In this document: positions 1 to 64,000 of the stretch, piece after piece
Numbering within the stretch: position 1 is the first letter of the stretch
Layout: each line of letters starts with the position of its first letter
Made by a program: the position numbers and the translations under genes
NCBI GenBank assembly: GCA_019054805.1
Contig: JAHQIY010000006.1
Location: 248,001-312,000, forward strand
Direction of reading: 5' to 3'
Length of the DNA stretch: 64,000 nucleotides
DNA from: Brachionus manjavacas
Lineage: Eukaryota > Rotifera > Eurotatoria > Ploima > Brachionidae
The notes under the pieces: model-generated
What the model saw: only the letters and a program-made list of their open reading frames with translations
Database searches by the model: none
What the model was told of the DNA's origin: nothing

Positions 1-147
1 ATCTTAAAAAGTTAATTATTGCTTAAAAAAATAATATTTTTGAATTTTTTTTTTAGCCCTAATTTGAAATTTTATTTTAATTATGATCGTATTTTTAAAA
101 ATTAAAAATTTTAAAAAATTACATTATAAAATAAAAAATATACATAA

Positions 148-1917
148 ACGCCCGGAGGGGGTTTTTTAAACCCCTAAACTCCTATTTGAATTTAAATATA
201 TAATTTTCCTCATTTATTTTAAATCACATATTAATTTTAATTTAAATAAATAAAAATATAATGTCAAAGCGATTATCAGCTAATCTTGCCATGGAACAGC
301 TAACTAAAGCTAATGATGCTGATTCAGATCCTTCTGGGGAGTCTGATAATGATGAAGATACCTTTGAATCTGAAACATATCTTTTTGAGTTGTCAGATTC
401 AACAAACGATGAATCCGATGATGAAACTAATGTTGAAGCGTCTTTTGATTGTTCAAATGGTGAGCCACAAACTTCTGGGCTACCTTTAGAAATAGATAAA
501 ACATCAAAATCAGGTGTAATATGGGAAAAAATAAATGACGGTGATGAGAAAAAAATAAGAAAAAGGATTTCTTTAAATGAAAAAGCTGGTCCAACAAGTT
601 ATGCAACTACACGCTTAGATAAGAGTGCTTTGTCAGCTTTTTTACTAATTTTTGATTTGTCAATGCTGAAAATGGTGCTTGAATGGACAAATTTATTTGC
701 TCAGTCCATTGACCGAAACATTTCCTTTTCAAAAGAGGACATTCTTTTTTTTATTGGAGTTTTGCTAAGTAGAGGTGTTTTTTGTCCAGGAATCCCTTTA
801 AGAGAAATGTGGTCAAAAAACTATGGTTTACCAATAATTTCAAGTTTCATGTCTAGAAATCGCTTTTTACAAATTATGAAATACCTCCGATTTGACAATA
901 AGTCATCAAGATCAAAACGAGTTTCATTTGACAAATTTTGTATGGCGAGAGATATTTGGGAACGTTTGATTGAAAACTCAAAGGCCTGCTACCGACCACA
1001 ACAGTTTCTAACTGTTGATTAACAATTGTTACCATTAAAATGTAGATGTAGCTTCTTACAATATATGCCAAATAAACCTGATAAATTTGGCATAAAATTT
1101 TGTTTGTTAGTCGATGTTTCATCCAAATATGTTTTGAATGGCTTTCCATATTTAGGAAAAAATCATGACAAACCAAACGGAGAACTACAAGGAGAATACG
1201 TCGTCAAAAAATTAATGGAGCCTTATAAATATAAAGGATACTGTGTCTCTTCTGATAATTTTTTCACTTCCTATAGTCTAGTATTGCAACTACTTGAATT
1301 GAAAACAACGTTTGTTGGAACAATTAAAAAAAACAAACCTGAGCTCCAAAAAATCGTGAATTCAAAACAAAAAATTCATCACACATCATTTTATGAAGAT
1401 AAAAACGGTGTAGTACTTACAGTTTATCAAGGGAAAATTGACAAGAATGTGGTTGTCCTGAGTTCTTTTCATGAGTGTGTATCAGTTGATCATAATAATA
1501 AAAAAAAATTGTCTAATATTATAGATGGCTATAACAAAAAAAAATGGTGTTGATTGCGTTGACAGTATGACAAGGTTATATTCTCCCAAAGCTCAAACAC
1601 GAAGATGGCCAGTTCATGTGTTTTTCAACATTCTAAACATATGTGTCATAAACAGCTGGGTTCTATATAAAGAAGTGAATAATTCAAATATGCCTAGACG
1701 ATACTTCATTATTCAACTTGTAGAAGAGCTACTTGAGCATACTCAGAACATCCATTTACCACAATCAAAGCAGTCAAATGCTCAATCATCGAAACTTTCC
1801 AATTTTTTAAAAAAATTTTCTTCAACATTAGGTTAAAAATTGAAGGATTTAATGAGAGTTATTTTAAACCCCGCCCGTCGTTTAAGGAATAAAAATAATC
1901 GGGCGTTCTAGTGTTAA
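148..1917 (+). mobile_element. piggyBac-type DNA transposon, inactive
   Basis: The transposase relic is bracketed by a 7-bp inverted repeat: ACGCCCG at 148-154 and CGGGCGT at 1900-1906. A TTAA at 1914-1917 lies 7 bases outside the right repeat, and TTAA is the target used by piggyBac elements. The left side has no clean TTAA at the matching distance, so the exact termini are uncertain. C-rich and G-rich blocks (CCCC near 170, CCCCGCCCG near 1869) sit just inside both ends and stand out from the AT-rich surroundings. The boundaries are inference; the internal transposase identity is firm. Confidence 0.6.
261..1836 (+). pseudogene. piggyBac-like transposase (DDE_Tnp_1_7 family), broken
   Basis: Would encode a PGBD4-like transposase that cuts and pastes at TTAA. 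The acidic N-terminus (about residues 20-75, rich in D/E/S) precedes the core. The first catalytic Asp is the end of the motif FLTVD, and the next codon is an in-frame TAA (1020-1022) where relatives have Glu (GAA). Reading then continues in the same frame as QLLPLKCRCSF and onwards. The second catalytic Asp is in SSDNFFTS (about 1250). A frameshift at a run of nine A (near 1538) moves the last part, which holds GVDCVDSMTRLYS, into another frame. The C-terminus ends soon after LVEELLEHTQ with no cysteine-rich finger. ATG at 261 is the first start and follows AT-rich leader sequence. Two lesions make it inactive as read; the A-run one could be a sequencing slip. Confidence 0.85.
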
Positions 1918-2936
1918 ATATTCGAGGGTTCATCAAAAAAATAAGAACTCTCACCCTCTTGGTGAACAATATAGTGGGAGGAGTCATATTTTTTATTTTC
2001 ATTATAATTTTGGAACTTTGTTAGATATAAACGGCTTTAATTATTCTAAAGGATGATTAAACACTTTTGCGAAGAGCTAGTTTAACTCATTGTGCACGGC
2101 TAGGCAGTGTCAGAAGTATTGTTAAATAATCAAAATTAAATTGAAAGAAAAAATTATTTTGAATAAGTTGGTTTGATTTAATTTTTATTTTTACATGTGG
2201 ACAGACTATTTTAATAGATGATGTGTTTCAGAGACTGTTAAAAAAAGAATCAAAAAATGTAACAAAAAATGTTCTCAAGTCAAGTCGATGTTTTTAATTT
2301 TATTTTATTTAATGTCCGGACTTAGACTTTAATTTTAGTGACTTTGATTTTAACCAAGCCGGCACAATTAGCATCTGGAACGGCAAAAAATTGGCAAAGT
2401 AAAATTTTTGTTCAGTTTTCTCTTTTTGCTCAAAATTTCAAATGCGCAATTCAATTGCATTGCATTAGCAGTTATTTTAAATTGAAATTTGAAAGCTTAA
2501 AAATTTAAAAAATTGAACTTGAAAATAAAAAAAAAGTTATAGCTTGGACTTAAATTATCGTGACTTAGACTTAAAATTGTGATTAACAAACAAGTCTGGT
2601 TCATTTGCATTTTGTGTAAAGATTTACGGTTAACCCGTTAGGATTTCAACTTTCAAAAAATATTGATGATGCAAAGAATTTTAATACTCTCAAAGTTGGC
2701 TACATGAGAGCAGGAACTGTTTAAGTGCTTTGTGCTATTTAGACATTAATTTATGTTTTTAACAAATTTATTACTTCTACTAAAACAAAATTGATTTTAT
2801 TTTTTTATTCAATCAAATCAATAATCAATTGAAATCTTATTTAAAAAATTTAAATCTATTTTAACACGGCTAAAAAGGCAACATTATAACACGTCCATCA
2901 CACAATACTATGTTGTAGTAAAGAGGAAAAATCTAT
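1918..2936. other. AT-rich intergenic stretch, nothing recognised
   Basis: No reading frame with family resemblance, no repeat structure beyond short A and T runs, and no RNA gene was seen. Short words such as gacttagact recur near 2318 and 2565 but form no clear unit. Confidence 0.5.
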
Positions 2937-3955
2937 ATTCTACAAACAGCTACAAAGAATTATATACTTCATGCGCGACATGAACATCGTCAGTGATAGC
3001 AATTGGTTTGAGAAATGCATGGGTACCCATAGTTGCCGAGAAAGAAACAACAATGATGAAAGACTAGTGATGTTGGTTACGGACTGCTTGGTTAACCAAT
3101 ATTGTACATTTTGATTAACCAATGTCCGGTTAGCCAAAATTTAGTTAACCAAAAATCTGGTTAGCCAAAAATTAAGTTAAAATTTGTATTTGTAAATTTT
3201 AGATTCGGTTTAAGTTATTCAAATAAATTCTTATTTAATAAAAAAATAACTCATTTAAATGATTTATTGAAAAGGATTCCTTATACTTTTGCAAAAATAA
3301 AATTAAAATTCTTGTTGTCAAATTTTTTCAGAATTTTGAAGAATGTTTGAAAGCATTGTTCATTTTTAGTAGCTTTGTTGTTTTACTCAAAGAAATTGTT
3401 TAATTGTTTTTTGACTAGGAGGAAAAGTCCGACAGAATTATGTAGAAGACTAAACAAGTCAATTCGCTATGACTAAAAATAACTCAGTACAGATTTTTTA
3501 AGCTTACGAGTAAGTTTGAAAATTAATTTGCGATAAAAAAACAGATACAAATTAGATAGAATTGTTAAAAAAGAAAGGGACTGTAAAAAAGTTTAAGGAG
3601 TTTCATCACAAAATCTATTCAATTTTTAAAAGAGAGCTTTATTGGTTTATTTTGTTCAACGAGCCTTTCCTAGACTCATTTTTCAAATCTCTTTAGTTAT
3701 AGTTTCAATAAAAAACAACTTTTGGACCAAAATCATCTAAAAGAAAAATTACCAGATGTGTTCGACTGGATTTAATATGAATAACTAAAAATTAAATCAA
3801 TAATCGAATTTTTGGTTAACCAAATTTTGGCTTACCAAAATTTGCTAACCACAAAACCAACATCACTATGAAAGACTAGTAGATTTGTACTTTGCCAACA
3901 ACCTCTGTATAGATGGAATTATGTTTCAGCACAGATATAAACACAAACTGATGAT
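2937..3955 (+). pseudogene. Non-LTR retrotransposon endonuclease fragment, split by a MITE
   Basis: Plus-strand translation from 2937 gives FYKQLQRIIYFMRDMN followed by an SDSNWFEKCMGTHSCRERNNNDERL segment. After the MITE at 3066-3867 it resumes as VDLYFANNLCIDGIMFQHR and HKLMMITRS. This is the order seen in apurinic-type endonucleases of craniofac/RTE-like retroposons (MGD-NA, then NDNGERL-DFC, then a GGT-F-H pattern, then HK-TW-SP). Counting one copy of the 10-bp target duplication, the frame runs through without interruption. The fragment lacks start, stop and the rest of ORF2, so it is a dead insert. The minus-strand frame across 2940-3137 is a shadow. Confidence 0.7.
3066..3867. mobile_element. 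802-bp MITE with 10-bp target site duplication
   Basis: The left end AGTGATGTTGGTT (3066-3078) is the exact inverse of the right end AACCAACATCACT (3855-3867, allowing for flanking bases). The direct repeat ATGAAAGACT flanks it at 3056-3065 and 3868-3877. A 9-11 bp duplication suits Mutator-like elements better than hAT (8 bp). Both subterminal regions carry several copies of GGTTA(A/G)CCAA-type words, many palindromic (TTGGTTAACCAA near 3099 and 3813). The interior is AT-rich with no transposase, so it must have been moved by an enzyme supplied elsewhere. MULE transposase relics do exist in this window, but no link is shown. Confidence 0.85.
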
Positions 3956-3965
3956 GATCACCAGA

Positions 3966-6244
3966 TCCCAAGAAAACTTTAAATCACTTGATCTTGATCA
4001 TTTGATCAAATAATGATCAACACATTATGGAATTATTACTTAAATGACACCAAAGTATTCAGAGAATAGTAAAATCGACTTTTCAGAATTTTTGTAGATT
4101 TGAGAGAATTTATTATTTTTTTTTAATTTCTCCTTGAATTAATAGTTATTTGATTCTATTTTAATTTATTCTTTTATTTAGATTATAAAAAAATTCTCCA
4201 TAATTTACTTATTTGCTTACTCATTTCAATTAACTTAAGTCTTTTTCATTTTCAATGCTAATTCTTTTGAAAATCTTTAATTATTCGGTTCCAGTAAAGT
4301 CTCTTGTAAATGTGGTTGAGGAACCTTTGTTCAATAATGTATCGGTGTTAGCTGTTTACAAGTTTCTTTTAAATCTATTTTATTTAATTTTACAAGTTCA
4401 GAATTAATGGTTTAATTTTTTATCTTATTTTTTTTAATATGGTAACACAGCCTAAATGTATTTAATGTAAATTCGGTGACGTAATTTGAAAAACCGAAAT
4501 ATATCAGTCGTTTTATTTTTTTTTTAAACAACCCACATATTCTTGTAGATCTTGAAGAGAGGAATCCAAATATATATATGAAATATTTTTTAAAAATTTT
4601 TAACCTTTTTTTTTTAATTCAAAGTTTTTTTTCGGTAGAATTTTTCAAATTAGTAATTATGTTTGACAATATCACCTCAATACCCAAAAATCCCACCCAT
4701 TTACCCCTAAAAATAAAATATTTAACATAATTAGACTGAAAGGACTAAAATGATCACAATGACGTCATTTTTTATGAAAAATTTAAAAATTTGTTTCTCA
4801 TTTTTTTACAAAAATAAATTTGATTTTATTTGATAAAAATATTCATTCTGTGTTATCAATAATCGTCAATATTTTATGAAAATGGATCAGAACAAACAAA
4901 AAGAAGTTAAAAAAAATGGAAGATCTTGTAAACGCAAAAAAAGATGTTTTTGAAAAAAAATTGAACACTACTCAAGCTTTAAATTTATACAACATTCCGA
5001 GACAGATCTTTTTAACTAATCTTTTTAACTAGAAAAAAATCAAACATAAAATTTATTTTGAATTCGTTAATAATTCGTTTAAATTTTTTCCTAAATAGTT
5101 ATGTTTTAGCGTATATTTAAAAGAATAATAATAAAGAATATTTTAAATATTTATATTTTTAAAAATAACACTTAAAATCCTTTTTTTAATTATTATCGGG
5201 CTAATTGGGTGAATTCGGTGAATATTCTGGAGAAGAGGTTAGTTTTGGGGCAAAATATATATGGTTTTCGGGGTATTTCGGTTAACCCAATTATCCCTAT
5301 TAGCCCTAACATAATTAACCGCAGGAGGTAAATGGGTGAGTCAAAAAAATAGGTCTAATTCGGTCACAATTTTTGGAGTTTTCGAACAAAATGGGATCGT
5401 TTTATGCAATAAAAAAAATTGGTCACCCGGTTAGGCTCATTTACCATAAAATGTTTTAAATTTTATTTTATTTATAGATTTATTTTTTTTAGTTAATCTG
5501 CTTTAAGGGAAGTAAAAATCAAAAGAATAAAATAATAACATGTATAATATAAGTTGAAGTAATAATTTTTTTTATCTTTTGAAGATTTTAAAATAAATTT
5601 TACTAATCGCCAGAATTGAAATCATTAAAAGATAAACTCGATTTTACTCAAATATTTTACTAGCGTCAAAACTTCACTTTAATTCTAAAACTGTTTAAAA
5701 TTTAGAGAAAATGATTGAATTACTAATATCTGAAATTGAAAGAATAACAAATTACCATAAACTTATTCACTTCAATAATTTTTGAACAATTAACTTGAAA
5801 AAACAAAACAAAAATGAGCATTTTAGCGTCTAGATCGATGTTTTCCAGGCACTTAAAAAGTTTTGAATCTGCGAATATAAGATCAAAATTTTTTTGAAAC
5901 AACAAATCTAAAAAATTCTGTAATTCTTTTAGCATTTGATTATTTTATCAAAAATTTAATATTTTTCTATTTAAAATTTTTTCAATGTATTTGATACCAA
6001 TAGCAGCATTTTTTTGCAGAACTAAAAGTTTTCAAAAAAAAAACAGTTAAACCAAGAAAAAAAGCTATTTATTGATAAACGATAAATAAATAGCGAAAAA
6101 ATTCTGTTTTTTATACTTTGAGAAAATAAAAGCAATTAAAAATCTTATTTTGGCAATTTATTTTATTTGTTTATTTTTGTTGTAAAAGCAGAGATTTTAA
6201 ATTTTTACTACTTGATCAGGCAAAAGCGGAAGTAACTGGAATAA
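3966..6244. other. AT-rich non-coding DNA with nested inverted repeats
   Basis: No coding resemblance was found. The exception to plain AT-rich sequence is 4690-5340: CACCCATTTACC at 4694-4705 is mirrored by GGTAAATGGGTG at 5327-5338, with a smaller inverted repeat inside at 5198-5306. The short frame at 5723-5935 on the minus strand has no recognisable features and is probably chance. Confidence 0.5.
5198..5306. repeat. Imperfect inverted repeat, possible small MITE
   Basis: The 22 bases from 5198 (GGGCTAATTGGG...) match the reverse complement of 5285-5306 at 18 of 22 positions. About 65 bases separate the arms. The arms are G-rich in an AT-rich region. It may be a hairpin element or the end of the larger structure delimited at 4694 and 5338. 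No target duplication was identified. Confidence 0.45.
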
Positions 6245-6304
6245 ATAATCTGATCATCCGTGTTCGAGTGTCAATGGCACTTTAATACATAAATGAATAA
6301 ATAA
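6245..6304 (+). mobile_element. Possible orphan non-LTR 3' tail
   Basis: A short block, gtgttcgagtgtcaatggca followed by ctttaatac, runs into ATAAATGAATAAATAAC. This is the style of the (TAAA)n tails that end several retroposon families in this window (GCTCGGTACAGA family; GCCTATGAGGCTT family). No coding part of the parent element precedes it, as expected from extreme 5' truncation. The assignment is by analogy only. Confidence 0.35.
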
Positions 6305-9264
6305 CTTAATTGCGCTCTTTGCCAACATCCACCTCTTAAGTTTTCTTTACTTAAAATAACTTGTCGCATAGAACGCATCCAGTTTCAATTAAAAAACAAT
6401 GTAGTCAAATTTCGAAGGCTTTCACAAAATGTCTTGGTGAAATCTAGCTCATTTCGTAGTTTTTAATTAATTTAGTAAAAGAGCAAAACTTTACAGTCAA
6501 CCATTTGTATGTTTTTATTTATTTGATAAAGCTTCTCATTTAGATTAATTAAAAAAGTCTTCAATTTTCAGAAATGAATTGAATTATAGCTGAATTTATT
6601 GCTTGCCAAATTAAATGGTCCACTCAGACAAAATGCGAAAAATCGATACCTAAAAGAAAACTTGGTGGAAGCAAAAACTGCATTACTTTTATGATTTAAA
6701 AAGTTTTAAGTAAATAATTGATTAATTAGATTTTTTCATGTATATGAATTATTAATTTTTCTTTATTTTTTCTTTCTATTTTTCAAATATTGTCAACACA
6801 AGCATAAATAAAGAATTGTGCTTTTATTTTTTTCTAGAATATTTTCCAAATTTTAATTCAATTATCTTAGTTGGAATTCGAAAATGTAAACAGAATCTCC
6901 AAATAAAAATTGGGATATTTTAATTTAAAATAAAAAGGCTTGAGCGTTAAAATTTTTTAAAATGAAAGATTGATCAAAATCGAGCATTTTTAGATAATTT
7001 AAAAGAAGGAAAACTGCCAATTTATTAACTAATAAAGAATTTTTTTTATTATAAAATTTAGAATTTATGGCAAAAATTAATTTAATTTTAAGATGCTAAA
7101 TAGATAAAAAATGAGGCCTATTTAACAATATTATATTGAATTTTTTTATTAATGCTCTGACATAATTTCCGTCAAAGAAATCTCATTTTTTAAACTGTAG
7201 TTAGATACCAAGTGTTTTTGCTGCTTCTTCTTGAGATTTATAATTTTCTCTTTAAAATTCAGGCTTTAACAATTAATATCGTATTTCTTAAGTGAACAAA
7301 ATACAAGATTTAATGGATGAATTTACCACTCTTTTGTTCTAAATCGACATCCATCACAAATATTTAATTTCTATCAATTAGATCAAAAATAAGTTTTAAA
7401 ATTTTATTTATTAAAAATGGCAGATTCCACGCCAATTATGGGTGTTTTAATCGAGAATAAATGAGAGATCACTTTTCCACTTGCCTTGTTTAAAGAAAAG
7501 TTTTGTTTTTAAAATAATAAATAATAGTTCGGGAGATATTACATAAATAAAGCCAAAAGGTTTGTTTAAAAACTAATTTTAGCTTCGATAAAATTTAGAG
7601 GACTGCACTTAGATTAAGGTCCCTAAAGTCAGTAAAAAGCATCAGTCACTCATTTATTAATTTATTAATAAACAAACCCTTGAGTCTTGAATGAAAAAAT
7701 AATCTTTATTTCAAAAAAGTTACCGTTTTTATTTTATTTAAAATGCTTCGGTTTTATAATTCAATGAAAATTTAATTCTTTATTGGAAATTTTAACAATC
7801 TATGAAGATCTAGAAAATTAATGCAGATCAATGGATACATCCTTGACGTATTTTGACCTCTATCTTAATTTAAAAATATTCAAAGGCACCCTCTCAGAGA
7901 TATGTATGTATCTCTGTGAACACTGTCAAATTTTTTCCTAAAAATTTTTTTATACAAAAATAATTTTAAGTTCCTTTTTTCTCTTTTTTTTAATGATATA
8001 AGCTGATAAATTCTAAAATTAAATAAAATTTTTTTTTTGACTATTTATCATTTTAGCCCCTTCTAGATGCAAAAAATAAAGAATGCTAATTTTTAGATAA
8101 GTTTTAATCTTCACAGTTGAATTGATAGTTTTCAATATTTTTCAAAGAAAGGGTTGAGTAGTATTTTGAACGGATACTCCCAGAAATGGCACTCTTTTGG
8201 CATTGATCTGCGTTTTTTTGAAGATGACCATCAAAAGTTAAAAGTCGAATGAGGCCCAAGGCAATGCGTTGCTTATTTCCTATACACTATTATAAAAAGC
8301 ATATTTTTTTTAATTCTATTTTTTGTAAAATTTTAGAAATCATTCAAATTAGATTATTATTTTTTATTAAGTTTTATTTTTAGGCCGAGTTGTACCAAGA
8401 AAACAAAATTCTTAATATTGATTTCATTAAATGTCGCTCAAACCGTAAAAGCATTCAATTAGCTTTTAACAGAATAAATTTTTTTAGATTTAAATAAAAA
8501 AATGTACCATTGAGAGTTTGGGTCAAAAAAAAAATTTCTTAATGCTTATACACGTTACTTTTTTTTAAACAAAATTTGATAAGCGTAAGCAAAATAAATA
8601 AATTTGTATATCTAAAGAATAAATAACTAATTGATAAGTTTTTTTGACTTTATTTCAGATATGACAAAACTTTTTCTTTGATTTTAGTACAAAAAAATTT
8701 TTAAAATTTTCAATTTATTTTATAATTTTTAGAATATTTAGCTTTGCTATAATTTTTTTTGCTAAAACTTCACCATCGCATTTGACTTTGACATAAAATT
8801 TATACTTTTTTTAAAATTAACTCGAAAATTCAAAAAAATGCCAAAATGTCCATGGATAGACAATGAGATTAAATTTTAAAAAACAATTTTCCTTTTTGTA
8901 CTTTATAATAATTTTATTAGGAAATCAAAAGAAGTCAAAAATCATCAGATTTTTGTATCAAATAATGTTTGTTTCCAATGATCTAATATCTTATATAAAA
9001 TAGCTAACAGACAATTACATAATTAAAATGTGCCATAGACAGGATTGAATTTTACTTAAGTCTGTCACTAGATCCGCTTTCAATTTATCACAAATAAAAT
9101 AAATATGATAGCATTTTTTAAATTGTTTTAAATTGAAAGGATAAAGTTTAACTCCTTTGAGTTTCTTTTAAAATTGTATTAATAAAAATAAGCGCTCGAG
9201 GAAAATATTAACAATAGTTATTCAAAATTAACTTTTAATCTAAGTGTTGAGGTTTTACCTCGTG
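6305..9264. other. Long AT-rich non-coding stretch
   Basis: I see no recognisable gene, RNA gene or repeat array here. A slightly less AT-rich patch at 8160-8280 has no frame longer than a few dozen codons and no family resemblance. Confidence 0.5.
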
Positions 9265-9290
9265 TTTATTTTCTACCTAAGGTTTAGGGG

Positions 9291-9489
9291 TTCTTTAATT
9301 AAAAGAATTGTTTATTGTTGGGCCTTCAGGCCTAGTTTATTAAACGAAACGTGGTTATAGAAAAGAGTGGTGGTTTTAGATAAAAAAATATAATGGGTTG
9401 CATTTATAGTGTAATATTTTCTAGACCTTCACTTGCGTGAGGGACTAGTGAATATTACTCTTTTTGTGAAGTTGTGTATGAAACCACAA
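9291..9489. other. Cluster of four short hairpins in a GC-raised island
   Basis: Four stem-forming segments lie within 200 bases: TTCTTTAATTAAAAGAA (9291-9307), GGCCTTCAGGCC (9321-9332), CTAGACCTTCAC-TTGC-GTGAGGGACTAG arms at 9421-9432 and 9437-9448 (10 of 12 pairs), and GTTGTG/CACAAC (9471-9476, 9484-9489). The island is visibly richer in G and C than its neighbours. It could be a structured non-coding RNA or the body of a small transposon. There is no hammerhead core or tRNA-like box that I can see. Confidence 0.35.
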
Positions 9490-9764
9490 CATAAGGGAAA
9501 AATTAATTTTTTTGTAGCTAAATAAACCAGATTTTAGCAACGATTTAAATTAAATTTCGGGGTCATGACTTCTTTAAATTAAAAAATTTTCACTGTTAGA
9601 TTTTAAAACTAAAAAAAACAATTTAAATTAATTTAAAAAAACATTTAAAATTTTAAATTTTAAAACCTTTTCTCAAGAAAATTTTTTCTTGAAAAAAAAT
9701 AATTTTAAGTGATTTAGAAAAATAATTTAAAGCTTTGCAAAGTTTATTTATAAACATTTTTCTC

Positions 9765-10241
9765 TCATATTATTACTTTTTCAATCCGACTTTTTCCATC
9801 TTCCATTAGAGTCGGTATTGATGCTAGGCTGATTTCACGCAGACATTTTAGTATCCTGAGCTTCAATCGATGAAGTTTTTTTCTTTCATAGGCATCTTTG
9901 TAGACTATCCCTTTGAATACTGACCAAAAACCTTCAATAAGTCTAGTTTAAGGCAAATTTGCAGTGTTATCCATCTTGTCCACATGATCGATTGAATTTT
10001 CGATCATTAAGTATAATGACGCTTCAGCGTATTTAGAACTCGCCAAGTAGGGCCAGAATATAAAATTTTTGTCTGAATGATACTTATTGATGAACGAAAT
10101 ATGACTTTGAAGCAGCTTTATTTTTTTTAAACCGATATAATGGAAGGAATGCACATTGATTAGGAAGTACCTGAAGGGAAGCGGATATTTGATTAAATGG
10201 GATGATTTAAAGCATAAAATAAGAAAAAAATTTTGTATCAA
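9765..10241 (-). pseudogene. Tc1/mariner (IS630-like) transposase, C-terminal DDE part
   Basis: The minus-strand reading contains FINKYHSDKNFIFWPYLASS, the classic segment around the second catalytic residue (relatives read FWPDLASSHY, here Asp is replaced by Tyr). It is followed by IDHVDKMDNTANLP, an in-frame TAA where relatives have Gln, then TRLIEGFWSVFKGIVYKDAY. The last motif keeps the Glu of the third catalytic position (IE-FW). The tail KLRILKCLREI and onwards also fits this family, ending at a TGA at 9765. No N-terminal helix-turn-helix was found upstream, so the copy is truncated as well as interrupted. Confidence 0.75.
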
Positions 10242-12225
10242 TTATTTTTTATCATGCATTTCTAAAGGGAAATTATAAAAAAAATATAAATTTTACCATT
10301 AAAGTAAAATTTTTTGGCAAAGAAAAATATCAAAGAAGGCTTTATTAATTGAGTGGAAATTTAAATGCACATTTATACGGATATTTTGATTTTTATTAAA
10401 TCATAAATTTCACTAGATCCTGTTTCTTACACCAAAATCAGAATAATAAAATGATATATTGCCTTTTTTTTCTAACTTAGGTTTTGTGAATTTTCTTATA
10501 TTTAATACAAAATATTTTTTCAAAAGACTTGGATGAAATTTAGATTTTGATTTGCGTAAATTCTAATTATCTTTTTAAAATGCTTCTAATAGAAAATTTT
10601 TTAAATTAGTTAAGTAATCACTTAATTATCAATATATTTTGAAAAAAGCATTCTTTTTTAAAAATCATTAATTATTGAATTTTTTTTAATCTAGATATTT
10701 TTAAAAACGTTTTCTTAGGGTTTATTGTTGAATTAAATTAATGAGATAATAAATTTTAAAGTAATGAATGCCTTGCAATAATTATCTATTATATAAGGCC
10801 AACTGGACATCTATTTGGTAAATAAATAATTAAAATTGGTCAGAAAATATGCAAAAATAAATCGCACGACCACGATTAAATTTATTTGAAAACTATGAAA
10901 ATGACCAAGATAATGTAAGGGCTGGGTTAATCAAAGTTACTAAAAATTCACATTTTAATAAATACATATCATTGAACACCACTGGAAGATGATTTTTAAG
11001 AAAAAAAACTTAACAAAAAATGATGCAAATAAAATTTTTTTTTAATTTTTTTCTATGATATTTGATTTTTTTAACCTATGGTTGAAAGATTTTTGAAGAA
11101 TTTTTTAATTTTAAAATTTCAGAATCATGTTTTTATTTTTTGTGTCTGCAAAACCCAAATTTTTTTCCATTGTAGAATTGTGCAAAACGTCTTTGTTTCG
11201 CTTAAAACGAAAATATTTCCCTTTGAAATTTAATAATTAAAAATTTACTTTAACTATTTTTTAATAAGTTTTGATCATAAAATTCTACAAACCAAAATCG
11301 AATTATTTAATAATGAGAATTAATTTTATTAATCATTTATTAAATGAAAAAAATGTCTTTATTTAATAAAAAGTTTATTTTTTAAATATCTTTATGCTTT
11401 TAAAGGTTCTTTTGCTTGAACTAACCGATGAATGCAAGTTTGTTTGTTTGTATTGTAAAAAAAATTTATTAAAAATTAAATATCCTTTTTATGAATTTTA
11501 ACAGTAATAAATTAATTTATTGAAGTGATCAATTAAGACATTCCATTTTATGGAATGCATTAGCTGGGAATTTGAGTTTTTAAATATAAAAGATTTATAG
11601 GTGCTTATGTAATTGTAATGATCCGCCTTTACTAAGCCTGTTCCCTAACCAGAGGTATTCAGTGACTCAGGTGGGGATTAATTAATTTCAAGAAAAAAAG
11701 GGAAATTTGTTGGGTAAATTTTTTATCGGGATCTCAATTATCAAATTACAAGTGAATTATTAAAAGTAAAATACAGAAAAAAAATTAAATTAAAAGACCA
11801 AAGAAAAAAATTTGCTTAATTTTAGGCTCTAACGTTATGCTTAACTATATAAATAAATTTTTAACTAAAATTTGAAATTTTCAAGAATATTTTGAAAAAC
11901 TTTATTTTTCTAAGTGTCTTAATAAATTTAGAATATAAGATTCAAAATATTTATAATACAAAATTCTTTAATTTTTATTTTAATTTTTCTGGAATCTAAT
12001 ATTCTGCTGATGTCATTTTTACAAATTGAAAGTGACAAAAATAGAGCTCATAGTAAGTTAAAAAAAAAAAAGGAATTTAATTTTTTTTTTCTCTTTCTGA
12101 CTCTTAAGTTTATTCCCGTAGATGATCGAAATCATAATAATAGTACCTACATCGAAATCATAATAGTAGAAAATGTATTAAAAGTATTATTGTTCTGAAC
12201 AACAGTGTTTTATTTTTCTTTATAA
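10242..12225. other. AT-rich non-coding stretch
   Basis: No gene recognised. The frame at 12010-12198 is low-complexity (Lys and Phe runs) and contains a short direct repeat, atcgaaatcataata, twice near 12126 and 12151. It leads into the pogo-like terminus at 12226, so this end may belong to that element's body. Confidence 0.45.
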
Positions 12226-12272
12226 ACGAATTTTCGTTATATCCGTGTTCGTTATAACCGTACTTTACTGTA
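12226..12272 (-). repeat. Terminal inverted repeat of a pogo/Tigger-like transposon
   Basis: Read on the minus strand this is TACAGTAAAGTACGG, then TTATAACGAACACGG, then ATATAACGAAAATTCG. The CAGT start next to a TA, followed by repeated TATAACGAA words, is the signature of pogo/Tigger family ends. It would be the right end of an element lying to the left. I did not find the partner terminus, so it is a solo end or the left end has decayed. Confidence 0.5.
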
Positions 12273-13149
12273 CTATTTTTTATAATTCTTCTTTATCTAG
12301 CGATATTATAAATAAACATATATGTTAAATAATAAAAAACTGATTATTTAGCCTTGGAAAATACACCAATGTTTATTTTAATTTAGCGTAATATTTTCGA
12401 AGTATTTCATTTATTTTGTTCGTGGTTTTATTTTTCTGTTTTTGGAGTAAATGTTAAAATATGAATTCTATCATTATTTTTATTTCAAATTAATGCAAAA
12501 ATCAGAAATTTAACAACTAGAAGAATAAATTTATTTTTTTTTAATTTTACAGTATCACAAGCCTTGATGGAAAGCGTTTTTTCTTGAAGTACAGAAGTAA
12601 TTGAAAAAATCAAAAATATGAATAAATAATATAGTTTATTAATTTTTTTTATTTTTAATAAAATCAACTAAAATTTTTCTTCGCTAATTTTGCATTTATT
12701 CTTAATGAAAAATTACACTAATTATGTGTCATTTCTTGTAAAAAAATATTTTTCTCAATAGTACTAGTAATATTGATATCTGCAGTACAGATATTTCTAT
12801 CTACACTAACGCTCAAAGGCGTTTAGCCTAAAGGGCTTTGGCTTTGGCAGACTTTGCTTCTAACCATTCCGAAGACTTCAATGCCAATGACCGCTTTAAA
12901 GCAACTTATTGTTTTACGTATTAATGGCATTGACTGATCCATAATTTATACAGCAATTTGTTTAGGATATATCTCAATGAACCTCTGCGATTTATTTCTC
13001 GAAACAGTCTTATGTCATATGGTCTTCTTAGGTTTTTTACAATACAAGCGAAATTGATACCATTTGATACAATACTTTTTCAAAACCATCTAAAATTTTG
13101 TATATTTGAATCCTTAAACGAGGATTTTCAACACTCATAAGATTTAGGT
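12273..13149. other. AT-rich stretch with a weakly coding-like block
   Basis: The block 12815-12950 is less AT-rich and on the minus strand gives a short frame (ALKRSLALKSSEWLEAKSAK) that resembles no family I can name. The plus-strand frame 12958-13140 precedes the retroposon fragment at 13150 and may be its eroded 5' part. Neither is strong enough to call a gene. Confidence 0.3.
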
Positions 13150-13853
13150 ATTTCAATTTGCCTTCATACGGCGTAATTCTAGTAGAATCAATCAGTTTTG
13201 TACTTTTTCAAGAATTTTAATGGGCAGTGGGACATAATATAAAAATTTGCTACTTAAAAGAGTTTTTGGTGTCAAAAAGTATGCGAGTACTGCACCCTTG
13301 CTAGAGGCCCTAAAGGTGGAAAAAATTGAACAAATTTATTTAAAGCACAAGATATTTTTTCTCAAACAATTAGAAAATAGCAAGATGTGTTATGACTTAT
13401 TAATTTACTTAAAAGAAAAATTATTTTTGGGCAAAAGAATACCTCAATGTGTAAACAATTAGCAAGTTTGGAAAATAAAATACATATAAATGTTACCGAC
13501 CATAAATCGAGTACGTATATTTTGATAATTGAGCACATATTTGCAGAAAAAAATCGCGGTTTGGTTGACTCGGTCAATCTGGTCATGTATAAAATCGAAA
13601 AAGAGTTCGAAAATGGTCAAAATTTTTTTTATTTGTTAAAAATTTTAAACGACTTACTAAAAGTAGATTTCTTTACATAATTAAAATTTTTATTTTTTTT
13701 TTTGATAATTTAAATTTGTGAATTGATTATTTTTATTTTTATTTTCAAATTTTGTAGAATTTGAAGAACTTAACTTAACTTTTTCTTTTTTTCTTTTTTT
13801 TATTTTGCCTATGAGGCTTAAATCAATAAATAATAATAATAATAATAATATAG
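13150..13853 (+). pseudogene. Non-LTR retroelement C-terminus with its 3' tail
   Basis: Plus-strand translation near 13247 reads LLKRVFGVKKYASTAPLLEA followed by LKVEKIEQIYLKHKIFFLKQ. This is the region after the reverse transcriptase core in many non-LTR elements (R-lilGL-k-s....LL-aL-i--i--l). It is out of frame with the following piece (13447-13680). Downstream, 13807-13819 is GCCTATGAGGCTT followed by AAATCAATAAATAATAATAAT, a simple-repeat 3' tail. The same tail motif recurs on the opposite strand at 63311-63385, which supports a dispersed family. The minus-strand relic at 14114 carries a related C-terminal motif (KRALGIKKFSRIRPLLETLH), so the two may belong to one clade in opposite orientation. 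Confidence 0.55.
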
Positions 13854-14113
13854 AAAGAAAAAATATCGAATTCAAAATTATACAAATGAATAAAATGTCT
13901 AATTAATTTTTTTTCAACATTTATCTTCATCAATTAGTAAATTATTTTTTATTTATTTTATTTAAGTTTAAGTTTGAGACAAATTAAAAAATATATATAT
14001 ATGTATAAAAAAAAGAAAAGAGTGGAATACATACACTTAAATGCCTATTTTACAATTGAATAATTATTAAGTTAAGAAATTTAACTCGATAGGCTTTTAC
14101 CATACGGAAAGAG

Positions 14114-14560
14114 TTAGTAGAAATCAACCATCTCTAAGTGTAAGGTTTCTAAAAGAGGTCTAATTCTGGAAAATTTCTTAATTCCCAGTGCTCTTTTAGT
14201 TAATAAATTTTGTCTTATGTCTTGTTCATTTAGTTTATTTTCACTAATATAGACTAAATCTAGATGATATCGAAAAATTGATTGGGAAAATTGTTTAAAA
14301 AGAAAACTGACTAAATTGGGACATGCCGATTTTGATTTACAACCAAGTCCGTATAAAAAGTAAAAACTCCTCTCAACTTTTTTCCATTTTTCTTCAATAA
14401 AATTCCAGATGTAATTACTGTAACCTATCGGGACACCTAAGTATTCTGCATTTTGAGTCTGTGGTATCTCAAATCCATTGAGAATAAATTTATTTATGCT
14501 CAAAGATTTACCTTTTTGAAAGATAATCGCAGCAGGCTTAAACTATTGCCTAAACCTTCT
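14114..14560 (-). pseudogene. Non-LTR reverse transcriptase fragment, thumb and C-terminal region
   Basis: Minus-strand reading runs KPAAIIFQKGKSLSINKFIL, then NGFEIPQTQNAEYLGVPIG, the RT segment that follows the catalytic box (N-sKt--vvFs, then YLGi-id). It ends in KRALGIKKFSRIRPLLETLH. The YLGVPIGYSNYIWNFIEEKW portion is long and uninterrupted (129 codons). The catalytic FADD part is missing upstream, where a different RT relic begins at 14760. It is a truncated copy with no 3' tail that I can see. Confidence 0.65.
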
Positions 14561-14759
14561 AAAAATGCTTCAATATTCTCACTTTTATAATCTTTATTAA
14601 TTTTTGTTCATTTTTAAGCTTAATTAAAACATTAGCTTTTAAATTTCAAGTTTTACTCCAAGTCTCTATTTTTTTCCTATCAATAAAATTTTCTATATTC
14701 TGTATTTCTATATTTTGTAAAAAATTCTACATTTCGTCTTTCCATATTTTGTCCGCCTC

Positions 14760-15395
14760 CCTTTTAATGTTTAAATACGGACTCCAGGTTCTGCATACTC
14801 CAGATGAGGCCTAACTAGTGATGCATAGAGAATTCTTAATGATTCTCAGCTAAAATTCTTAAAGGAATTTCTTATCACACAAAGTATTCGGTTGACTTTC
14901 ATAGCTGCTTCAGTACATTAGGAGATCAAGGTCTCTCTGAAGTTCTAATGGTTCTAATAAGTTCGGAAATTCTGAGAGCCCAATTAATTTCAATCCATCG
15001 GCATCCGAAAACTGAAAGTGCTGAAGCTCTCAAGGAGATCATTGATAAAAATATGAATAGGATTGGACCAAGAACGGATCTTTGTGGTACTCCGCTTGTA
15101 ACTACCTCTCAATTGGATACACCATTACCTAAAAAAACTCTTTGTACCCTCTCAATCAAAAAGGACTCAAGGATTAAAGTTTTGTTATCAATTTCCAATG
15201 ATTAGCTTAATCAAAGACCTTTGAGAAGTTAGTTTACACAATGCCGACATTTTGCCTTTTTCATAATCATTAGTTGCTTTATCAATGAACTTTAATAGAT
15301 TTGTTGTGCATGATCTGTTAGGCAGAAAATCATGCCGTTTATTAGAAATTAATTTGTATTTTAGTAAATAGTTCATTATTTCGTCCCTAAGCATT
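14760..15395 (-). pseudogene. Jockey/CR1-like reverse transcriptase relic, several frameshifts
   Basis: On the minus strand, in order: LISNKRHDFLPNRSCTTNLL (RT fingers), VTSGVPQRSVLGPILF (the G-PQG-VL-PiLF box, with Arg for Gly), ADGLKLIG (degraded F-ADD box), LQRDLDLL, and VRPHLEYAEPGV (the LVRp-LEYa-pvW box, with Trp lost). Each piece lies in a different frame from the next, which is why no long frame is seen. The gene is clearly dead. It differs from the main element at 39-57 kb, which has ISPLLFSIYINDIP here. The plus-strand frame at 14948-15205 is its shadow. Confidence 0.7.
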
Positions 15396-17819
15396 TAGTT
15401 ATTAAAATCTAGTTAGAGGACTATGATTCACTTGTAAAAATTATTATTTTTTCTTTTTTTTTTAATTGAAAATTTAAATAATTATATGTAAAATTTTGTT
15501 GAAGAGATGAACAAAAATCAATTGTGAGCATATTTCTAACTTGAGGTATTGATGATTTGTCATTAAGCACTGCCGTTTGAAAATTTTGACTAAACTTTAA
15601 TCTGAAATCGAATTTTCAAAAAAATTTCGATCAAAAGTATCCTTTGAAAAAAAATTAAATTCAAAAAATTTACCCTAAAAAATTAAATATTTTTGTTAGT
15701 GGCATTTTTTTAAAGCAAACTGTGTTCATTTGAAGATGAGCGAAAATTCAAGTGGAAATACTTTAAAATTCTTCATACTAAAAAAAATGCGTCAATTTCG
15801 GATTTTGATTATTTCTAATTTCTTTAAACCGATTGATGAGTGGGCTTAAAACGGTTTTTTTATCTTTAAAAATAAAATTGATGTGTAATGTCACTGATAA
15901 TTTCTATCATTGTGATTTAATGGATTTTAGTTTCTCAAGATAGTTCAATATTTTGATCGATCATCAAAATTTTGAGCAAAATCTAAAATAACTTTAGAAG
16001 CAGTCTGCTAAAAGTATCCTTTTTTTAGATCTATTTAATTTATAAACATGAAAAAAACAAAGCATTACAACTCATTTTAGATTTGTTTCCAAACTTTGTT
16101 ATGTTCAATTTCATTACTAATTTCATTTTAATTAGACTAACTGAGTAAAAAATCAAAAAGCATCACATCCAGATGAAATTTCCGCACTGGTAAAATTGAA
16201 TCCAACCATTTCCAGTTTCTTATTGATTTTACCAGGTACTATCGATTTTTAAATCATTCACACTTTGTAGAAATTTCAAGTATTCACGAAAATATCTAAC
16301 TCTTGAATATAATACTCATTATTTTTTAAAGAATAAAATTATTTATTTAATTTCTAAAGCAAGTATAAATAAAAGATCAATTTATTTCACTTCCCAGTGA
16401 GTCAGAGTAAGTATAATACTTTTTTGGCCGATGGCTTAATTACTTGTTTACAAAAAAAGTTTTATAAATAAGATATATGTCTCACAATTGACGCTCAGCA
16501 TTAATCAGACATTCTTTTATATCATATTAATTTACTTTGTTAAATAAATGAGCTTGAATTAGTTTCTTTTTAAATTAGAAAAAGATGATAAAAAGTCAGA
16601 TCACAGTTGGAAATGATGCGGGGCCGACTCGGATATGAGTGATCTTAAATCTTATCTTGAAATTGTGACTTAAATTCCAACTTGATTAAAGTAGAATTCT
16701 TGTCATTTTTGTTTTAGACCATCTTTTTTAATTAAGTTCATAATTTGAAGATATAAGGATTTGTGCGTAACAAAAACCTTAATGAACATGACTTTGCTTT
16801 TCATTTTCAAGATTGATCCCGAAGGAAACTTGTCTTCATTTTAGTCTATCTTTTAATTATTGAAAGTTTTTTATTCAATGAAAAAGTTAAGTCTTTATTT
16901 AAACCAAAAAAATACGCAAAATAATTTAAAATTTATTTAAATAAGCAAGAGTTGATTTTTTAAATTTATTCAATAGATGCTAATGTTCGATCAGTCAGGC
17001 CCTCTAATTAGGTTTGCTGAAAGTTGAGGCTTAACTTTGTTCTGTAATCAGCTAATTTTCAACTTCGAGGCATCAAACATAAGCAAAATCTTAAATAAAT
17101 TAAAATAATAATTTAAGCTTCTAAAGAACTATTAATAATTAATTTGTTTTAGAGCATTATACGAATTGCTTGTTTTAAAAGCTTTTGAGATTTTAATTAA
17201 GAATGGTTTTTCGAATAATATAGATAACAGTTTAAAAATTATAATTTAAGAATTGAAATTGAAATACAGTGTTGACATGATCATTGAATTTTTTCTAAGC
17301 AAATTTTCGAAATTTTGAAAAAATTTATAAAACATTAAATTATAAAAAGAAGGATTTTATTGTAATATAAAATAAAAAATTAAAATTTTTTTTTCTGAAT
17401 TTTGTGTTAATTTTAGTCAAAAAATGCAAATTAAAATTAAAGAAGAAAAGGATTCTAAAAAATTTAAAAAAATACCTTAAAAAATGGTTTTTTAAATCCT
17501 TAAATTAATAAGCTCATATATACAAGAGTTAACAGAAAAAGGTTTTGATGAGTTTGGCCTTAAAAACTCAAGATTAATCATTTGTGTTTTTTTATAAAAA
17601 AATTTTATATAATTTTTTTTTTTCAATTTTATGTCTTTAATATGATCAAAATTTTAATGATGGTTTGTTGGTGGTAACCAAATTGACGGTGAAACAATGA
17701 TCAAATTTATTAAAAATTTAAAGGATAAAAATTGTGATTAATGTTTTTAATTAAGTAATCAAAATTTTTATATTTTACTTGTAAATTATTTTATATAATC
17801 AAAAAGTAACGTAAGATAA
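15396..17819. other. AT-rich non-coding stretch
   Basis: No gene, RNA or repeat unit that I can support. A short GC-richer patch near 16610-16650 has no reading frame. Confidence 0.5.
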
Positions 17820-17965
17820 TTTGATTCTGTCGCATTTGAAAAAAATTGACGAAGCTGTCTTTCTGCTAAGAATGTGATCAAAGTGTAGAAGAATTAAATC
17901 AACTGTCTTAGAAACAGTCAACTTAGAATTCCAGCATCTAATGGCAGCCAAAATTATCCTTTTCG
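17820..17965 (+). repeat. Arm of an inverted dispersed repeat (Tc1-like derived)
   Basis: This segment closely matches the reverse complement of 21110-21245, about 3.2 kb away. Shared words include ctgtcgcatttgaaaaaa, gacgaagctgtctttctgct, gagaagaatt-aatcaactgt, and ccagcatctaatg-cagccaa (with differences). In the 21.1-kb copy the same segment is part of a minus-strand transposase relic, so this is a shorter, more decayed member in the opposite direction. The frame here is broken early. Confidence 0.6.
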
Positions 17966-19609
17966 TTTATAAAACAATGAAGAGTAACGATAGAATGATT
18001 TTAAATTTAAAGAACTACAGCGCCATAAAAGGATGACATTTTTAGAATAGTTGGATTTTTTTCTCTGTTTCAAAAGAAGAAAAAGCAGCTATAACTATTT
18101 TTTTTACAACCAAATTTAGATCAAATGACAAAGTTGAAGATCTTCAGCAAATTTAAAAAAAAGTAAATTTTTTTTTGATTTTAAAAAAATTAAGGATAAT
18201 TTGTTATTTTATCATTGAAAAATTATTTTTTTTAGGCTTTAAGTGTTTTAGAATTTTAATTACCAAAGTTAAAATTAATTTACATAAATTTACGTAAAAT
18301 TGGTAAATTTCAATGGTGATGTCGACATTGTAAAAAAAGTTCAGAGCTAAATAAATTAAATTGAACAGAAACAAAATTATTATTTCTTTTTTATTCTATT
18401 TATCTTTTGGATAAATAAATATGAGTGCTAGCAAAAAGTCATTTTTTTAGCAAGCGGAGTTTTACTGTCTTTGGCATTGTCATTTTCTTTAACTGCTTGT
18501 TTTCAAGAGGCTATTTTTAAATTCCCTCAATACTTAAAAAATTAATCAGAAATAAAAGAAAATTCATTAATGAGCTTTTATCAAAAATAAACTACAAGCG
18601 GCTTCGTTTGCTTAAAGATAAATTATTTGAATAACCATTTTGTCCTCAATAGTCTTCTTCAAATAGTAAGATGGGATAAATGTGTTAAACTAATAAAACT
18701 AATTTTCATCATAAAGGTTCGAAAAATATGTTATCTAAAACTAATTTTAATCAAAAATTCAAATCAGAACATTAAATTTTAGTTAAAAAATTTATTTTGG
18801 TCAAAGGGGCTGAATTCAATTAATTATTAATTTGAAAAATGAAAAATGATTAAAATTGTTTACAATAGACTTACCTTTTTTTCTCTAAAAGGATAATGTT
18901 ATTTAAAAAATAAAATAAATTTATTTCATAATAAATCCAAAAAGATTATTCTAAGGAGTAAATAAATTCTTAATAGGATTTCACCCAAAATTTTCTTTGC
19001 AAGCTTCAATTGCTGAAAAGTTTAAAAACAAATTTAGCACTGTTCCGAATGCTAAATTTTCCTAATTTAATAAAAGATTTCGCTACCAAACTGAATGAGC
19101 AAACCAAAAAATCCAGTGACTTTGTCAACCATTAAGTTTTTCAGAACATCTGCACAAAAAGTCTAAATTAGTCATCCTTATCCTTGGTAGCATTTTCTTT
19201 TAGGACTAAATTTAAATTCAAATTCATATTAATAAATTAATTAAATTTATTTTTAATTTAGGGACTTTTTTTTGCAATTGATTTATTTCCTGAGTTTATT
19301 AGAAAGCTAAAGGGAAAAATAAAAAATTTAACAATTTCGGACAAATTTTAATTTTCTTGTTTTAAAAATAGATATCTAAACCTTAATCTGAAAAATCTAA
19401 TATGCTACAGAAAATATTGTTCCAAACTTCGCCGTCTTCATTTTGCCTCATTTTTTAAGTTTTACAATTTTTTTTAATTCAAAAAGAATTATTAAACTAA
19501 CTGGTATTCAAAAAAGGTTGGCGCGAGTTTGTTTTTTATAAAATCTGGTGATTAGTTCATCCAAAACTTCTGAAATTTTAAATATGTACATATTAGACTT
19601 TCATGGTTA
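17966..19609. other. AT-rich non-coding stretch
   Basis: No family resemblance in any frame and no obvious repeat. It fills the space between the two arms of the dispersed inverted repeat together with 19610-20690. Confidence 0.5.
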
Positions 19610-20690
19610 CAAAACACTTTGTATCATATATCTGCTTTGTTTATTCCGGAAATAAACCGCATAACCTTGACCCCATCTAAATAATCTCAATGTCCTCCTA
19701 GTTATTGATATTATTTTAATAAGCATTATATATCATTTGATAATTAATCAAACAAGGATCAAAATGATATATAGATATTTTTTTTATTTTTTTTTTATTA
19801 AATTCGGTCCAAAAGATTTACTCAAAAAACCCTTAAATTTTAACCTTATTTTAAAAGGTGAAAAATTTGGTGTGTTTTTGATTTTGGTCGTATAACTTTT
19901 GAACAGAACAAGATATTTATACCAAATTTTAAACGCTTTTATAAATTTGATTCAACTTTATAAAAAAATAAAAATTATTAAAATTTATTATTTTCTTCAC
20001 TATTTTATCTTTTCTGTTTTATGAAAAATAAATGGTAGTCTTTAGATCAAATATTTTTTATAATGACTTAGTTCAAAGTATAATTTTATGTGCTTAAATT
20101 AGAGCTAATGAGTTGAACTTTTATTTGATATACAATACTTATCACTGTTCCTTTATGTTTTTTTTTATTTCGCAAAGAAAATTATGAAATTATGTTATCT
20201 CCTCTTTTACATGAAATCGGCCTTATTTTAAAAAATTTTGTATTGTATTCCCTACTCATTTTTATTTAAAATCTTTTAAATTTTTTATTTTCTTGAAAAT
20301 GTGAAAACCTTTTTTGAACACCCGTTACATAAAAAATACTATTTATTCAGATTTTTGATTTTTTCAATTACTTCTTTTCCTCCGCAAATTGAAGTTTTAG
20401 ATTAAATTTTAAGATCTAAAAGATCATTTAAAATTTTAAAACTTAATAAATCTAATGATTTTGATAATTTTTAAAAATTAAAAATTAAACATCACTAGAC
20501 AGGCAATGTCTAATAATGGCTCATAATCAAATTAACTTCAAAATGATGGACCACTAATTTATTTAACAAAAACAATCAGTGACTTAAATAATTCAGGTTA
20601 AGTTAATTCAGAAATTTAAATTTAAAACTTTAATATTCATTCATTTAAACTAAAATAATTTTATTTTTCCACTTAAACAAATTATAAGTT
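19610..20690 (+). repeat. Dispersed repeat, copy 1 (order A-B-C)
   Basis: Three consecutive blocks are each found again at 61.1-62.2 kb in the same orientation. They are A (about 19630-19890, starting near ccggaaataaaccgcataac), B (about 19890-20250, with tttagatcaaat and gttcaaagta) and C (about 20370-20690, with aatctaatgattttgataat and gtctaataatgg). The match is clear but imperfect, so the copies are old. No coding potential is evident. It directly adjoins a Tc1-like transposase relic at 20755 and may be part of that element. Confidence 0.6.
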
Positions 20691-20754
20691 TTATAAATTT
20701 TTATAAATTTAAAATTTTTTTCTCCGTAAAAATTTTATTAATTACAGTTTTTGT

Positions 20755-21245
20755 GTGATAGAAAGACGCTATGTCTGGCCACAACTAGTATCCCCCTTCC
20801 GGTTTGGGCTTTTAGATGAAAAGAATCAATAGCTTTTTTATGAATTTATTTAAGTGTGCATGTTGGTTAGCGAGCTCATTATCTCTGAAGAAGATTTTTG
20901 GAAAGCCTTTAAGAGACGCTGATATCCACACAAGGGTTTTTTCTCAAATTTTTTTTTGTTGAGACATTGAGACATAACCATTGATCCATATAGTGCTCAT
21001 GCGGAAAGGTGGAATAGAACTCATCAGGATTCGATCCTTTTCACTTCTTACTCCTTAAATTTAAGATTAAATTTACATTTAAATTTTCAAAAGCCATCAG
21101 AAAAATTTTGGCTGTCATTAGATATTGGAATTCTATGTTGACTGTGTCAAAGACAGTTGATTCAATTCTTCTCCACCTAGATTTTAGTCTAAGCAGAAAG
21201 ACAGCTTCGTCATTTTTTTCAAATGCGACAGATTCACATTATTTT
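20755..21245 (-). pseudogene. Tc1/IS630-like transposase relic
   Basis: Minus-strand reading gives FEKNDEAVFLLRLKSRWRRI and ESTVFDTVNIEFQYLMTAKI, then TLVWISASLKGFPKIFF (family: vWg-IS-kGkt-iff) and finally LWPDIASFYHTKTV (family: FWPDLASsHYak). The order of the last two matches Tc1/IS630 DDE transposases. The frame changes several times and contains stops, so it is dead. The first part is also present at 17820-17965 on the other strand. Confidence 0.5.
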
Positions 21246-21423
21246 ATAAGATCTAAATTTAGACTTACATAATTGTACAAATGACTCGATAAAATACTAT
21301 TTTTATTTAATAGAATATTGTATATTGAAAAATCTTAATAATTTTTTTGTATATAACAAACTGAATTTTTTACTTAATTGAAAAATGGATATTTAACTGC
21401 ATACAATTAGACTCGAAAAAAAC

Positions 21424-22212
21424 TCGTACTCGCCTTACTCGGAAGATTCGAGTTTATACTCGTACCCGTACTCGGCAAACTCGAGTTAAAAATTATGAAT
21501 TTCACTAGTCCAAATTTTTTTTAATAATTTTTATTTTAGTTTATTAGTAAATCAAAATTTAATATCTAATCTATTTGAAAATATCTAATTTTAATAATTT
21601 TTTTTAATTCGCTTTGTTTTCCAATAAAGCCACATATACTAAAGAACCTTTCTATGAAAGCAGCCGACGCTGGAATCGAGAATTAAAGCAACTTGTCTTA
21701 GTCTTGGAAATCTTTCAACATACTCACTCCAAAACGAATTAGTACACTTTCCAGTAACAGTTTGGTCTGCAATAAAATTTAAAAAATCGATTCTTTCTTT
21801 TTTAATCTCTTCTTGCAAACTAAATCTCGCAACTTCTTCATGAGACTCATAATTTTTTGACTTTGTTAGCAAAGCCATTAATGATCTGTTTTCGTTTCTG
21901 GCAGATGATGTAGAAACTTTGATTTTCCTATAAGTGTTAATGTTGATTTATTGGAAAACAAAGCGAAATAAAAAAAATTATTAAAATTAGATATTTTCAA
22001 AAAGATTTGATATTAAATTTTGATTTACTTATAAACTATAATAAAAATTATTAAAAAATATAACAAAAAAAATTTTGACTAGTGAAATTCATAATGTTTA
22101 ACTCGAGTTTTTAGACTTTTTCGAGTTTTTACACGAGTAAATACTCGAGTTTTACGAGTTTGCCGAGTAAGGGTACGAGTATAAATTCGAATTTTCCGAG
22201 TTAGGCGAGTTT
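21424..22212. mobile_element. Fold-back hAT derivative with long terminal inverted repeats
   Basis: The left arm (21424-21626) and right arm (21949-22212) are inverted copies of each other over about 200 bases, with high similarity. Near the outer ends both carry clusters of ACTCG/CGAGT words (subterminal repeats). The right arm has about 55 extra bases of such words. Both inner ends read CGCTTTGTTTTCCAATA or its inverse. The 320-base interior is a piece of hAT transposase. Together this looks like a non-autonomous, fold-back type hAT derivative. I could not fix an 8-bp target duplication. Confidence 0.7.
21639..21948 (-). pseudogene. hAT transposase C-terminal (dimerisation) fragment
   Basis: The minus frame reads FWSEYVERFPRLRQVALILD and SSVGCFHRKVL, matching the hAT C-terminal pattern (yP-L--lA---Ls-p-ss---ER-FS). 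The normally strict SER-FS end is altered to HRKVL. The reading begins right at the right inverted arm and stops just before the left arm. It is the only coding content of the fold-back element and is far shorter than a transposase of this family. Confidence 0.6.
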
Positions 22213-22384
22213 TTGAGAAATTAAGATTTTAATAAATTAAATTTTGATCATTTGATTATGATCATGAATTTCAAGTTGCCGATATTTAATCAAAGTTTAA
22301 TAAGTTATATCTTGAGTTTAATTTTTATTTTCATAACTTAACCTTAATTATCCTTTTCTTTTTATCTTATTTAACTTTTTATTT

Positions 22385-22455
22385 TTTATTTTTTTTTATT
22401 CTATTCTGAAGGAGCATTCGCTCGGTACAGATTTACAAATAAATGAATAAATAAG
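22385..22455 (+). mobile_element. Orphan 3' tail of the GCTCGGTACAGA non-LTR family
   Basis: The sequence tattctgaaggagcattcgc, then TCGGTACAGA, ending ACAAATAAATGAATAAATAAG, matches the 3' ends of the four large retroelement copies at 39-57 kb (tattctgagggagctttagc, TCGGTACAGA, AACAAATAAATAAATAAA). It is preceded by the same T-rich run. No coding sequence of the parent is attached, so this is an extremely 5'-truncated insertion. Confidence 0.75.
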
Positions 22456-23857
22456 TTATATCTTGGGTAAAAACAACCTGTGAAACCAAAAAAATATAAT
22501 TTAAGAATAAGAAAAAAAAAATTAGATAATTAAAGATTATTTTATTTGATTTGAAAAAGATTTTATTTTACCTTTATTTTTATTGTAAAAAAAAACAATT
22601 TTATTCTACCTTTATTTTTATTTGTCCAACTATTTTTCTGATACCTGTTACTCTAATTGTCCATATATTTTTATAATACGAATAAGAAATTAAAAAAAAA
22701 TTTAAATTTTAATTGAGCATAATTTTAAAAACGAATACAATAATTATGAATATTTTTACATAGAATTTTGAATTAAAGTTTAATCTAGTTACAGTGAATA
22801 TTTAAATAAAAAAATAAAAAATTGTTATAAAATATAATTAGAATTTTTTAGAAAAAATAAAAGCTAAAATTATAAGGAAAAAAGAAGAAATTGTAGATTT
22901 TGTATGTTTGTTTAGGCGATTACGGGAGTTTTTAATAATCGATAAGAGTCTAGAAAAACTTATATATTTAATTAATATTGGACAAAGTGGAACTTCAACA
23001 ACTTACGGTGGTAAATTATTCCATTTCTTAATGACTCAAGAAGTTGGTTCTTCGTAAGCAGGTGATGGAATTTTTACCTGAGATTCTTCTTATACACCCT
23101 CTAATTTATTTTCTAACTTGAATTTTTTAAGTGGCTAAACTTAAAATTTTTTTGATTAATTGGATTTATTTAGAAATTTAAAAAAAAATTCTTTTTTCAG
23201 AAATTAATATTTTTGGTTTGAATTGAGAAGTAGGGCAAAAATAACTTTTAGACACCAAATTGAAGATTTTCTATCCCATTAACGATTTATCAGAAAATTG
23301 CCGCATAACTCGAGATATTTTATTAACAAGATAATGAGAAAAAAATTAAATTTTTTATATTATCTTATAAACAAATTGAAAAAGAAATACAAATTTGGAA
23401 CTTTGAAAGAAAGAAGCCTTATGAATTAATTTTGTAGACAAACAAAAAAATTTTCCAATTTTTTTATCAAAATTCAAATTCTTATTTTGTTTTTTTTATT
23501 TAAATTTTTAAATCAGTTTAGTTTTATGTTCGAATTCAAATTGGAATTTCTTTTTATCAGAATATATATTTAATTATCTTAAAACTTTGAAATTTAATTG
23601 AAAAATACAATATTCTATTTTCAACAGTTCTTTTTTAAAAATTTGAAAATCAAAATGTTTGAAGATGATACAACATTAATACAGGCCTTGAAACGGTTTT
23701 GATAAGTTTAATTAATGAATTTTTAGATTTCAATAAAATTGATACCCACTGTTCGAAAATATTTTGTATGATTTTTGCAAATAAAAAAGGTTGTATCCAG
23801 AAAAAACCAAAATTGGCGCAGTAGATATACAAATAAATATTTAAAAAAGAAAATTAT
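22456..23857. other. AT-rich stretch upstream of the GPCR gene
   Basis: No coding resemblance. It probably holds the promoter, a first non-coding exon and the intron of the receptor gene, since an acceptor-like site lies at its right end. No specific promoter element can be pinned down in such AT-rich sequence. The short minus-strand frames at 23650 and 23874 have no features. Confidence 0.4.
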
Positions 23858-23882
23858 TTTTATTTTTCTGATTTTATTCTAG
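23858..23882 (+). other. Likely 3' splice site before the GPCR coding exon
   Basis: A pyrimidine-rich tract with a branch-like CTGAT ends in TTCTAG at 23882, only 20 bases before the receptor ATG. This suggests that the coding exon is preceded by an intron in the 5' untranslated region, although the coding region itself is uninterrupted. Confidence 0.5.
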
Positions 23883-23885
23883 ATA

Positions 23886-23906
23886 ATGATAAAAAGCTCT
23901 AAATGA
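23886..23906 (+). promoter_or_regulatory. Six-codon upstream ORF overlapping the GPCR start as ATGA
   Basis: ATG at 23886 opens six codons (MIKSSK) and stops at TGA 23904-23906, which overlaps the receptor ATG at 23903-23905. If the predicted acceptor at 23882 is used, this ATG is the first in the exon. Such an arrangement would make receptor translation depend on re-initiation or leaky scanning. Confidence 0.45.
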
Positions 23907-25423
23907 AAAGGATAATTTTATGCATCGTTTTAGTTGTCTTTGTTTCATCAGAATATGGTTGCCTTGAGCCTCTAGACAATGCGAGCCTGGACGAAAAAGA
24001 ATCTTTCCATAAGCATCCAAATCATAGTCACACAACCAACAACGAAAAAGCGCCACTTTTATCTTTGAGCACATGCACAAAGTCTTTATTTAGATGCATA
24101 TTTTTATCAACTGTTCTCGGTCTCCTAATTCTATTTACCGTCATTGGCAATTCTTTTGTGATCGCAGCTGTTTTTTTGGACCGCAATTTGCACAATGTGG
24201 CCAATTATTTGATTGTGTCATTGGCGTTTGCAGACTTGACAGTGGCGGTAATGGTCATGCCGATTGGAGCTTACCAAGAAGTGTTCCGCGAATGGTCTTT
24301 GGGAAAAATCCTTTGCGACATATGGACTATTTTTGATGTGCTCTGCTGCACAGCCAGCATCTTGCACTTGGTCGCCATAGCCCTAGACCGCTATTGGGCC
24401 ATAACAAAATTCGGCTATGGCTCAAGCCGGACTCCCAGGCTAACCTTCACCTTTATCGCCATTATCTGGTCAGTTTCGCTAGTGGTGGCTGTGTCACCAC
24501 ACATATTTGGTCTTAGCTATGACGTAAACAACACTGACCGGTGCCATCTCACAGATCACTTGACCTACCAGCTTGTTTCGACAGTGGCCGCTTTTTATTT
24601 GCCATTGATGGGCATGTGCGTCATATACTTTAAGATATTTCGCACGGCAAAACTACGCATCAGGAAAAAAGCGTTCAAGAATGGATCTCTGCGGCCCAAA
24701 GCAAACAAAAAGCTCAAATCAGGTACAAAATTTCAAGCAGCAAACGCCAAATCGGGCGATCAGAATCATGGAGAAAAAAAGGCCGAAAATTTTGCATGCG
24801 AAGAGGAGTCGCGGAAAGAGAACAAATGGCAACTTAGAACCACTATTAAAGCGGAAATTGTATCAAAGATTAGGCTGGACTCTCATAATGATAAGCCATT
24901 GTATTTGAACGAGGACTCGAGTTACTATGAGACAAAAACAGTGTTTGCAAGTGGTGAATATGATGCAATGAGTTCTTCATTGGAATACATGTCCATCAGG
25001 CCAGGTGATAAAGACGAGAGGATGAATGGCGATAGACTGATAAAAAAAAATAGCACAACCAAAGTAAAAGAGAGAAATTATTCGACCAAATCAGATAAAT
25101 TGGCTAAACCAGATCAATTGTCTAACATACTCAAAAAAAGAGCATACATAGACCTTAAACGAGAGCGAAAAGCAGCCAAAACACTTGGGGTAATAATGAC
25201 GTGTTTTATAGTTTGCTGGCTACCTTATTTTTTGATGCAAATATTTTTTTCCGTGTGTAAAAATTGCTTTTTGACTAAATTATTGGAAGATAGTTTCGTG
25301 GTCACCCTACTGACATGGTCTGGATACTTGAATTCAATGCTAAATCCGGTCATTTATACAATTTTTAGTCCAGACTTTCGCAATGCATTTACCAAGATTT
25401 TATTTGGAAAGTATCGTTTGTAA
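23903..25423 (+). CDS. Biogenic amine GPCR, serotonin-receptor-like
   Basis: A 506-residue class A receptor for a small amine at the plasma membrane. A signal peptide (about 1-20) and an extracellular N-terminus with N-glycosylation sequons at Asn26 and Asn40 come first. TM1 has GNSFVIA, TM2 LAFAD, TM3 Cys138 and Asp145 (the amine-binding Asp) and DRYWAI at 162-167. Cys214 in loop 2 can pair with Cys138. TM5 reads STVAAFYLPL (226-235), the Ser-Thr-x-x-Ala pattern of 5-HT1/5-HT7 receptors; dopamine and adrenergic receptors have Ser in the last place. Loop 3 is long (about 250-420), basic and Ser/Lys-rich. TM6 has CWLPYF (438-443) and TM7 W472-SGYLNSMLNPVIY. The tail is very short (FRNAFTKILFGKYRL). 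All hallmark residues are present and there are no coding introns. Exact ligand (serotonin, octopamine or other) is inference. Confidence 0.93.
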   Translation: MKRIILCIVLVVFVSSEYGCLEPLDNASLDEKESFHKHPNHSHTTNNEKAPLLSLSTCTKSLFRCIFLSTVLGLLILFTVIGNSFVIAAVFLDRNLHNVANYLIVSLAFADLTVAVMVMPIGAYQEVFREWSLGKILCDIWTIFDVLCCTASILHLVAIALDRYWAITKFGYGSSRTPRLTFTFIAIIWSVSLVVAVSPHIFGLSYDVNNTDRCHLTDHLTYQLVSTVAAFYLPLMGMCVIYFKIFRTAKLRIRKKAFKNGSLRPKANKKLKSGTKFQAANAKSGDQNHGEKKAENFACEEESRKENKWQLRTTIKAEIVSKIRLDSHNDKPLYLNEDSSYYETKTVFASGEYDAMSSSLEYMSIRPGDKDERMNGDRLIKKNSTTKVKERNYSTKSDKLAKPDQLSNILKKRAYIDLKRERKAAKTLGVIMTCFIVCWLPYFLMQIFFSVCKNCFLTKLLEDSFVVTLLTWSGYLNSMLNPVIYTIFSPDFRNAFTKILFGKYRL

Positions 25424-25443
25424 TTGTTCCAAATTTTAATGTC

Positions 25444-25449
25444 AATAAA
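25444..25449 (+). terminator. Poly(A) signal of the GPCR gene
   Basis: AATAAA lies about 20 bases after the receptor stop codon, with further AAATAAATAAAT copies near 25476. This gives a very short 3' untranslated region if the first is used. Confidence 0.5.
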
Positions 25450-25698
25450 TAGTAATTTTTCAACTTAAATTAAAGAAATAAATAAATGTTTGTTAAAGTT
25501 TTTTAATTTTATTCTCTTCTTTTATCAGATTTATGTCTAAGTCTTCAAGTAGTTTTTTCAAGGGACAATATTAAACCGTCACTATTTTTATCAACATGTC
25601 AAATAAAGTATAAGATCATTCTTTAATTGTCTATCCAATAACTAGTTTAATGATCAAATATTAGAATAACCTATTTTATTAGTATTTATAGTAGACTG
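25450..25698. other. AT-rich spacer between the GPCR and the MULE relic
   Basis: Nothing recognised apart from additional AATAAA-like words just after the receptor gene. Confidence 0.4.
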
Positions 25699-26182
25699 TT
25701 ATTTTTTCATTGTATCTAATTCTTTTTTTATTGTATCTAAATCTGATTTCGGCTTGTTTTTTGATCCAGTGGGTTTTCCTCTTTTCTTTTTTGGAATCTC
25801 AGACTGAGCTGAATTTTCATTTGAAATTTTTTTCAACTTCAACTTCATTTTGAATTTCCATTTCTGCTTCTTAAGCCTCAATTTCTTCCATCACATCAAC
25901 TTGACACAAAATTGAATTTACAAGAGCCTCTGGTAATTTCTTTTGATTTCGCACGCAATCTCTTACTTGTAACTCGGTTGGTTGAATCATTAAAGCTTTT
26001 TTTGCTGTAACTGGTTTACCGCGTTTCCTATTTTCACCCAAAGGAACATCTTCTGCGTTTCTATGCCATTCCAATCCTCGATAACGACAAGCAAGAACCA
26101 AAATGTGTTTGCAAATATTATTTTTTCTCCAATATGGGCATGTGCATTCACTTTGAGAACATTCTAAATGAATAGTAGTCAT
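25699..26182 (-). pseudogene. MULE transposase C-terminus with SWIM zinc finger
   Basis: The minus frame from ATG 26182 contains CTCPYWRKNNICKHILVLA, a SWIM finger (C-x-C...C-x-H) typical of the C-terminal part of Mutator-like transposases. It is followed by VPLGENRKRGKPVTAKKAL. An in-frame TAA near 25873 ends this frame. The next sequence, EAEMEIQNEVEVEK, continues in frame briefly before an A-run frameshift leads to IPKKKRGKPTGSKNKPKSD, an AT-hook-like basic patch. The DDE core is absent, so this is a 3' fragment. The matching N-terminal fragment lies nearby in the opposite direction (26863-27285). Confidence 0.7.
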
Positions 26183-26862
26183 GCAGATTTTGCGAGCTTG
26201 ATTATATTTGTCAATTAGATATTAAATTGAATTATTTTTTGATACAAAAAAAAATAATTAATAAGAAAATAATAATTTTTTTACAATTAAAAAATAATTG
26301 TAAAAAAAATATCAGATACTAATTAAGATTTTATTAGATACAATAAAAAAAAATTAGATACTAAAATTAGATACATAAATAAAAAAAATAGATAGATTTG
26401 AAAATATAAGCCTTTATAGTAGATCCTTTTTATATTATTTGATATTCCAATAAATATTATATAAACATCATACTCTTTCTTTAACAAACATGTATAAAAA
26501 AAAATACTTGCATACTTTAAATAATGATACTCGATCAGACAATATTTTTTATTTAATTTATTGTTAAATTAACCTCCATTGAAGGAGAAAGAGTATATAA
26601 AAAAAAAGTTAAATATATAAAAAAGGTAAAAAAACTAATAGATAGTACAGTCAAATTAATTATTGATCAATCAAATTTTTTTAAAGCTAACTTTAAATAT
26701 GGATATCGATTCTAATTATTAACATATTAACCTAAAAATAGAACATATCACTATTAATTATAGCTAAATTACCTAAATTAGTGTTACCAAGGTCAGACTT
26801 TGTGCTCTTATATATAAATAAAATAACTCGTCCCAATTGATTTTGATAAATGTATTTCAAAA
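26183..26862. other. AT-rich spacer with repeated TTAGATAC words
   Basis: Words of the type TTAGATAC(A/T)AA occur several times between 26315 and 26390. TATATATAAATAAA near 26810 is a possible TATA-like element for the plus-strand fragment at 26863, but in such AT-rich DNA it carries little weight. No gene recognised. Confidence 0.35.
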
Positions 26863-27285
26863 AATGTCATCATCTTCTGACTCTTGTGTTCCAACGTACT
26901 ACAGCGATGATGATACATCGAGTGATGCAAGCGAAATCGAAGAGCCTCGCAACGTGCTTGAACTGCAGGCAAAATATACGATAAAGTCGAAATCTTCAAG
27001 GGCACCGAATCAGCTTCCAAATTCGTAAAGAACTACAAAAACTTCGAATGGAAATCTTTTCGAGCAACTCGAACCGAAGACAGTGATAAGCAATATTACC
27101 GCTGCAGAAGTCATCGAGGTTCCAAATGTCTGGCAACGTTTTACCTTCTCTTTCATGCTGAAAGCCCGGCTGTATCGCTATTCGAATCGAACGACGAACA
27201 TGATCATCAAATCAGCAGCCGAACAGGTATCCCAGATGAAACCAAACTACTCATCAAAGAATCATTCAAAAACGATAAATAGTGA
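26863..27285 (+). pseudogene. MULE transposase N-terminus (FLYWCH-like finger)
   Basis: ATG at 26863 begins an acidic Ser/Asp-rich leader (MSSSSDSCVPTYYSDDDTSS). After a frameshift near 26965 the reading is FVKNYKNFEWKSFRATRT, then YYRCRSHRGSKCLATFYLLF and HAESPAVSLFESNDEHDHQ. This has the form of a FLYWCH/WRKY-GCM1-like DNA-binding finger (C-x5-6-C...H-x-H) at the head of MULE transposases. It stops at TAG 27281 before any DDE domain. The GC-richer codons differ from the flanks. It is head-to-head with the SWIM fragment at 26182. Truncated and frameshifted, hence non-functional as a transposase. Confidence 0.6.
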
Positions 27286-27386
27286 CGATTTTCAATAAAA
27301 ATAGTGATGATTTACATTAAAATTAGTGATAGATATTGATTAAATTTAGTAACGATTTCTATTAAAAATAGTGATAGCTTAAATAC
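27277..27386 (+). repeat. Five imperfect 22-24-bp tandem repeats
   Basis: Units share the core AATAGTGA followed by about 10 bases and ATTAAA: aaatagtgacgattttcaat, aaatagtgatgatttacatt, attagtgatagatattgatt, tttagtaacgatttctatta, aaatagtgatagcttaaat. They start at the very end of the MULE N-terminal fragment. A single inverted copy (ATATCACTATTAATTATAG) lies at 26745. They may be transposase-binding subterminal repeats. Confidence 0.5.
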
Positions 27387-27499
27387 CACCCGTTCTAGAA
27401 GACAATGCCATGACATAAATGTTAGGATTAATAAACTCAAATTTAATCAATTTTCAAGGTAAATCAACAAGCTAGGCATGTGTATTAAAATAGCAATGA

Positions 27500-27816
27500 T
27501 CAAAATAACATAATCATTTTTTTGTTGCTGAGTATCTTTTTTATTACTTGCATCTGATCATCAGAACTTTTAAGTTGCTCCAATAATTTGATCTCACATA
27601 AAATTGCTTTCTTTTTGACATCGCTAGACAAGGATTGTAATTTTTCAGTTAATTGTTCGATCTTATCTTCAACTTTTTTTGGTTCCTCAATTTCTTCGAA
27701 AGACTCAACAAGTATTAGCACACGCTCTTGGTGGATATACTAAGCCATAATCTAACATTTTATTATATGTTAAAAATTCTTTCGATTTGTTTATTTCACT
27801 TTTATTAGTCGACATT
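27500..27816 (-). pseudogene. Small coiled-coil protein of unknown function, frameshifted
   Basis: ATG at 27816 on the minus strand starts MSTNKSEINKSKEFLTYNKM and LDYGLVYPPR. A frameshift near 27728 is needed to enter VLILVESFEEIEEPKKVEDK and the following heptad-rich helix IEQLTEKLQSLSSDVKKK...LLEQLKSS (about 60 residues). I do not recognise the family. It lies between two MULE fragments and could be an accessory reading frame of one of them or an unrelated small gene. If the frameshift is a sequence error it would encode about 105 residues. Confidence 0.35.
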
Positions 27817-28010
27817 TTTAGAAAAATAATATAATGTTTAACAAAATTTTACTCTCAAATTTAATGCTTATTTTTTTATGCTTTGAATATTTTAAATTAG
27901 CTAAGTAAATTTCCATCATTGAAAAAACTATTTTTTCAAATAAAACTAAATATTATGTGATCAAAGCATATTTTGTTATCACAAATAAAAATCACAAAAA
28001 TTTTTTTGTT

Positions 28011-28092
28011 TTCAAGTGTACAAATTTGTTATCATGTGTACAAATTTGTTATCATGTGTACAAATTTGTTATCAAGTGTACAATTGGTTATC
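28011..28092 (+). repeat. Four 20-bp tandem repeats
   Basis: The unit ATCATGTGTACAAATTTGTT repeats with few changes (atcaagtgta in the first and last). Each junction creates GTTATCA, which extends into the GATA-like palindromes just downstream. Confidence 0.8.
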
Positions 28093-28106
28093 AAATACAG
28101 AATAAT

Positions 28107-28214
28107 GTTATCTTTACTGATAACAAAATCTATTGATAACAAAAGTTGTTATCACCTTGATAACAAAATCGGTTGCTCAATATTTGATAAAATCTTATGT
28201 TATCAGCTGATAAC
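28107..28214. promoter_or_regulatory. Three GTTATC-n-GATAAC palindromes
   Basis: Inverted GATA-type sites with spacers of 6, 5 and 4 bases lie at 28107-28124, 28148-28164 and 28199-28214. Extra GATAA/TTATC words occur at 28088, 28135 and 28186. Together with those in the tandem repeats this gives about a dozen GATA motifs in 200 bases, directly before a MULE-derived fragment. They could be binding sites of a GATA factor or of a transposase. Confidence 0.45.
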
Positions 28215-28230
28215 ACTACCGGGGAGACCC

Positions 28231-28755
28231 AGCAATTTAAACTCATTATAGTTACATTCTATTAAGCCTAGCAATGAAAAAGTGGCTATTACTCTTTGTC
28301 AAAAAAAATCTCCTCAACTCTATCATCTTGGTTATTATCTTGGTTTATTATTTTAAACGTTCATATGCTTGCAAAGAAACAACTTAGGTCTCTTGGTAAA
28401 TTACAATCAAAGTGTGTTAAAATAAATTCTGTGTTGAAAATAAGAAATTGGAGACGATTAAAGATTTAAGTATATTATATCAAACCTGTTAAAATATTAA
28501 ATATTAAATTAATTATTAATTTTTTTTATTAATATATTTTTATTTTCAATTGTAAATATTTTTAATCTTTAATTTTTTTAATTTTTTTTTTTACATTTGA
28601 AATGCTGTTTTGAATAAATTAATTATTAATTATTAACAAAAAACTTATAATTGATTAATTGTGATTAATGATATTTTCAGTCAGTTAGAACATTCTATTT
28701 TGATACCTTGTCATTATTAGCATTTATTTTAAACACTGTTATTTTGATAATTTAC
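28231..28755 (+). mobile_element. Internally deleted MULE derivative
   Basis: 28231-28390 matches the start of the MULE transposase gene at 29542-29685 (agcaatttaaactcatta, tcttggttattat, cgttcatatgcttgcaaaga). It then jumps directly to sequence matching its 3' end at about 30900-31000 (aatcaaagtgtgttaaaa, gaaattggagac-attaaaga). The last part (28685-28755) matches 31150-31224 (cattctattt-gataccttgt, tattttgataatttacc). The middle of the gene is missing, so this is a non-autonomous deletion derivative of the neighbouring element, in the same direction. Confidence 0.75.
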
Positions 28756-29524
28756 CTAAGCTAGGACCGTTGCCTCAGAAGACTGATTAACACTTCATTT
28801 ATTTAAATTCATTTGAAAAAAATATTACCTACCGTAATCCCTTGCTGATATCCGAATGCAATTTTTGGATCCTGCTCAAAGCATCTATTTCCAATTTTCT
28901 AGGTTTCTGCGGACCAGAATTTCAAAATTTTGATAAATTTGAAATTATTCTATTTTTTAAAAATATTGAATATATTACTAAAAACGAATAAAAACTAAAA
29001 AGTAGTCGAATTATTCATGTTTTAAGCTGTAAAATAAAAAATAACTTCAAAAGTTAACACTTACGGTAAAATTAAATTTTTTTAAATTATAAAAATTTAT
29101 AAAAGTTAAATAATATTATTGATAAACCATTTGAAAAAAAAAATTCAAAAATGCTTTCAAATAATTATACAATAATTAAAATAATCAAAAGTCTTTCTTG
29201 CAATTAATTAGCAGTATACTTTTTAAGTCAAGATTTCATGGTTTTTAAGAACCTAAAAATTTACCAAAGTTTTAATAAGAATAATAATAAAAAATGAAAA
29301 GAAAGCTTAAAAATAATTCATCGATAAAAATTTTATTTGCATTTGATTTTGATTTTAATTTTTTGAACCAAAACTCAAGTTGTTCAAGTCAATAAAAAAA
29401 AAATAGAAAAAAAAACATAATCGATTTGAATGTTTCAAAATGACATGAATCACTTTGAAATGATCAAAATAACACAACAGTTAAATAGCTAGCAAAATTT
29501 TTTATTTCCTACACAATTTTAGTA
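28756..29524. other. AT-rich spacer before the MULE gene
   Basis: Mostly featureless. The last 100 bases hold caaaatgacatgaatcac and aatgatcaaaataacac, words also found near 27493 and, inverted, in the 3' region of the MULE element near 31150. They may represent its 5' terminal region. Confidence 0.4.
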
Positions 29525-30900
29525 ATGGATGAACTTGCTAGCAATTTAAACTCATTAGAGTTATACTCTATTGAGCCGAGCGATGAAAAAGCGGCTATTA
29601 CTCTTTCTCAAAAAAAATCTCCACAACTTTATCACCTTGGTTATTATTTTAAACGCTCATATGCTTGCAAAGAAACAACTAAAGTATCTTGGCGTTGTAT
29701 TGTAAATAGCTGCAAAGCGGCTGGATATACATTTACAGAAACAGTTGGAATTAAATCTGATTATTACATAATAAATGGTAAGCATTTAGAACAACCAGAT
29801 GTGACTAAATTCGAGCTGTTAGAACGACGACGTCTAATCAAAGAAAGGGCTGCAAATTCAGATGATAAAGCGAGGAAAATTTTAATTTTAGTTGAAAAGC
29901 CACACGATGATCACGTAGAAGTACATTTGCCGTCTAAAGTGCCGATAGACAGGTTATTCAAAGGGAGCAAAAAAAGACTAGACCTGACTATCCAAGAGAG
30001 CCAGAGACTCTATCTGATATTAGTTTACCTGATTGGTTACTAACTCGTCTAAAAGACGAACAATTTATGTTATACGACTCAGGAGTCGAAGACGCTGAAC
30101 GTTTTTTATTTTTGCAACATTATCTAATATAGCTCTAGTTGAAAACTATGATGTGTTTTGTGATGGTACATTTAGCGTTGCTCCAAAACCATTTGTACAA
30201 GTATATACATTTCATGTTATGTTAGAGAAGCTCTCATATCCGGTCATTTATGTATTTTTGCCAAGGAAAACTCAAAGTATTTAAACACGTATGCTAAAGA
30301 AATTAAGTGAATATCTGACGGTTCACCCAAAATCTATCACGAGTGATTTTGAAAAAACTTTTTTAAATACTGTCGATGGTATATTCCCGCAACAAAAATT
30401 TACGGCTGCTATTTTCATTTTAAACAGTCCATGTGGCGAAAAATTCAAGTATTGGGTTTAAGTACTGATTATGTTAAGAATGTGATAATTTATAAGGCTT
30501 TGGTAATGCCACAATGTTTAGCATATCTGGCTGTTGATGATGTGGTGGAAACTTTTAAAAAAACTAGGTTGTTTGTTGAAATTCTGTTACTGATGAACGT
30601 ATATCGAAATTTTATGATTATTTAATGAATTCTATTTAGAGAAAATTATAATAACTAGTGCTCGTTTTAATAAGCGAATTGAAACAAAAATTGATCCTAT
30701 GTTTCCAATCGGATTGTGGAACATTAATAGTCATTTGTTAGACGATTTGCCAAGAACTTAAAATTTTTGTGAGTCTTGGCATAAATTATTTTCAGGTATC
30801 TTAAACAACCACCCTTTAATATATCAGTTAGTGGATTCACTTAGAAACAAACAAAATAAAATGGAAAATAATATATTAAAATTAAGAACCGGTAAATAAT
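29525..30900 (+). pseudogene. FLYWCH/MULE transposase, frameshifted
   Basis: ATG 29525 starts a 172-codon open part with a FLYWCH finger (YHLGYYFKRSYACKE, WRCIVNSCKAAGYTF, ending KHLEQPD). A frameshift near 29985 leads to PREPETLSDISLPDWL. Further on, ENYDVFCDGTFSVAPKPF carries the first catalytic Asp (DGTF) of the MULE DDE domain and KSITSDFEKTFLNTV the second (DFE). Then GCYFHFKQSMWRKIQVLGLS appears in another frame. The end reads FPIGLWNINSHLLDDLPRT, then CESWHKLFSGILNNHPLIYQ, the canonical pRT-N--E-wH segment. No SWIM finger follows. At least three frameshifts and several stops make it inactive. The element probably extends to about 31224. Confidence 0.8.
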
Positions 30901-31280
30901 AATCAAAGTGTGTTAAAAGTGAAATAAATTCTGTGATGAAAATATTGTCAAGTTATGGTCGAAACAAGAAATTGGAGACAATTAAAGATTTGAGTATACT
31001 AAAAACAAAAAAATAATTGATTAATTGACAATTTATTCTTCTTTTTTTTTCTTCAAAAAAGCTATTATGATAATGTTATTTTGATTGCTTTATTTTATTT
31101 TACGTCATTATGAACATTTTTATTTTGAGCTTGTCATTTTACAGGTTATGTCATTTTAAACATTCTATTTCGATACCTTGTCATGAGCATTATTTTAATC
31201 ACTGCTATTTTGATAATTTACCGTAATTTAAAGGTAATTTTCTAAGAGATTGCTTAGTCTGTGGCCAATTTTACTAATAT

Positions 31281-32208
31281 TCAATTTATTTTCTGCTTCA
31301 TAAAATGTAACTTTTGTAAACCTGATTCGGAGAATGAGTTAAGACATGGAAAATTATAATCCAGAATTGAGCCAATTAGTGCCTTGTAAAGACTAGCTAG
31401 TGTATTGTGGTTCAGCTTCCAATTTTTTGAAGACAAAATTTTTATTATATTGAGTCTATTCATGCATTTAGTCTTTACTTCTTTAATTTGTTTATCAAAG
31501 CAAAGACTTTCATCAAAGTACAGACTAAGAAAATTATTAAAATAGGGAATAGTTTTGTTGAATAACTGAAGACTAAAGGTATTATTAAATTTCTTATTTT
31601 TTGTGAAAATTGTGTAGCTACATTTATTTGGGCACATTTTCATCTTCTAATTGCATAGCATAGCTCTATTTCTTTTAAGTAGGTATTTATTTCTCTTTCA
31701 ATTCTTCCTATCTTTTTAAATATGAAGAAAGTAATCAGATCATCAGCAAACAATAGTGAGTTTTTTTTGTTCGAAAGATCAGCTTTGGGAATATCATTAA
31801 TAAATTTGCTAAAGAGTAAGGAGCTAATTACTGAGCCTTGTGGAACGCCTGTCCTACTTGGAAATGAATTTGATGTGAAGTTATTAATTTTTACCTTGAA
31901 AGATCTGTGATAAAAGAATGATCGTATCCAGAGGATAAGATAGTCAGGTTTTTGAGCTTTAATTATTTTATAGAAGAGACCTTCATGCAAAACCTTATCA
32001 AATGTCTTAATAAGAGACCGCACACCTTTTATGATCTGCAATAAGACTCAGATATTTTTTGAATCAAAAATATAAGGTTGTCTGCAGTCTTCCTTAATTT
32101 TCTAAAGCCAGATTGTTTATTTGATAATATTTTATTATTTAGTTAATAAAGTCTGTTGTAAACTATTCTTTCCAATAATTTTCCAAAGCTACTTGTAACA
32201 CTTATTGG
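31281..32208 (-). pseudogene. Non-LTR reverse transcriptase, 3' half, diverged relative of the 39-57 kb family
   Basis: Minus-strand order: FGKLLERIVYNRLY and QSGFRKLRKTADNLIFLIQK (fingers), KTFDKVLHEGLFYKI, TGVPQGSVISSLLFSKFIN (QG box), NSLLFADDLITFFIF (catalytic FADD kept), then LNIIKILSSKNWKLNHNTLA and ILDYNFPCLNSFSESGLQKL. Each piece has a close counterpart in the large copies further right. Frames change at least twice. The 5' side ends abruptly at 32208, where the hAT element begins. The rest of the same kind of ORF2 (endonuclease end and linker) reappears beyond that element at 34970-35362. Confidence 0.75.
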
Positions 32209-32642
32209 TAGTGTTGTAAATAAATAGCATTTGAATTTACTCTTGACTAATTAAAATTTATTTTTAAATTTAAATTTGAATTCAAACAAATTTTTTATTT
32301 GAATTTGAATTTAAATTTAAACAATTTTTAAATTTGATTTTTACTATAAATCCAGAAAATAAAATGAACTCCAATTTGAAAAATAATAGAAAAAAATTTT
32401 GAATATAAAATAAAAAACAATTAATCTTTTATTTGAAATTCGAAACAATAATTTAAATTTGTTTTGATGCATTTTGAAATAAGTGTATTAATTGTAAAAC
32501 ATAATTAAGCGAATAAATTCTTTTTAATAATTTTTCTTTTCCAATTAATTCAAGAAATTATTAAATAATATAAAAAATTGACTTTTTATTCAATTAAAAC
32601 CAACTTAATTTTTTAAAAGTGAGTCAAACTCAAGATTTTTTA

Positions 32643-34865
32643 GAAACACCCGTTACTACTCAATCGATTCACAATAAGCGATACAAAAAAAGATCTCTTG
32701 TCCACAATCATTCAATTATAGTAAGTGAAGGTGAAAAAGTAAATTAAAATGTTGAGTATAGTAATATAAATTCCGCAAGCAATATGCTTGCACATTTGAA
32801 AAAGGAGCACGCCTTGGAATTGGGATATCAGCATAATAATAATTAAGAATTCGGTCATGAAGATGCTGAAGATGATATAATATCTGAACCGCATAAAAAA
32901 AAATTCAAGGCATCGTCAGGTTTGCTCGATTTAAATCTTATCCAGTTTGTTGTCTCAGCAACCTTGTCATTCTCAATTGTTGAAAATTAATATTCTGCCA
33001 AGCTCGTGAATAGCCTTAATCCTTCCTTTACGCTACCATCACGTTATATTTTAACATCAAAACTTTAAAATGACCAATATGACAGAATTACTGTTTCTAT
33101 CCAAAATAAATTAATGGATGCTGAACATGTAGAAATAACACTTGATTGTTGGACTTCTTTACATTGTTATCCTTACTAAGGAATTTCGTGTCATTTTTTC
33201 TCTTCTATCTTAAAACTCTGTAACAAAACGTTAGCAATATGCCACTTACCAAGTAGTCACTCTTGTAAAAATATTTCCATAGATAGATTGAAAAAATGGC
33301 AGATTTCAAACAAATTATCTGCAATTGTGACAGATAATGCTAAAAATATGATGAATATTTCTGTTTCCGTAAATGAAGCTTTAAGACTGATCCAACATCC
33401 ATCAAAAAAATTAAAGCAATTTGGCTGTTCAACTCATTTTATAAATTTAATTATATCAAAAAAAGGTAAATTTTCTCAAACGTCAAAAGATCAATTTATT
33501 GGCTCAAATATTGAAATTGTTGAAGAATTAAATGAGGAAGATCACCATTTAGAATTAATTTTACCAAGTCAAGAAATAAAAATCCTTTAATTTTGTTTAG
33601 TCAGCTAAAATTAAGGCGACAAAAATTAGTTAACTAAATTTTGGTCGACTTATTGTTAGTTTTGTCGAATTAGTTCCAGATGTTTTTGCGATGCAGATCT
33701 CGAGATTAGTATTTTTTTAAGAAAAAAATAGTTGTTGTGGGACGAGTGAGATATCTAAGTGAGACAATATAGGGATAGCGGGAAATTATGGGGGACGCGA
33801 GATAAAATAGGAATATTGAGAGAAAAAATGAAAATTTTATAAAAAATTTATTCAACTTTTTTTTATGGAAAATTTAATAATAATGAAGAAAAAATACACA
33901 CAATCAAATTACAAAAAAAAAAACCCTAAAATTATTCAAGATGTTACAACGCGGTGGAATTCAACCTTCACGGATGAATCGTTCCTTCAATGATGGAACG
34001 ATTTTTGGAACAATTCGAGCTAATAAATGAAGCATAAATCGAAAGTCAATTTAAAAAAAAATATGAAATTTTTATATTTGATAATAATGAAATAAAAATG
34101 ATTTAAAAAGCTGTTGAAATTTTGCAACCATTTTATGATGCAACTTTGGAATTATCTGGTGTTAAATTTCCTACTATTTCAGTCGTTATACCGATTATTA
34201 CTGGCTTAAAAGTTCTTTTTGAAATTTCAAGCAGAAGATTCATTATTTGGAAGAGTTATGAAAAAATTTGTTTTATATAATACAAATCACAATATTGAAA
34301 AAAACTCTATTTTTAGAAATAAATATTATTTAACATCAACATACTTAGATAAACGAACAAAATCATTTGAAAGATGTAATTAGAGACAGAAAAATGAATA
34401 TTTTTCAAAAGCTACTATTAAAGATATAGCTGAAGATTTGCCGGAAAATTTAAAATAAAATTTGAAACCCTTTGATACCACATTTACAAACACCGTAACT
34501 GATGGTTTGAATCACGAATCCAATCAAACAAATCGCAAGAAAAAAACCGTCTTCAATTAATTGATTCCAAAAAGAATTTAATCCAAAAAAAAAATATACA
34601 ATATTGCACAATTTAGACAAAGAGTTATACAATTATAATTTGGAACCAGCAAAAAATATTGAACCTATTGAATTTTGTAAAAGCAATAATCAAAATTATC
34701 CTATTCTTTTTCAAATCTTTAAAAAAATATTTGCTATTCCCACAACACCTGTTCCTTCAGAACAACTGTTTTCGGCAGCTGAAACACTATCAGAGAACGA
34801 AGAAACAACTCAAACCTGATAATGTAGACAAAATTTTAGTTGTTTCTGAAAATCAAAATTACTAA
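32643..34865 (+). pseudogene. hAT transposase with BED finger, heavily decayed
   Basis: A degraded BED finger (SNMLAHLKKEHALELGYQ; its cysteines are lost) is followed by TLPSRYILTSK, then AEHVEITLDCWTSLHCYPY (family D-WTS). Next come LSAIVTDNAKNMMN, FGCSTHFINLI and, after a 330-base insert, IIQDVTTRWNSTFT (TRWNST box). The C-terminal dimerisation part is the cleanest: NYPILFQIFKKIFAIPTTPV, PSEQLFSAA, then LKPDNVDKILVVSENQN after a frameshift. Stops and frameshifts are frequent. Domain order and direction are unambiguous even though no long frame survives. Confidence 0.8.
33595..33925. other. Foreign-looking insert inside the hAT relic
   Basis: This stretch separates two adjacent hAT transposase motifs. 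It includes ttggtcgacttattgttagt with a partly inverted partner upstream, and a purine-rich tract (gggatagcgggaaattatgg, gggacgcgagataaaatagg) unlike the surrounding sequence. No coding match. Confidence 0.35.
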
Positions 34866-34969
34866 AATTCTTTTTAAAATTTTAATCGAGAAAAATCGTT
34901 TATAAATTTAGTTTCGTTATTTTTAGTTCTTTTTAAATCGAATTAATATAAATTAAAAAAAAAAATTTT

Positions 34970-35362
34970 TCAATCTTTTTTTATTTTCAGATATCTCAAT
35001 TCACTTGTTAATTTGTTGAATAAAGGCCTGAATTCCGCATATTTTGATTTTAATCTTTTTGCTTTCCTTCTTTGTCTAATTGTATCAATAATGTCTCTAG
35101 GTAATGTTTGCCTGAATAATTTACAAGATTTAACTGGGATAGATCCGCTTGCAGCATTATTTAATTCATTCGTAAGTTTACTAGCGATAGCCTCAATGTT
35201 ATTAAACTGGAGATCAGAGCAATCTTCATATTGGCTGTTGCAAAGGAGAATCTTAAATTTAACCCAGTCAGCTCTGTTGAAGTCATATCTAAATTTCTCA
35301 AGGCTTGCTTGGTTAATACAAATGTAATTTGAGTTTAGTTTTAATTGTACTGGGTAGTGATC
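34970..35362 (-). pseudogene. Non-LTR ORF2 fragment: endonuclease end and linker
   Basis: The minus-strand reading starts at TSDHYPVQLKLN, the last catalytic block (SDH) of an apurinic-type endonuclease. It continues through FRYDFNRADWVKFKILL, LPRDIIDTIRQRRKAKRLKS and FNKLTSELRYLK, each matching the linker of the large copies (DHFPI..., YYKKANWQLFSEIL, LPPNIVNLIKERRKVRRSFQ, FNQLTSELKASLK). It is probably the other part of the element at 31281-32208. About 140 residues that should lie between them are missing. Confidence 0.7.
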
Positions 35363-35365
35363 ACT

Positions 35366-36035
35366 TGTCTTTTTCGGTGGTTGAGTATTACGTTTGACAT
35401 TGTTTAGTAGTTTGCTAAAGAAAGCTACTGGATGAAAGGCTTCGTTGTTTTCTTGACTAAGTACTGCTCCAACACCAGTGTTACTTGCATCTGTTTCAAT
35501 TAAAAACTTCTTTTTTAGGGTCGGGTAAAACTTCTTTTTCACAAGAACTTTATCTTCGGTAGTTTCTTAATGAATTGAAGGTTTAACAGACACCATTCCA
35601 GTTCAGATTATTCTTATTTAAGAACTCTTGTTTGGCTGTCATTTTGAATAGAGGAGCAGCAATTTCGGTTAAGTTCTCGTTAAATATCCGATACTACTGA
35701 GCAAGTCCAAGGAAACTCTAAGGTTGAGTTAGTTTTTTTGTTCTTTTATATTGAAAAGAGCTTAACATTTTGACTGAACCATTAGAAATTGAGTGATCCA
35801 CAAATACTATCTCTTGCTTGACCATTTCGCATTTCTTCAATTTAACTGAGAAATGAAATTCTCTAGCTCATTAATGAAAAATTCAATGTGTTTGAAATGA
35901 TCGATCAGTGTTTCGGAATGGATAAGGATATTGTCCTAGAAAACCACTAAGAATCCAGTGATTTTGAATATTTTCAAAACGTGATTCATAGATCTTTGAA
36001 AAGTAGCTGGAGCGTTGGTTCATCTTGAGTGAATT
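35366..36035 (-). pseudogene. Ty3/mdg4-type retrotransposon pol fragment (RT and RNase H)
   Basis: On the minus strand: NAPATFQRSMNHVLKIFK, then ITGFLVVF followed by a stop and DNILIHSETLIDHFKHIEFF. The catalytic YLDD box has become F-stop-DN. Then LKKCEMVKQEIVF (thumb), a connection segment, and FLIETDASNTGVGAVLSQEN and HPVAFFSKLLNNVKRN (RNase H with the first Asp present). It breaks off at the TTEK motif, where non-LTR sequence starts. There are several stops and frame changes. LTRs were not identified. Confidence 0.75.
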
Positions 36036-36994
36036 CAATGTAAATCGACCGGATTTTTATTTTCTTTTTACAATTTTTTAATTGGATTATTGGATAAATA
36101 AAATTATAATAATTTATTGAAAATTAAATTAGATAAATGCAATTTTGGATAAATTTTATTATTAGAAAAATGAAAAACATTTTATTTGAAAGAAAATTTA
36201 TTAACAATATAAAGACAATTTAACTTATTTTACATTTTTTATACTTTCCTCTTTTTGAATAAAAAAATTTGATTTTTTTACAAAAATCTTTCATTCCAAA
36301 TTTCAGCCAATCAAAATATATGTAATTTTTAAAAATTCGGACGATTCACTCACTATTCAGACCTTTTGTTTTTCTAGGTATTCGAATAGATCCGATTTCA
36401 AGTGAATGCAGTCAATTTTCTAATTTCAGGTTTCATTAAAATTTGAAATTATTCATTCGAGCCTACAACTCTGCTCCGCATTCGATAACCAAAGTTGCAC
36501 CAGTGACAGTACAAAGCTACCATGTGTGGAGGAAAGAAATTTTTTTTTGTTTTAAAATTATACACCCGGGGTAATACAAAAAAAAATATTAATTTTCTAC
36601 TGAGCTTATAATTGATTAGTTCGGTTCTAATTTTCAAAAATTAAAAAAAAAAAAAAAAATTTTTCTTAAAAAATATAAGCATTTATTTTTATTTTTTTTT
36701 AGAAATTTAATAATTAAAAAACTGGGGCTTTACTCGAGTCAAAGGGAGGGGGGTTATAGCTATTTATAGTCTATTACCCCGGGGTAGTTTACAAGGATTT
36801 ACGGTAATCTTACTCATTATACAGTTAAACTTTAAACACTGTAAAAATTTCTAAAAAAAAGAAAAGTCATTTTTTTGTCTATTTTAAGGAATATTGTTTA
36901 TCTCCAAGTTCATCTTTAATTAAAGGGTAAAACTTGTAATTAAAAAATAAAAAATATTCTAATTAAATAAATAATTTGGAAAAAATTCAGTTTT
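36036..36994. other. Non-coding stretch with C/G-run islands
   Basis: CCGGGGTAAT near 36564 is inverted as ATTACCCCGG near 36773, about 200 bases apart, in otherwise AT-rich DNA. The minus-strand frame 36449-36637 has no features. No gene called. Confidence 0.4.
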
Positions 36995-38724
36995 TTATAT
37001 TTCTAAAGGAATGGAAGAATCATTTTGATTAATATTCTTTGTCTTCTTGTTTGCAAATATCAAAGTTTTAACACAATCTTTGAATTTCCTATTGAAGAAA
37101 TAGCTAATAAAAAATTGAATTATATAGCTAAAATTAATTGCTATAATAAAGGCCCAAAAAATATGATTAATTCCTTTGCCATAATTAACTGAAATCAACA
37201 ATCCTGAATCTATTTTATAGAGAGATATTTTTTTATAGCTTAACACAAAATTAATAGTTCGCGTAAACACAATTAGACTACTGTTTAAAATAACCAAAAC
37301 AACATTTTTAGCTGTTTCTTTATCCGGATGATTTTTTTTCCTATTGAGCACAAGTTTTTTTTTTTTGAAGCATGTCGAAATATAAAAATAATCAATCTAA
37401 TATTTATAAAAAATATTATTGCCGAAATAAAAACATAGAAAATATCCTGTGCAATATTTAGTTAGGCTATTTCGATCAGTATAGATGGACAGGAGGATTT
37501 TCTATCATTGGAGCAAGTAAAATGATAAATAGGTCTGTCGAACACAAGTCCACAATCGGACAATTTTTTTCCAAAATTGCACTCGACAACTTTTTGATCA
37601 ATAATTTCTAAACATCCAAACACAGAATTTGTTCCCATGGATAAGTCCTCCTGCATGGATTTAAAAAACTTCTCTAGTTTATAATTCAATAAAAGCCATG
37701 CCAATGTGCATGTGCAGTCCAAGTCCGGCTTGGAATAAATGACCGGAAAAACAAAATTATTGTGAGGCAAATGAGAGAACTTGCAAAAATCTTCTTCCGG
37801 ATAATCATACTCTTTTTGAAAATCATTTAAAACTAAATAAAGTTTATAAAAATAAAAGTCTGATGATTTTAGTTTTTTAATTCTGTCACAATCACCCAAA
37901 TCGTCTAGTTGTGAAGCAAAGTTTAATTTGGCCATCCATTTCAAGTCTGATTCTTGGATAAATGTTTTAAAATTGTGCAATTCCAGAACTACTTTTTGGA
38001 GACTAAATAAAGTACCAAATGTTTCCGAGTGAATAGATTTAATAGATGAATTTAAAATTCTAATTTCTTCAACGTTTTGGTGGATTAAATTATTAAAATT
38101 ATTTAGTCCAATATTTCCCCTAAAGCCATTGATAATATAATTTTTAATAAATGTACGCGATACATAGTTAAAATATTTTATGTCTGAAAAATCCAAGTAA
38201 TTTGGAAGTCGATCAATTGATTTGAATTCGATTGTGTCTAAAAAGGAATTGTATAAAAACAAAGGGCAATATTGCTGAGGAAATGTGACATTGATTAATT
38301 TTAGGAATTGAATAGTTTTCACTTGTTCCAAAGTAAATTTTTCTAGGAAATAATCCATTGAGTTTTGACAAAAATACTGGTCAGAAAGACTTTTTCCATT
38401 TAAATAAAAGTTCATGTGACTATTTTCAATTTGAGTATCTTTGAAAAAATTGAAAATTGATCGAAAATTGTTTAGATGAAAAATTTTCACATTTTTTATA
38501 AGCAAAATTTTATCCTCCAAATTTTCGTATTTAGATGAATTAAAAAAAAGCTCATTAAATGACGCGTCAATTGTTATTGTTTTATATTCAGTGATTGATT
38601 GAAGAAAAGCATTGTCCAAAATAAAATTTTTATTATAGGTACAAGTTATTGTTGTCAATGTGTCCGAGCACTTCTCTAAGCTGCTTTTGAAAATAAAAAG
38701 GAAAAATATTATAAAAATTTTCAT
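36995..38724 (-). pseudogene. Orphan receptor: LRR-type ectodomain and incomplete 7TM, TM1-TM4 missing
   Basis: ATG 38724 opens 420 codons: signal peptide (MKIFIIFFLFIFKSSLEKC), then an ectodomain with loosely spaced leucine/asparagine repeats (for example LNNFRSIFNFF, VEEIRILNSSIKSIHSETF). It ends in a cysteine cap of LRRCT type (LDCTCTLAWLLLNYKLEKFF, Cys near 337 and 339, later Cys pairs). A TAA at 37462 ends it. The same frame then continues DIFYVFISAIIFFINIRLII, a membrane helix followed by a basic loop. A 12-A run causes a frameshift into RKKNHPDKETAKNVVLVILN (TM6-like) and WAFIIAINFSYIIQFFISYF plus FNRKFKDCVKTL (TM7 and helix 8 style). Only three helices are found, so TM1-TM4 seem deleted. 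It could instead be a truncated secreted ectodomain. The ligand is unknown. Confidence 0.6.
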
Positions 38725-38791
38725 TTTTAAAATAAATGATATTTGTTTTTGCTTGTTATAGTAGTTTAAAAGATATAAAATATTCTATGAC

Positions 38792-38862
38792 GCAATATTA
38801 AGCTTGAATTTAAATTCAATAATATTGCAAAACGATCTTAAAAATAAGATATCATTATCTTA
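38792..38862. repeat. Two palindromes just upstream of the LRR-receptor gene
   Basis: At 38792-38828, GCAATATTA and TTGAATTT are mirrored by AAATTCAA and TAATATTGC with a 3-base bulge. At 38845-38862, TAAGATA and TATCTTA are mirrored around TCAT. Both lie 70-140 bases before the start codon of the minus-strand gene and may be regulatory or a relic of a small element. Confidence 0.5.
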
Positions 38863-39675
38863 AATTTAAAGAAATATAAATTTTTCAAAATTTGTCAAAT
38901 GATTAATAATTTTTATTAAAATGATCGGATCAAAAAAATAGTTCTTTTTCTCTTAAGCATTTATCCACCTAGTCAAAGAAATTTCAGAGTTTTTTTGTAT
39001 TATCTGTAAAAATTCTTTAAAAAGCCTGATTAGTCTGGCAAATCTTGAAGAAAAAATAAAGTGTCGACGGACCATTATTTTGTCTTACAGAGCAAGTTCG
39101 GAGTTCCTTTAAGTCATAGCTAACAATGTTCAAAGACTGCTTTCGAATTAATATCTTAATTAATCAACAAAATACAACAACAACAGAACAGATTATAACT
39201 CTTTTTATACATATTCATTTTATATTGCAACCAGTGACAATTTAAGTATAGAAACTATACCTAGATACTAAATTAAGAATCACTAAGGAAATTCAATAGA
39301 GTCTAAATTAAACATATTTTCACACGTTAACAAAAAGTAATAAATTTATTTGAAAATATGAACCGTACTAATGCTCCTTGAGAATAAAAATTTAAAGAAA
39401 AAACTTTTCAATACTTTTTTTAAATTAAATGTGAAGCACCGCCCATTCATATCTTTTAACATGGCGAACGGGTTTTGATCATTTATCAAATCAAATACAA
39501 CCATGTTAAATTTTTGAAAGCAATTTTTATATATATTATATTAATAGAAACTAATAAAAAGTGAATGTATATTAAAACTGTTGCCGGGTAGGTTGACTGG
39601 ATCTCTTTGACATAGTAGTGGGAGTAGTAACATAAAAGATACAGAAAATTTTCAATTCAGAACACAAAAACCACC

Positions 39676-39804
39676 ACCATTTATTATTATTTATTTGTTT
39701 TCTGTACCGAGCTAGAGCTCCTTCAGAATAAGTTAAAAATTAAAAAAATAAAATAAAAATGAAATAAAATAAAATAAAAATAAAATTAAAGTTAATAAAA
39801 TAAG

Positions 39805-39840
<36 letters not shown>

Positions 39841-42334
39841 ATTAAAAAAAAGTAAATAAGCTAAATAAATGAAAATTAAGAATATATAAAATTGGAAAAG
39901 ATTGTTACATGTGGCTCATGTTTAAATAGTTCAAGTTTCAGGAAAAAAAGAAGAAATAGTAAGGTAGCAATTACACAATGGAGTTGGGTAGTCAATATAT
40001 CTTGATTCGAAACCTTCTTTGTATTCCTTCACCAGTCTTACAACCAATGGAATAGAATGACTCAGTCCTGCCCCAACATATCTCTCACTCAATTCAAAAA
40101 GCCGATTCGAGACTGTTAGTAATTTTAGTTTATTAAAAGCCTCATGATGTACGATGTTGGAGGGAGTATCATATTTTAACTTAAGAATAGATCTGACTGC
40201 TGTATTCTGAATTGCTTGTAGTTTTTTGATATTATTTTCTGAAAATGAATTTAAGCAAGGAAAAGAATAGTCTAAAATCGATCCGACTAAAGATTTATAT
40301 AAATTTCCTAGTGTGTTTTGATTAAGACCCCATTTTTTGTTTGACAATATCTTAATAATATTTAGCCTGTTATTGCAGCGTTCTTTAATTTCGTCTACCA
40401 GTATATTAAAATTTAACTTAGAATCAAATTTAATACCAAGAAATTTGATTTCTTTTTGGCTCACTATTCTGTTTCCATAAATTTTTAAGTTAAGATTATC
40501 ACTCTCTTTTTTGTAACTGGAAAAGACTACTGAACACGACTTTTCAACTGATATCTTCATTTTCCATTTAATAAGCCATTGTTCTAGTTCGTTGAGGTAT
40601 TTATTAATCTTATTTTCTAGGTTCCCCTTTTTGTTATAAATGAAGAATGTAACTAGATCATCTGCGAAAAGCAGAGAGTATTCATTATTTGTTTTGTTTC
40701 TTTTAGGGATGTCATTAATGTATATACTAAATAAAAGAGGACTAATTACTGAGCCTTGAGGAACACCTGCAGTTATTTGATATTCTTCGCTCAAATGGTC
40801 ATTCACATTTACCTTAAATGTCCTAGAGTCTAAAAAGGATTTTATCCAGTTAGTCAAGTAATGAGGTGGATTTATTTTAATCAATTTAAAAAGTAAACCT
40901 TCATGCCAAACCCTATCAAAGGCTTTAGAAATATCAAAAAAAAGGCCGCAAACTCTTTTTTCTATTAAATGATTCCACAATTTTTTGAATTAAGAAGAAA
41001 AGATTATCTGCTGTTCGCCGGTGTTTCCTAAATCCAGATTGCTCCTGGATAAGGAGTGAATTTTGCTCTAAAAAATTGTATAATCTTGAATATACTATGC
41101 GTTCCAGTAGCTTTCCTAAACAACTCGTTTTACTAATTGGTCTATAATTTAAAGGATCGTGTAAACTAGAGGCCTTTTTTGAATCATAGTAATGTAAGAT
41201 GTTTTCCACGCTTTCGGGACTCTACCTTCTCGAAGAGTTAAATTAAAAAGTTCTATGATTTCTATTAATGAATTTCTAGATAAGTTTTTTAACATTAAAT
41301 TATGAATTTGGTCAGGTCCTGATGCCGCTTCATTTTTTAATCTCTTTAAAGCCATAATTGTTTCGTTTAAGCAAATTGGATCATTAAAATTAGATTGGTT
41401 ATAATTTCTAAAGAAATCAGAGTTAGAATTTAGTATTTCGATATCTTTCTCAGAATCAATTAAATCAGTATTAGGACTAAATATTGAAGATAAGAGTTCT
41501 CCGAAGCATTTTCCCTTTTCTTCATTAGTTTTGAATTCCCTTTCATTTAAAATCAAATTAGGAATTAAATTTGATCCTTTTTTTGTTCTAAATTTATTTA
41601 TTTTTTTCCAAAAAGGTCTACTTGTCAGTGGGTTTTTTCCCATCCTCTCAATAAAATCAAACCAATTTTGATTCCAAAATTTTTTTAAAGAGGCCTTTAA
41701 CTCAGATGTAAGTTGATTAAATTTTTGTTTTACCTTTTGACAGCGAGTTTTCTGGAAGCTTCTTCTTACTTTCCTACGTTCTTTGATCAAATTAACAATA
41801 TTCGGTGGAAGACTCTTTTTGTAGATTTTCTTAGAAAGATATGGAATGCTTTTATGTGAAGCAGAAATAATTTTTTCTGTTATTTTATCATTTAGTTGAT
41901 CTATTGTGAGGGAACTTTCAGTGACATTCACTATTTGAGAATTTAAAATCTCGCTGAATAATTGCCAGTTTGCTTTTTTATAGTAAAGCCTTTTAGCTGC
42001 TGATTTATTTTCTAATTGATAGCCCATAGAAATCGATGCTTCGATTGGGAAATGGTCACTAGTCATGTCTTGACTATTTAAGACACTAAAGTCGGTAATT
42101 TTGTCAATCAATGAAGATGAAACTAAAAAAAGGTCAAGAATTTCAAAGTAATTCTTATTAAAAATATTGAAAGTAGGATGCTTATCATTGATTACTGAAA
42201 AGTCTAGCTCGTTGATTATTCTTTCTAATATTATCCCGTTTTCATTTTCCCCTACGCAGCCTATTTGCTTTGTTCTAGCGTTTAGATCACCACCTAAAAT
42301 GTAGTTTCTACATGTTTTATTTACTGTTTTATTT
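39676..42334 (-). mobile_element. Non-LTR retrotransposon copy 1, 5'-truncated
   Basis: Begins within the endonuclease (near ILGGDLNARTKQIGC, about 42300) and runs to the 3' tail, whose complement is visible at 39676-39720 (GCTCGGTACAGA and AAACAAATAAATAA in element sense). Homology to the full-length copy stops near 42334. Its long T-rich 3' untranslated region differs from copies 2 and 4 and equals that of copy 3. Confidence 0.85.
39931..42317 (-). pseudogene. ORF2 endonuclease-end and reverse transcriptase, copy 1
   Basis: Linker and early RT (42111-41149) are open, including KRLKNEAASGPDQIHNLMLK, the only copy with a sense codon (GAA) at that site. A frame change near 41170 separates the PKAWKTSYITMIQK part from the next. 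The fingers (LNYRPISKTSCLGKLLERIV, QSGFRKHRRTADNLFF) end at a TGA at the TTT-TTT-TGA-T site near 40934. The catalytic RT lies in the other frame: DISKAFDRVWHEGLLFKL, AGVPQGSVISPLLFSIYIND, SLLFADDLVTFF and LGIKFDSKLNF. The C-terminus is FESRYIDYPTPLCNCYLT. No functional protein without frameshifts. Confidence 0.85.
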
Positions 42335-42344
42335 TTTTATTAAC

Positions 42345-42790
42345 TAACTAACTAAATTTAAAGTTTTGTGATAGTTTGAGCTGATCAGCATAACGGGATT
42401 ATGCGCACCACCTTTCACAGGATTGCTTTAAGGCTCGGCCTTTTTCAACCCATTTTTTTGGTTTCTTTGTTGTTTGTTGTCTGTTTGTCTATCTTTATTG
42501 TTTTGCTAATTTGTTGCCATTAGTGAATAGTAAACTGTTGCTGTTCTATTTGCTAATTGGACTTAATGTCCAAATGGTCAACAACGTCAATTAGTTTCTG
42601 CCAGTTGTTTTTTTTCTTGGTTTTTGATTGATTAGTTGTCTCTGTCGAGGTAATAATAATAATAATAATATAAGCTACAGCAGGATAACTGCGGAGCAAG
42701 ACTAGACATAGCCTCGCTATGGTAGCTGTCAGGTTTTACATACAGTATAATAATAAAGCTTATGTAGATAATGTTTTTCGCTAAAAAAAA
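42345..42790 (-). mobile_element. Short repeat tails following the gag-like module (unit 1)
   Basis: In minus sense this region has two blocks, each closed by a simple-repeat tail. The first is CTACCATAGCGAGGCTATGT through CTGCTGTAGCTTATATTATT and (ATT)n. The second is a GC-richer block (aggccgagccttaaagcaat, ggtggtgcgcataatcccgt) ending in TTAGTTAGTTAGTTAATAAA. Such structures suit SINE-like or 5'-truncated non-LTR insertions. Families not identified. Confidence 0.4.
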
Positions 42791-42817
42791 TTAATTAATT
42801 ATTTCTGTTTTAAATAG

Positions 42818-43410
42818 CTATCCAGGTAGGTTGGTTAATTGATGTCTTTGTTGTTGATTGAGATGTTTGTGGAAGAATGGAAGAATGAATACTTTAAGGT
42901 TTTCCATCTCTTTTTGGATCTTGTCATATTGTTCTTTCATTTGGGTAGCTTGTTTGTCAACTTTATCTAAAATATTTGTAAGAACTTGTGTTTCGTTTGG
43001 TCCTTTGACAACGTTCTCACTTGGCATGGTTACCATGGCAACTAAAAGCTTCTCTTGAATCTCTTTTACTGGCTTTTGCTTGCCTAACCCTTCAGCTTCA
43101 TATTGTTTAGCATATTTGATAGCTTTCTGTAAGCTAACAGGATTTTCGTCCTTAACTCTAAATTCAATATCAGGATGAAGTCCTTTGACGAAATATGACA
43201 TGCTCATGCGATCGATATTGATGTCATCAATACCTGGGAAAGCACCACGAACCATTTGATACACACTCCGTAAAAATCTAAATTTTCGTCTGTCCTCTTT
43301 TTAAGTTGACCAAGTTCAACCAATTGTCTTTCGGGTGTCTTTGTGTCAAGCGTTTTCTTAAGCTCATTTACAAGCTTCTCAAAAGTATTAATTCTTCTTC
43401 GGCTCGGCAA
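42818..43410 (-). pseudogene. LTR-retrotransposon gag-like protein, frameshifted (unit 1)
   Basis: Minus-strand reading: FEKLVNELKKTLDTKTPERQ and LVELGQLKKRTDENLDFYG, then after a frameshift MVRGAFPGIDDINIDRMSMS, YFVKGLHPDIEFRVKDENPV and SLQKAIKYAKQYEAEG. This is the pattern of the retrotransposon gag domain (L--l-Q---Esv-eY--r...F--GL-p-i---v-----tl--Ai--A---E). A coiled-coil-like Lys/Gln/Glu-rich C-terminus follows (LDKVDKQATQMKEQYDKIQK) and ends LPG. No zinc knuckle, protease or RT follows. How it came to lie between retroposon copies is discussed under findings. Confidence 0.6.
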
Positions 43411-43429
43411 CTACGTGTTCTTCTATGGG

Positions 43430-43570
43430 CACTAGTTCAAATAATAGAATGCCAATTAATAGTGAAGAAAAAAAAACATTAGATAATAGAAATTTATTTG
43501 ATAGAATTATAATTAATAGTTTGTCAATTAATAGAAAAAAAATAATAGAATGTTAATTTAATAGTGTGAT
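43430..43570. repeat. TTCTATTA-rich spacer (unit 1)
   Basis: AATAGAA and AATTAATAG words recur every 20-30 bases. The same type of sequence (cacactattaa, ttctatta, tttttttcta) occurs in flank 2 at 48270-48392 and 57580-57696. The two may be related ends, such as LTR pieces of the gag-carrying element, but this is not shown. Confidence 0.35.
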
Positions 43571-43581
43571 AAAAATCCGTT

Positions 43582-43767
43582 TTAAAAATTAGCTATTAAG
43601 CCGTCTAGATAATTTTTTAATTGAGTTGTCTTATAGTTTTTACACAAAAATTTAATTTTCTCTTCTTTTGCAATTGCAGCATCTCTACGAGTGTAAATAT
43701 CACCACTGTTTAATTGTTCAGGATACATGTCAGTTAGGTTTTGTTCTTGTTGGAATTGATTTACCAA
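43582..43767 (-). CDS. Short ORF of unknown function next to the gag-like module (unit 1)
   Basis: 61 codons: MVNQFQQEQNLTDMYPEQLN, SGDIYTRRDAAIAKEEKIKF, then LCKNYKTTQLKNYLDGLIAN. It is identical in unit 2 (53467-53652). I do not recognise it. It is fused at its upstream side to a scrap of non-LTR linker, so it may be the end of a longer retrotransposon protein whose start was lost. Low confidence that it is a gene in its own right. Confidence 0.3.
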   Translation of the reverse strand: MVNQFQQEQNLTDMYPEQLNSGDIYTRRDAAIAKEEKIKFLCKNYKTTQLKNYLDGLIANF

Positions 43768-43889
43768 AGAATTAAATCAGAGTTAGGACTAAATATTGAA
43801 GATCAAAATTCTCCGAAGCATTTTTCCTTTTCTTCATTAGTTTTGAATTCCTTTTCATTTAAAATCAAATTAGGAATCAAATTTGTTCA
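43768..43889 (-). pseudogene. Scrap of non-LTR ORF2 linker (unit 1)
   Basis: The minus-strand reading LIPNLILNEKEFKTNEEKEK and CFGEF, then SSIFSPNSDLI, matches the linker of the large copies (RT-proximal). It is joined directly to the 5' end of copy 2 on one side and to the unknown ORF on the other. Confidence 0.75.
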
Positions 43890-43943
43890 AAAAGCATTTA
43901 ATTGTAATAATATTATAATATTCAAAATATTCCTCTGAATCGC

Positions 43944-45189
43944 ATGGACTCCGTTAAATCGGACGACTCTTATCTGACCATGTGTCGGAATGCTGTCAGA
44001 GTAAGAGTCCCAAACGACAAGTTCGGCACTGTTAATCGCCTTACTATTTTGAATGCTCTTAAAGGCATTCAAAATGGTTTGATTATTCCGCACATTAGGA
44101 CTGTTACAACGACCAAAAGAAATATATGGTTAATTTCTTTCAACGAATCTTATGACTATTCATCACTAGTTGGAAGTAAAATCTTAATAAACGAACAACA
44201 CTTTTCGCTTGATGATGCACAGTACCCTGAAACTTTATACAAATCATTCACGTTCAAATTTGTTGGCCTTAAACCTAACTTTGCACATGAAAAAATTGCT
44301 AAACATTTGTCCTCAAAAGGTGTCAAATACGAGGAAATAGAACGAATATATGAAGAACACTTTCAAGAGGAAGAGTTCAAACATATTTCCAAAGGCACTT
44401 TCCGTGCAAAAATCAAAATAAACGCTACAGCTAACCCTAATTACAAAAATGTTCTAGTTAACTTGGTTGAACAAACACAAATTGATGGTAATCCGGTAAA
44501 TGTTCTACGAATTGGCGAGACCCGTTGCTTATTTTGTAAACAAACAGACCATAAAATAGCAAATTGCCCGAAAAAAAATTCGACTTGTAACAAATGTAAA
44601 CGTACCGGTCACTCAGCCGACAAATGCTCACTGGCTAAACGAATAACAAACAATACTTACTTTGATCTAGCGGATGATGAAGAGGACGAAAACTTAGCAC
44701 AAACCGAATAATGATGAGGTCTTCTATAGGAATGATGTTCATGTTTTCAATTCTAAGTCAACCACCGGAATAAACCTTAACTCTAGCCAAATAGACCTTC
44801 CTCCTGGAAGTAGAAACCAATCCTGCTCAAGTGTTCTAAGTAACTGGGAAAGTCGGTTAAAAACACTTCCCTCAACGAATAACTTGGATCCAAACTTGGA
44901 TTCACTTAACCAAAGCTCTTCAAGTACCAAAAAATCATTAATACCCAAACCAAAAACATTGTCAAAGTCTAAAAAAACTCTTAAACAAAGCGAAAATAAA
45001 ACAAACGATGATTTCAAGCTTCCGAATAACTCGTACAGACGTCCTTCTCTTCCAAATAAATCTAGTTCAGTAAAACGACCGAGTGAAAAAACTTTTAATA
45101 AAAGTTTTAAACGAGATAAATTTGATGGACAACTGGATGAAAGCGAAGTCGTTAACGAAGCCGCCAAGTTATTAAATATCCAAAAATGA
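43944..45189 (+). pseudogene. ORF1 (CCHC nucleocapsid-like protein), copy 2, 11-bp deletion
   Basis: Same protein as the intact 418-residue ORF1 of copy 3. It has lost 11 bases near 44710 (atgactattga in copy 3), so the first 255 codons end at a TAG/TAA just after the zinc fingers. The remaining part (from about 44884) is still open to the ATGA overlap with ORF2. Both CCHC fingers (CLFCKQTDHKIANC, CNKCKRTGHSADKC) precede the break. Confidence 0.9.
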
Positions 45190-47998
45190 ACAAGAAGACA
45201 AATCAATCAACTTTAAGAACAAAACCTCTTAATAATACAAGGTTAGTAATTACACACTGGAATTGTCTTCATTTACCTAGTAGGGTTCATCTCTTAGCCA
45301 ATTTTTTAGCTCAAAAATGTCCCGACATTGTTTTGCTCAATGAATTAAAGATAGATTTGAGTGAGGCAAATATTTATCTTGACTTTCACTATTATCTGTT
45401 CATAACAAAACCACGCAACAAGTATGGAGGTGGTGTAGCTATTTTAATTAAAGAAGGAATTGAATTTATACAAGATTTTTCTTATGAGGAATTCAATTCC
45501 GAACTTCTTTGTATAAAAATGAACTTAGGAAAGAATTGTGAATTGTTTGTATTTAGTCTATATAATCCACCCAATGTGCTTCTGAACCTTGAGTTTTTTA
45601 AAACAGTTAATAAAAAGTGTAGGAACTACATCTTGGGTGGTGATCTAAACGCTAGAACAAAGCAAATAGGCTGCGTAGGGGAAAATGAAAACGGGATAAT
45701 ATTAGAAAGAATAATCAACGAGCTAGACTTTTCAGTAATCAATGATAAGCATCCTACTTTCAATATTTTTAATAAGAATTACTTTGAAATTCTTGACCTT
45801 TTTTAGTTTCATCTTCATTGATTGACAAAATTACCGACTTTAGTGTCTTAAATAGTCAAGACATGACTAGTGACCATTTCCCAATCGAAGCATCGATTTC
45901 TATGGGCTATCAATTAGAAAATAAATCAGCAGCTAAAAGGCTTTACTATAAAAAAGCAAACTGGCAATTATTCAGCGAGATTTTAAATTCTCAAATAGTG
46001 AATGTCACTGAAAGTTCCCTCACAATAGATCAACTAAATGATAAAATAACAGAAAAAATTATTTCTGCTTCACATAAAAGCATTCCATATCTTTCTAAGA
46101 AAATCTACAAAAAGAGTCTTCCACCGAATATTGTTAATTTGATCAAAGAACGTAGGAAAGTAAGAAGAAGCTTCCAGAAAACTCGCTGTCAAAAGGTAAA
46201 ACAAAAATTTAATCAACTTACATCTGAGTTAAAGGCCTCTTTAAAAAAATTTTGGAATCAAAATTGGTTTAATTTTATTGAGAGGATGGGAAAAAACCCA
46301 CTGACAAGTAGACCTTTTTGGAAAAAAATAAATAAATTTAGAACAAAAAAAGGATCAAATTTAATTCCTAATTTGATTTTAAATGAAAGGGAATTCAAAA
46401 CTAATGAAGAAAAGGAAAAATGCTTCGGAGAACTCTTATCGTCAATATTTAGTCCTAATTCTGATTTAATTGATACTGAGAAAGATATCAAAATTCTAAA
46501 TTCTAACTCTGTTTTCTTTAGGAATTATAACCAGTCTAATTTTAATGATCCAATTTGCTTAAATGAATTAATTATGGCTTTAAAGAGATTAAAAAATTAA
46601 GCGGCATTAGGACCTGACCAAATTCATAATTTAATGTTAAAAAACTTACCTAGAAATTCATTAATAGAAATCATAGAACTTTTAATTTAACTCTTCGAGA
46701 AGGTAGAGTCCCGAAAGCGTGGAAAACATCTTACATTACTATGATTCAAAAAAAGGCCTCTAGTTTACACGATCCTTTAAATTATAGACCAATTAGTAAA
46801 ACGAGTTGTTTAGGAAAGCTACTGGAACGCATAGTATATTCAAGATTATACAATTTTTTAGAGCAAAATTCACTCCTTATCCAGGAGCAATCTGGATTTA
46901 GGAAACACCGGCGAACAGCAGATAATCTTTTCTTCTTAATTCAAAAAATTGTGGAATCATTTAATAGAAAAAAAGAGTTTGCGGCCTTTTTTTGATATTT
47001 CTAAAGCCTTTGATAGGGTTTGGCATGAAGGTTTACTTTTTAAATTGATTAAAATAAATCCACCTCATTACTTGACTAACTGGATAAAATCCTTTTTAGA
47101 CTCTAGGACATTTAAGGTAAATGTGAATGACCATTTGAGCGAAGAATATCAAATAACTGCAGGTGTTCCTCAAGGCTCAGTAATTAGTCCTCTTTTATTT
47201 AGTATATACATTAATGACATCCCTAAAAGAAACAAAACAAATAATGAATACTCTCTGCTTTTCGCAGATGATCTAGTTACATTCTTCATTTATAACAAAA
47301 AGGGGAACCTAGAAAATAAGATTAATAAATACCTCAACGAACTAGAACAATGGCTTATTAAATGGAAAATGAAGATATCAGTTGAAAAGTCGTGTTCAGT
47401 AGTCTTTTCCAGTTACAAAAAAGAGAGTGATAATCTTAACTTAAAAATTTATGGAAACAGAATAGTGAGCCAAAAAGAAATCAAATTTCTTGGTATTAAA
47501 TTTGATTCTAAGTTAAATTTTAATATACTGGTAGACGAAATTAAAGAACGCTGCAATAACAGGCTAAATATTATTAAGATATTGTCAAACAAAAAATGGG
47601 GTCTTAATCAAAACACACTAGGAAATTTATATAAATCTTTAGTCGGATCGATTTTAGACTATTCTTTTCCTTGCTTAAATTCATTTTCAGAAAATAATAT
47701 CAAAAAACTACAAGCAATTCAGAATACAGCAGTCAGATCTATTCTTAAGTTAAAATATGATACTCCCTCCAACATCGTGCATCATGAAGCTTTTAATAAA
47801 CTAAAATTACTAACAGTCTCGAATCGTCTTTTTGAGTTGAGCGAGAAATATGTTGGGACAGGACTGAGTCATTCTATTCCATTGGTTGAAAGACTGGTGA
47901 AAGAATACAAAGAAGGTTTCGAATCAAGATATATTGAATACCCAACTCCATTGTGTAATTGCTACCTTACTATTTCTTCTTTTTTTCCTGAAACTTGA
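45186..47998 (+). pseudogene. ORF2 endonuclease-reverse transcriptase, copy 2
   Basis: The start ATG overlaps the ORF1 stop. The endonuclease has THWNCLHLPSRV, VLLNELKID, GGGVAILIK, YNPP, ILGGDLNART and TSDHFPI. A one-T loss near 45803 creates a stop after ILDLF. The linker then runs to a TAA at 46598-46600 (KRLKN-stop-AALGPDQ), shared with copies 3 and 4. A second frame break follows near 46690. The RT fingers end at TGA 46993-46995 of the TTT-TTT-TGA-T site. Then comes a long open catalytic RT with FADD and C-terminus, where copy 2 differs from the others (KYVGTGL, ERLVKEY, RYIEYPTP). Four lesions in total. Confidence 0.9.
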
Positions 47999-49223
47999 AC
48001 TATTTAAACATGTGCCACATGAAACAATCTTTTCCAATTTATGTCTTTTCAACTTTAATTTTTTTTAGCTTATTTACTCTATTTTGATTCTTTTTTTATC
48101 TAATTTTATTTACTTTAATTTTATTTTTATTTTATTTTTTTTATTTTATTTTTAATTTATTCTGAGGGAGCTTTAGCTCGGTACAGAAAACAAATAAATA
48201 AATAAATTTGTTCCTTTTTTGTTCTAAATTTATTTTATTTTTTCCAAAAAGGTCTACTTGTTTAAATATTAAATGATGCACACTATTAAGTGACTTTCTA
48301 TGGTTTATTTTCTATTTTAGATGTATTCTATTATTATGCAACTATGAAATAAATTTTCGATGTTTTTTTTTCTATCAAGTTAATGACTATTAGCAAGTTC
48401 GGAGTTCCTTTAAGTCATAGCTAACAATGTTCAAAGACTGCTTTCGAATTAATATCTTAATTAATCAACAAAATACAACAACAACAGAACAGATTATAAC
48501 TCTTTTTATACATATTCATTTTATATTGCAACCAGTGACAATTTAAGTATAGAAACTATACCTAGATACTAAATTAAGAATCACTAAGGAAATTCAATAG
48601 AGTCTAAATTAAACATATTTTCACACGTTAACAAAAAGTAATAAATTTATTTGAAAATATGAACCGTACTAATGCTCCTTGAGAATAAAAATTTAAAGAA
48701 AAAACTTTTCAATACTTTTTTTAAATTAAATGTGAAGCACCGCCCATTCATATCTTTTAACATGGCGAACGGGTTTTGATCATTTATCAAATCAAATACA
48801 ACCATGTTAAATTTTTGAAAGCAATTTTTATATATATTATATTAATAGAAACTAATAAAAAGTGAATGTATATTAAAACTGTTGCCGGGTAGGTTGACTG
48901 GATCTCTTTGACATAGTAGTGGGAGTAGTAACATAAAAGATACAGAAAATTTTCAATTCAGAACACAAAAACCACCACCATTTATTATTATTTATTTGTT
49001 TTCTGTACCGAGCTAGAGCTCCTTCAGAATAAGTTAAAAATTAAAAAAATAAAATAAAAATGAAATAAAATAAAATAAAAATAAAATTAAAGTTAATAAA
49101 ATAAGATAAAAAAAAAAAAAAAAAAAAAAAAAGAATTAAAAAAAGTAAATAAGCTAAATAAATGAAAATTAAGAATATATAAAATTGGAAAAGATTGTTA
49201 CATGTGGCTCATGTTTAAATAGT

Positions 49224-52037
49224 TCAAGTTTCAGGAAAAAAAGAAGAAATAGTAAGGTAGCAATTACACAATGGAGTTGGGTAGTCAATATATCTTGATT
49301 CGAAACCTTCTTTGTATTCCTTCACCAGTCTTACAACCAATGGAATAGAATGACTCAGTCCTGCCCCAACATATCTCTCACTCAATTCAAAAAGCCGATT
49401 CGAGACTGTTAGTAATTTTAGTTTATTAAAAGCCTCATGATGTACGATGTTGGAGGGAGTATCATATTTTAACTTAAGAATAGATCTGACTGCTGTATTC
49501 TGAATTGCTTGTAGTTTTTTGATATTATTTTCTGAAAATGAATTTAAGCAAGGAAAAGAATAGTCTAAAATCGATCCGACTAAAGATTTATATAAATTTC
49601 CTAGTGTGTTTTGATTAAGACCCCATTTTTTGTTTGACAATATCTTAATAATATTTAGCCTGTTATTGCAGCGTTCTTTAATTTCGTCTACCAGTATATT
49701 AAAATTTAACTTAGAATCAAATTTAATACCAAGAAATTTGATTTCTTTTTGGCTCACTATTCTGTTTCCATAAATTTTTAAGTTAAGATTATCACTCTCT
49801 TTTTTGTAACTGGAAAAGACTACTGAACACGACTTTTCAACTGATATCTTCATTTTCCATTTAATAAGCCATTGTTCTAGTTCGTTGAGGTATTTATTAA
49901 TCTTATTTTCTAGGTTCCCCTTTTTGTTATAAATGAAGAATGTAACTAGATCATCTGCGAAAAGCAGAGAGTATTCATTATTTGTTTTGTTTCTTTTAGG
50001 GATGTCATTAATGTATATACTAAATAAAAGAGGACTAATTACTGAGCCTTGAGGAACACCTGCAGTTATTTGATATTCTTCGCTCAAATGGTCATTCACA
50101 TTTACCTTAAATGTCCTAGAGTCTAAAAAGGATTTTATCCAGTTAGTCAAGTAATGAGGTGGATTTATTTTAATCAATTTAAAAAGTAAACCTTCATGCC
50201 AAACCCTATCAAAGGCTTTAGAAATATCAAAAAAAGGCCGCAAACTCTTTTTTTCTATTAAATGATTCCACAATTTTTTGAATTAAGAAGAAAAGATTAT
50301 CTGCTGTTCGCCGGTGTTTCCTAAATCCAGATTGCTCCTGGATAAGGAGTGAATTTTGCTCTAAAAAATTGTATAATCTTGAATATACTATGCGTTCCAG
50401 TAGCTTTCCTAAACAACTCGTTTTACTAATTGGTCTATAATTTAAAGGATCGTGTAAACTAGAGGCCTTTTTTTGAATCATAGTAATGTAAGATGTTTTC
50501 CACGCTTTCGGGACTCTACCTTCTCGAAGAGTTAAATTAAAAAGTTCTATGATTTCTATTAATGAATTTCTAGGTAAGTTTTTTAACATTAAATTATGAA
50601 TTTGGTCAGGTCCTAATGCCGCTTAATTTTTTAATCTCTTTAAAGCCATAATTAATTCATTTAAGCAAATTGGATCATTAAAATTAGACTGGTTATAATT
50701 CCTAAAGAAAACAGAGTTAGAATTTAGAATTTCGATATCTTTCTCAGAATCAATTAAATCAGTATTAGGACTAAATATTGAAGATAAGAGTTCTCCGAAG
50801 CATTTTCCCTTTTCTTCATTAGTTTTGAATTCCCTTTCATTTAAAATCAAATTAGGAATTAAATTTGATCCTTTTTTTGTTCTAAATTTATTTATTTTTT
50901 TCCAAAAAGGTCTACTTGTCAGTGGGTTTTTTCCCATCCTCTCAATAAAATCAAACCAATTTTGATTCCAAAATTTTTTAAAGAGGCCTTTAACTCAGAT
51001 GTAAGTTGATTAAATTTTTGTTTTACCTTTTGACAGCGAGTTTTCTGGAAGCTTCTTCTTACTTTCCTACGTTCTTTGATCAAATTAACAATATTCGGTG
51101 GAAGACTCTTTTTGTAGATTTTCTTAGAAAGATATGGAATGCTTTTATGTGAAGCAGAAATAATTTTTTCTGTTATTTTATCATTTAGTTGATCTATTGT
51201 GAGGGAACTTTCAGTGACATTCACTATTTGAGAATTTAAAATCTCGCTGAATAATTGCCAGTTTGCTTTTTTATAGTAAAGCCTTTTAGCTGCTGATTTA
51301 TTTTCTAATTGATAGCCCATAGAAATCGATGCTTCGATTGGGAAATGGTCACTAGTCATGTCTTGACTATTTAAGACACTAAAGTCGGTAATTTTGTCAA
51401 TCAATGAAGATGAAACTAAAAAAAGGTCAAGAATTTCAAAGTAATTCTTATTAAAAATATTGAAAGTAGGATGCTTATCATTGATTACTGAAAAGTCTAG
51501 CTCGTTGATTATTCTTTCTAATATTATCCCGTTTTCATTTTCCCCTACGCAGCCTATTTGCTTTGTTCTAGCGTTTAGATCACCACCCAAGATGTAGTTC
51601 CTACACTTTTTATTAACTGTTTTAAAAAACTCAAGGTTCAGAAGCACATTGGGTGGATTATATAGACTAAATACAAACAATTCACAATTCTTTCCTAAGT
51701 TCATTTTTATACAAAGAAGTTCGGAATTGAATTCCTCATAAGAAAAATCTTGTATAAATTCAATTCCTTCTTTAATTAAAATAGCTACACCACCTCCATA
51801 CTTGTTGCGTGGTTTTGTTATGAACAGATAATAGTGAAAGTCAAGATAAATATTTGCCTCACTCAAATCTATCTTTAATTCATTGAGCAAAACAATGTCG
51901 GGACATTTTTGAGCTAAAAAATTGGCTAAGAGATGAACCCTACTAGGTAAATGAAGACAATTCCAGTGTGTAATTACTAACCTTGTATTATTAAGAGGTT
52001 TTGTTCTTAAAGTTGATTGATTTGTCTTCTTGTTCAT
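49224..52037 (-). pseudogene. ORF2 endonuclease-reverse transcriptase, copy 3
   Basis: The endonuclease is complete and uninterrupted (residues 1 to about 245: HWNCLHL, LLNELKID, LYNPPNV, GGDLNART, DLFLVSSSLID, TSDHFPI), so this is the reference for the family. The first break is a missing A in an A-run near 50968 (LKASLKNFGIK instead of LKKFWNQNW). Next is the TAA at 50623-50625. RT fingers (50589-50227) end at the TGA of TTT-TTT-TGA-T. The catalytic RT (50273-49224) is open with AGVPQGSVISPLLFS and LLFADDLVTFF. The apparent start of that last frame is TTG within the upstream coding sequence and is not a real start. Confidence 0.9.
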
Positions 52038-53290
52038 TTTTGGATATTTAATAACTTGGCGGCTTCGTTAACGACTTCGCTTTCATCCAGTTGTCCATCA
52101 AATTTATCTCGTTTAAAACTTTTATTAAAAGTTTTTTCACTCGGTCGTTTTACTGAACTAGATTTATTTGGAAGAGAAGGACGTCTGTACGAGTTATTCG
52201 GAAGCTTGAAATCATCGTTTGTTTTATTTTCGCTTTGTTTAAGAGTTTTTTTAGACTTTGACAATGTTTTTGGTTTGGGTATTAATGATTTTTTGGTACT
52301 TGAAGAGCTTTGGTTAAGTGAATCCAAGTTTGGATCCAAGTTATTCGTTGAGGGAAGTGTTTTTAACCGACTTTCCCAGTTACTTAGAACACTTGAGCAG
52401 GATTGGTTTCTACTTCCAGGAGGAAGGTCTATTTGGCTAGAGTTAAGGTTTATTCCGGTGGTTGACTTAGAATTGAAAACATGAACATCATTCCTATAGA
52501 AGACCTCATCATTATTCGGTTCAATAGTCATTTGTGCTAAGTTTTCGTCCTCTTCATCATCCGCTAGATCAAAGTAAGTATTGTTTGTTATTCGTTTAGC
52601 CAGTGAGCATTTGTCGGCTGAGTGACCGGTACGTTTACATTTGTTACAAGTCGAATTTTTTTTCGGGCAATTTGCTATTTTATGGTCTGTTTGTTTACAA
52701 AATAAGCAACGGGTCTCGCCAATTCGTAGAACATTTACCGGATTACCATCAATTTGTGTTTGTTCAACCAAGTTAACTAGAACATTTTTGTAATTAGGGT
52801 TAGCTGTAGCGTTTATTTTGATTTTTGCACGGAAAGTGCCTTTGGAAATATGTTTGAACTCTTCCTCTTGAAAGTGTTCTTCATTTATTCGTTCTATTTC
52901 CTCGTATTTGACACCTTTTGAGGACAAATGTTTAGCAATTTTTTCATGTGCAAAGTTAGGTTTAAGGCCAACAAATTTGAACGTGAATGATTTGTATAAA
53001 GTTTCAGGGTACTGTGCATCATCAAGCGAAAAGTGTTGTTCGTTTATTAAGATTTTACTTCCAACTAGTGATGAATAGTCATAAGATTCGTTGAAAGAAA
53101 TTAACCATATATTTCTTTTGGTCGTTGTAACAGTCCTAATGTGCGGAATAATCAAACCATTTTGAATGCCTTTAAGAGCATTCAAAATAGTAAGGCGATT
53201 AACAGTGCCGAACTTGTCGTTTGGGACTCTTACTCTGACAGCATTCCGACACATGGTCAGATAAGAGTCGTCCGATTTAACGGAGTCCAT
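52034..53290 (-). CDS. Non-LTR ORF1 protein with two CCHC zinc knuckles, intact
   Basis: 418 residues. An N-terminal globular part (about 1-190; AVRVRVPNDKF, TTTKRNIWLISFN, FKFVGLKPNFAHEKIAKHLS) resembles the RNA-binding, RRM-like regions of such proteins, though I cannot confirm the fold. Two CCHC knuckles follow: Cys195, Cys198, His203, Cys208, then Cys215, Cys218, His223, Cys228. An acidic patch (ADDEEDEN) leads to a Ser/Lys-rich basic tail (300-400) ending KLLNIQK. It should bind the element RNA and form the retroposition particle. This is the only uninterrupted ORF1 in the window. Its stop TGA overlaps the ORF2 start ATG (ATGA), a layout expected for termination-reinitiation. Confidence 0.92.
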   Translation of the reverse strand: MDSVKSDDSYLTMCRNAVRVRVPNDKFGTVNRLTILNALKGIQNGLIIPHIRTVTTTKRNIWLISFNESYDYSSLVGSKILINEQHFSLDDAQYPETLYKSFTFKFVGLKPNFAHEKIAKHLSSKGVKYEEIERINEEHFQEEEFKHISKGTFRAKIKINATANPNYKNVLVNLVEQTQIDGNPVNVLRIGETRCLFCKQTDHKIANCPKKNSTCNKCKRTGHSADKCSLAKRITNNTYFDLADDEEDENLAQMTIEPNNDEVFYRNDVHVFNSKSTTGINLNSSQIDLPPGSRNQSCSSVLSNWESRLKTLPSTNNLDPNLDSLNQSSSSTKKSLIPKPKTLSKSKKTLKQSENKTNDDFKLPNNSYRRPSLPNKSSSVKRPSEKTFNKSFKRDKFDGQLDESEVVNEAAKLLNIQK

Positions 53291-53345
53291 GCGATTCAGA
53301 GGAATATTTTGAATATTATAATATTATTACAATTAAATGCTTTTT

Positions 53346-53466
53346 GAACAAATTTGATTCCTAATTTGATTTTAAATGAAAAGGAATTCAAAACTAATGA
53401 AGAAAAGGAAAAATGCTTCGGAGAATTTTGATCTTCAATATTTAGTCCTAACTCTGATTTAATTCT
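53346..53466 (+). pseudogene. Scrap of non-LTR ORF2 linker (unit 2)
   Basis: Inverted counterpart of 43768-43889, joining the 5' end of copy 3 to the unknown ORF. Its retention in both units shows the interior was inverted as a block. Confidence 0.75.
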
Positions 53467-53652
53467 TTGGTAAATCAATTCCAACAAGAACAAAACCTAA
53501 CTGACATGTATCCTGAACAATTAAACAGTGGTGATATTTACACTCGTAGAGATGCTGCAATTGCAAAAGAAGAGAAAATTAAATTTTTGTGTAAAAACTA
53601 TAAGACAACTCAATTAAAAAATTATCTAGACGGCTTAATAGCTAATTTTTAA
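53467..53652 (+). CDS. Short ORF of unknown function (unit 2)
   Basis: Identical in translation to the 61-codon frame at 43582-43767. It is followed by the TTCTATTA-rich spacer (53660-53810) and then the gag-like module. Unrecognised. Confidence 0.3.
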   Translation: MVNQFQQEQNLTDMYPEQLNSGDIYTRRDAAIAKEEKIKFLCKNYKTTQLKNYLDGLIANF

Positions 53653-53829
53653 AACGGATTTTTATCACACTATTAAATTAACATTCTATTATTTTTTTCT
53701 ATTAATTGACAAACTATTAATTATAATTCTATCAAATAAATTTCTATTATCTAATGTTTTTTTTTCTTCACTATTAATTGGCATTCTATTATTTGAACTA
53801 GTGCCCATAGAAGAACACGTAGTTGCCGA

Positions 53830-54414
53830 GCCGAAGAAGAATTAATACTTTTGAGAAGCTTGTAAATGAGCTTAAGAAAACGCTTGACACAAAGACACCC
53901 GAAAGACAATTGGTTGAACTTGGTCAACTTAAAAGAGGACAGACGAAAATTTAGATTTTTACGGAGTGTGTATCAAATGGTTCGTGGTGCTTTCCCAGGT
54001 ATTGATGACATCAATATCGATCGCATGAGCATGTCATATTTCGTCAAAGGACTTCATCCTGATATTGAATTTAGAGTTAAGGACGAAAATCCTGTTAGCT
54101 TACAGAAAGCTATCAAATATGCTAAACAATATGAAGCTGAAGGGTTAGGCAAGCAAAAGCCAGTAAAAGAGATTCAAGAGAAGCTTTTAGTTGCCATGGT
54201 AACCATGCCAAGTGAGAACGTTGTCAAAGGACCAAACGAAACACAAGTTCTTACAAATATTTTAGATAAAGTTGACAAACAAGCTACCCAAATGAAAGAA
54301 CAATATGACAAGATCCAAAAAGAGATGGAAAACCTTAAAGTATTCATTCTTCCATTCTTCCACAAACATCTCAATCAACAACAAAGACATCAATTAACCA
54401 ACCTACCTGGATAG
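53830..54414 (+). pseudogene. LTR-retrotransposon gag-like protein, frameshifted (unit 2)
   Basis: Inverted twin of 42818-43410 with the same frameshift after DENLDFYG. The C-terminal 148 codons from VYQMVRGAFPG are open and end LTNLPG. The alternative reading MSLRKRLTQRHPKDNW at its start is the wrong frame: the homologous frame there is FEKLVNELKKTL. Confidence 0.6.
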
Positions 54415-54449
54415 CTATTTAAAACAGAAATAATTAATTAATTTTTTTA

Positions 54450-54900
54450 GCGAAAAACATTATCTACATAAGCTTTATTATTATACTGTATGTAAAACCT
54501 GACAGCTACCATAGCGAGGCTATGTCTAGTCTTGCTCCGCAGTTATCCTGCTGTAGCTTATATTATTATTATTATTATTACCTCGACAGAGACAACTAAT
54601 CAATCAAAAACCAAGAAAAAAACAACTGGCAGAAACTAATTGACGTTGTTGACCATTTGGACATTAAGTCCAATTAGCAAATAGAACAGCAACAGTTTAC
54701 TATTCACTAATGGCAACAAATTAGCAAAACAATAAAGATAGACAAACAGACAACAAACAACAAAGAAACCAAAAAAATGGGTTGAAAAAGGCCGAGCCTT
54801 AAAGCAATCCTGTGAAAGGTGGTGCGCATAATCCCGTTATGCTGATCAGCTCAAACTATCACAAAACTTTAAATTTAGTTAGTTAGTTAATAAAAAAATA
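54450..54900 (+). mobile_element. Short repeat tails following the gag-like module (unit 2)
   Basis: Twin of 42345-42790. In plus sense the first block ends with (TTA)n at 54560-54580 and the second with TTAGTTAGTTAGTTAATAAA near 54875-54895, immediately before copy 4 begins. Confidence 0.4.
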
Positions 54901-57511
54901 AAACAGTAAATAAAACATGTAGAAACTACATTTTAGGTGGTGATCTAAACGCTAGAACAAAGCAAATAGGCTGCGTAGGGGAAAATGAAAACGGGATAAT
55001 ATTAGAAAGAATAATCAACGAGCTAGACTTTTCAGTAATCAATGATAAGCATCCTACTTTCAATATTTTTAATAAGAATTACTTTGAAATTCTTGACCTT
55101 TTTTTAGTTTCATCTTCATTGATTGACAAAATTACCGACTTTAGTGTCTTAAATAGTCAAGACATGACTAGTGACCATTTCCCAATCGAAGCATCGATTT
55201 CTATGGGCTATCAATTAGAAAATAAATCAGCAGCTAAAAGGCTTTACTATAAAAAAGCAAACTGGCAATTATTCAGCGAGATTTTAAATTCTCAAATAGT
55301 GAATGTCACTGAAAGTTCCCTCACAATAGATCAACTAAATGATAAAATAACAGAAAAAATTATTTCTGCTTCACATAAAAGCATTCCATATCTTTCTAAG
55401 AAAATCTACAAAAAGAGTCTTCCACCGAATATTGTTAATTTGATCAAAGAACGTAGGAAAGTAAGAAGAAGCTTCCAGAAAACTCGCTGTCAAAAGGTAA
55501 AACAAAAATTTAATCAACTTACATCTGAGTTAAAGGCCTCTTTAAAAAAATTTTGGAATCAAAATTGGTTTAATTTTATTGAGAGGATGGGAAAAAACCC
55601 ACTGACAAGTAGACCTTTTTGGAAAAAAATAAATAAATTTAGAACAAAAAAAGGATCAAATTTAATTCCTAATTTGATTTTAAATGAAAGGGAATTCAAA
55701 ACTAATGAAGAAAAGGAAAAATGCTTCGGAGAACTCTTATCGTCAATATTTAGTCCTAATTCTGATTTAATTGATTCTGAGAAAGATATCAAAATTCTAA
55801 ATTCTAACTCTGTTTTCTTTAGGAATTATAACCAGTCTAATTTTAATGATCCAATTTGCTTAAATGAATTAATTATGGCTTTAAAGAGATTAAAAAATTA
55901 AGCGGCATTAGGACCTGACCAAATTCATAATTTAATGTTAAAAAACTTACCTAGAAATTCATTAATAGAAATCATAGAACTTTTTAATTTAACTCTTCGA
56001 GAAGGTAGAGTCCCGAAAGCGTGGAAAACATCTTACATTACTATGATTCAAAAAAAGGCCTCTAGTTTACACGATCCTTTAAATTATAGACCAATTAGTA
56101 AAACGAGTTGTTTAGGAAAGCTACTGGAACGCATAGTATATTCAAGATTATACAATTTTTTAGAGCAAAATTCACTCCTTATCCAGGAGCAATCTGGATT
56201 TAGGAAACACCGGCGAACAGCAGATAATCTTTTCTTCTTAATTCAAAAAATTGTGGAATCATTTAATAGAAAAAAGAGTTTGCGGCCTTTTTTTTGATAT
56301 TTCTAAAGCCTTTGATAGGGTTTGGCATGAAGGTTTACTTTTTAAATTGATTAAAATAAATCCACCTCATTACTTGACTAACTGGATAAAATCCTTTTTA
56401 GACTCTAGGACATTTAAGGTAAATGTGAATGACCATTTGAGCGAAGAATATCAAATAACTGCAGGTGTTCCTCAAGGCTCAGTAATTAGTCCTCTTTTAT
56501 TTAGTATATACATTAATGACATCCCTAAAAGAAACAAAACAAATAATGAATACTCTCTGCTTTTCGCAGATGATCTAGTTACATTCTTCATTTATAACAA
56601 AAAGGGGAACCTAGAAAATAAGATTAATAAATACCTCAACGAACTAGAACAATGGCTTATTAAATGGAAAATGAAGATATCAGTTGAAAAGTCGTGTTCA
56701 GTAGTCTTTTCCAGTTACAAAAAAGAGAGTGATAATCTTAACTTAAAAATTTATGGAAACAGAATAGTGAGCCAAAAAGAAATCAAATTTCTTGGTATTA
56801 AATTTGATTCTAAGTTAAATTTTAATATACTGGTAGACGAAATTAAAGAACGCTGCAATAACAGGCTAAATATTATTAAGATATTGTCAAACAAAAAATG
56901 GGGTCTTAATCAAAACACACTAGGAAATTTATATAAATCTTTAGTCGGATCGATTTTAGACTATTCTTTTCCTTGCTTAAATTCATTTTCAGAAAATAAT
57001 ATCAAAAAACTACAAGCAATTCAGAATACAGCAGTCAGATCTATTCTTAAGTTAAAATATGATACTCCCTCCAACATCGTACATCATGAGGCTTTTAATA
57101 AACTAAAATTACTAACAGTCTCGAATCGGCTTTTTGAATTGAGTGAGAGATATGTTGGGGCAGGACTGAGTCATTCTATTCCATTGGTTGTAAGACTGGT
57201 GAAGGAATACAAAGAAGGTTTCGAATCAAGATATATTGACTACCCAACTCCATTGTGTAATTGCTACCTTACTATTTCTTCTTTTTTTCCTGAAACTTGA
57301 ACTATTTAAACATGTGCCACATGAAACAATCTTTTCCAATTTATGTCTTTTCAACTTTAATTTTTTTTAGCTTATTTACTCTATTTTGATTCTTTTTTTT
57401 ATCTAATTTTATTTACTTTAATTTTATTTTTATTTTATTTTTTTTATTTTATTTTTAATTTATTCTGAGGGAGCTTTAGCTCGGTACAGAAAACAAATAA
57501 ATAAATAAATT
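54901..57511 (+). mobile_element. Non-LTR retrotransposon copy 4, 5'-truncated
   Basis: Truncated at the same base as copy 1 (within the endonuclease at GGDLNAR), confirming that they are the same junction in inverted position. The 3' untranslated region and tail are of the copy-2 type, while its RT C-terminus is of the copy-1/3 type. It is therefore a recombinant. Confidence 0.85.
54914..57300 (+). pseudogene. ORF2 endonuclease-end and reverse transcriptase, copy 4
   Basis: The endonuclease end keeps seven T in DLFLVSS, so that frame is intact there, unlike copy 2. The linker is open to the TAA at 55899-55901, with FNF, EKEKC and SPNSD as in copy 2. Fingers (55935-56297) end KKSLRPFF at the TGA of TTT-TTT-TGA-T with the 6A/8T haplotype of copy 1. 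The catalytic RT (from about 56298) is open to 57300, ending FESRYIDYPTPLCNCYLT as in copies 1 and 3. Confidence 0.88.
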
Positions 57512-57696
57512 TGTTCCTTTTTTTGTTCTAAATTTATTTTATTTTTTCCAAAAAGGTCTACTTGTTTAAATATTAAATGATGCACACTATTAAGTGACTT
57601 TCTATGGTTTATTTTCTATTTTAGATGTATTCTATTATTATGCAACTATGAAATAAATTTTCGATGTTTTTTTTTCTATCAAGTTAATGACTATTA

Positions 57697-57905
57697 TTAT
57701 GTCTTACTATTGATTGAACGTTTCCCCTTCAATGATACTGGTCCTGGCACCAAGTTGTTGCCGGGAAGGCTGACTGGATCTCTTGGACATAGATGTATTA
57801 CATGTATTAGATTTATTATTTTAAAGAAAAATATGGCCGAAAGACTAAGAATTGAAATGTTGCATCCAAAAAAAAAAATTTTAAACCTTTAGAAAAATGT
57901 TTTTT
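57697..57905. other. Right junction of the array, with a third copy of a flank-1 motif
   Basis: attattatgtcttac at 57693-57707 nearly repeats attattttgtcttac at 39074-39088, just outside the left end of the array. GTTGCCGGGAAGGCTGACTGG (about 57757) continues ATCTCTTGGACATAG; it matches flank-1 sequence at 39577 and 48879 in the same direction. Confidence 0.5.
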
Positions 57906-59330
57906 CAAATTTTTCATTTATAAAAAATACAAAAATACACTTTTATCAGTCAAACAAAAATGGACTTTAAATTTTTAGATTATAAACAAGATCAAATAAT
58001 ATTACTATGTTGAATAATCAGTACCATTTTTGAAAAAAAGTATTGTGACTTTATAAACTATTAAATTAAAATATTTCAATCCATCATTCACTATTAGGAA
58101 AAAAAACATTCATAAAAATAATTTGACTATGTTGCACATTTTAACGGAACTAATTTTAAACTTTTAAATTTAGTTTTTAAATTTTTCATATTTTGTTTCG
58201 TATTTTTGTACTGATTTTCACGAAAGCAATTTTTCGTTATATTTATTACAAAGTAAAAAATTCAATTTCAAAAAAAATGTTTATATTTAACATATCACAA
58301 AATTTTGGCAAATGCTTCAAAATTGACCAGTCCAAAATGTATGAGCATATGCTATTTAGGAAAAAGTCTGCAAATTTTTCATTTATAAAAAATACAAAAA
58401 TACACTTTTATCAGTCAAACAAAAATGGACTTTAAATTTTTAGATTATAAACAAGATCAAATAATATTACTATGTTGAATAATCAGTACCATTTTTGAAA
58501 AAAAGTATTGTGACTTTATAAACTATTAAATTAAAATATTTCAATCCATCATTCACTATTAGGAAAAAAAACATTCATAAAAATAATTAGACTATGTTGC
58601 ACATTTTAACGGAACTAATTTTAAACTTTTAAATTTAGTTTTTAAATTTTTCATATTTTGTTTCGTATTTTTGTACTGATTTTCACGAAAGCAATTTTTC
58701 GTTATATTTATTACAAAGTAAAAAATTCAATTTCAAAAAAAATGTTTATATTTAACATATCACAAAATTTTGGCAAATGCTTCAAAATTGACCAGTCCAA
58801 AATGTATGAGCATATGCTATTTAGGAAAAAAGTCTACAAATTTTTCATTTATAAAAAATACAAAAATACACTTTTATCAGTCAAACAAAAATGGACTTTA
58901 AATTTTTAGATTATAAACAAGATCAAATAATATTACTATGTTGAATAATCAGTACCATTTTTGAAAAAAAGTATTGTGACTTTATAAACTATTAAATTAA
59001 AATATTTCAATCCATCATTCACTATTAGGAAAAAAAACATTCATAAAAATAATTTGACTATGTTGCACATTTTAACGGAACTAATTTTAAACTTTTAAAT
59101 TTAGTTTTTAAATTTTTCATATTTTGTTTCGTATTTTTGTACTGATTTTCACGAAAGCAATTTTTCGTTATATTTATTACAAAGTAAAAAATTCAATTTC
59201 AAAAAAAATGTTTATATTTAACATATCACAAAATTTTGGCAAATGCTTCAAAATTGACCAGTCCAAAATGTATGAGCATATGCTATTTAGGAAAAAAGTC
59301 TACAAATTTAAAATTTATAAAAAATACAAT
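57906..59330 (+). repeat. Satellite: three tandem 465-466-bp units plus a partial fourth
   Basis: Units start at about 57906, 58371, 58837 and 59303 (spacing 465, 466, 466). They are nearly identical, and the fourth is lost after about 30 bases. Each contains the frame MFRIFVLIFTKAIFRYIYYK and onwards (73-83 codons). Its ends differ between units because of one-base changes, so I treat it as chance rather than a gene. Confidence 0.9.
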
Positions 59331-59420
59331 TTAAATTTGAATTAAAAAAATACCACACTGCCAAAATTTTTTATTATGAAAAAATATTTTTTAAAATGGA
59401 ACTTATGTTTTTTATTTCTG

Positions 59421-59514
59421 GTAGATCAACAGGGACAATCAGGGTGGTAAATGAAAAACTAATAATTGTGAATTATTAGAATGTGGTCAATATGTCAACA
59501 AGGTGGTCAATATT
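59421..59514 (+). pseudogene. Relic of the Gly/Gln repeat gene upstream of the intact copy
   Basis: gatcaacagggacaatcagg, then gtggt, and gtcaacaaggtggtcaatat are recognisable units of the repeat found at 59950-60650. They lie 300-500 bases upstream, separated by AT-rich DNA and stops. This suggests a decayed duplicate or an older, longer repeat region. Confidence 0.45.
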
Positions 59515-59748
59515 ACTTATTATTAATGTCAAAAATATATTTCAATTAAAAAAAACAGGAATTTGTAAAATTTTGTTTCAGAGAAAACCAAGTGATAAAA
59601 GATTAGAAATATTTAAAAAAAATAGGCTACCAAGAAATTCTGACTTCTTATAAAAAAGGATTATTTAAAGAATTAAAGTAATATAAATATTTGTTTGAAA
59701 GTATGTAAATTCTTTCATAAAATTATCCTTAATAATATTAAATTTTGG

Positions 59749-59756
59749 TATAAATA
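59749..59756 (+). promoter_or_regulatory. TATA box of the Gly/Gln secreted protein gene
   Basis: TATAAATA lies 45-52 bases before the ATG. It would place the transcription start about 20 bases upstream of the coding region, a compact leader typical of highly expressed secreted products. Confidence 0.5.
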
Positions 59757-59800
59757 AATGAAAATTAAATAACAACTTCATATTAGAAAAAGAAGAGAAA

Positions 59801-60694
59801 ATGAAGATATTCATTTTTGCCTGCCTATTATTAGCATTTTTTCAATGCTATAATACGGAACAGAACGTTCAAATTGATCAAATAAAAGAATTTCTTAAAC
59901 AGCAAAAAAATGGAAAACAAAAGATAGACATTAACCAGGAAACAAAATTAGCTGGTCAACAGGGTGGTCAATCCGGTGGTCAACAAGGTGGTCAACAGGG
60001 TGGTCAATCCGGTGGTCAACAAGGACAATCCGGTGGTCAACAAGGTGGTCAACAGGGTGGTCAATCCGGTGGTCAACAGGGTGGTCAATCCGGTGGTCAA
60101 CAGGGTGGTCAATCCAGTGGTCAACAGGGTGGTCAATCCGGTGGTCAACAAGGACAATCCGGTAGTCAACAGGGTGGTCAATCCGGTGGTCAACAAGGAC
60201 AATCCGGTAGTCAACAGGGTGGTCAATCCAGTGGTCAACAAGGACAATCCGGTAGTCAACAGGGTGGTCAATCCAGTGGTCAACAGGGTGGTCAATCCGG
60301 TGGTCAACAAGGTGGTAAATCCAGTGGTCAACAAGGTGGTAAATCCAGTGGTCAACAGGGTGGTCAATCCGGTGGTCAACAAGGACAATCCGGTAGTCAA
60401 CAGGGTGGTCAATCCAGTGGTCAACAAGGACAATCCGGTAGTCAACAGGGTGGTCAACAGGGTGGTCAATCCAGTGGTCAACAAGGTGGTAAATCCAGTG
60501 GTCAACAGGGTGGTCAATCCGGTGGTCAACAGGGTGGTCAATCCAATGGTCAACAAGGACAATCCGGTAGTCAACAGGGTGGTCAATCCAGTGGTCAACA
60601 GGGTGGTCAATCTGGTGGTCAACAAGGACAATCCGGTAGTCAACCTAGTAAATTTAAGCAAAAAATTGATATTAAACAAAAGCAAGATGTCTAA
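59801..60694 (+). CDS. Secreted low-complexity Gly/Gln/Ser repeat protein
   Basis: 297 residues in one exon. Signal peptide MKIFIFACLLLAFFQCYNTE, then a short Lys/Gln-rich helix-prone segment (21-50). About 230 residues (52-281) follow, built from units such as GGQQGGQS, GGQQGQS, GSQQGGQS and GGQQGGKS. The C-terminus is SKFKQKIDIKQKQDV. The hexapeptide KQKIDI brackets the repeat at 39-44 and 286-291. The repeat has no Cys, aromatic or acidic residue and a few Lys. The family is not recognised. The composition fits an extracellular structural, adhesive or mucus-like polymer, possibly prone to self-assembly; that is inference. Repeats allow long open frames in other phases (plus 59964-60776, minus 60748-59948), which are shadows. 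TATA box and poly(A) signal are well placed. Confidence 0.8.
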   Translation: MKIFIFACLLLAFFQCYNTEQNVQIDQIKEFLKQQKNGKQKIDINQETKLAGQQGGQSGGQQGGQQGGQSGGQQGQSGGQQGGQQGGQSGGQQGGQSGGQQGGQSSGQQGGQSGGQQGQSGSQQGGQSGGQQGQSGSQQGGQSSGQQGQSGSQQGGQSSGQQGGQSGGQQGGKSSGQQGGKSSGQQGGQSGGQQGQSGSQQGGQSSGQQGQSGSQQGGQQGGQSSGQQGGKSSGQQGGQSGGQQGGQSNGQQGQSGSQQGGQSSGQQGGQSGGQQGQSGSQPSKFKQKIDIKQKQDV

Positions 60695-60728
60695 ATACAG
60701 TTTTAAATACTGGCCACATGCTTTGTTG

Positions 60729-60734
60729 AATAAA
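60729..60734 (+). terminator. Poly(A) signal of the Gly/Gln secreted protein gene
   Basis: AATAAA 35 bases after the stop codon gives a short 3' untranslated region. Confidence 0.55.
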
Positions 60735-61099
60735 TTTAATAATTTCACAATTTTTAAATATTTGCTAATTACATAAAAAACAATGGCTTGGCTAATATAT
60801 TCAATTTTATAATTGAATCATTGAGGAGTTATGAACTATTGTTAATTCTCCTCTATAAATTAGACGATGAAAATAATGAGATCTTGTTCCAAAAAAATAA
60901 ATTTTTTAACATGATTTTGATTTAAGATAATGGCTAAAACTCTTTGAAAAAAGAAAGTATAAAAATGATACCTTAGAAAATTTCTCCAATTGAGGAACTT
61001 TCTGATAAAGTCTTATTAGTATTACTAATTTTCTTGGCAAGATACTTTTACTTTTTATTGACACTGAAAATAAAATAAATACTTTTTTTGAGAGAAATA
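60735..61099. other. AT-rich spacer
   Basis: Nothing recognised between the poly(A) signal and the dispersed repeat. Confidence 0.45.
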
Positions 61100-62190
61100 A
61101 ATTTTATTTATTTGCTTTTTCGTTACCGGAAATAAACAGCATAACCTCGACCCCACCTAAATAATCTCAGTGTCCTCATGGTTTTTGATATTAATTTATT
61201 AAGTATTATATATTATTTGATAGATAATTAATCAAGGATCAAAATGATAAATAGATCTTATTTTTATTACATTCTGTTCAAAAGATCTACTCAAAAGAAG
61301 CCTGAAATTTTAACCTTTTTTAAAAAAAGAAAAATTTGGTATATTTTTGATTTTGGACGAATAATTTACACAAAATTTAAGGCAAATTGAAGTTTCAAAT
61401 CAAATTTTAAGATTAAAACGATCATTTAAAATTTTAAAGCTTAATTAATCTAATGATTTTGATAATTTATAAGAAAAAAATACTAAACATTACTTGACAT
61501 GTTATGTCTAATAATGGTTCATTATCAAATTAACATCAAAATAAATGATCTCTAATTTATTTATCAAAAATAATTCAGGTTAAAGTTATTCAAAAATTCA
61601 AATTTATAACTATTTTTTCCATTCATTCAAACTTAAATAATGTTATTTTTCCTCTTCGTTAAATTCTAATTTTTTAAACAATAAATATTTTTGTCTTAAA
61701 AATTAAGTTTTCATTAAAATCAATTAAAATATTTAAACTTATTAAAGTTCGATCAAAAGGGACATTATAAAATTTAAAAAATGAAAATAAACTTGGCATG
61801 ACACGTCAAGTAATTGCTTGGGAAAAAATTTATTTCTTTTCTATTATTAATAAAAAATAATACAATTTATATTTTGATCTTTTGATCTTGATCTCAAACT
61901 TCAATTTGCCAAATTTTAAGCACTTTTATAAATTGGATTCACGTTTATGAAAAAATAAAATTTTTAAAATTTTTTATTTTCTTTACTATTTTATGTATAT
62001 TATAATGAAAAATATATCGTACTCTTTAGATCAGATTTTTTTTTAAAATGACTATGTTCAAAGTAAAAGTTAATGTGTTTAAATTAAAGCTAAAGAGCTA
62101 AGCTTTAATTTAATTTATATCACTGGTCCTTTGAGTTAATTTTTAATTTTGCAAGAAAATTATACAATTTATTTTCTACTTATTACATCA
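61100..62190 (+). repeat. Dispersed repeat, copy 2 (order A-C-B)
   Basis: Block A (61110-61370) matches 19630-19890 and block C (61375-61660) matches 20370-20690. Block B (61900-62190) matches 19890-20250. Order therefore differs from copy 1, with an unmatched 61660-61900 segment in between. A transposase-like relic follows immediately, as in copy 1. Confidence 0.6.
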
Positions 62191-62254
62191 AATCCACATT
62201 TTTTTAAAAATAATTAACAAAAATTAAAAAAAAAAATTTTTAAAAATAAACAAA

Positions 62255-62500
62255 AATTTCACAATGAAACACCGACACCAGTTTTATTGGGAAAATTTGC
62301 TTTTGAACATTTCTCCAAAGGAAAAAAAAAAATTTTTGATATCCTAGTAGGAAAAGTATCGCTGAGCACCATTCAAAGATGGACACAAGAGTACAAAAAT
62401 TTTGGGAAAACTGTTCACTCAAAATGCAAATAGAGCTGTGGTAGAAAATTGACAACATTAAGAAAGAAGTTTAAAAACAAATGAAGAAAGAAGAGGAAGA
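62255..62500 (+). pseudogene. Helix-turn-helix part of a Tc1/IS630-like transposase
   Basis: Plus-strand reading: LGKFAFEHFSKGKKKIFDIL, then VGKVSLSTIQRWTQEYKNFG, a stop, then SCGRKLTTLRKK. The S-STI-RW---Y---G spacing followed by GR-kLT is that of the N-terminal DNA-binding helices of this superfamily. It is short, contains stops and no DDE core follows. The minus-strand frame 62240-62458 is its shadow. Confidence 0.4.
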
Positions 62501-63310
62501 GACAAGGTTTTGATGCTGATTAGAATTAAAAAAAGAAAAGAGTCCGACGTTTTTCTATCTGTTCAACCTCCAAGATTATGTATCAATATAGATAGAGATG
62601 AATGCTGATGATTAATTGCTAAGTTTAAGAAAGAAAGAAGTTTCAAAAAGATTTGGGAGTAGTTTTTTAATGAAAGAGATATTGTGCAAAAAAAAAAATC
62701 TATAAGCAAGTCTCGTTTTTTAATTTAATTTATATAATATAATTCTAACTTTTTAAAAAGTAAAAAAGATGATTACTTTACTATTTCTAGTCATAAATGA
62801 AAAGTTTGCGTATTTATGAGAATTTAAATTTAAATCAAAATGATTATTTAAAATTTTAAAAAAGAAAAGAAATATTTTTTCTCAATTTTACAAACAAAAA
62901 TTAAACTCGTTCTATTTTATTAAAAAGTTTAGTTTTAAATATGAAAATGCTTGAAATATTAAATTGAAATGTACTTTTTTTAGTTGAAGCGCAAAAATTA
63001 TCTGGAACATCGCACTCTTTCAATTTTATTTCAACAGTAGATACATTTTGCAATTCAAACACAATAAACAGGAATAATAGAATGCGAAGGTTTAGAAGAG
63101 CCGGATTATAATATAGCTCCAAATCTACTACCTCGTAAAAAAAATATCCGTTGTACAGCTTACCTTCAAAAATAAAGCTATATTCGATTTAGAGTATTTA
63201 GAATCATTTAATTTATAAAATAAAAATTTATTGACTTATTTTTTTAATTGACGAATTTTTTATTGACGCTTTTGTTTTGAAAAATTACTTGAAGAAATTT
63301 CGGTCTAACT
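62501..63310. other. AT-rich stretch, no confirmed gene
   Basis: A minus-strand frame (63122-62901, 73 codons) has a hydrophobic start (LRILLFLFIVFELQNVS) and two cysteines (ECDVPDNFC). It could be a first exon of a secreted protein, but nothing corroborates it. Confidence 0.3.
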
Positions 63311-63385
63311 AATATTATTTTTATTATTAATATTATTATTTATTAGTTCCAAGCCTCATAGGCAATAAAGATAAAAAAAAACTTT
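63311..63385 (-). mobile_element. Orphan 3' tail of the GCCTATGAGGCTT non-LTR family
   Basis: In minus sense: TTATTGCCTATGAGGCTTGG, then AACTAATAAATAATAATATT AATAATA. The same motif with an AAT-rich tail ends the retroelement fragment at 13807-13853. No coding part is attached here. Confidence 0.6.
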
Positions 63386-64000
63386 GTTCAAATTATGATT
63401 ACGTAGAAAAGTCTATTTTCAGTAGATCATTTAATAGTTTAAAAAAGTAAAAATATTCTAAGCTGAGCTCCATATTTATTTTTATGGCTTGTTTTAATGT
63501 TGCACTATAAATTAATCAGAAGCAATTTTTTTAATACCAAACTGTACTATATTATTTCGAAAAAGTACTACATTATTTAATGTGCACTGAATTATTCGGT
63601 TTTTTACCAAAATAATTCAAATTAGAACTTTTATATTTCAAAACTTTACTATATAAATCACCTTGCACTTAAATAATTTTTGAATTTTACCAAAATAATT
63701 TATGTGTTGCATTAAAATAATTTTGGACATGAACTAAAATAATTTTAAATATTAATTTAGACTTTATTTTTATTTTTATTTTCAAAAAAGCTTTTTTCTT
63801 TTTTCCGTCCCTTTTATAAATTCCTTGTGCCTACTTATTTAGAAATCAAAAAAATTAACAGCTTGTTACTCAACGGTAGATCAACGGTAATTTTTTGTTA
63901 ATTAATTTTTTACGCGGCTTCTCCTTAAATACTTTGTTACTTCCTGTCTCTCGAATATCTTTAATTCTTTTTTTCTATTAAAATGACGTATAAAGTACAA
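63386..64000. other. AT-rich end of window with degenerate AAATAATT repeats
   Basis: Between 63560 and 63760 the word AAATAATT (or its complement-like form) recurs about every 25-40 bases, often as TACCAAAATAATT or GCA(C/T)T-AAATAATT. No gene recognised to the window end. Confidence 0.4.

Follow-up and report, generated by a model that had tools for sequence, protein, structure and literature searches.

Adjacent 9.3-kb units in Brachionus manjavacas hold a retroelement-bounded interior in opposite orientations

Two 9.3-kb units of Brachionus manjavacas DNA lie in tandem, with their outer flanks running in the same direction and their interiors running in opposite directions. Judged by sequence comparison, unit 2 (48393-57696, + strand) is the inverted, derived unit, and unit 1 (39091-48392, + strand) has the ancestral order. 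Legible in the DNA are the duplication, the inversion, the ancestral unit, an exchanged target-site duplication (TSD), chimeric element copies and private alleles that these copies share. The best account of the combination is homologous exchange between inverted retroelement copies, accompanied by gene conversion. Positions refer to the window, meaning the whole 64,000-nucleotide stretch analysed (contig JAHQIY010000006.1, here C6, 248001-312000), which has a G+C content of 22 to 36% in 2-kb steps and comes from an assembly with 61 contigs totalling 114.17 Mb.

Results

A first-pass annotation had claimed a tandem 9.3-kb duplication with direct outer flanks and a flipped interior, in which paired features sum to about 97222-97234. 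Self-BLAST returned both direct matches, 48392-51624 against 39091-42331 (99.1%, offset 9301) and 54899-57696 against 45599-48392 (99.2%, offset 9300), as well as a single inverted match of 49069-57464 against 48161-39768 (8413 columns, 98.7%) with a coordinate sum of 97230. A repeat search concurs, and as such the self-comparison that the annotation had suggested reproduces duplication plus inversion. Kilobases of 97-100% identity are far beyond chance. The left flank of unit 1 (39091-39679, +) is the same as 48392-48980, with no difference in 589 aligned bases; as a whole it matches just the two unit positions among the matches listed, while parts of it have diverged relatives. The right flank of unit 1 (48213-48392, +) differs from that of unit 2 at one base in 180, adjoining a T run. 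Outside A/B, the two element copies described below, 4032 aligned bases of the units include 2 substitutions, of which one adjoins a T run. There are also four indels of a single base, each within an A/T run, and one of 11 bp, which falls in the long copy's first ORF. The middle of unit 1 (42332-43769) consists of older repeats, including an ORF, on the - strand, that matches Ty3_capsid below the cutoff (from a Pfam scan of its unit 2 counterpart), and the inverted middle of unit 2, with a piece of an older element C, spans 53346-54898.

The units meet at 48392/48393, with one base (48392) common to both. Beyond the outer edges, sequence continues in paralogues: two loci, L019 and L020, span the left edge at 39091 with 86% and 80% identity, and the match to L011 on contig C13 continues past the right edge at 57696 to 57726. 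Therefore both outer edges are old, and 48392/48393 is the sole new joint among the unit edges. These observations bear on whether the pair could be an assembly artefact, in which a single-unit locus was represented by two haplotypes, one per orientation, joined end to end. The near identity of the units (the 2 substitutions given above) would suit such a misjoin, as would the fact that four of the five indels are single-base differences in A/T runs, resembling consensus errors. However, the joint contains no N and lies at a definite point, the outer edges run on into old sequence in paralogues, and the 15-bp near repeat next to the joint would fit a genuine duplication. We consider an artefact improbable, and even if the pair were one, the inversion would stay real as a polymorphism.

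The 15-bp sequence lies at 39074-39088 (+), with a 14/15 repeat at 57693-57707, and thus beside both outer edges. Insertion of the whole 18.6 kb with a 15-bp TSD was rejected, as the edges continue outside in L019 and L020 (39091) and L011 (57696). Allowing at most two mismatches, the 15-mer occurs in the window at the two edge sites and nowhere else, with 1.59 sites expected from shuffles; since the count itself is so close to expectation, it is solely the position at the edges that makes it suggestive, and it may have helped the duplication. Hairpins at the joint (z -0.17) and the left edge (z 0.55) do not exceed what shuffles give; of the three places tested, it is the right edge (57670-57730) that folds somewhat better (z -2.43, with 6 of 200 shuffles as good). 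Several other features were seen nearby: beside the locus, a tandem array of 3.1 copies of a 466-bp unit (57906-59329, 99% matches) as well as a repeat ORF rich in Gly and Gln (59953-60624), and a 37-bp motif, 92% identical between 39579-39615 in the left flank and 57756-57792 just outside the right edge, which perhaps represents the ends of an LTR-type element. Further away, an uninterrupted 506-aa ORF (23903-25423) is, we presume from its appearance by eye, a GPCR of biogenic-amine type.

In each unit, a dispersed non-LTR retroelement is present twice, the 5' ends of the two copies pointing towards each other. In unit 1, these are A1 (39680-42331, -), which is 5'-truncated, and the long copy B1 (43889-48207, +, 3' end approximate); in unit 2, ORFs and diagnostic sites define a long chimeric copy, L2 (48981-53345, -), and a short one, R2 (54899-57510, +, 3' end approximate). 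Self-BLAST, ORFs and Pfam together place same-element copies in opposite orientation at both breakpoints. The ORFs match Exo_endo_phos, Exo_endo_phos_2 and RVT_1, and the endonuclease-RT frame is broken into at least two ORFs in all four copies. The first ORF of the long copy has no Pfam match; we take it by eye to be gag-like. B was inserted, with a 10-bp TSD, into a short older fragment of its own family, C, which now flanks it in pieces (43770-43888, -, and the start of the right flank, to about 48261).

The family is large, with 3794 candidates in one search (the best 40 of 3794 were scored) and 67 exact genomic sites of a degenerate family 25-mer, among which 18 pairs lie less than 20 kb apart, versus 0.8 expected at random. 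Eight of these close pairs belong to a tandem array of four direct element copies about 2.85 kb apart (C22:125504-134078). Elsewhere, L063 (C15:636500-643962) is a palindrome of same-family copies, with arms 320 bp apart that are 99.6% identical over at least 3.57 kb, a lower bound because the outer end of the left arm exceeds the stretch compared. The 5' third of B (43889-45184), which holds the first ORF, is absent from many members, similarity beginning at 45185 in 9 of 20 loci, and has four relatives outside the locus at 94-99%, two of them partial. As such, the first ORF may be exchanged within the family.

The first-pass annotation had also likened the locus, as one that could flip between two isomers in a population, to an inversion switch. 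While two isomers do lie adjacent with homogenised arms, the arms belong to a dispersed family and their reading frames are split, and among the 17 ORFs of at least 150 aa in 38500-58500, six of which were Pfam-scanned (five inside the units and one adjoining), no recombinase or orientation-controlled gene was seen. The interior holds retroelement ORFs and the sub-cutoff Ty3-type capsid. The likeness to a regulated switch thus finds no support here, and we regard a programmed or selected switch as very improbable indeed.

The direction of the change was read from paralogues. At L013 (contig C3), sequence corresponding to 39571-39685 is joined directly to 42333-42652, which gives an empty site for A in the orientation of unit 1. 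At L011, 43428-43775 and 48262-48392 are co-oriented as in unit 1, 847 bases apart. The TSD of B, AAATTTGTTC (10 bp), flanks B1 directly in unit 1 (43879-43888 on the 5' side and 48204-48213 on the 3' side, both +), whereas in unit 2 its two sites are opposed (53346-53355, -, and 57507-57516, +). It occurs at five sites in the window versus 1.6 expected, the fifth being at 13328. For B, the TSD is therefore exchanged in the inverted form and intact in the uninverted one; the candidate TSD of A is AT-rich and ambiguous. Because the paralogues keep the order of unit 1, and the TSD of B is direct in unit 1 alone, unit 2 is the derived one.

To describe the copies themselves, we used diagnostic sites, numbered in B1 coordinates, that separate two subfamilies: fam1, with ten dispersed copies, and sub2, with three (L058, L059 and L060). 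Fourteen of 20 family loci were compared, excluding L033, L034, L037, L041, L043 and L046 for short or broken matches. Ten full fam1 loci entered the subfamily comparison, and nine the diagnostic-site and pair-control sets (L048 was dropped, its 5' part being uncovered); L061, a distant element with 66% identity over 490 columns, was excluded from the diagnostic-site set, and L059, whose 5' end is missing, from the pair controls. A1 is fam1 at both its inner end (6/6 sites, 45608-45635) and its outer end (21/21, 47779-48081), and B1 is non-fam1 at all 27 of these sites, with sub2 character at both ends of the part that it shares with A1.

Between these ends the copies resemble each other closely. 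Of 2430 sites compared, A1 and B1 disagree at 34, and they share uninterrupted identity over runs of 1127 and 635 bp, the longer of which was matched in none of 20000 shuffles. In 18 control pairs of dispersed sub2 and fam1 copies (2 x 9), 123-158 sites differ and the longest runs measure 89-149 bp. It should be noted that 36 pairs of dispersed fam1 copies have 1-36 differences, often no more than separate A1 from B1; therefore the argument from likeness depends on A and B belonging to different subfamilies, which is what their ends show. The arms of the inverted repeat have in this sense been homogenised, as by gene conversion. From 45944 to 46426, 18 sites have a non-fam1 base common to all five local copies, meaning the four unit copies and a fifth, D, described below; 14 of these bases are found in sub2 copies, and those at 45944, 45952, 46129 and 46170 in none of the three. 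The double mutation 45944T/45952A occurs at 5 of the 67 exact sites, and these five fall within a stretch of C6 about 24 kb long. Over 47263-47677, the four unit copies are non-fam1 at 21/21 sites, 20 of which are present in at least one sub2 copy, and a 25-mer with 47413T has four genomic sites, which are the four unit copies. A probe for 46799A proved not to be private, with 12 genomic sites, 8 of them elsewhere. Since L059 and L060, sub2 copies located elsewhere, themselves contain fam1-type tracts, part of the mosaicism of A and B may be older than their insertion, a comparison that covers three sub2 copies.

Copy D lies 1.3 kb past the end of the window (C6:313305-316359, +; L062 1305-4359), and a second 3' fragment follows it at L062 4368-4682. 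D is mostly fam1, including 21/21 sites of 47263-47677, yet it contains the local tract of 45944-46426 and has 46598T and 46608T in common with B1, L2 and R2. Sequence has thus moved between D and the units as well.

Chimeric elements are present at the breakpoints of the inverted form, and the unit 1 copies are mosaic as well. At the inner ends, unit 2 is swapped at 6/6 sites (45608-45635), L2 being like B1 and R2 like A1, whereas at the outer ends it is unswapped at 11/11 sites (48013-48081), L2 being like A1 and R2 like B1. Inner ends swapped and outer ends not, an odd number of crossovers must separate the units. The inner-end switch falls between 45635 and 46271, in the endonuclease part. 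The earlier proposal of a flip from RT to RT holds for the inversion; the diagnostic sites do not pin the flip point to the RT domain. Between the ends there is an unswapped tract (46271-46460 and 46490), and L2 and R2 are both B1-like at 46495-46649 and both A1-like at 47779-47938. From 46490 to 48013 there are additional switches, which rest partly on homopolymer lengths that vary across the family; a cluster of nine sites near 46974-46986 amounts to two such length differences and was given little weight.

On this pattern, the smallest account is one crossover (45635-46271) and two conversions, with site 46475 left over. Three crossovers (flip, back and flip) explain the pattern equally well, provided that the lengths of the homopolymers near 46968 and 46986 are reliable. 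Some of the exchange events may have taken place in unit 1 instead of unit 2. Reciprocal swaps in unit 1 were dropped as proof of two flips, D being a possible donor of the fam1-type tract in B1. Assuming no conversion between the units outside the copies, at least three exchange events separate the units, against the 2 substitutions in 4032 bases.

Could duplication and flip instead have arisen in one replication-based event, with template switches at the 1-bp overlap and then between the inverted copies? The one-base overlap and the 15-bp near repeat at the edges do suit an origin of the duplication by replication or end-joining, and the low divergence is compatible with both events being young. 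However, such an event requires two more switches at matching places, and conversion is needed regardless, to explain the alternating A- and B-like tracts and the share of D. We therefore think a single event of this kind unlikely, and infer that the flip came about by homologous crossover rather than by replication template switching. Exchange between head-opposed copies within a unit, as proposed in the first-pass annotation, is well supported by order, TSD and chimeras; its placing of the duplication before the inversion is the simplest order and the one that we infer.

Discussion

Taken together, these features suggest the following course. A truncated A and a long B of one family would have inserted head to head, with about 3.3 kb separating their shared parts, into a region already occupied by older repeats. 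Forming inverted repeats of about 2.6 kb, the two would then have swapped sequence through homologous repair (gene conversion), with copy D on the same contig joining the exchange. Subsequently, tandem duplication of the 9.3-kb block would have produced the two units, and in unit 2 the middle would have been turned round by a crossover between its inverted copies. We hold this course as a whole, from the insertions through conversion including D to the tandem duplication and the crossover, to be very probable. The array is presumably real and able to flip again, and ongoing flipping within a population is plausible, although one assembly gives one state per unit and no second haplotype of the locus was found among the matches listed. 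More tentatively, the five linked copies might constitute a cluster of active exchange, with conversions and flips arising faster than point mutations, the middles toggling and both isomers kept as a record.

The process itself is known. For inversion 2z3 of Drosophila buzzatii, Delprat et al. (2009, PMC2775673) list opposite orientation of Galileo copies, exchanged TSDs and chimeric copies as marks of ectopic recombination, and unit 2 displays all three. However, Galileo is termed a transposon there and lies at both breakpoints of a polymorphic chromosomal inversion, whereas here a non-LTR retroelement has turned part of a 9-kb unit, and the uninverted form adjoins it. On Saccharomyces chromosome XIV, flip/flop inverted repeats of a few kb are, according to Salzberg et al. 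(2022, PMC9731477), homogenised by conversion and occasionally undergo an inverting crossover, and so resemble the converted inverted repeats and crossover proposed for this locus. That system differs in that both orientations occur in strains and species and host genes lie in the repeats, whereas here both orientations stand in one array in one assembly, and the repeats are retroelements with split frames. Likewise, recurrent human inversions, as described by Aguado et al. (2014, PMC3961182), show signs of recurrence and arise by non-allelic homologous recombination between inverted repeats; they were genotyped in many people, compared with one assembly here. In a narrow look at the literature, none of the titles listed concerned a tandem pair of opposite isomers.

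There is no evidence at this locus for a new mechanism or for a function of the flip, and what it offers is an unusually clear record of a known process. Its unusual feature is that opposite orientations stand adjacent, which makes polarity, and a large part of the exchange history, legible in one sequence. The locus thereby lets exchange be weighed against mutation. Moreover, it is a compact record of a chromosome being reshaped by dispersed retroelements, from which the order of insertion, conversion, tandem duplication and inversion can for the most part be recovered.
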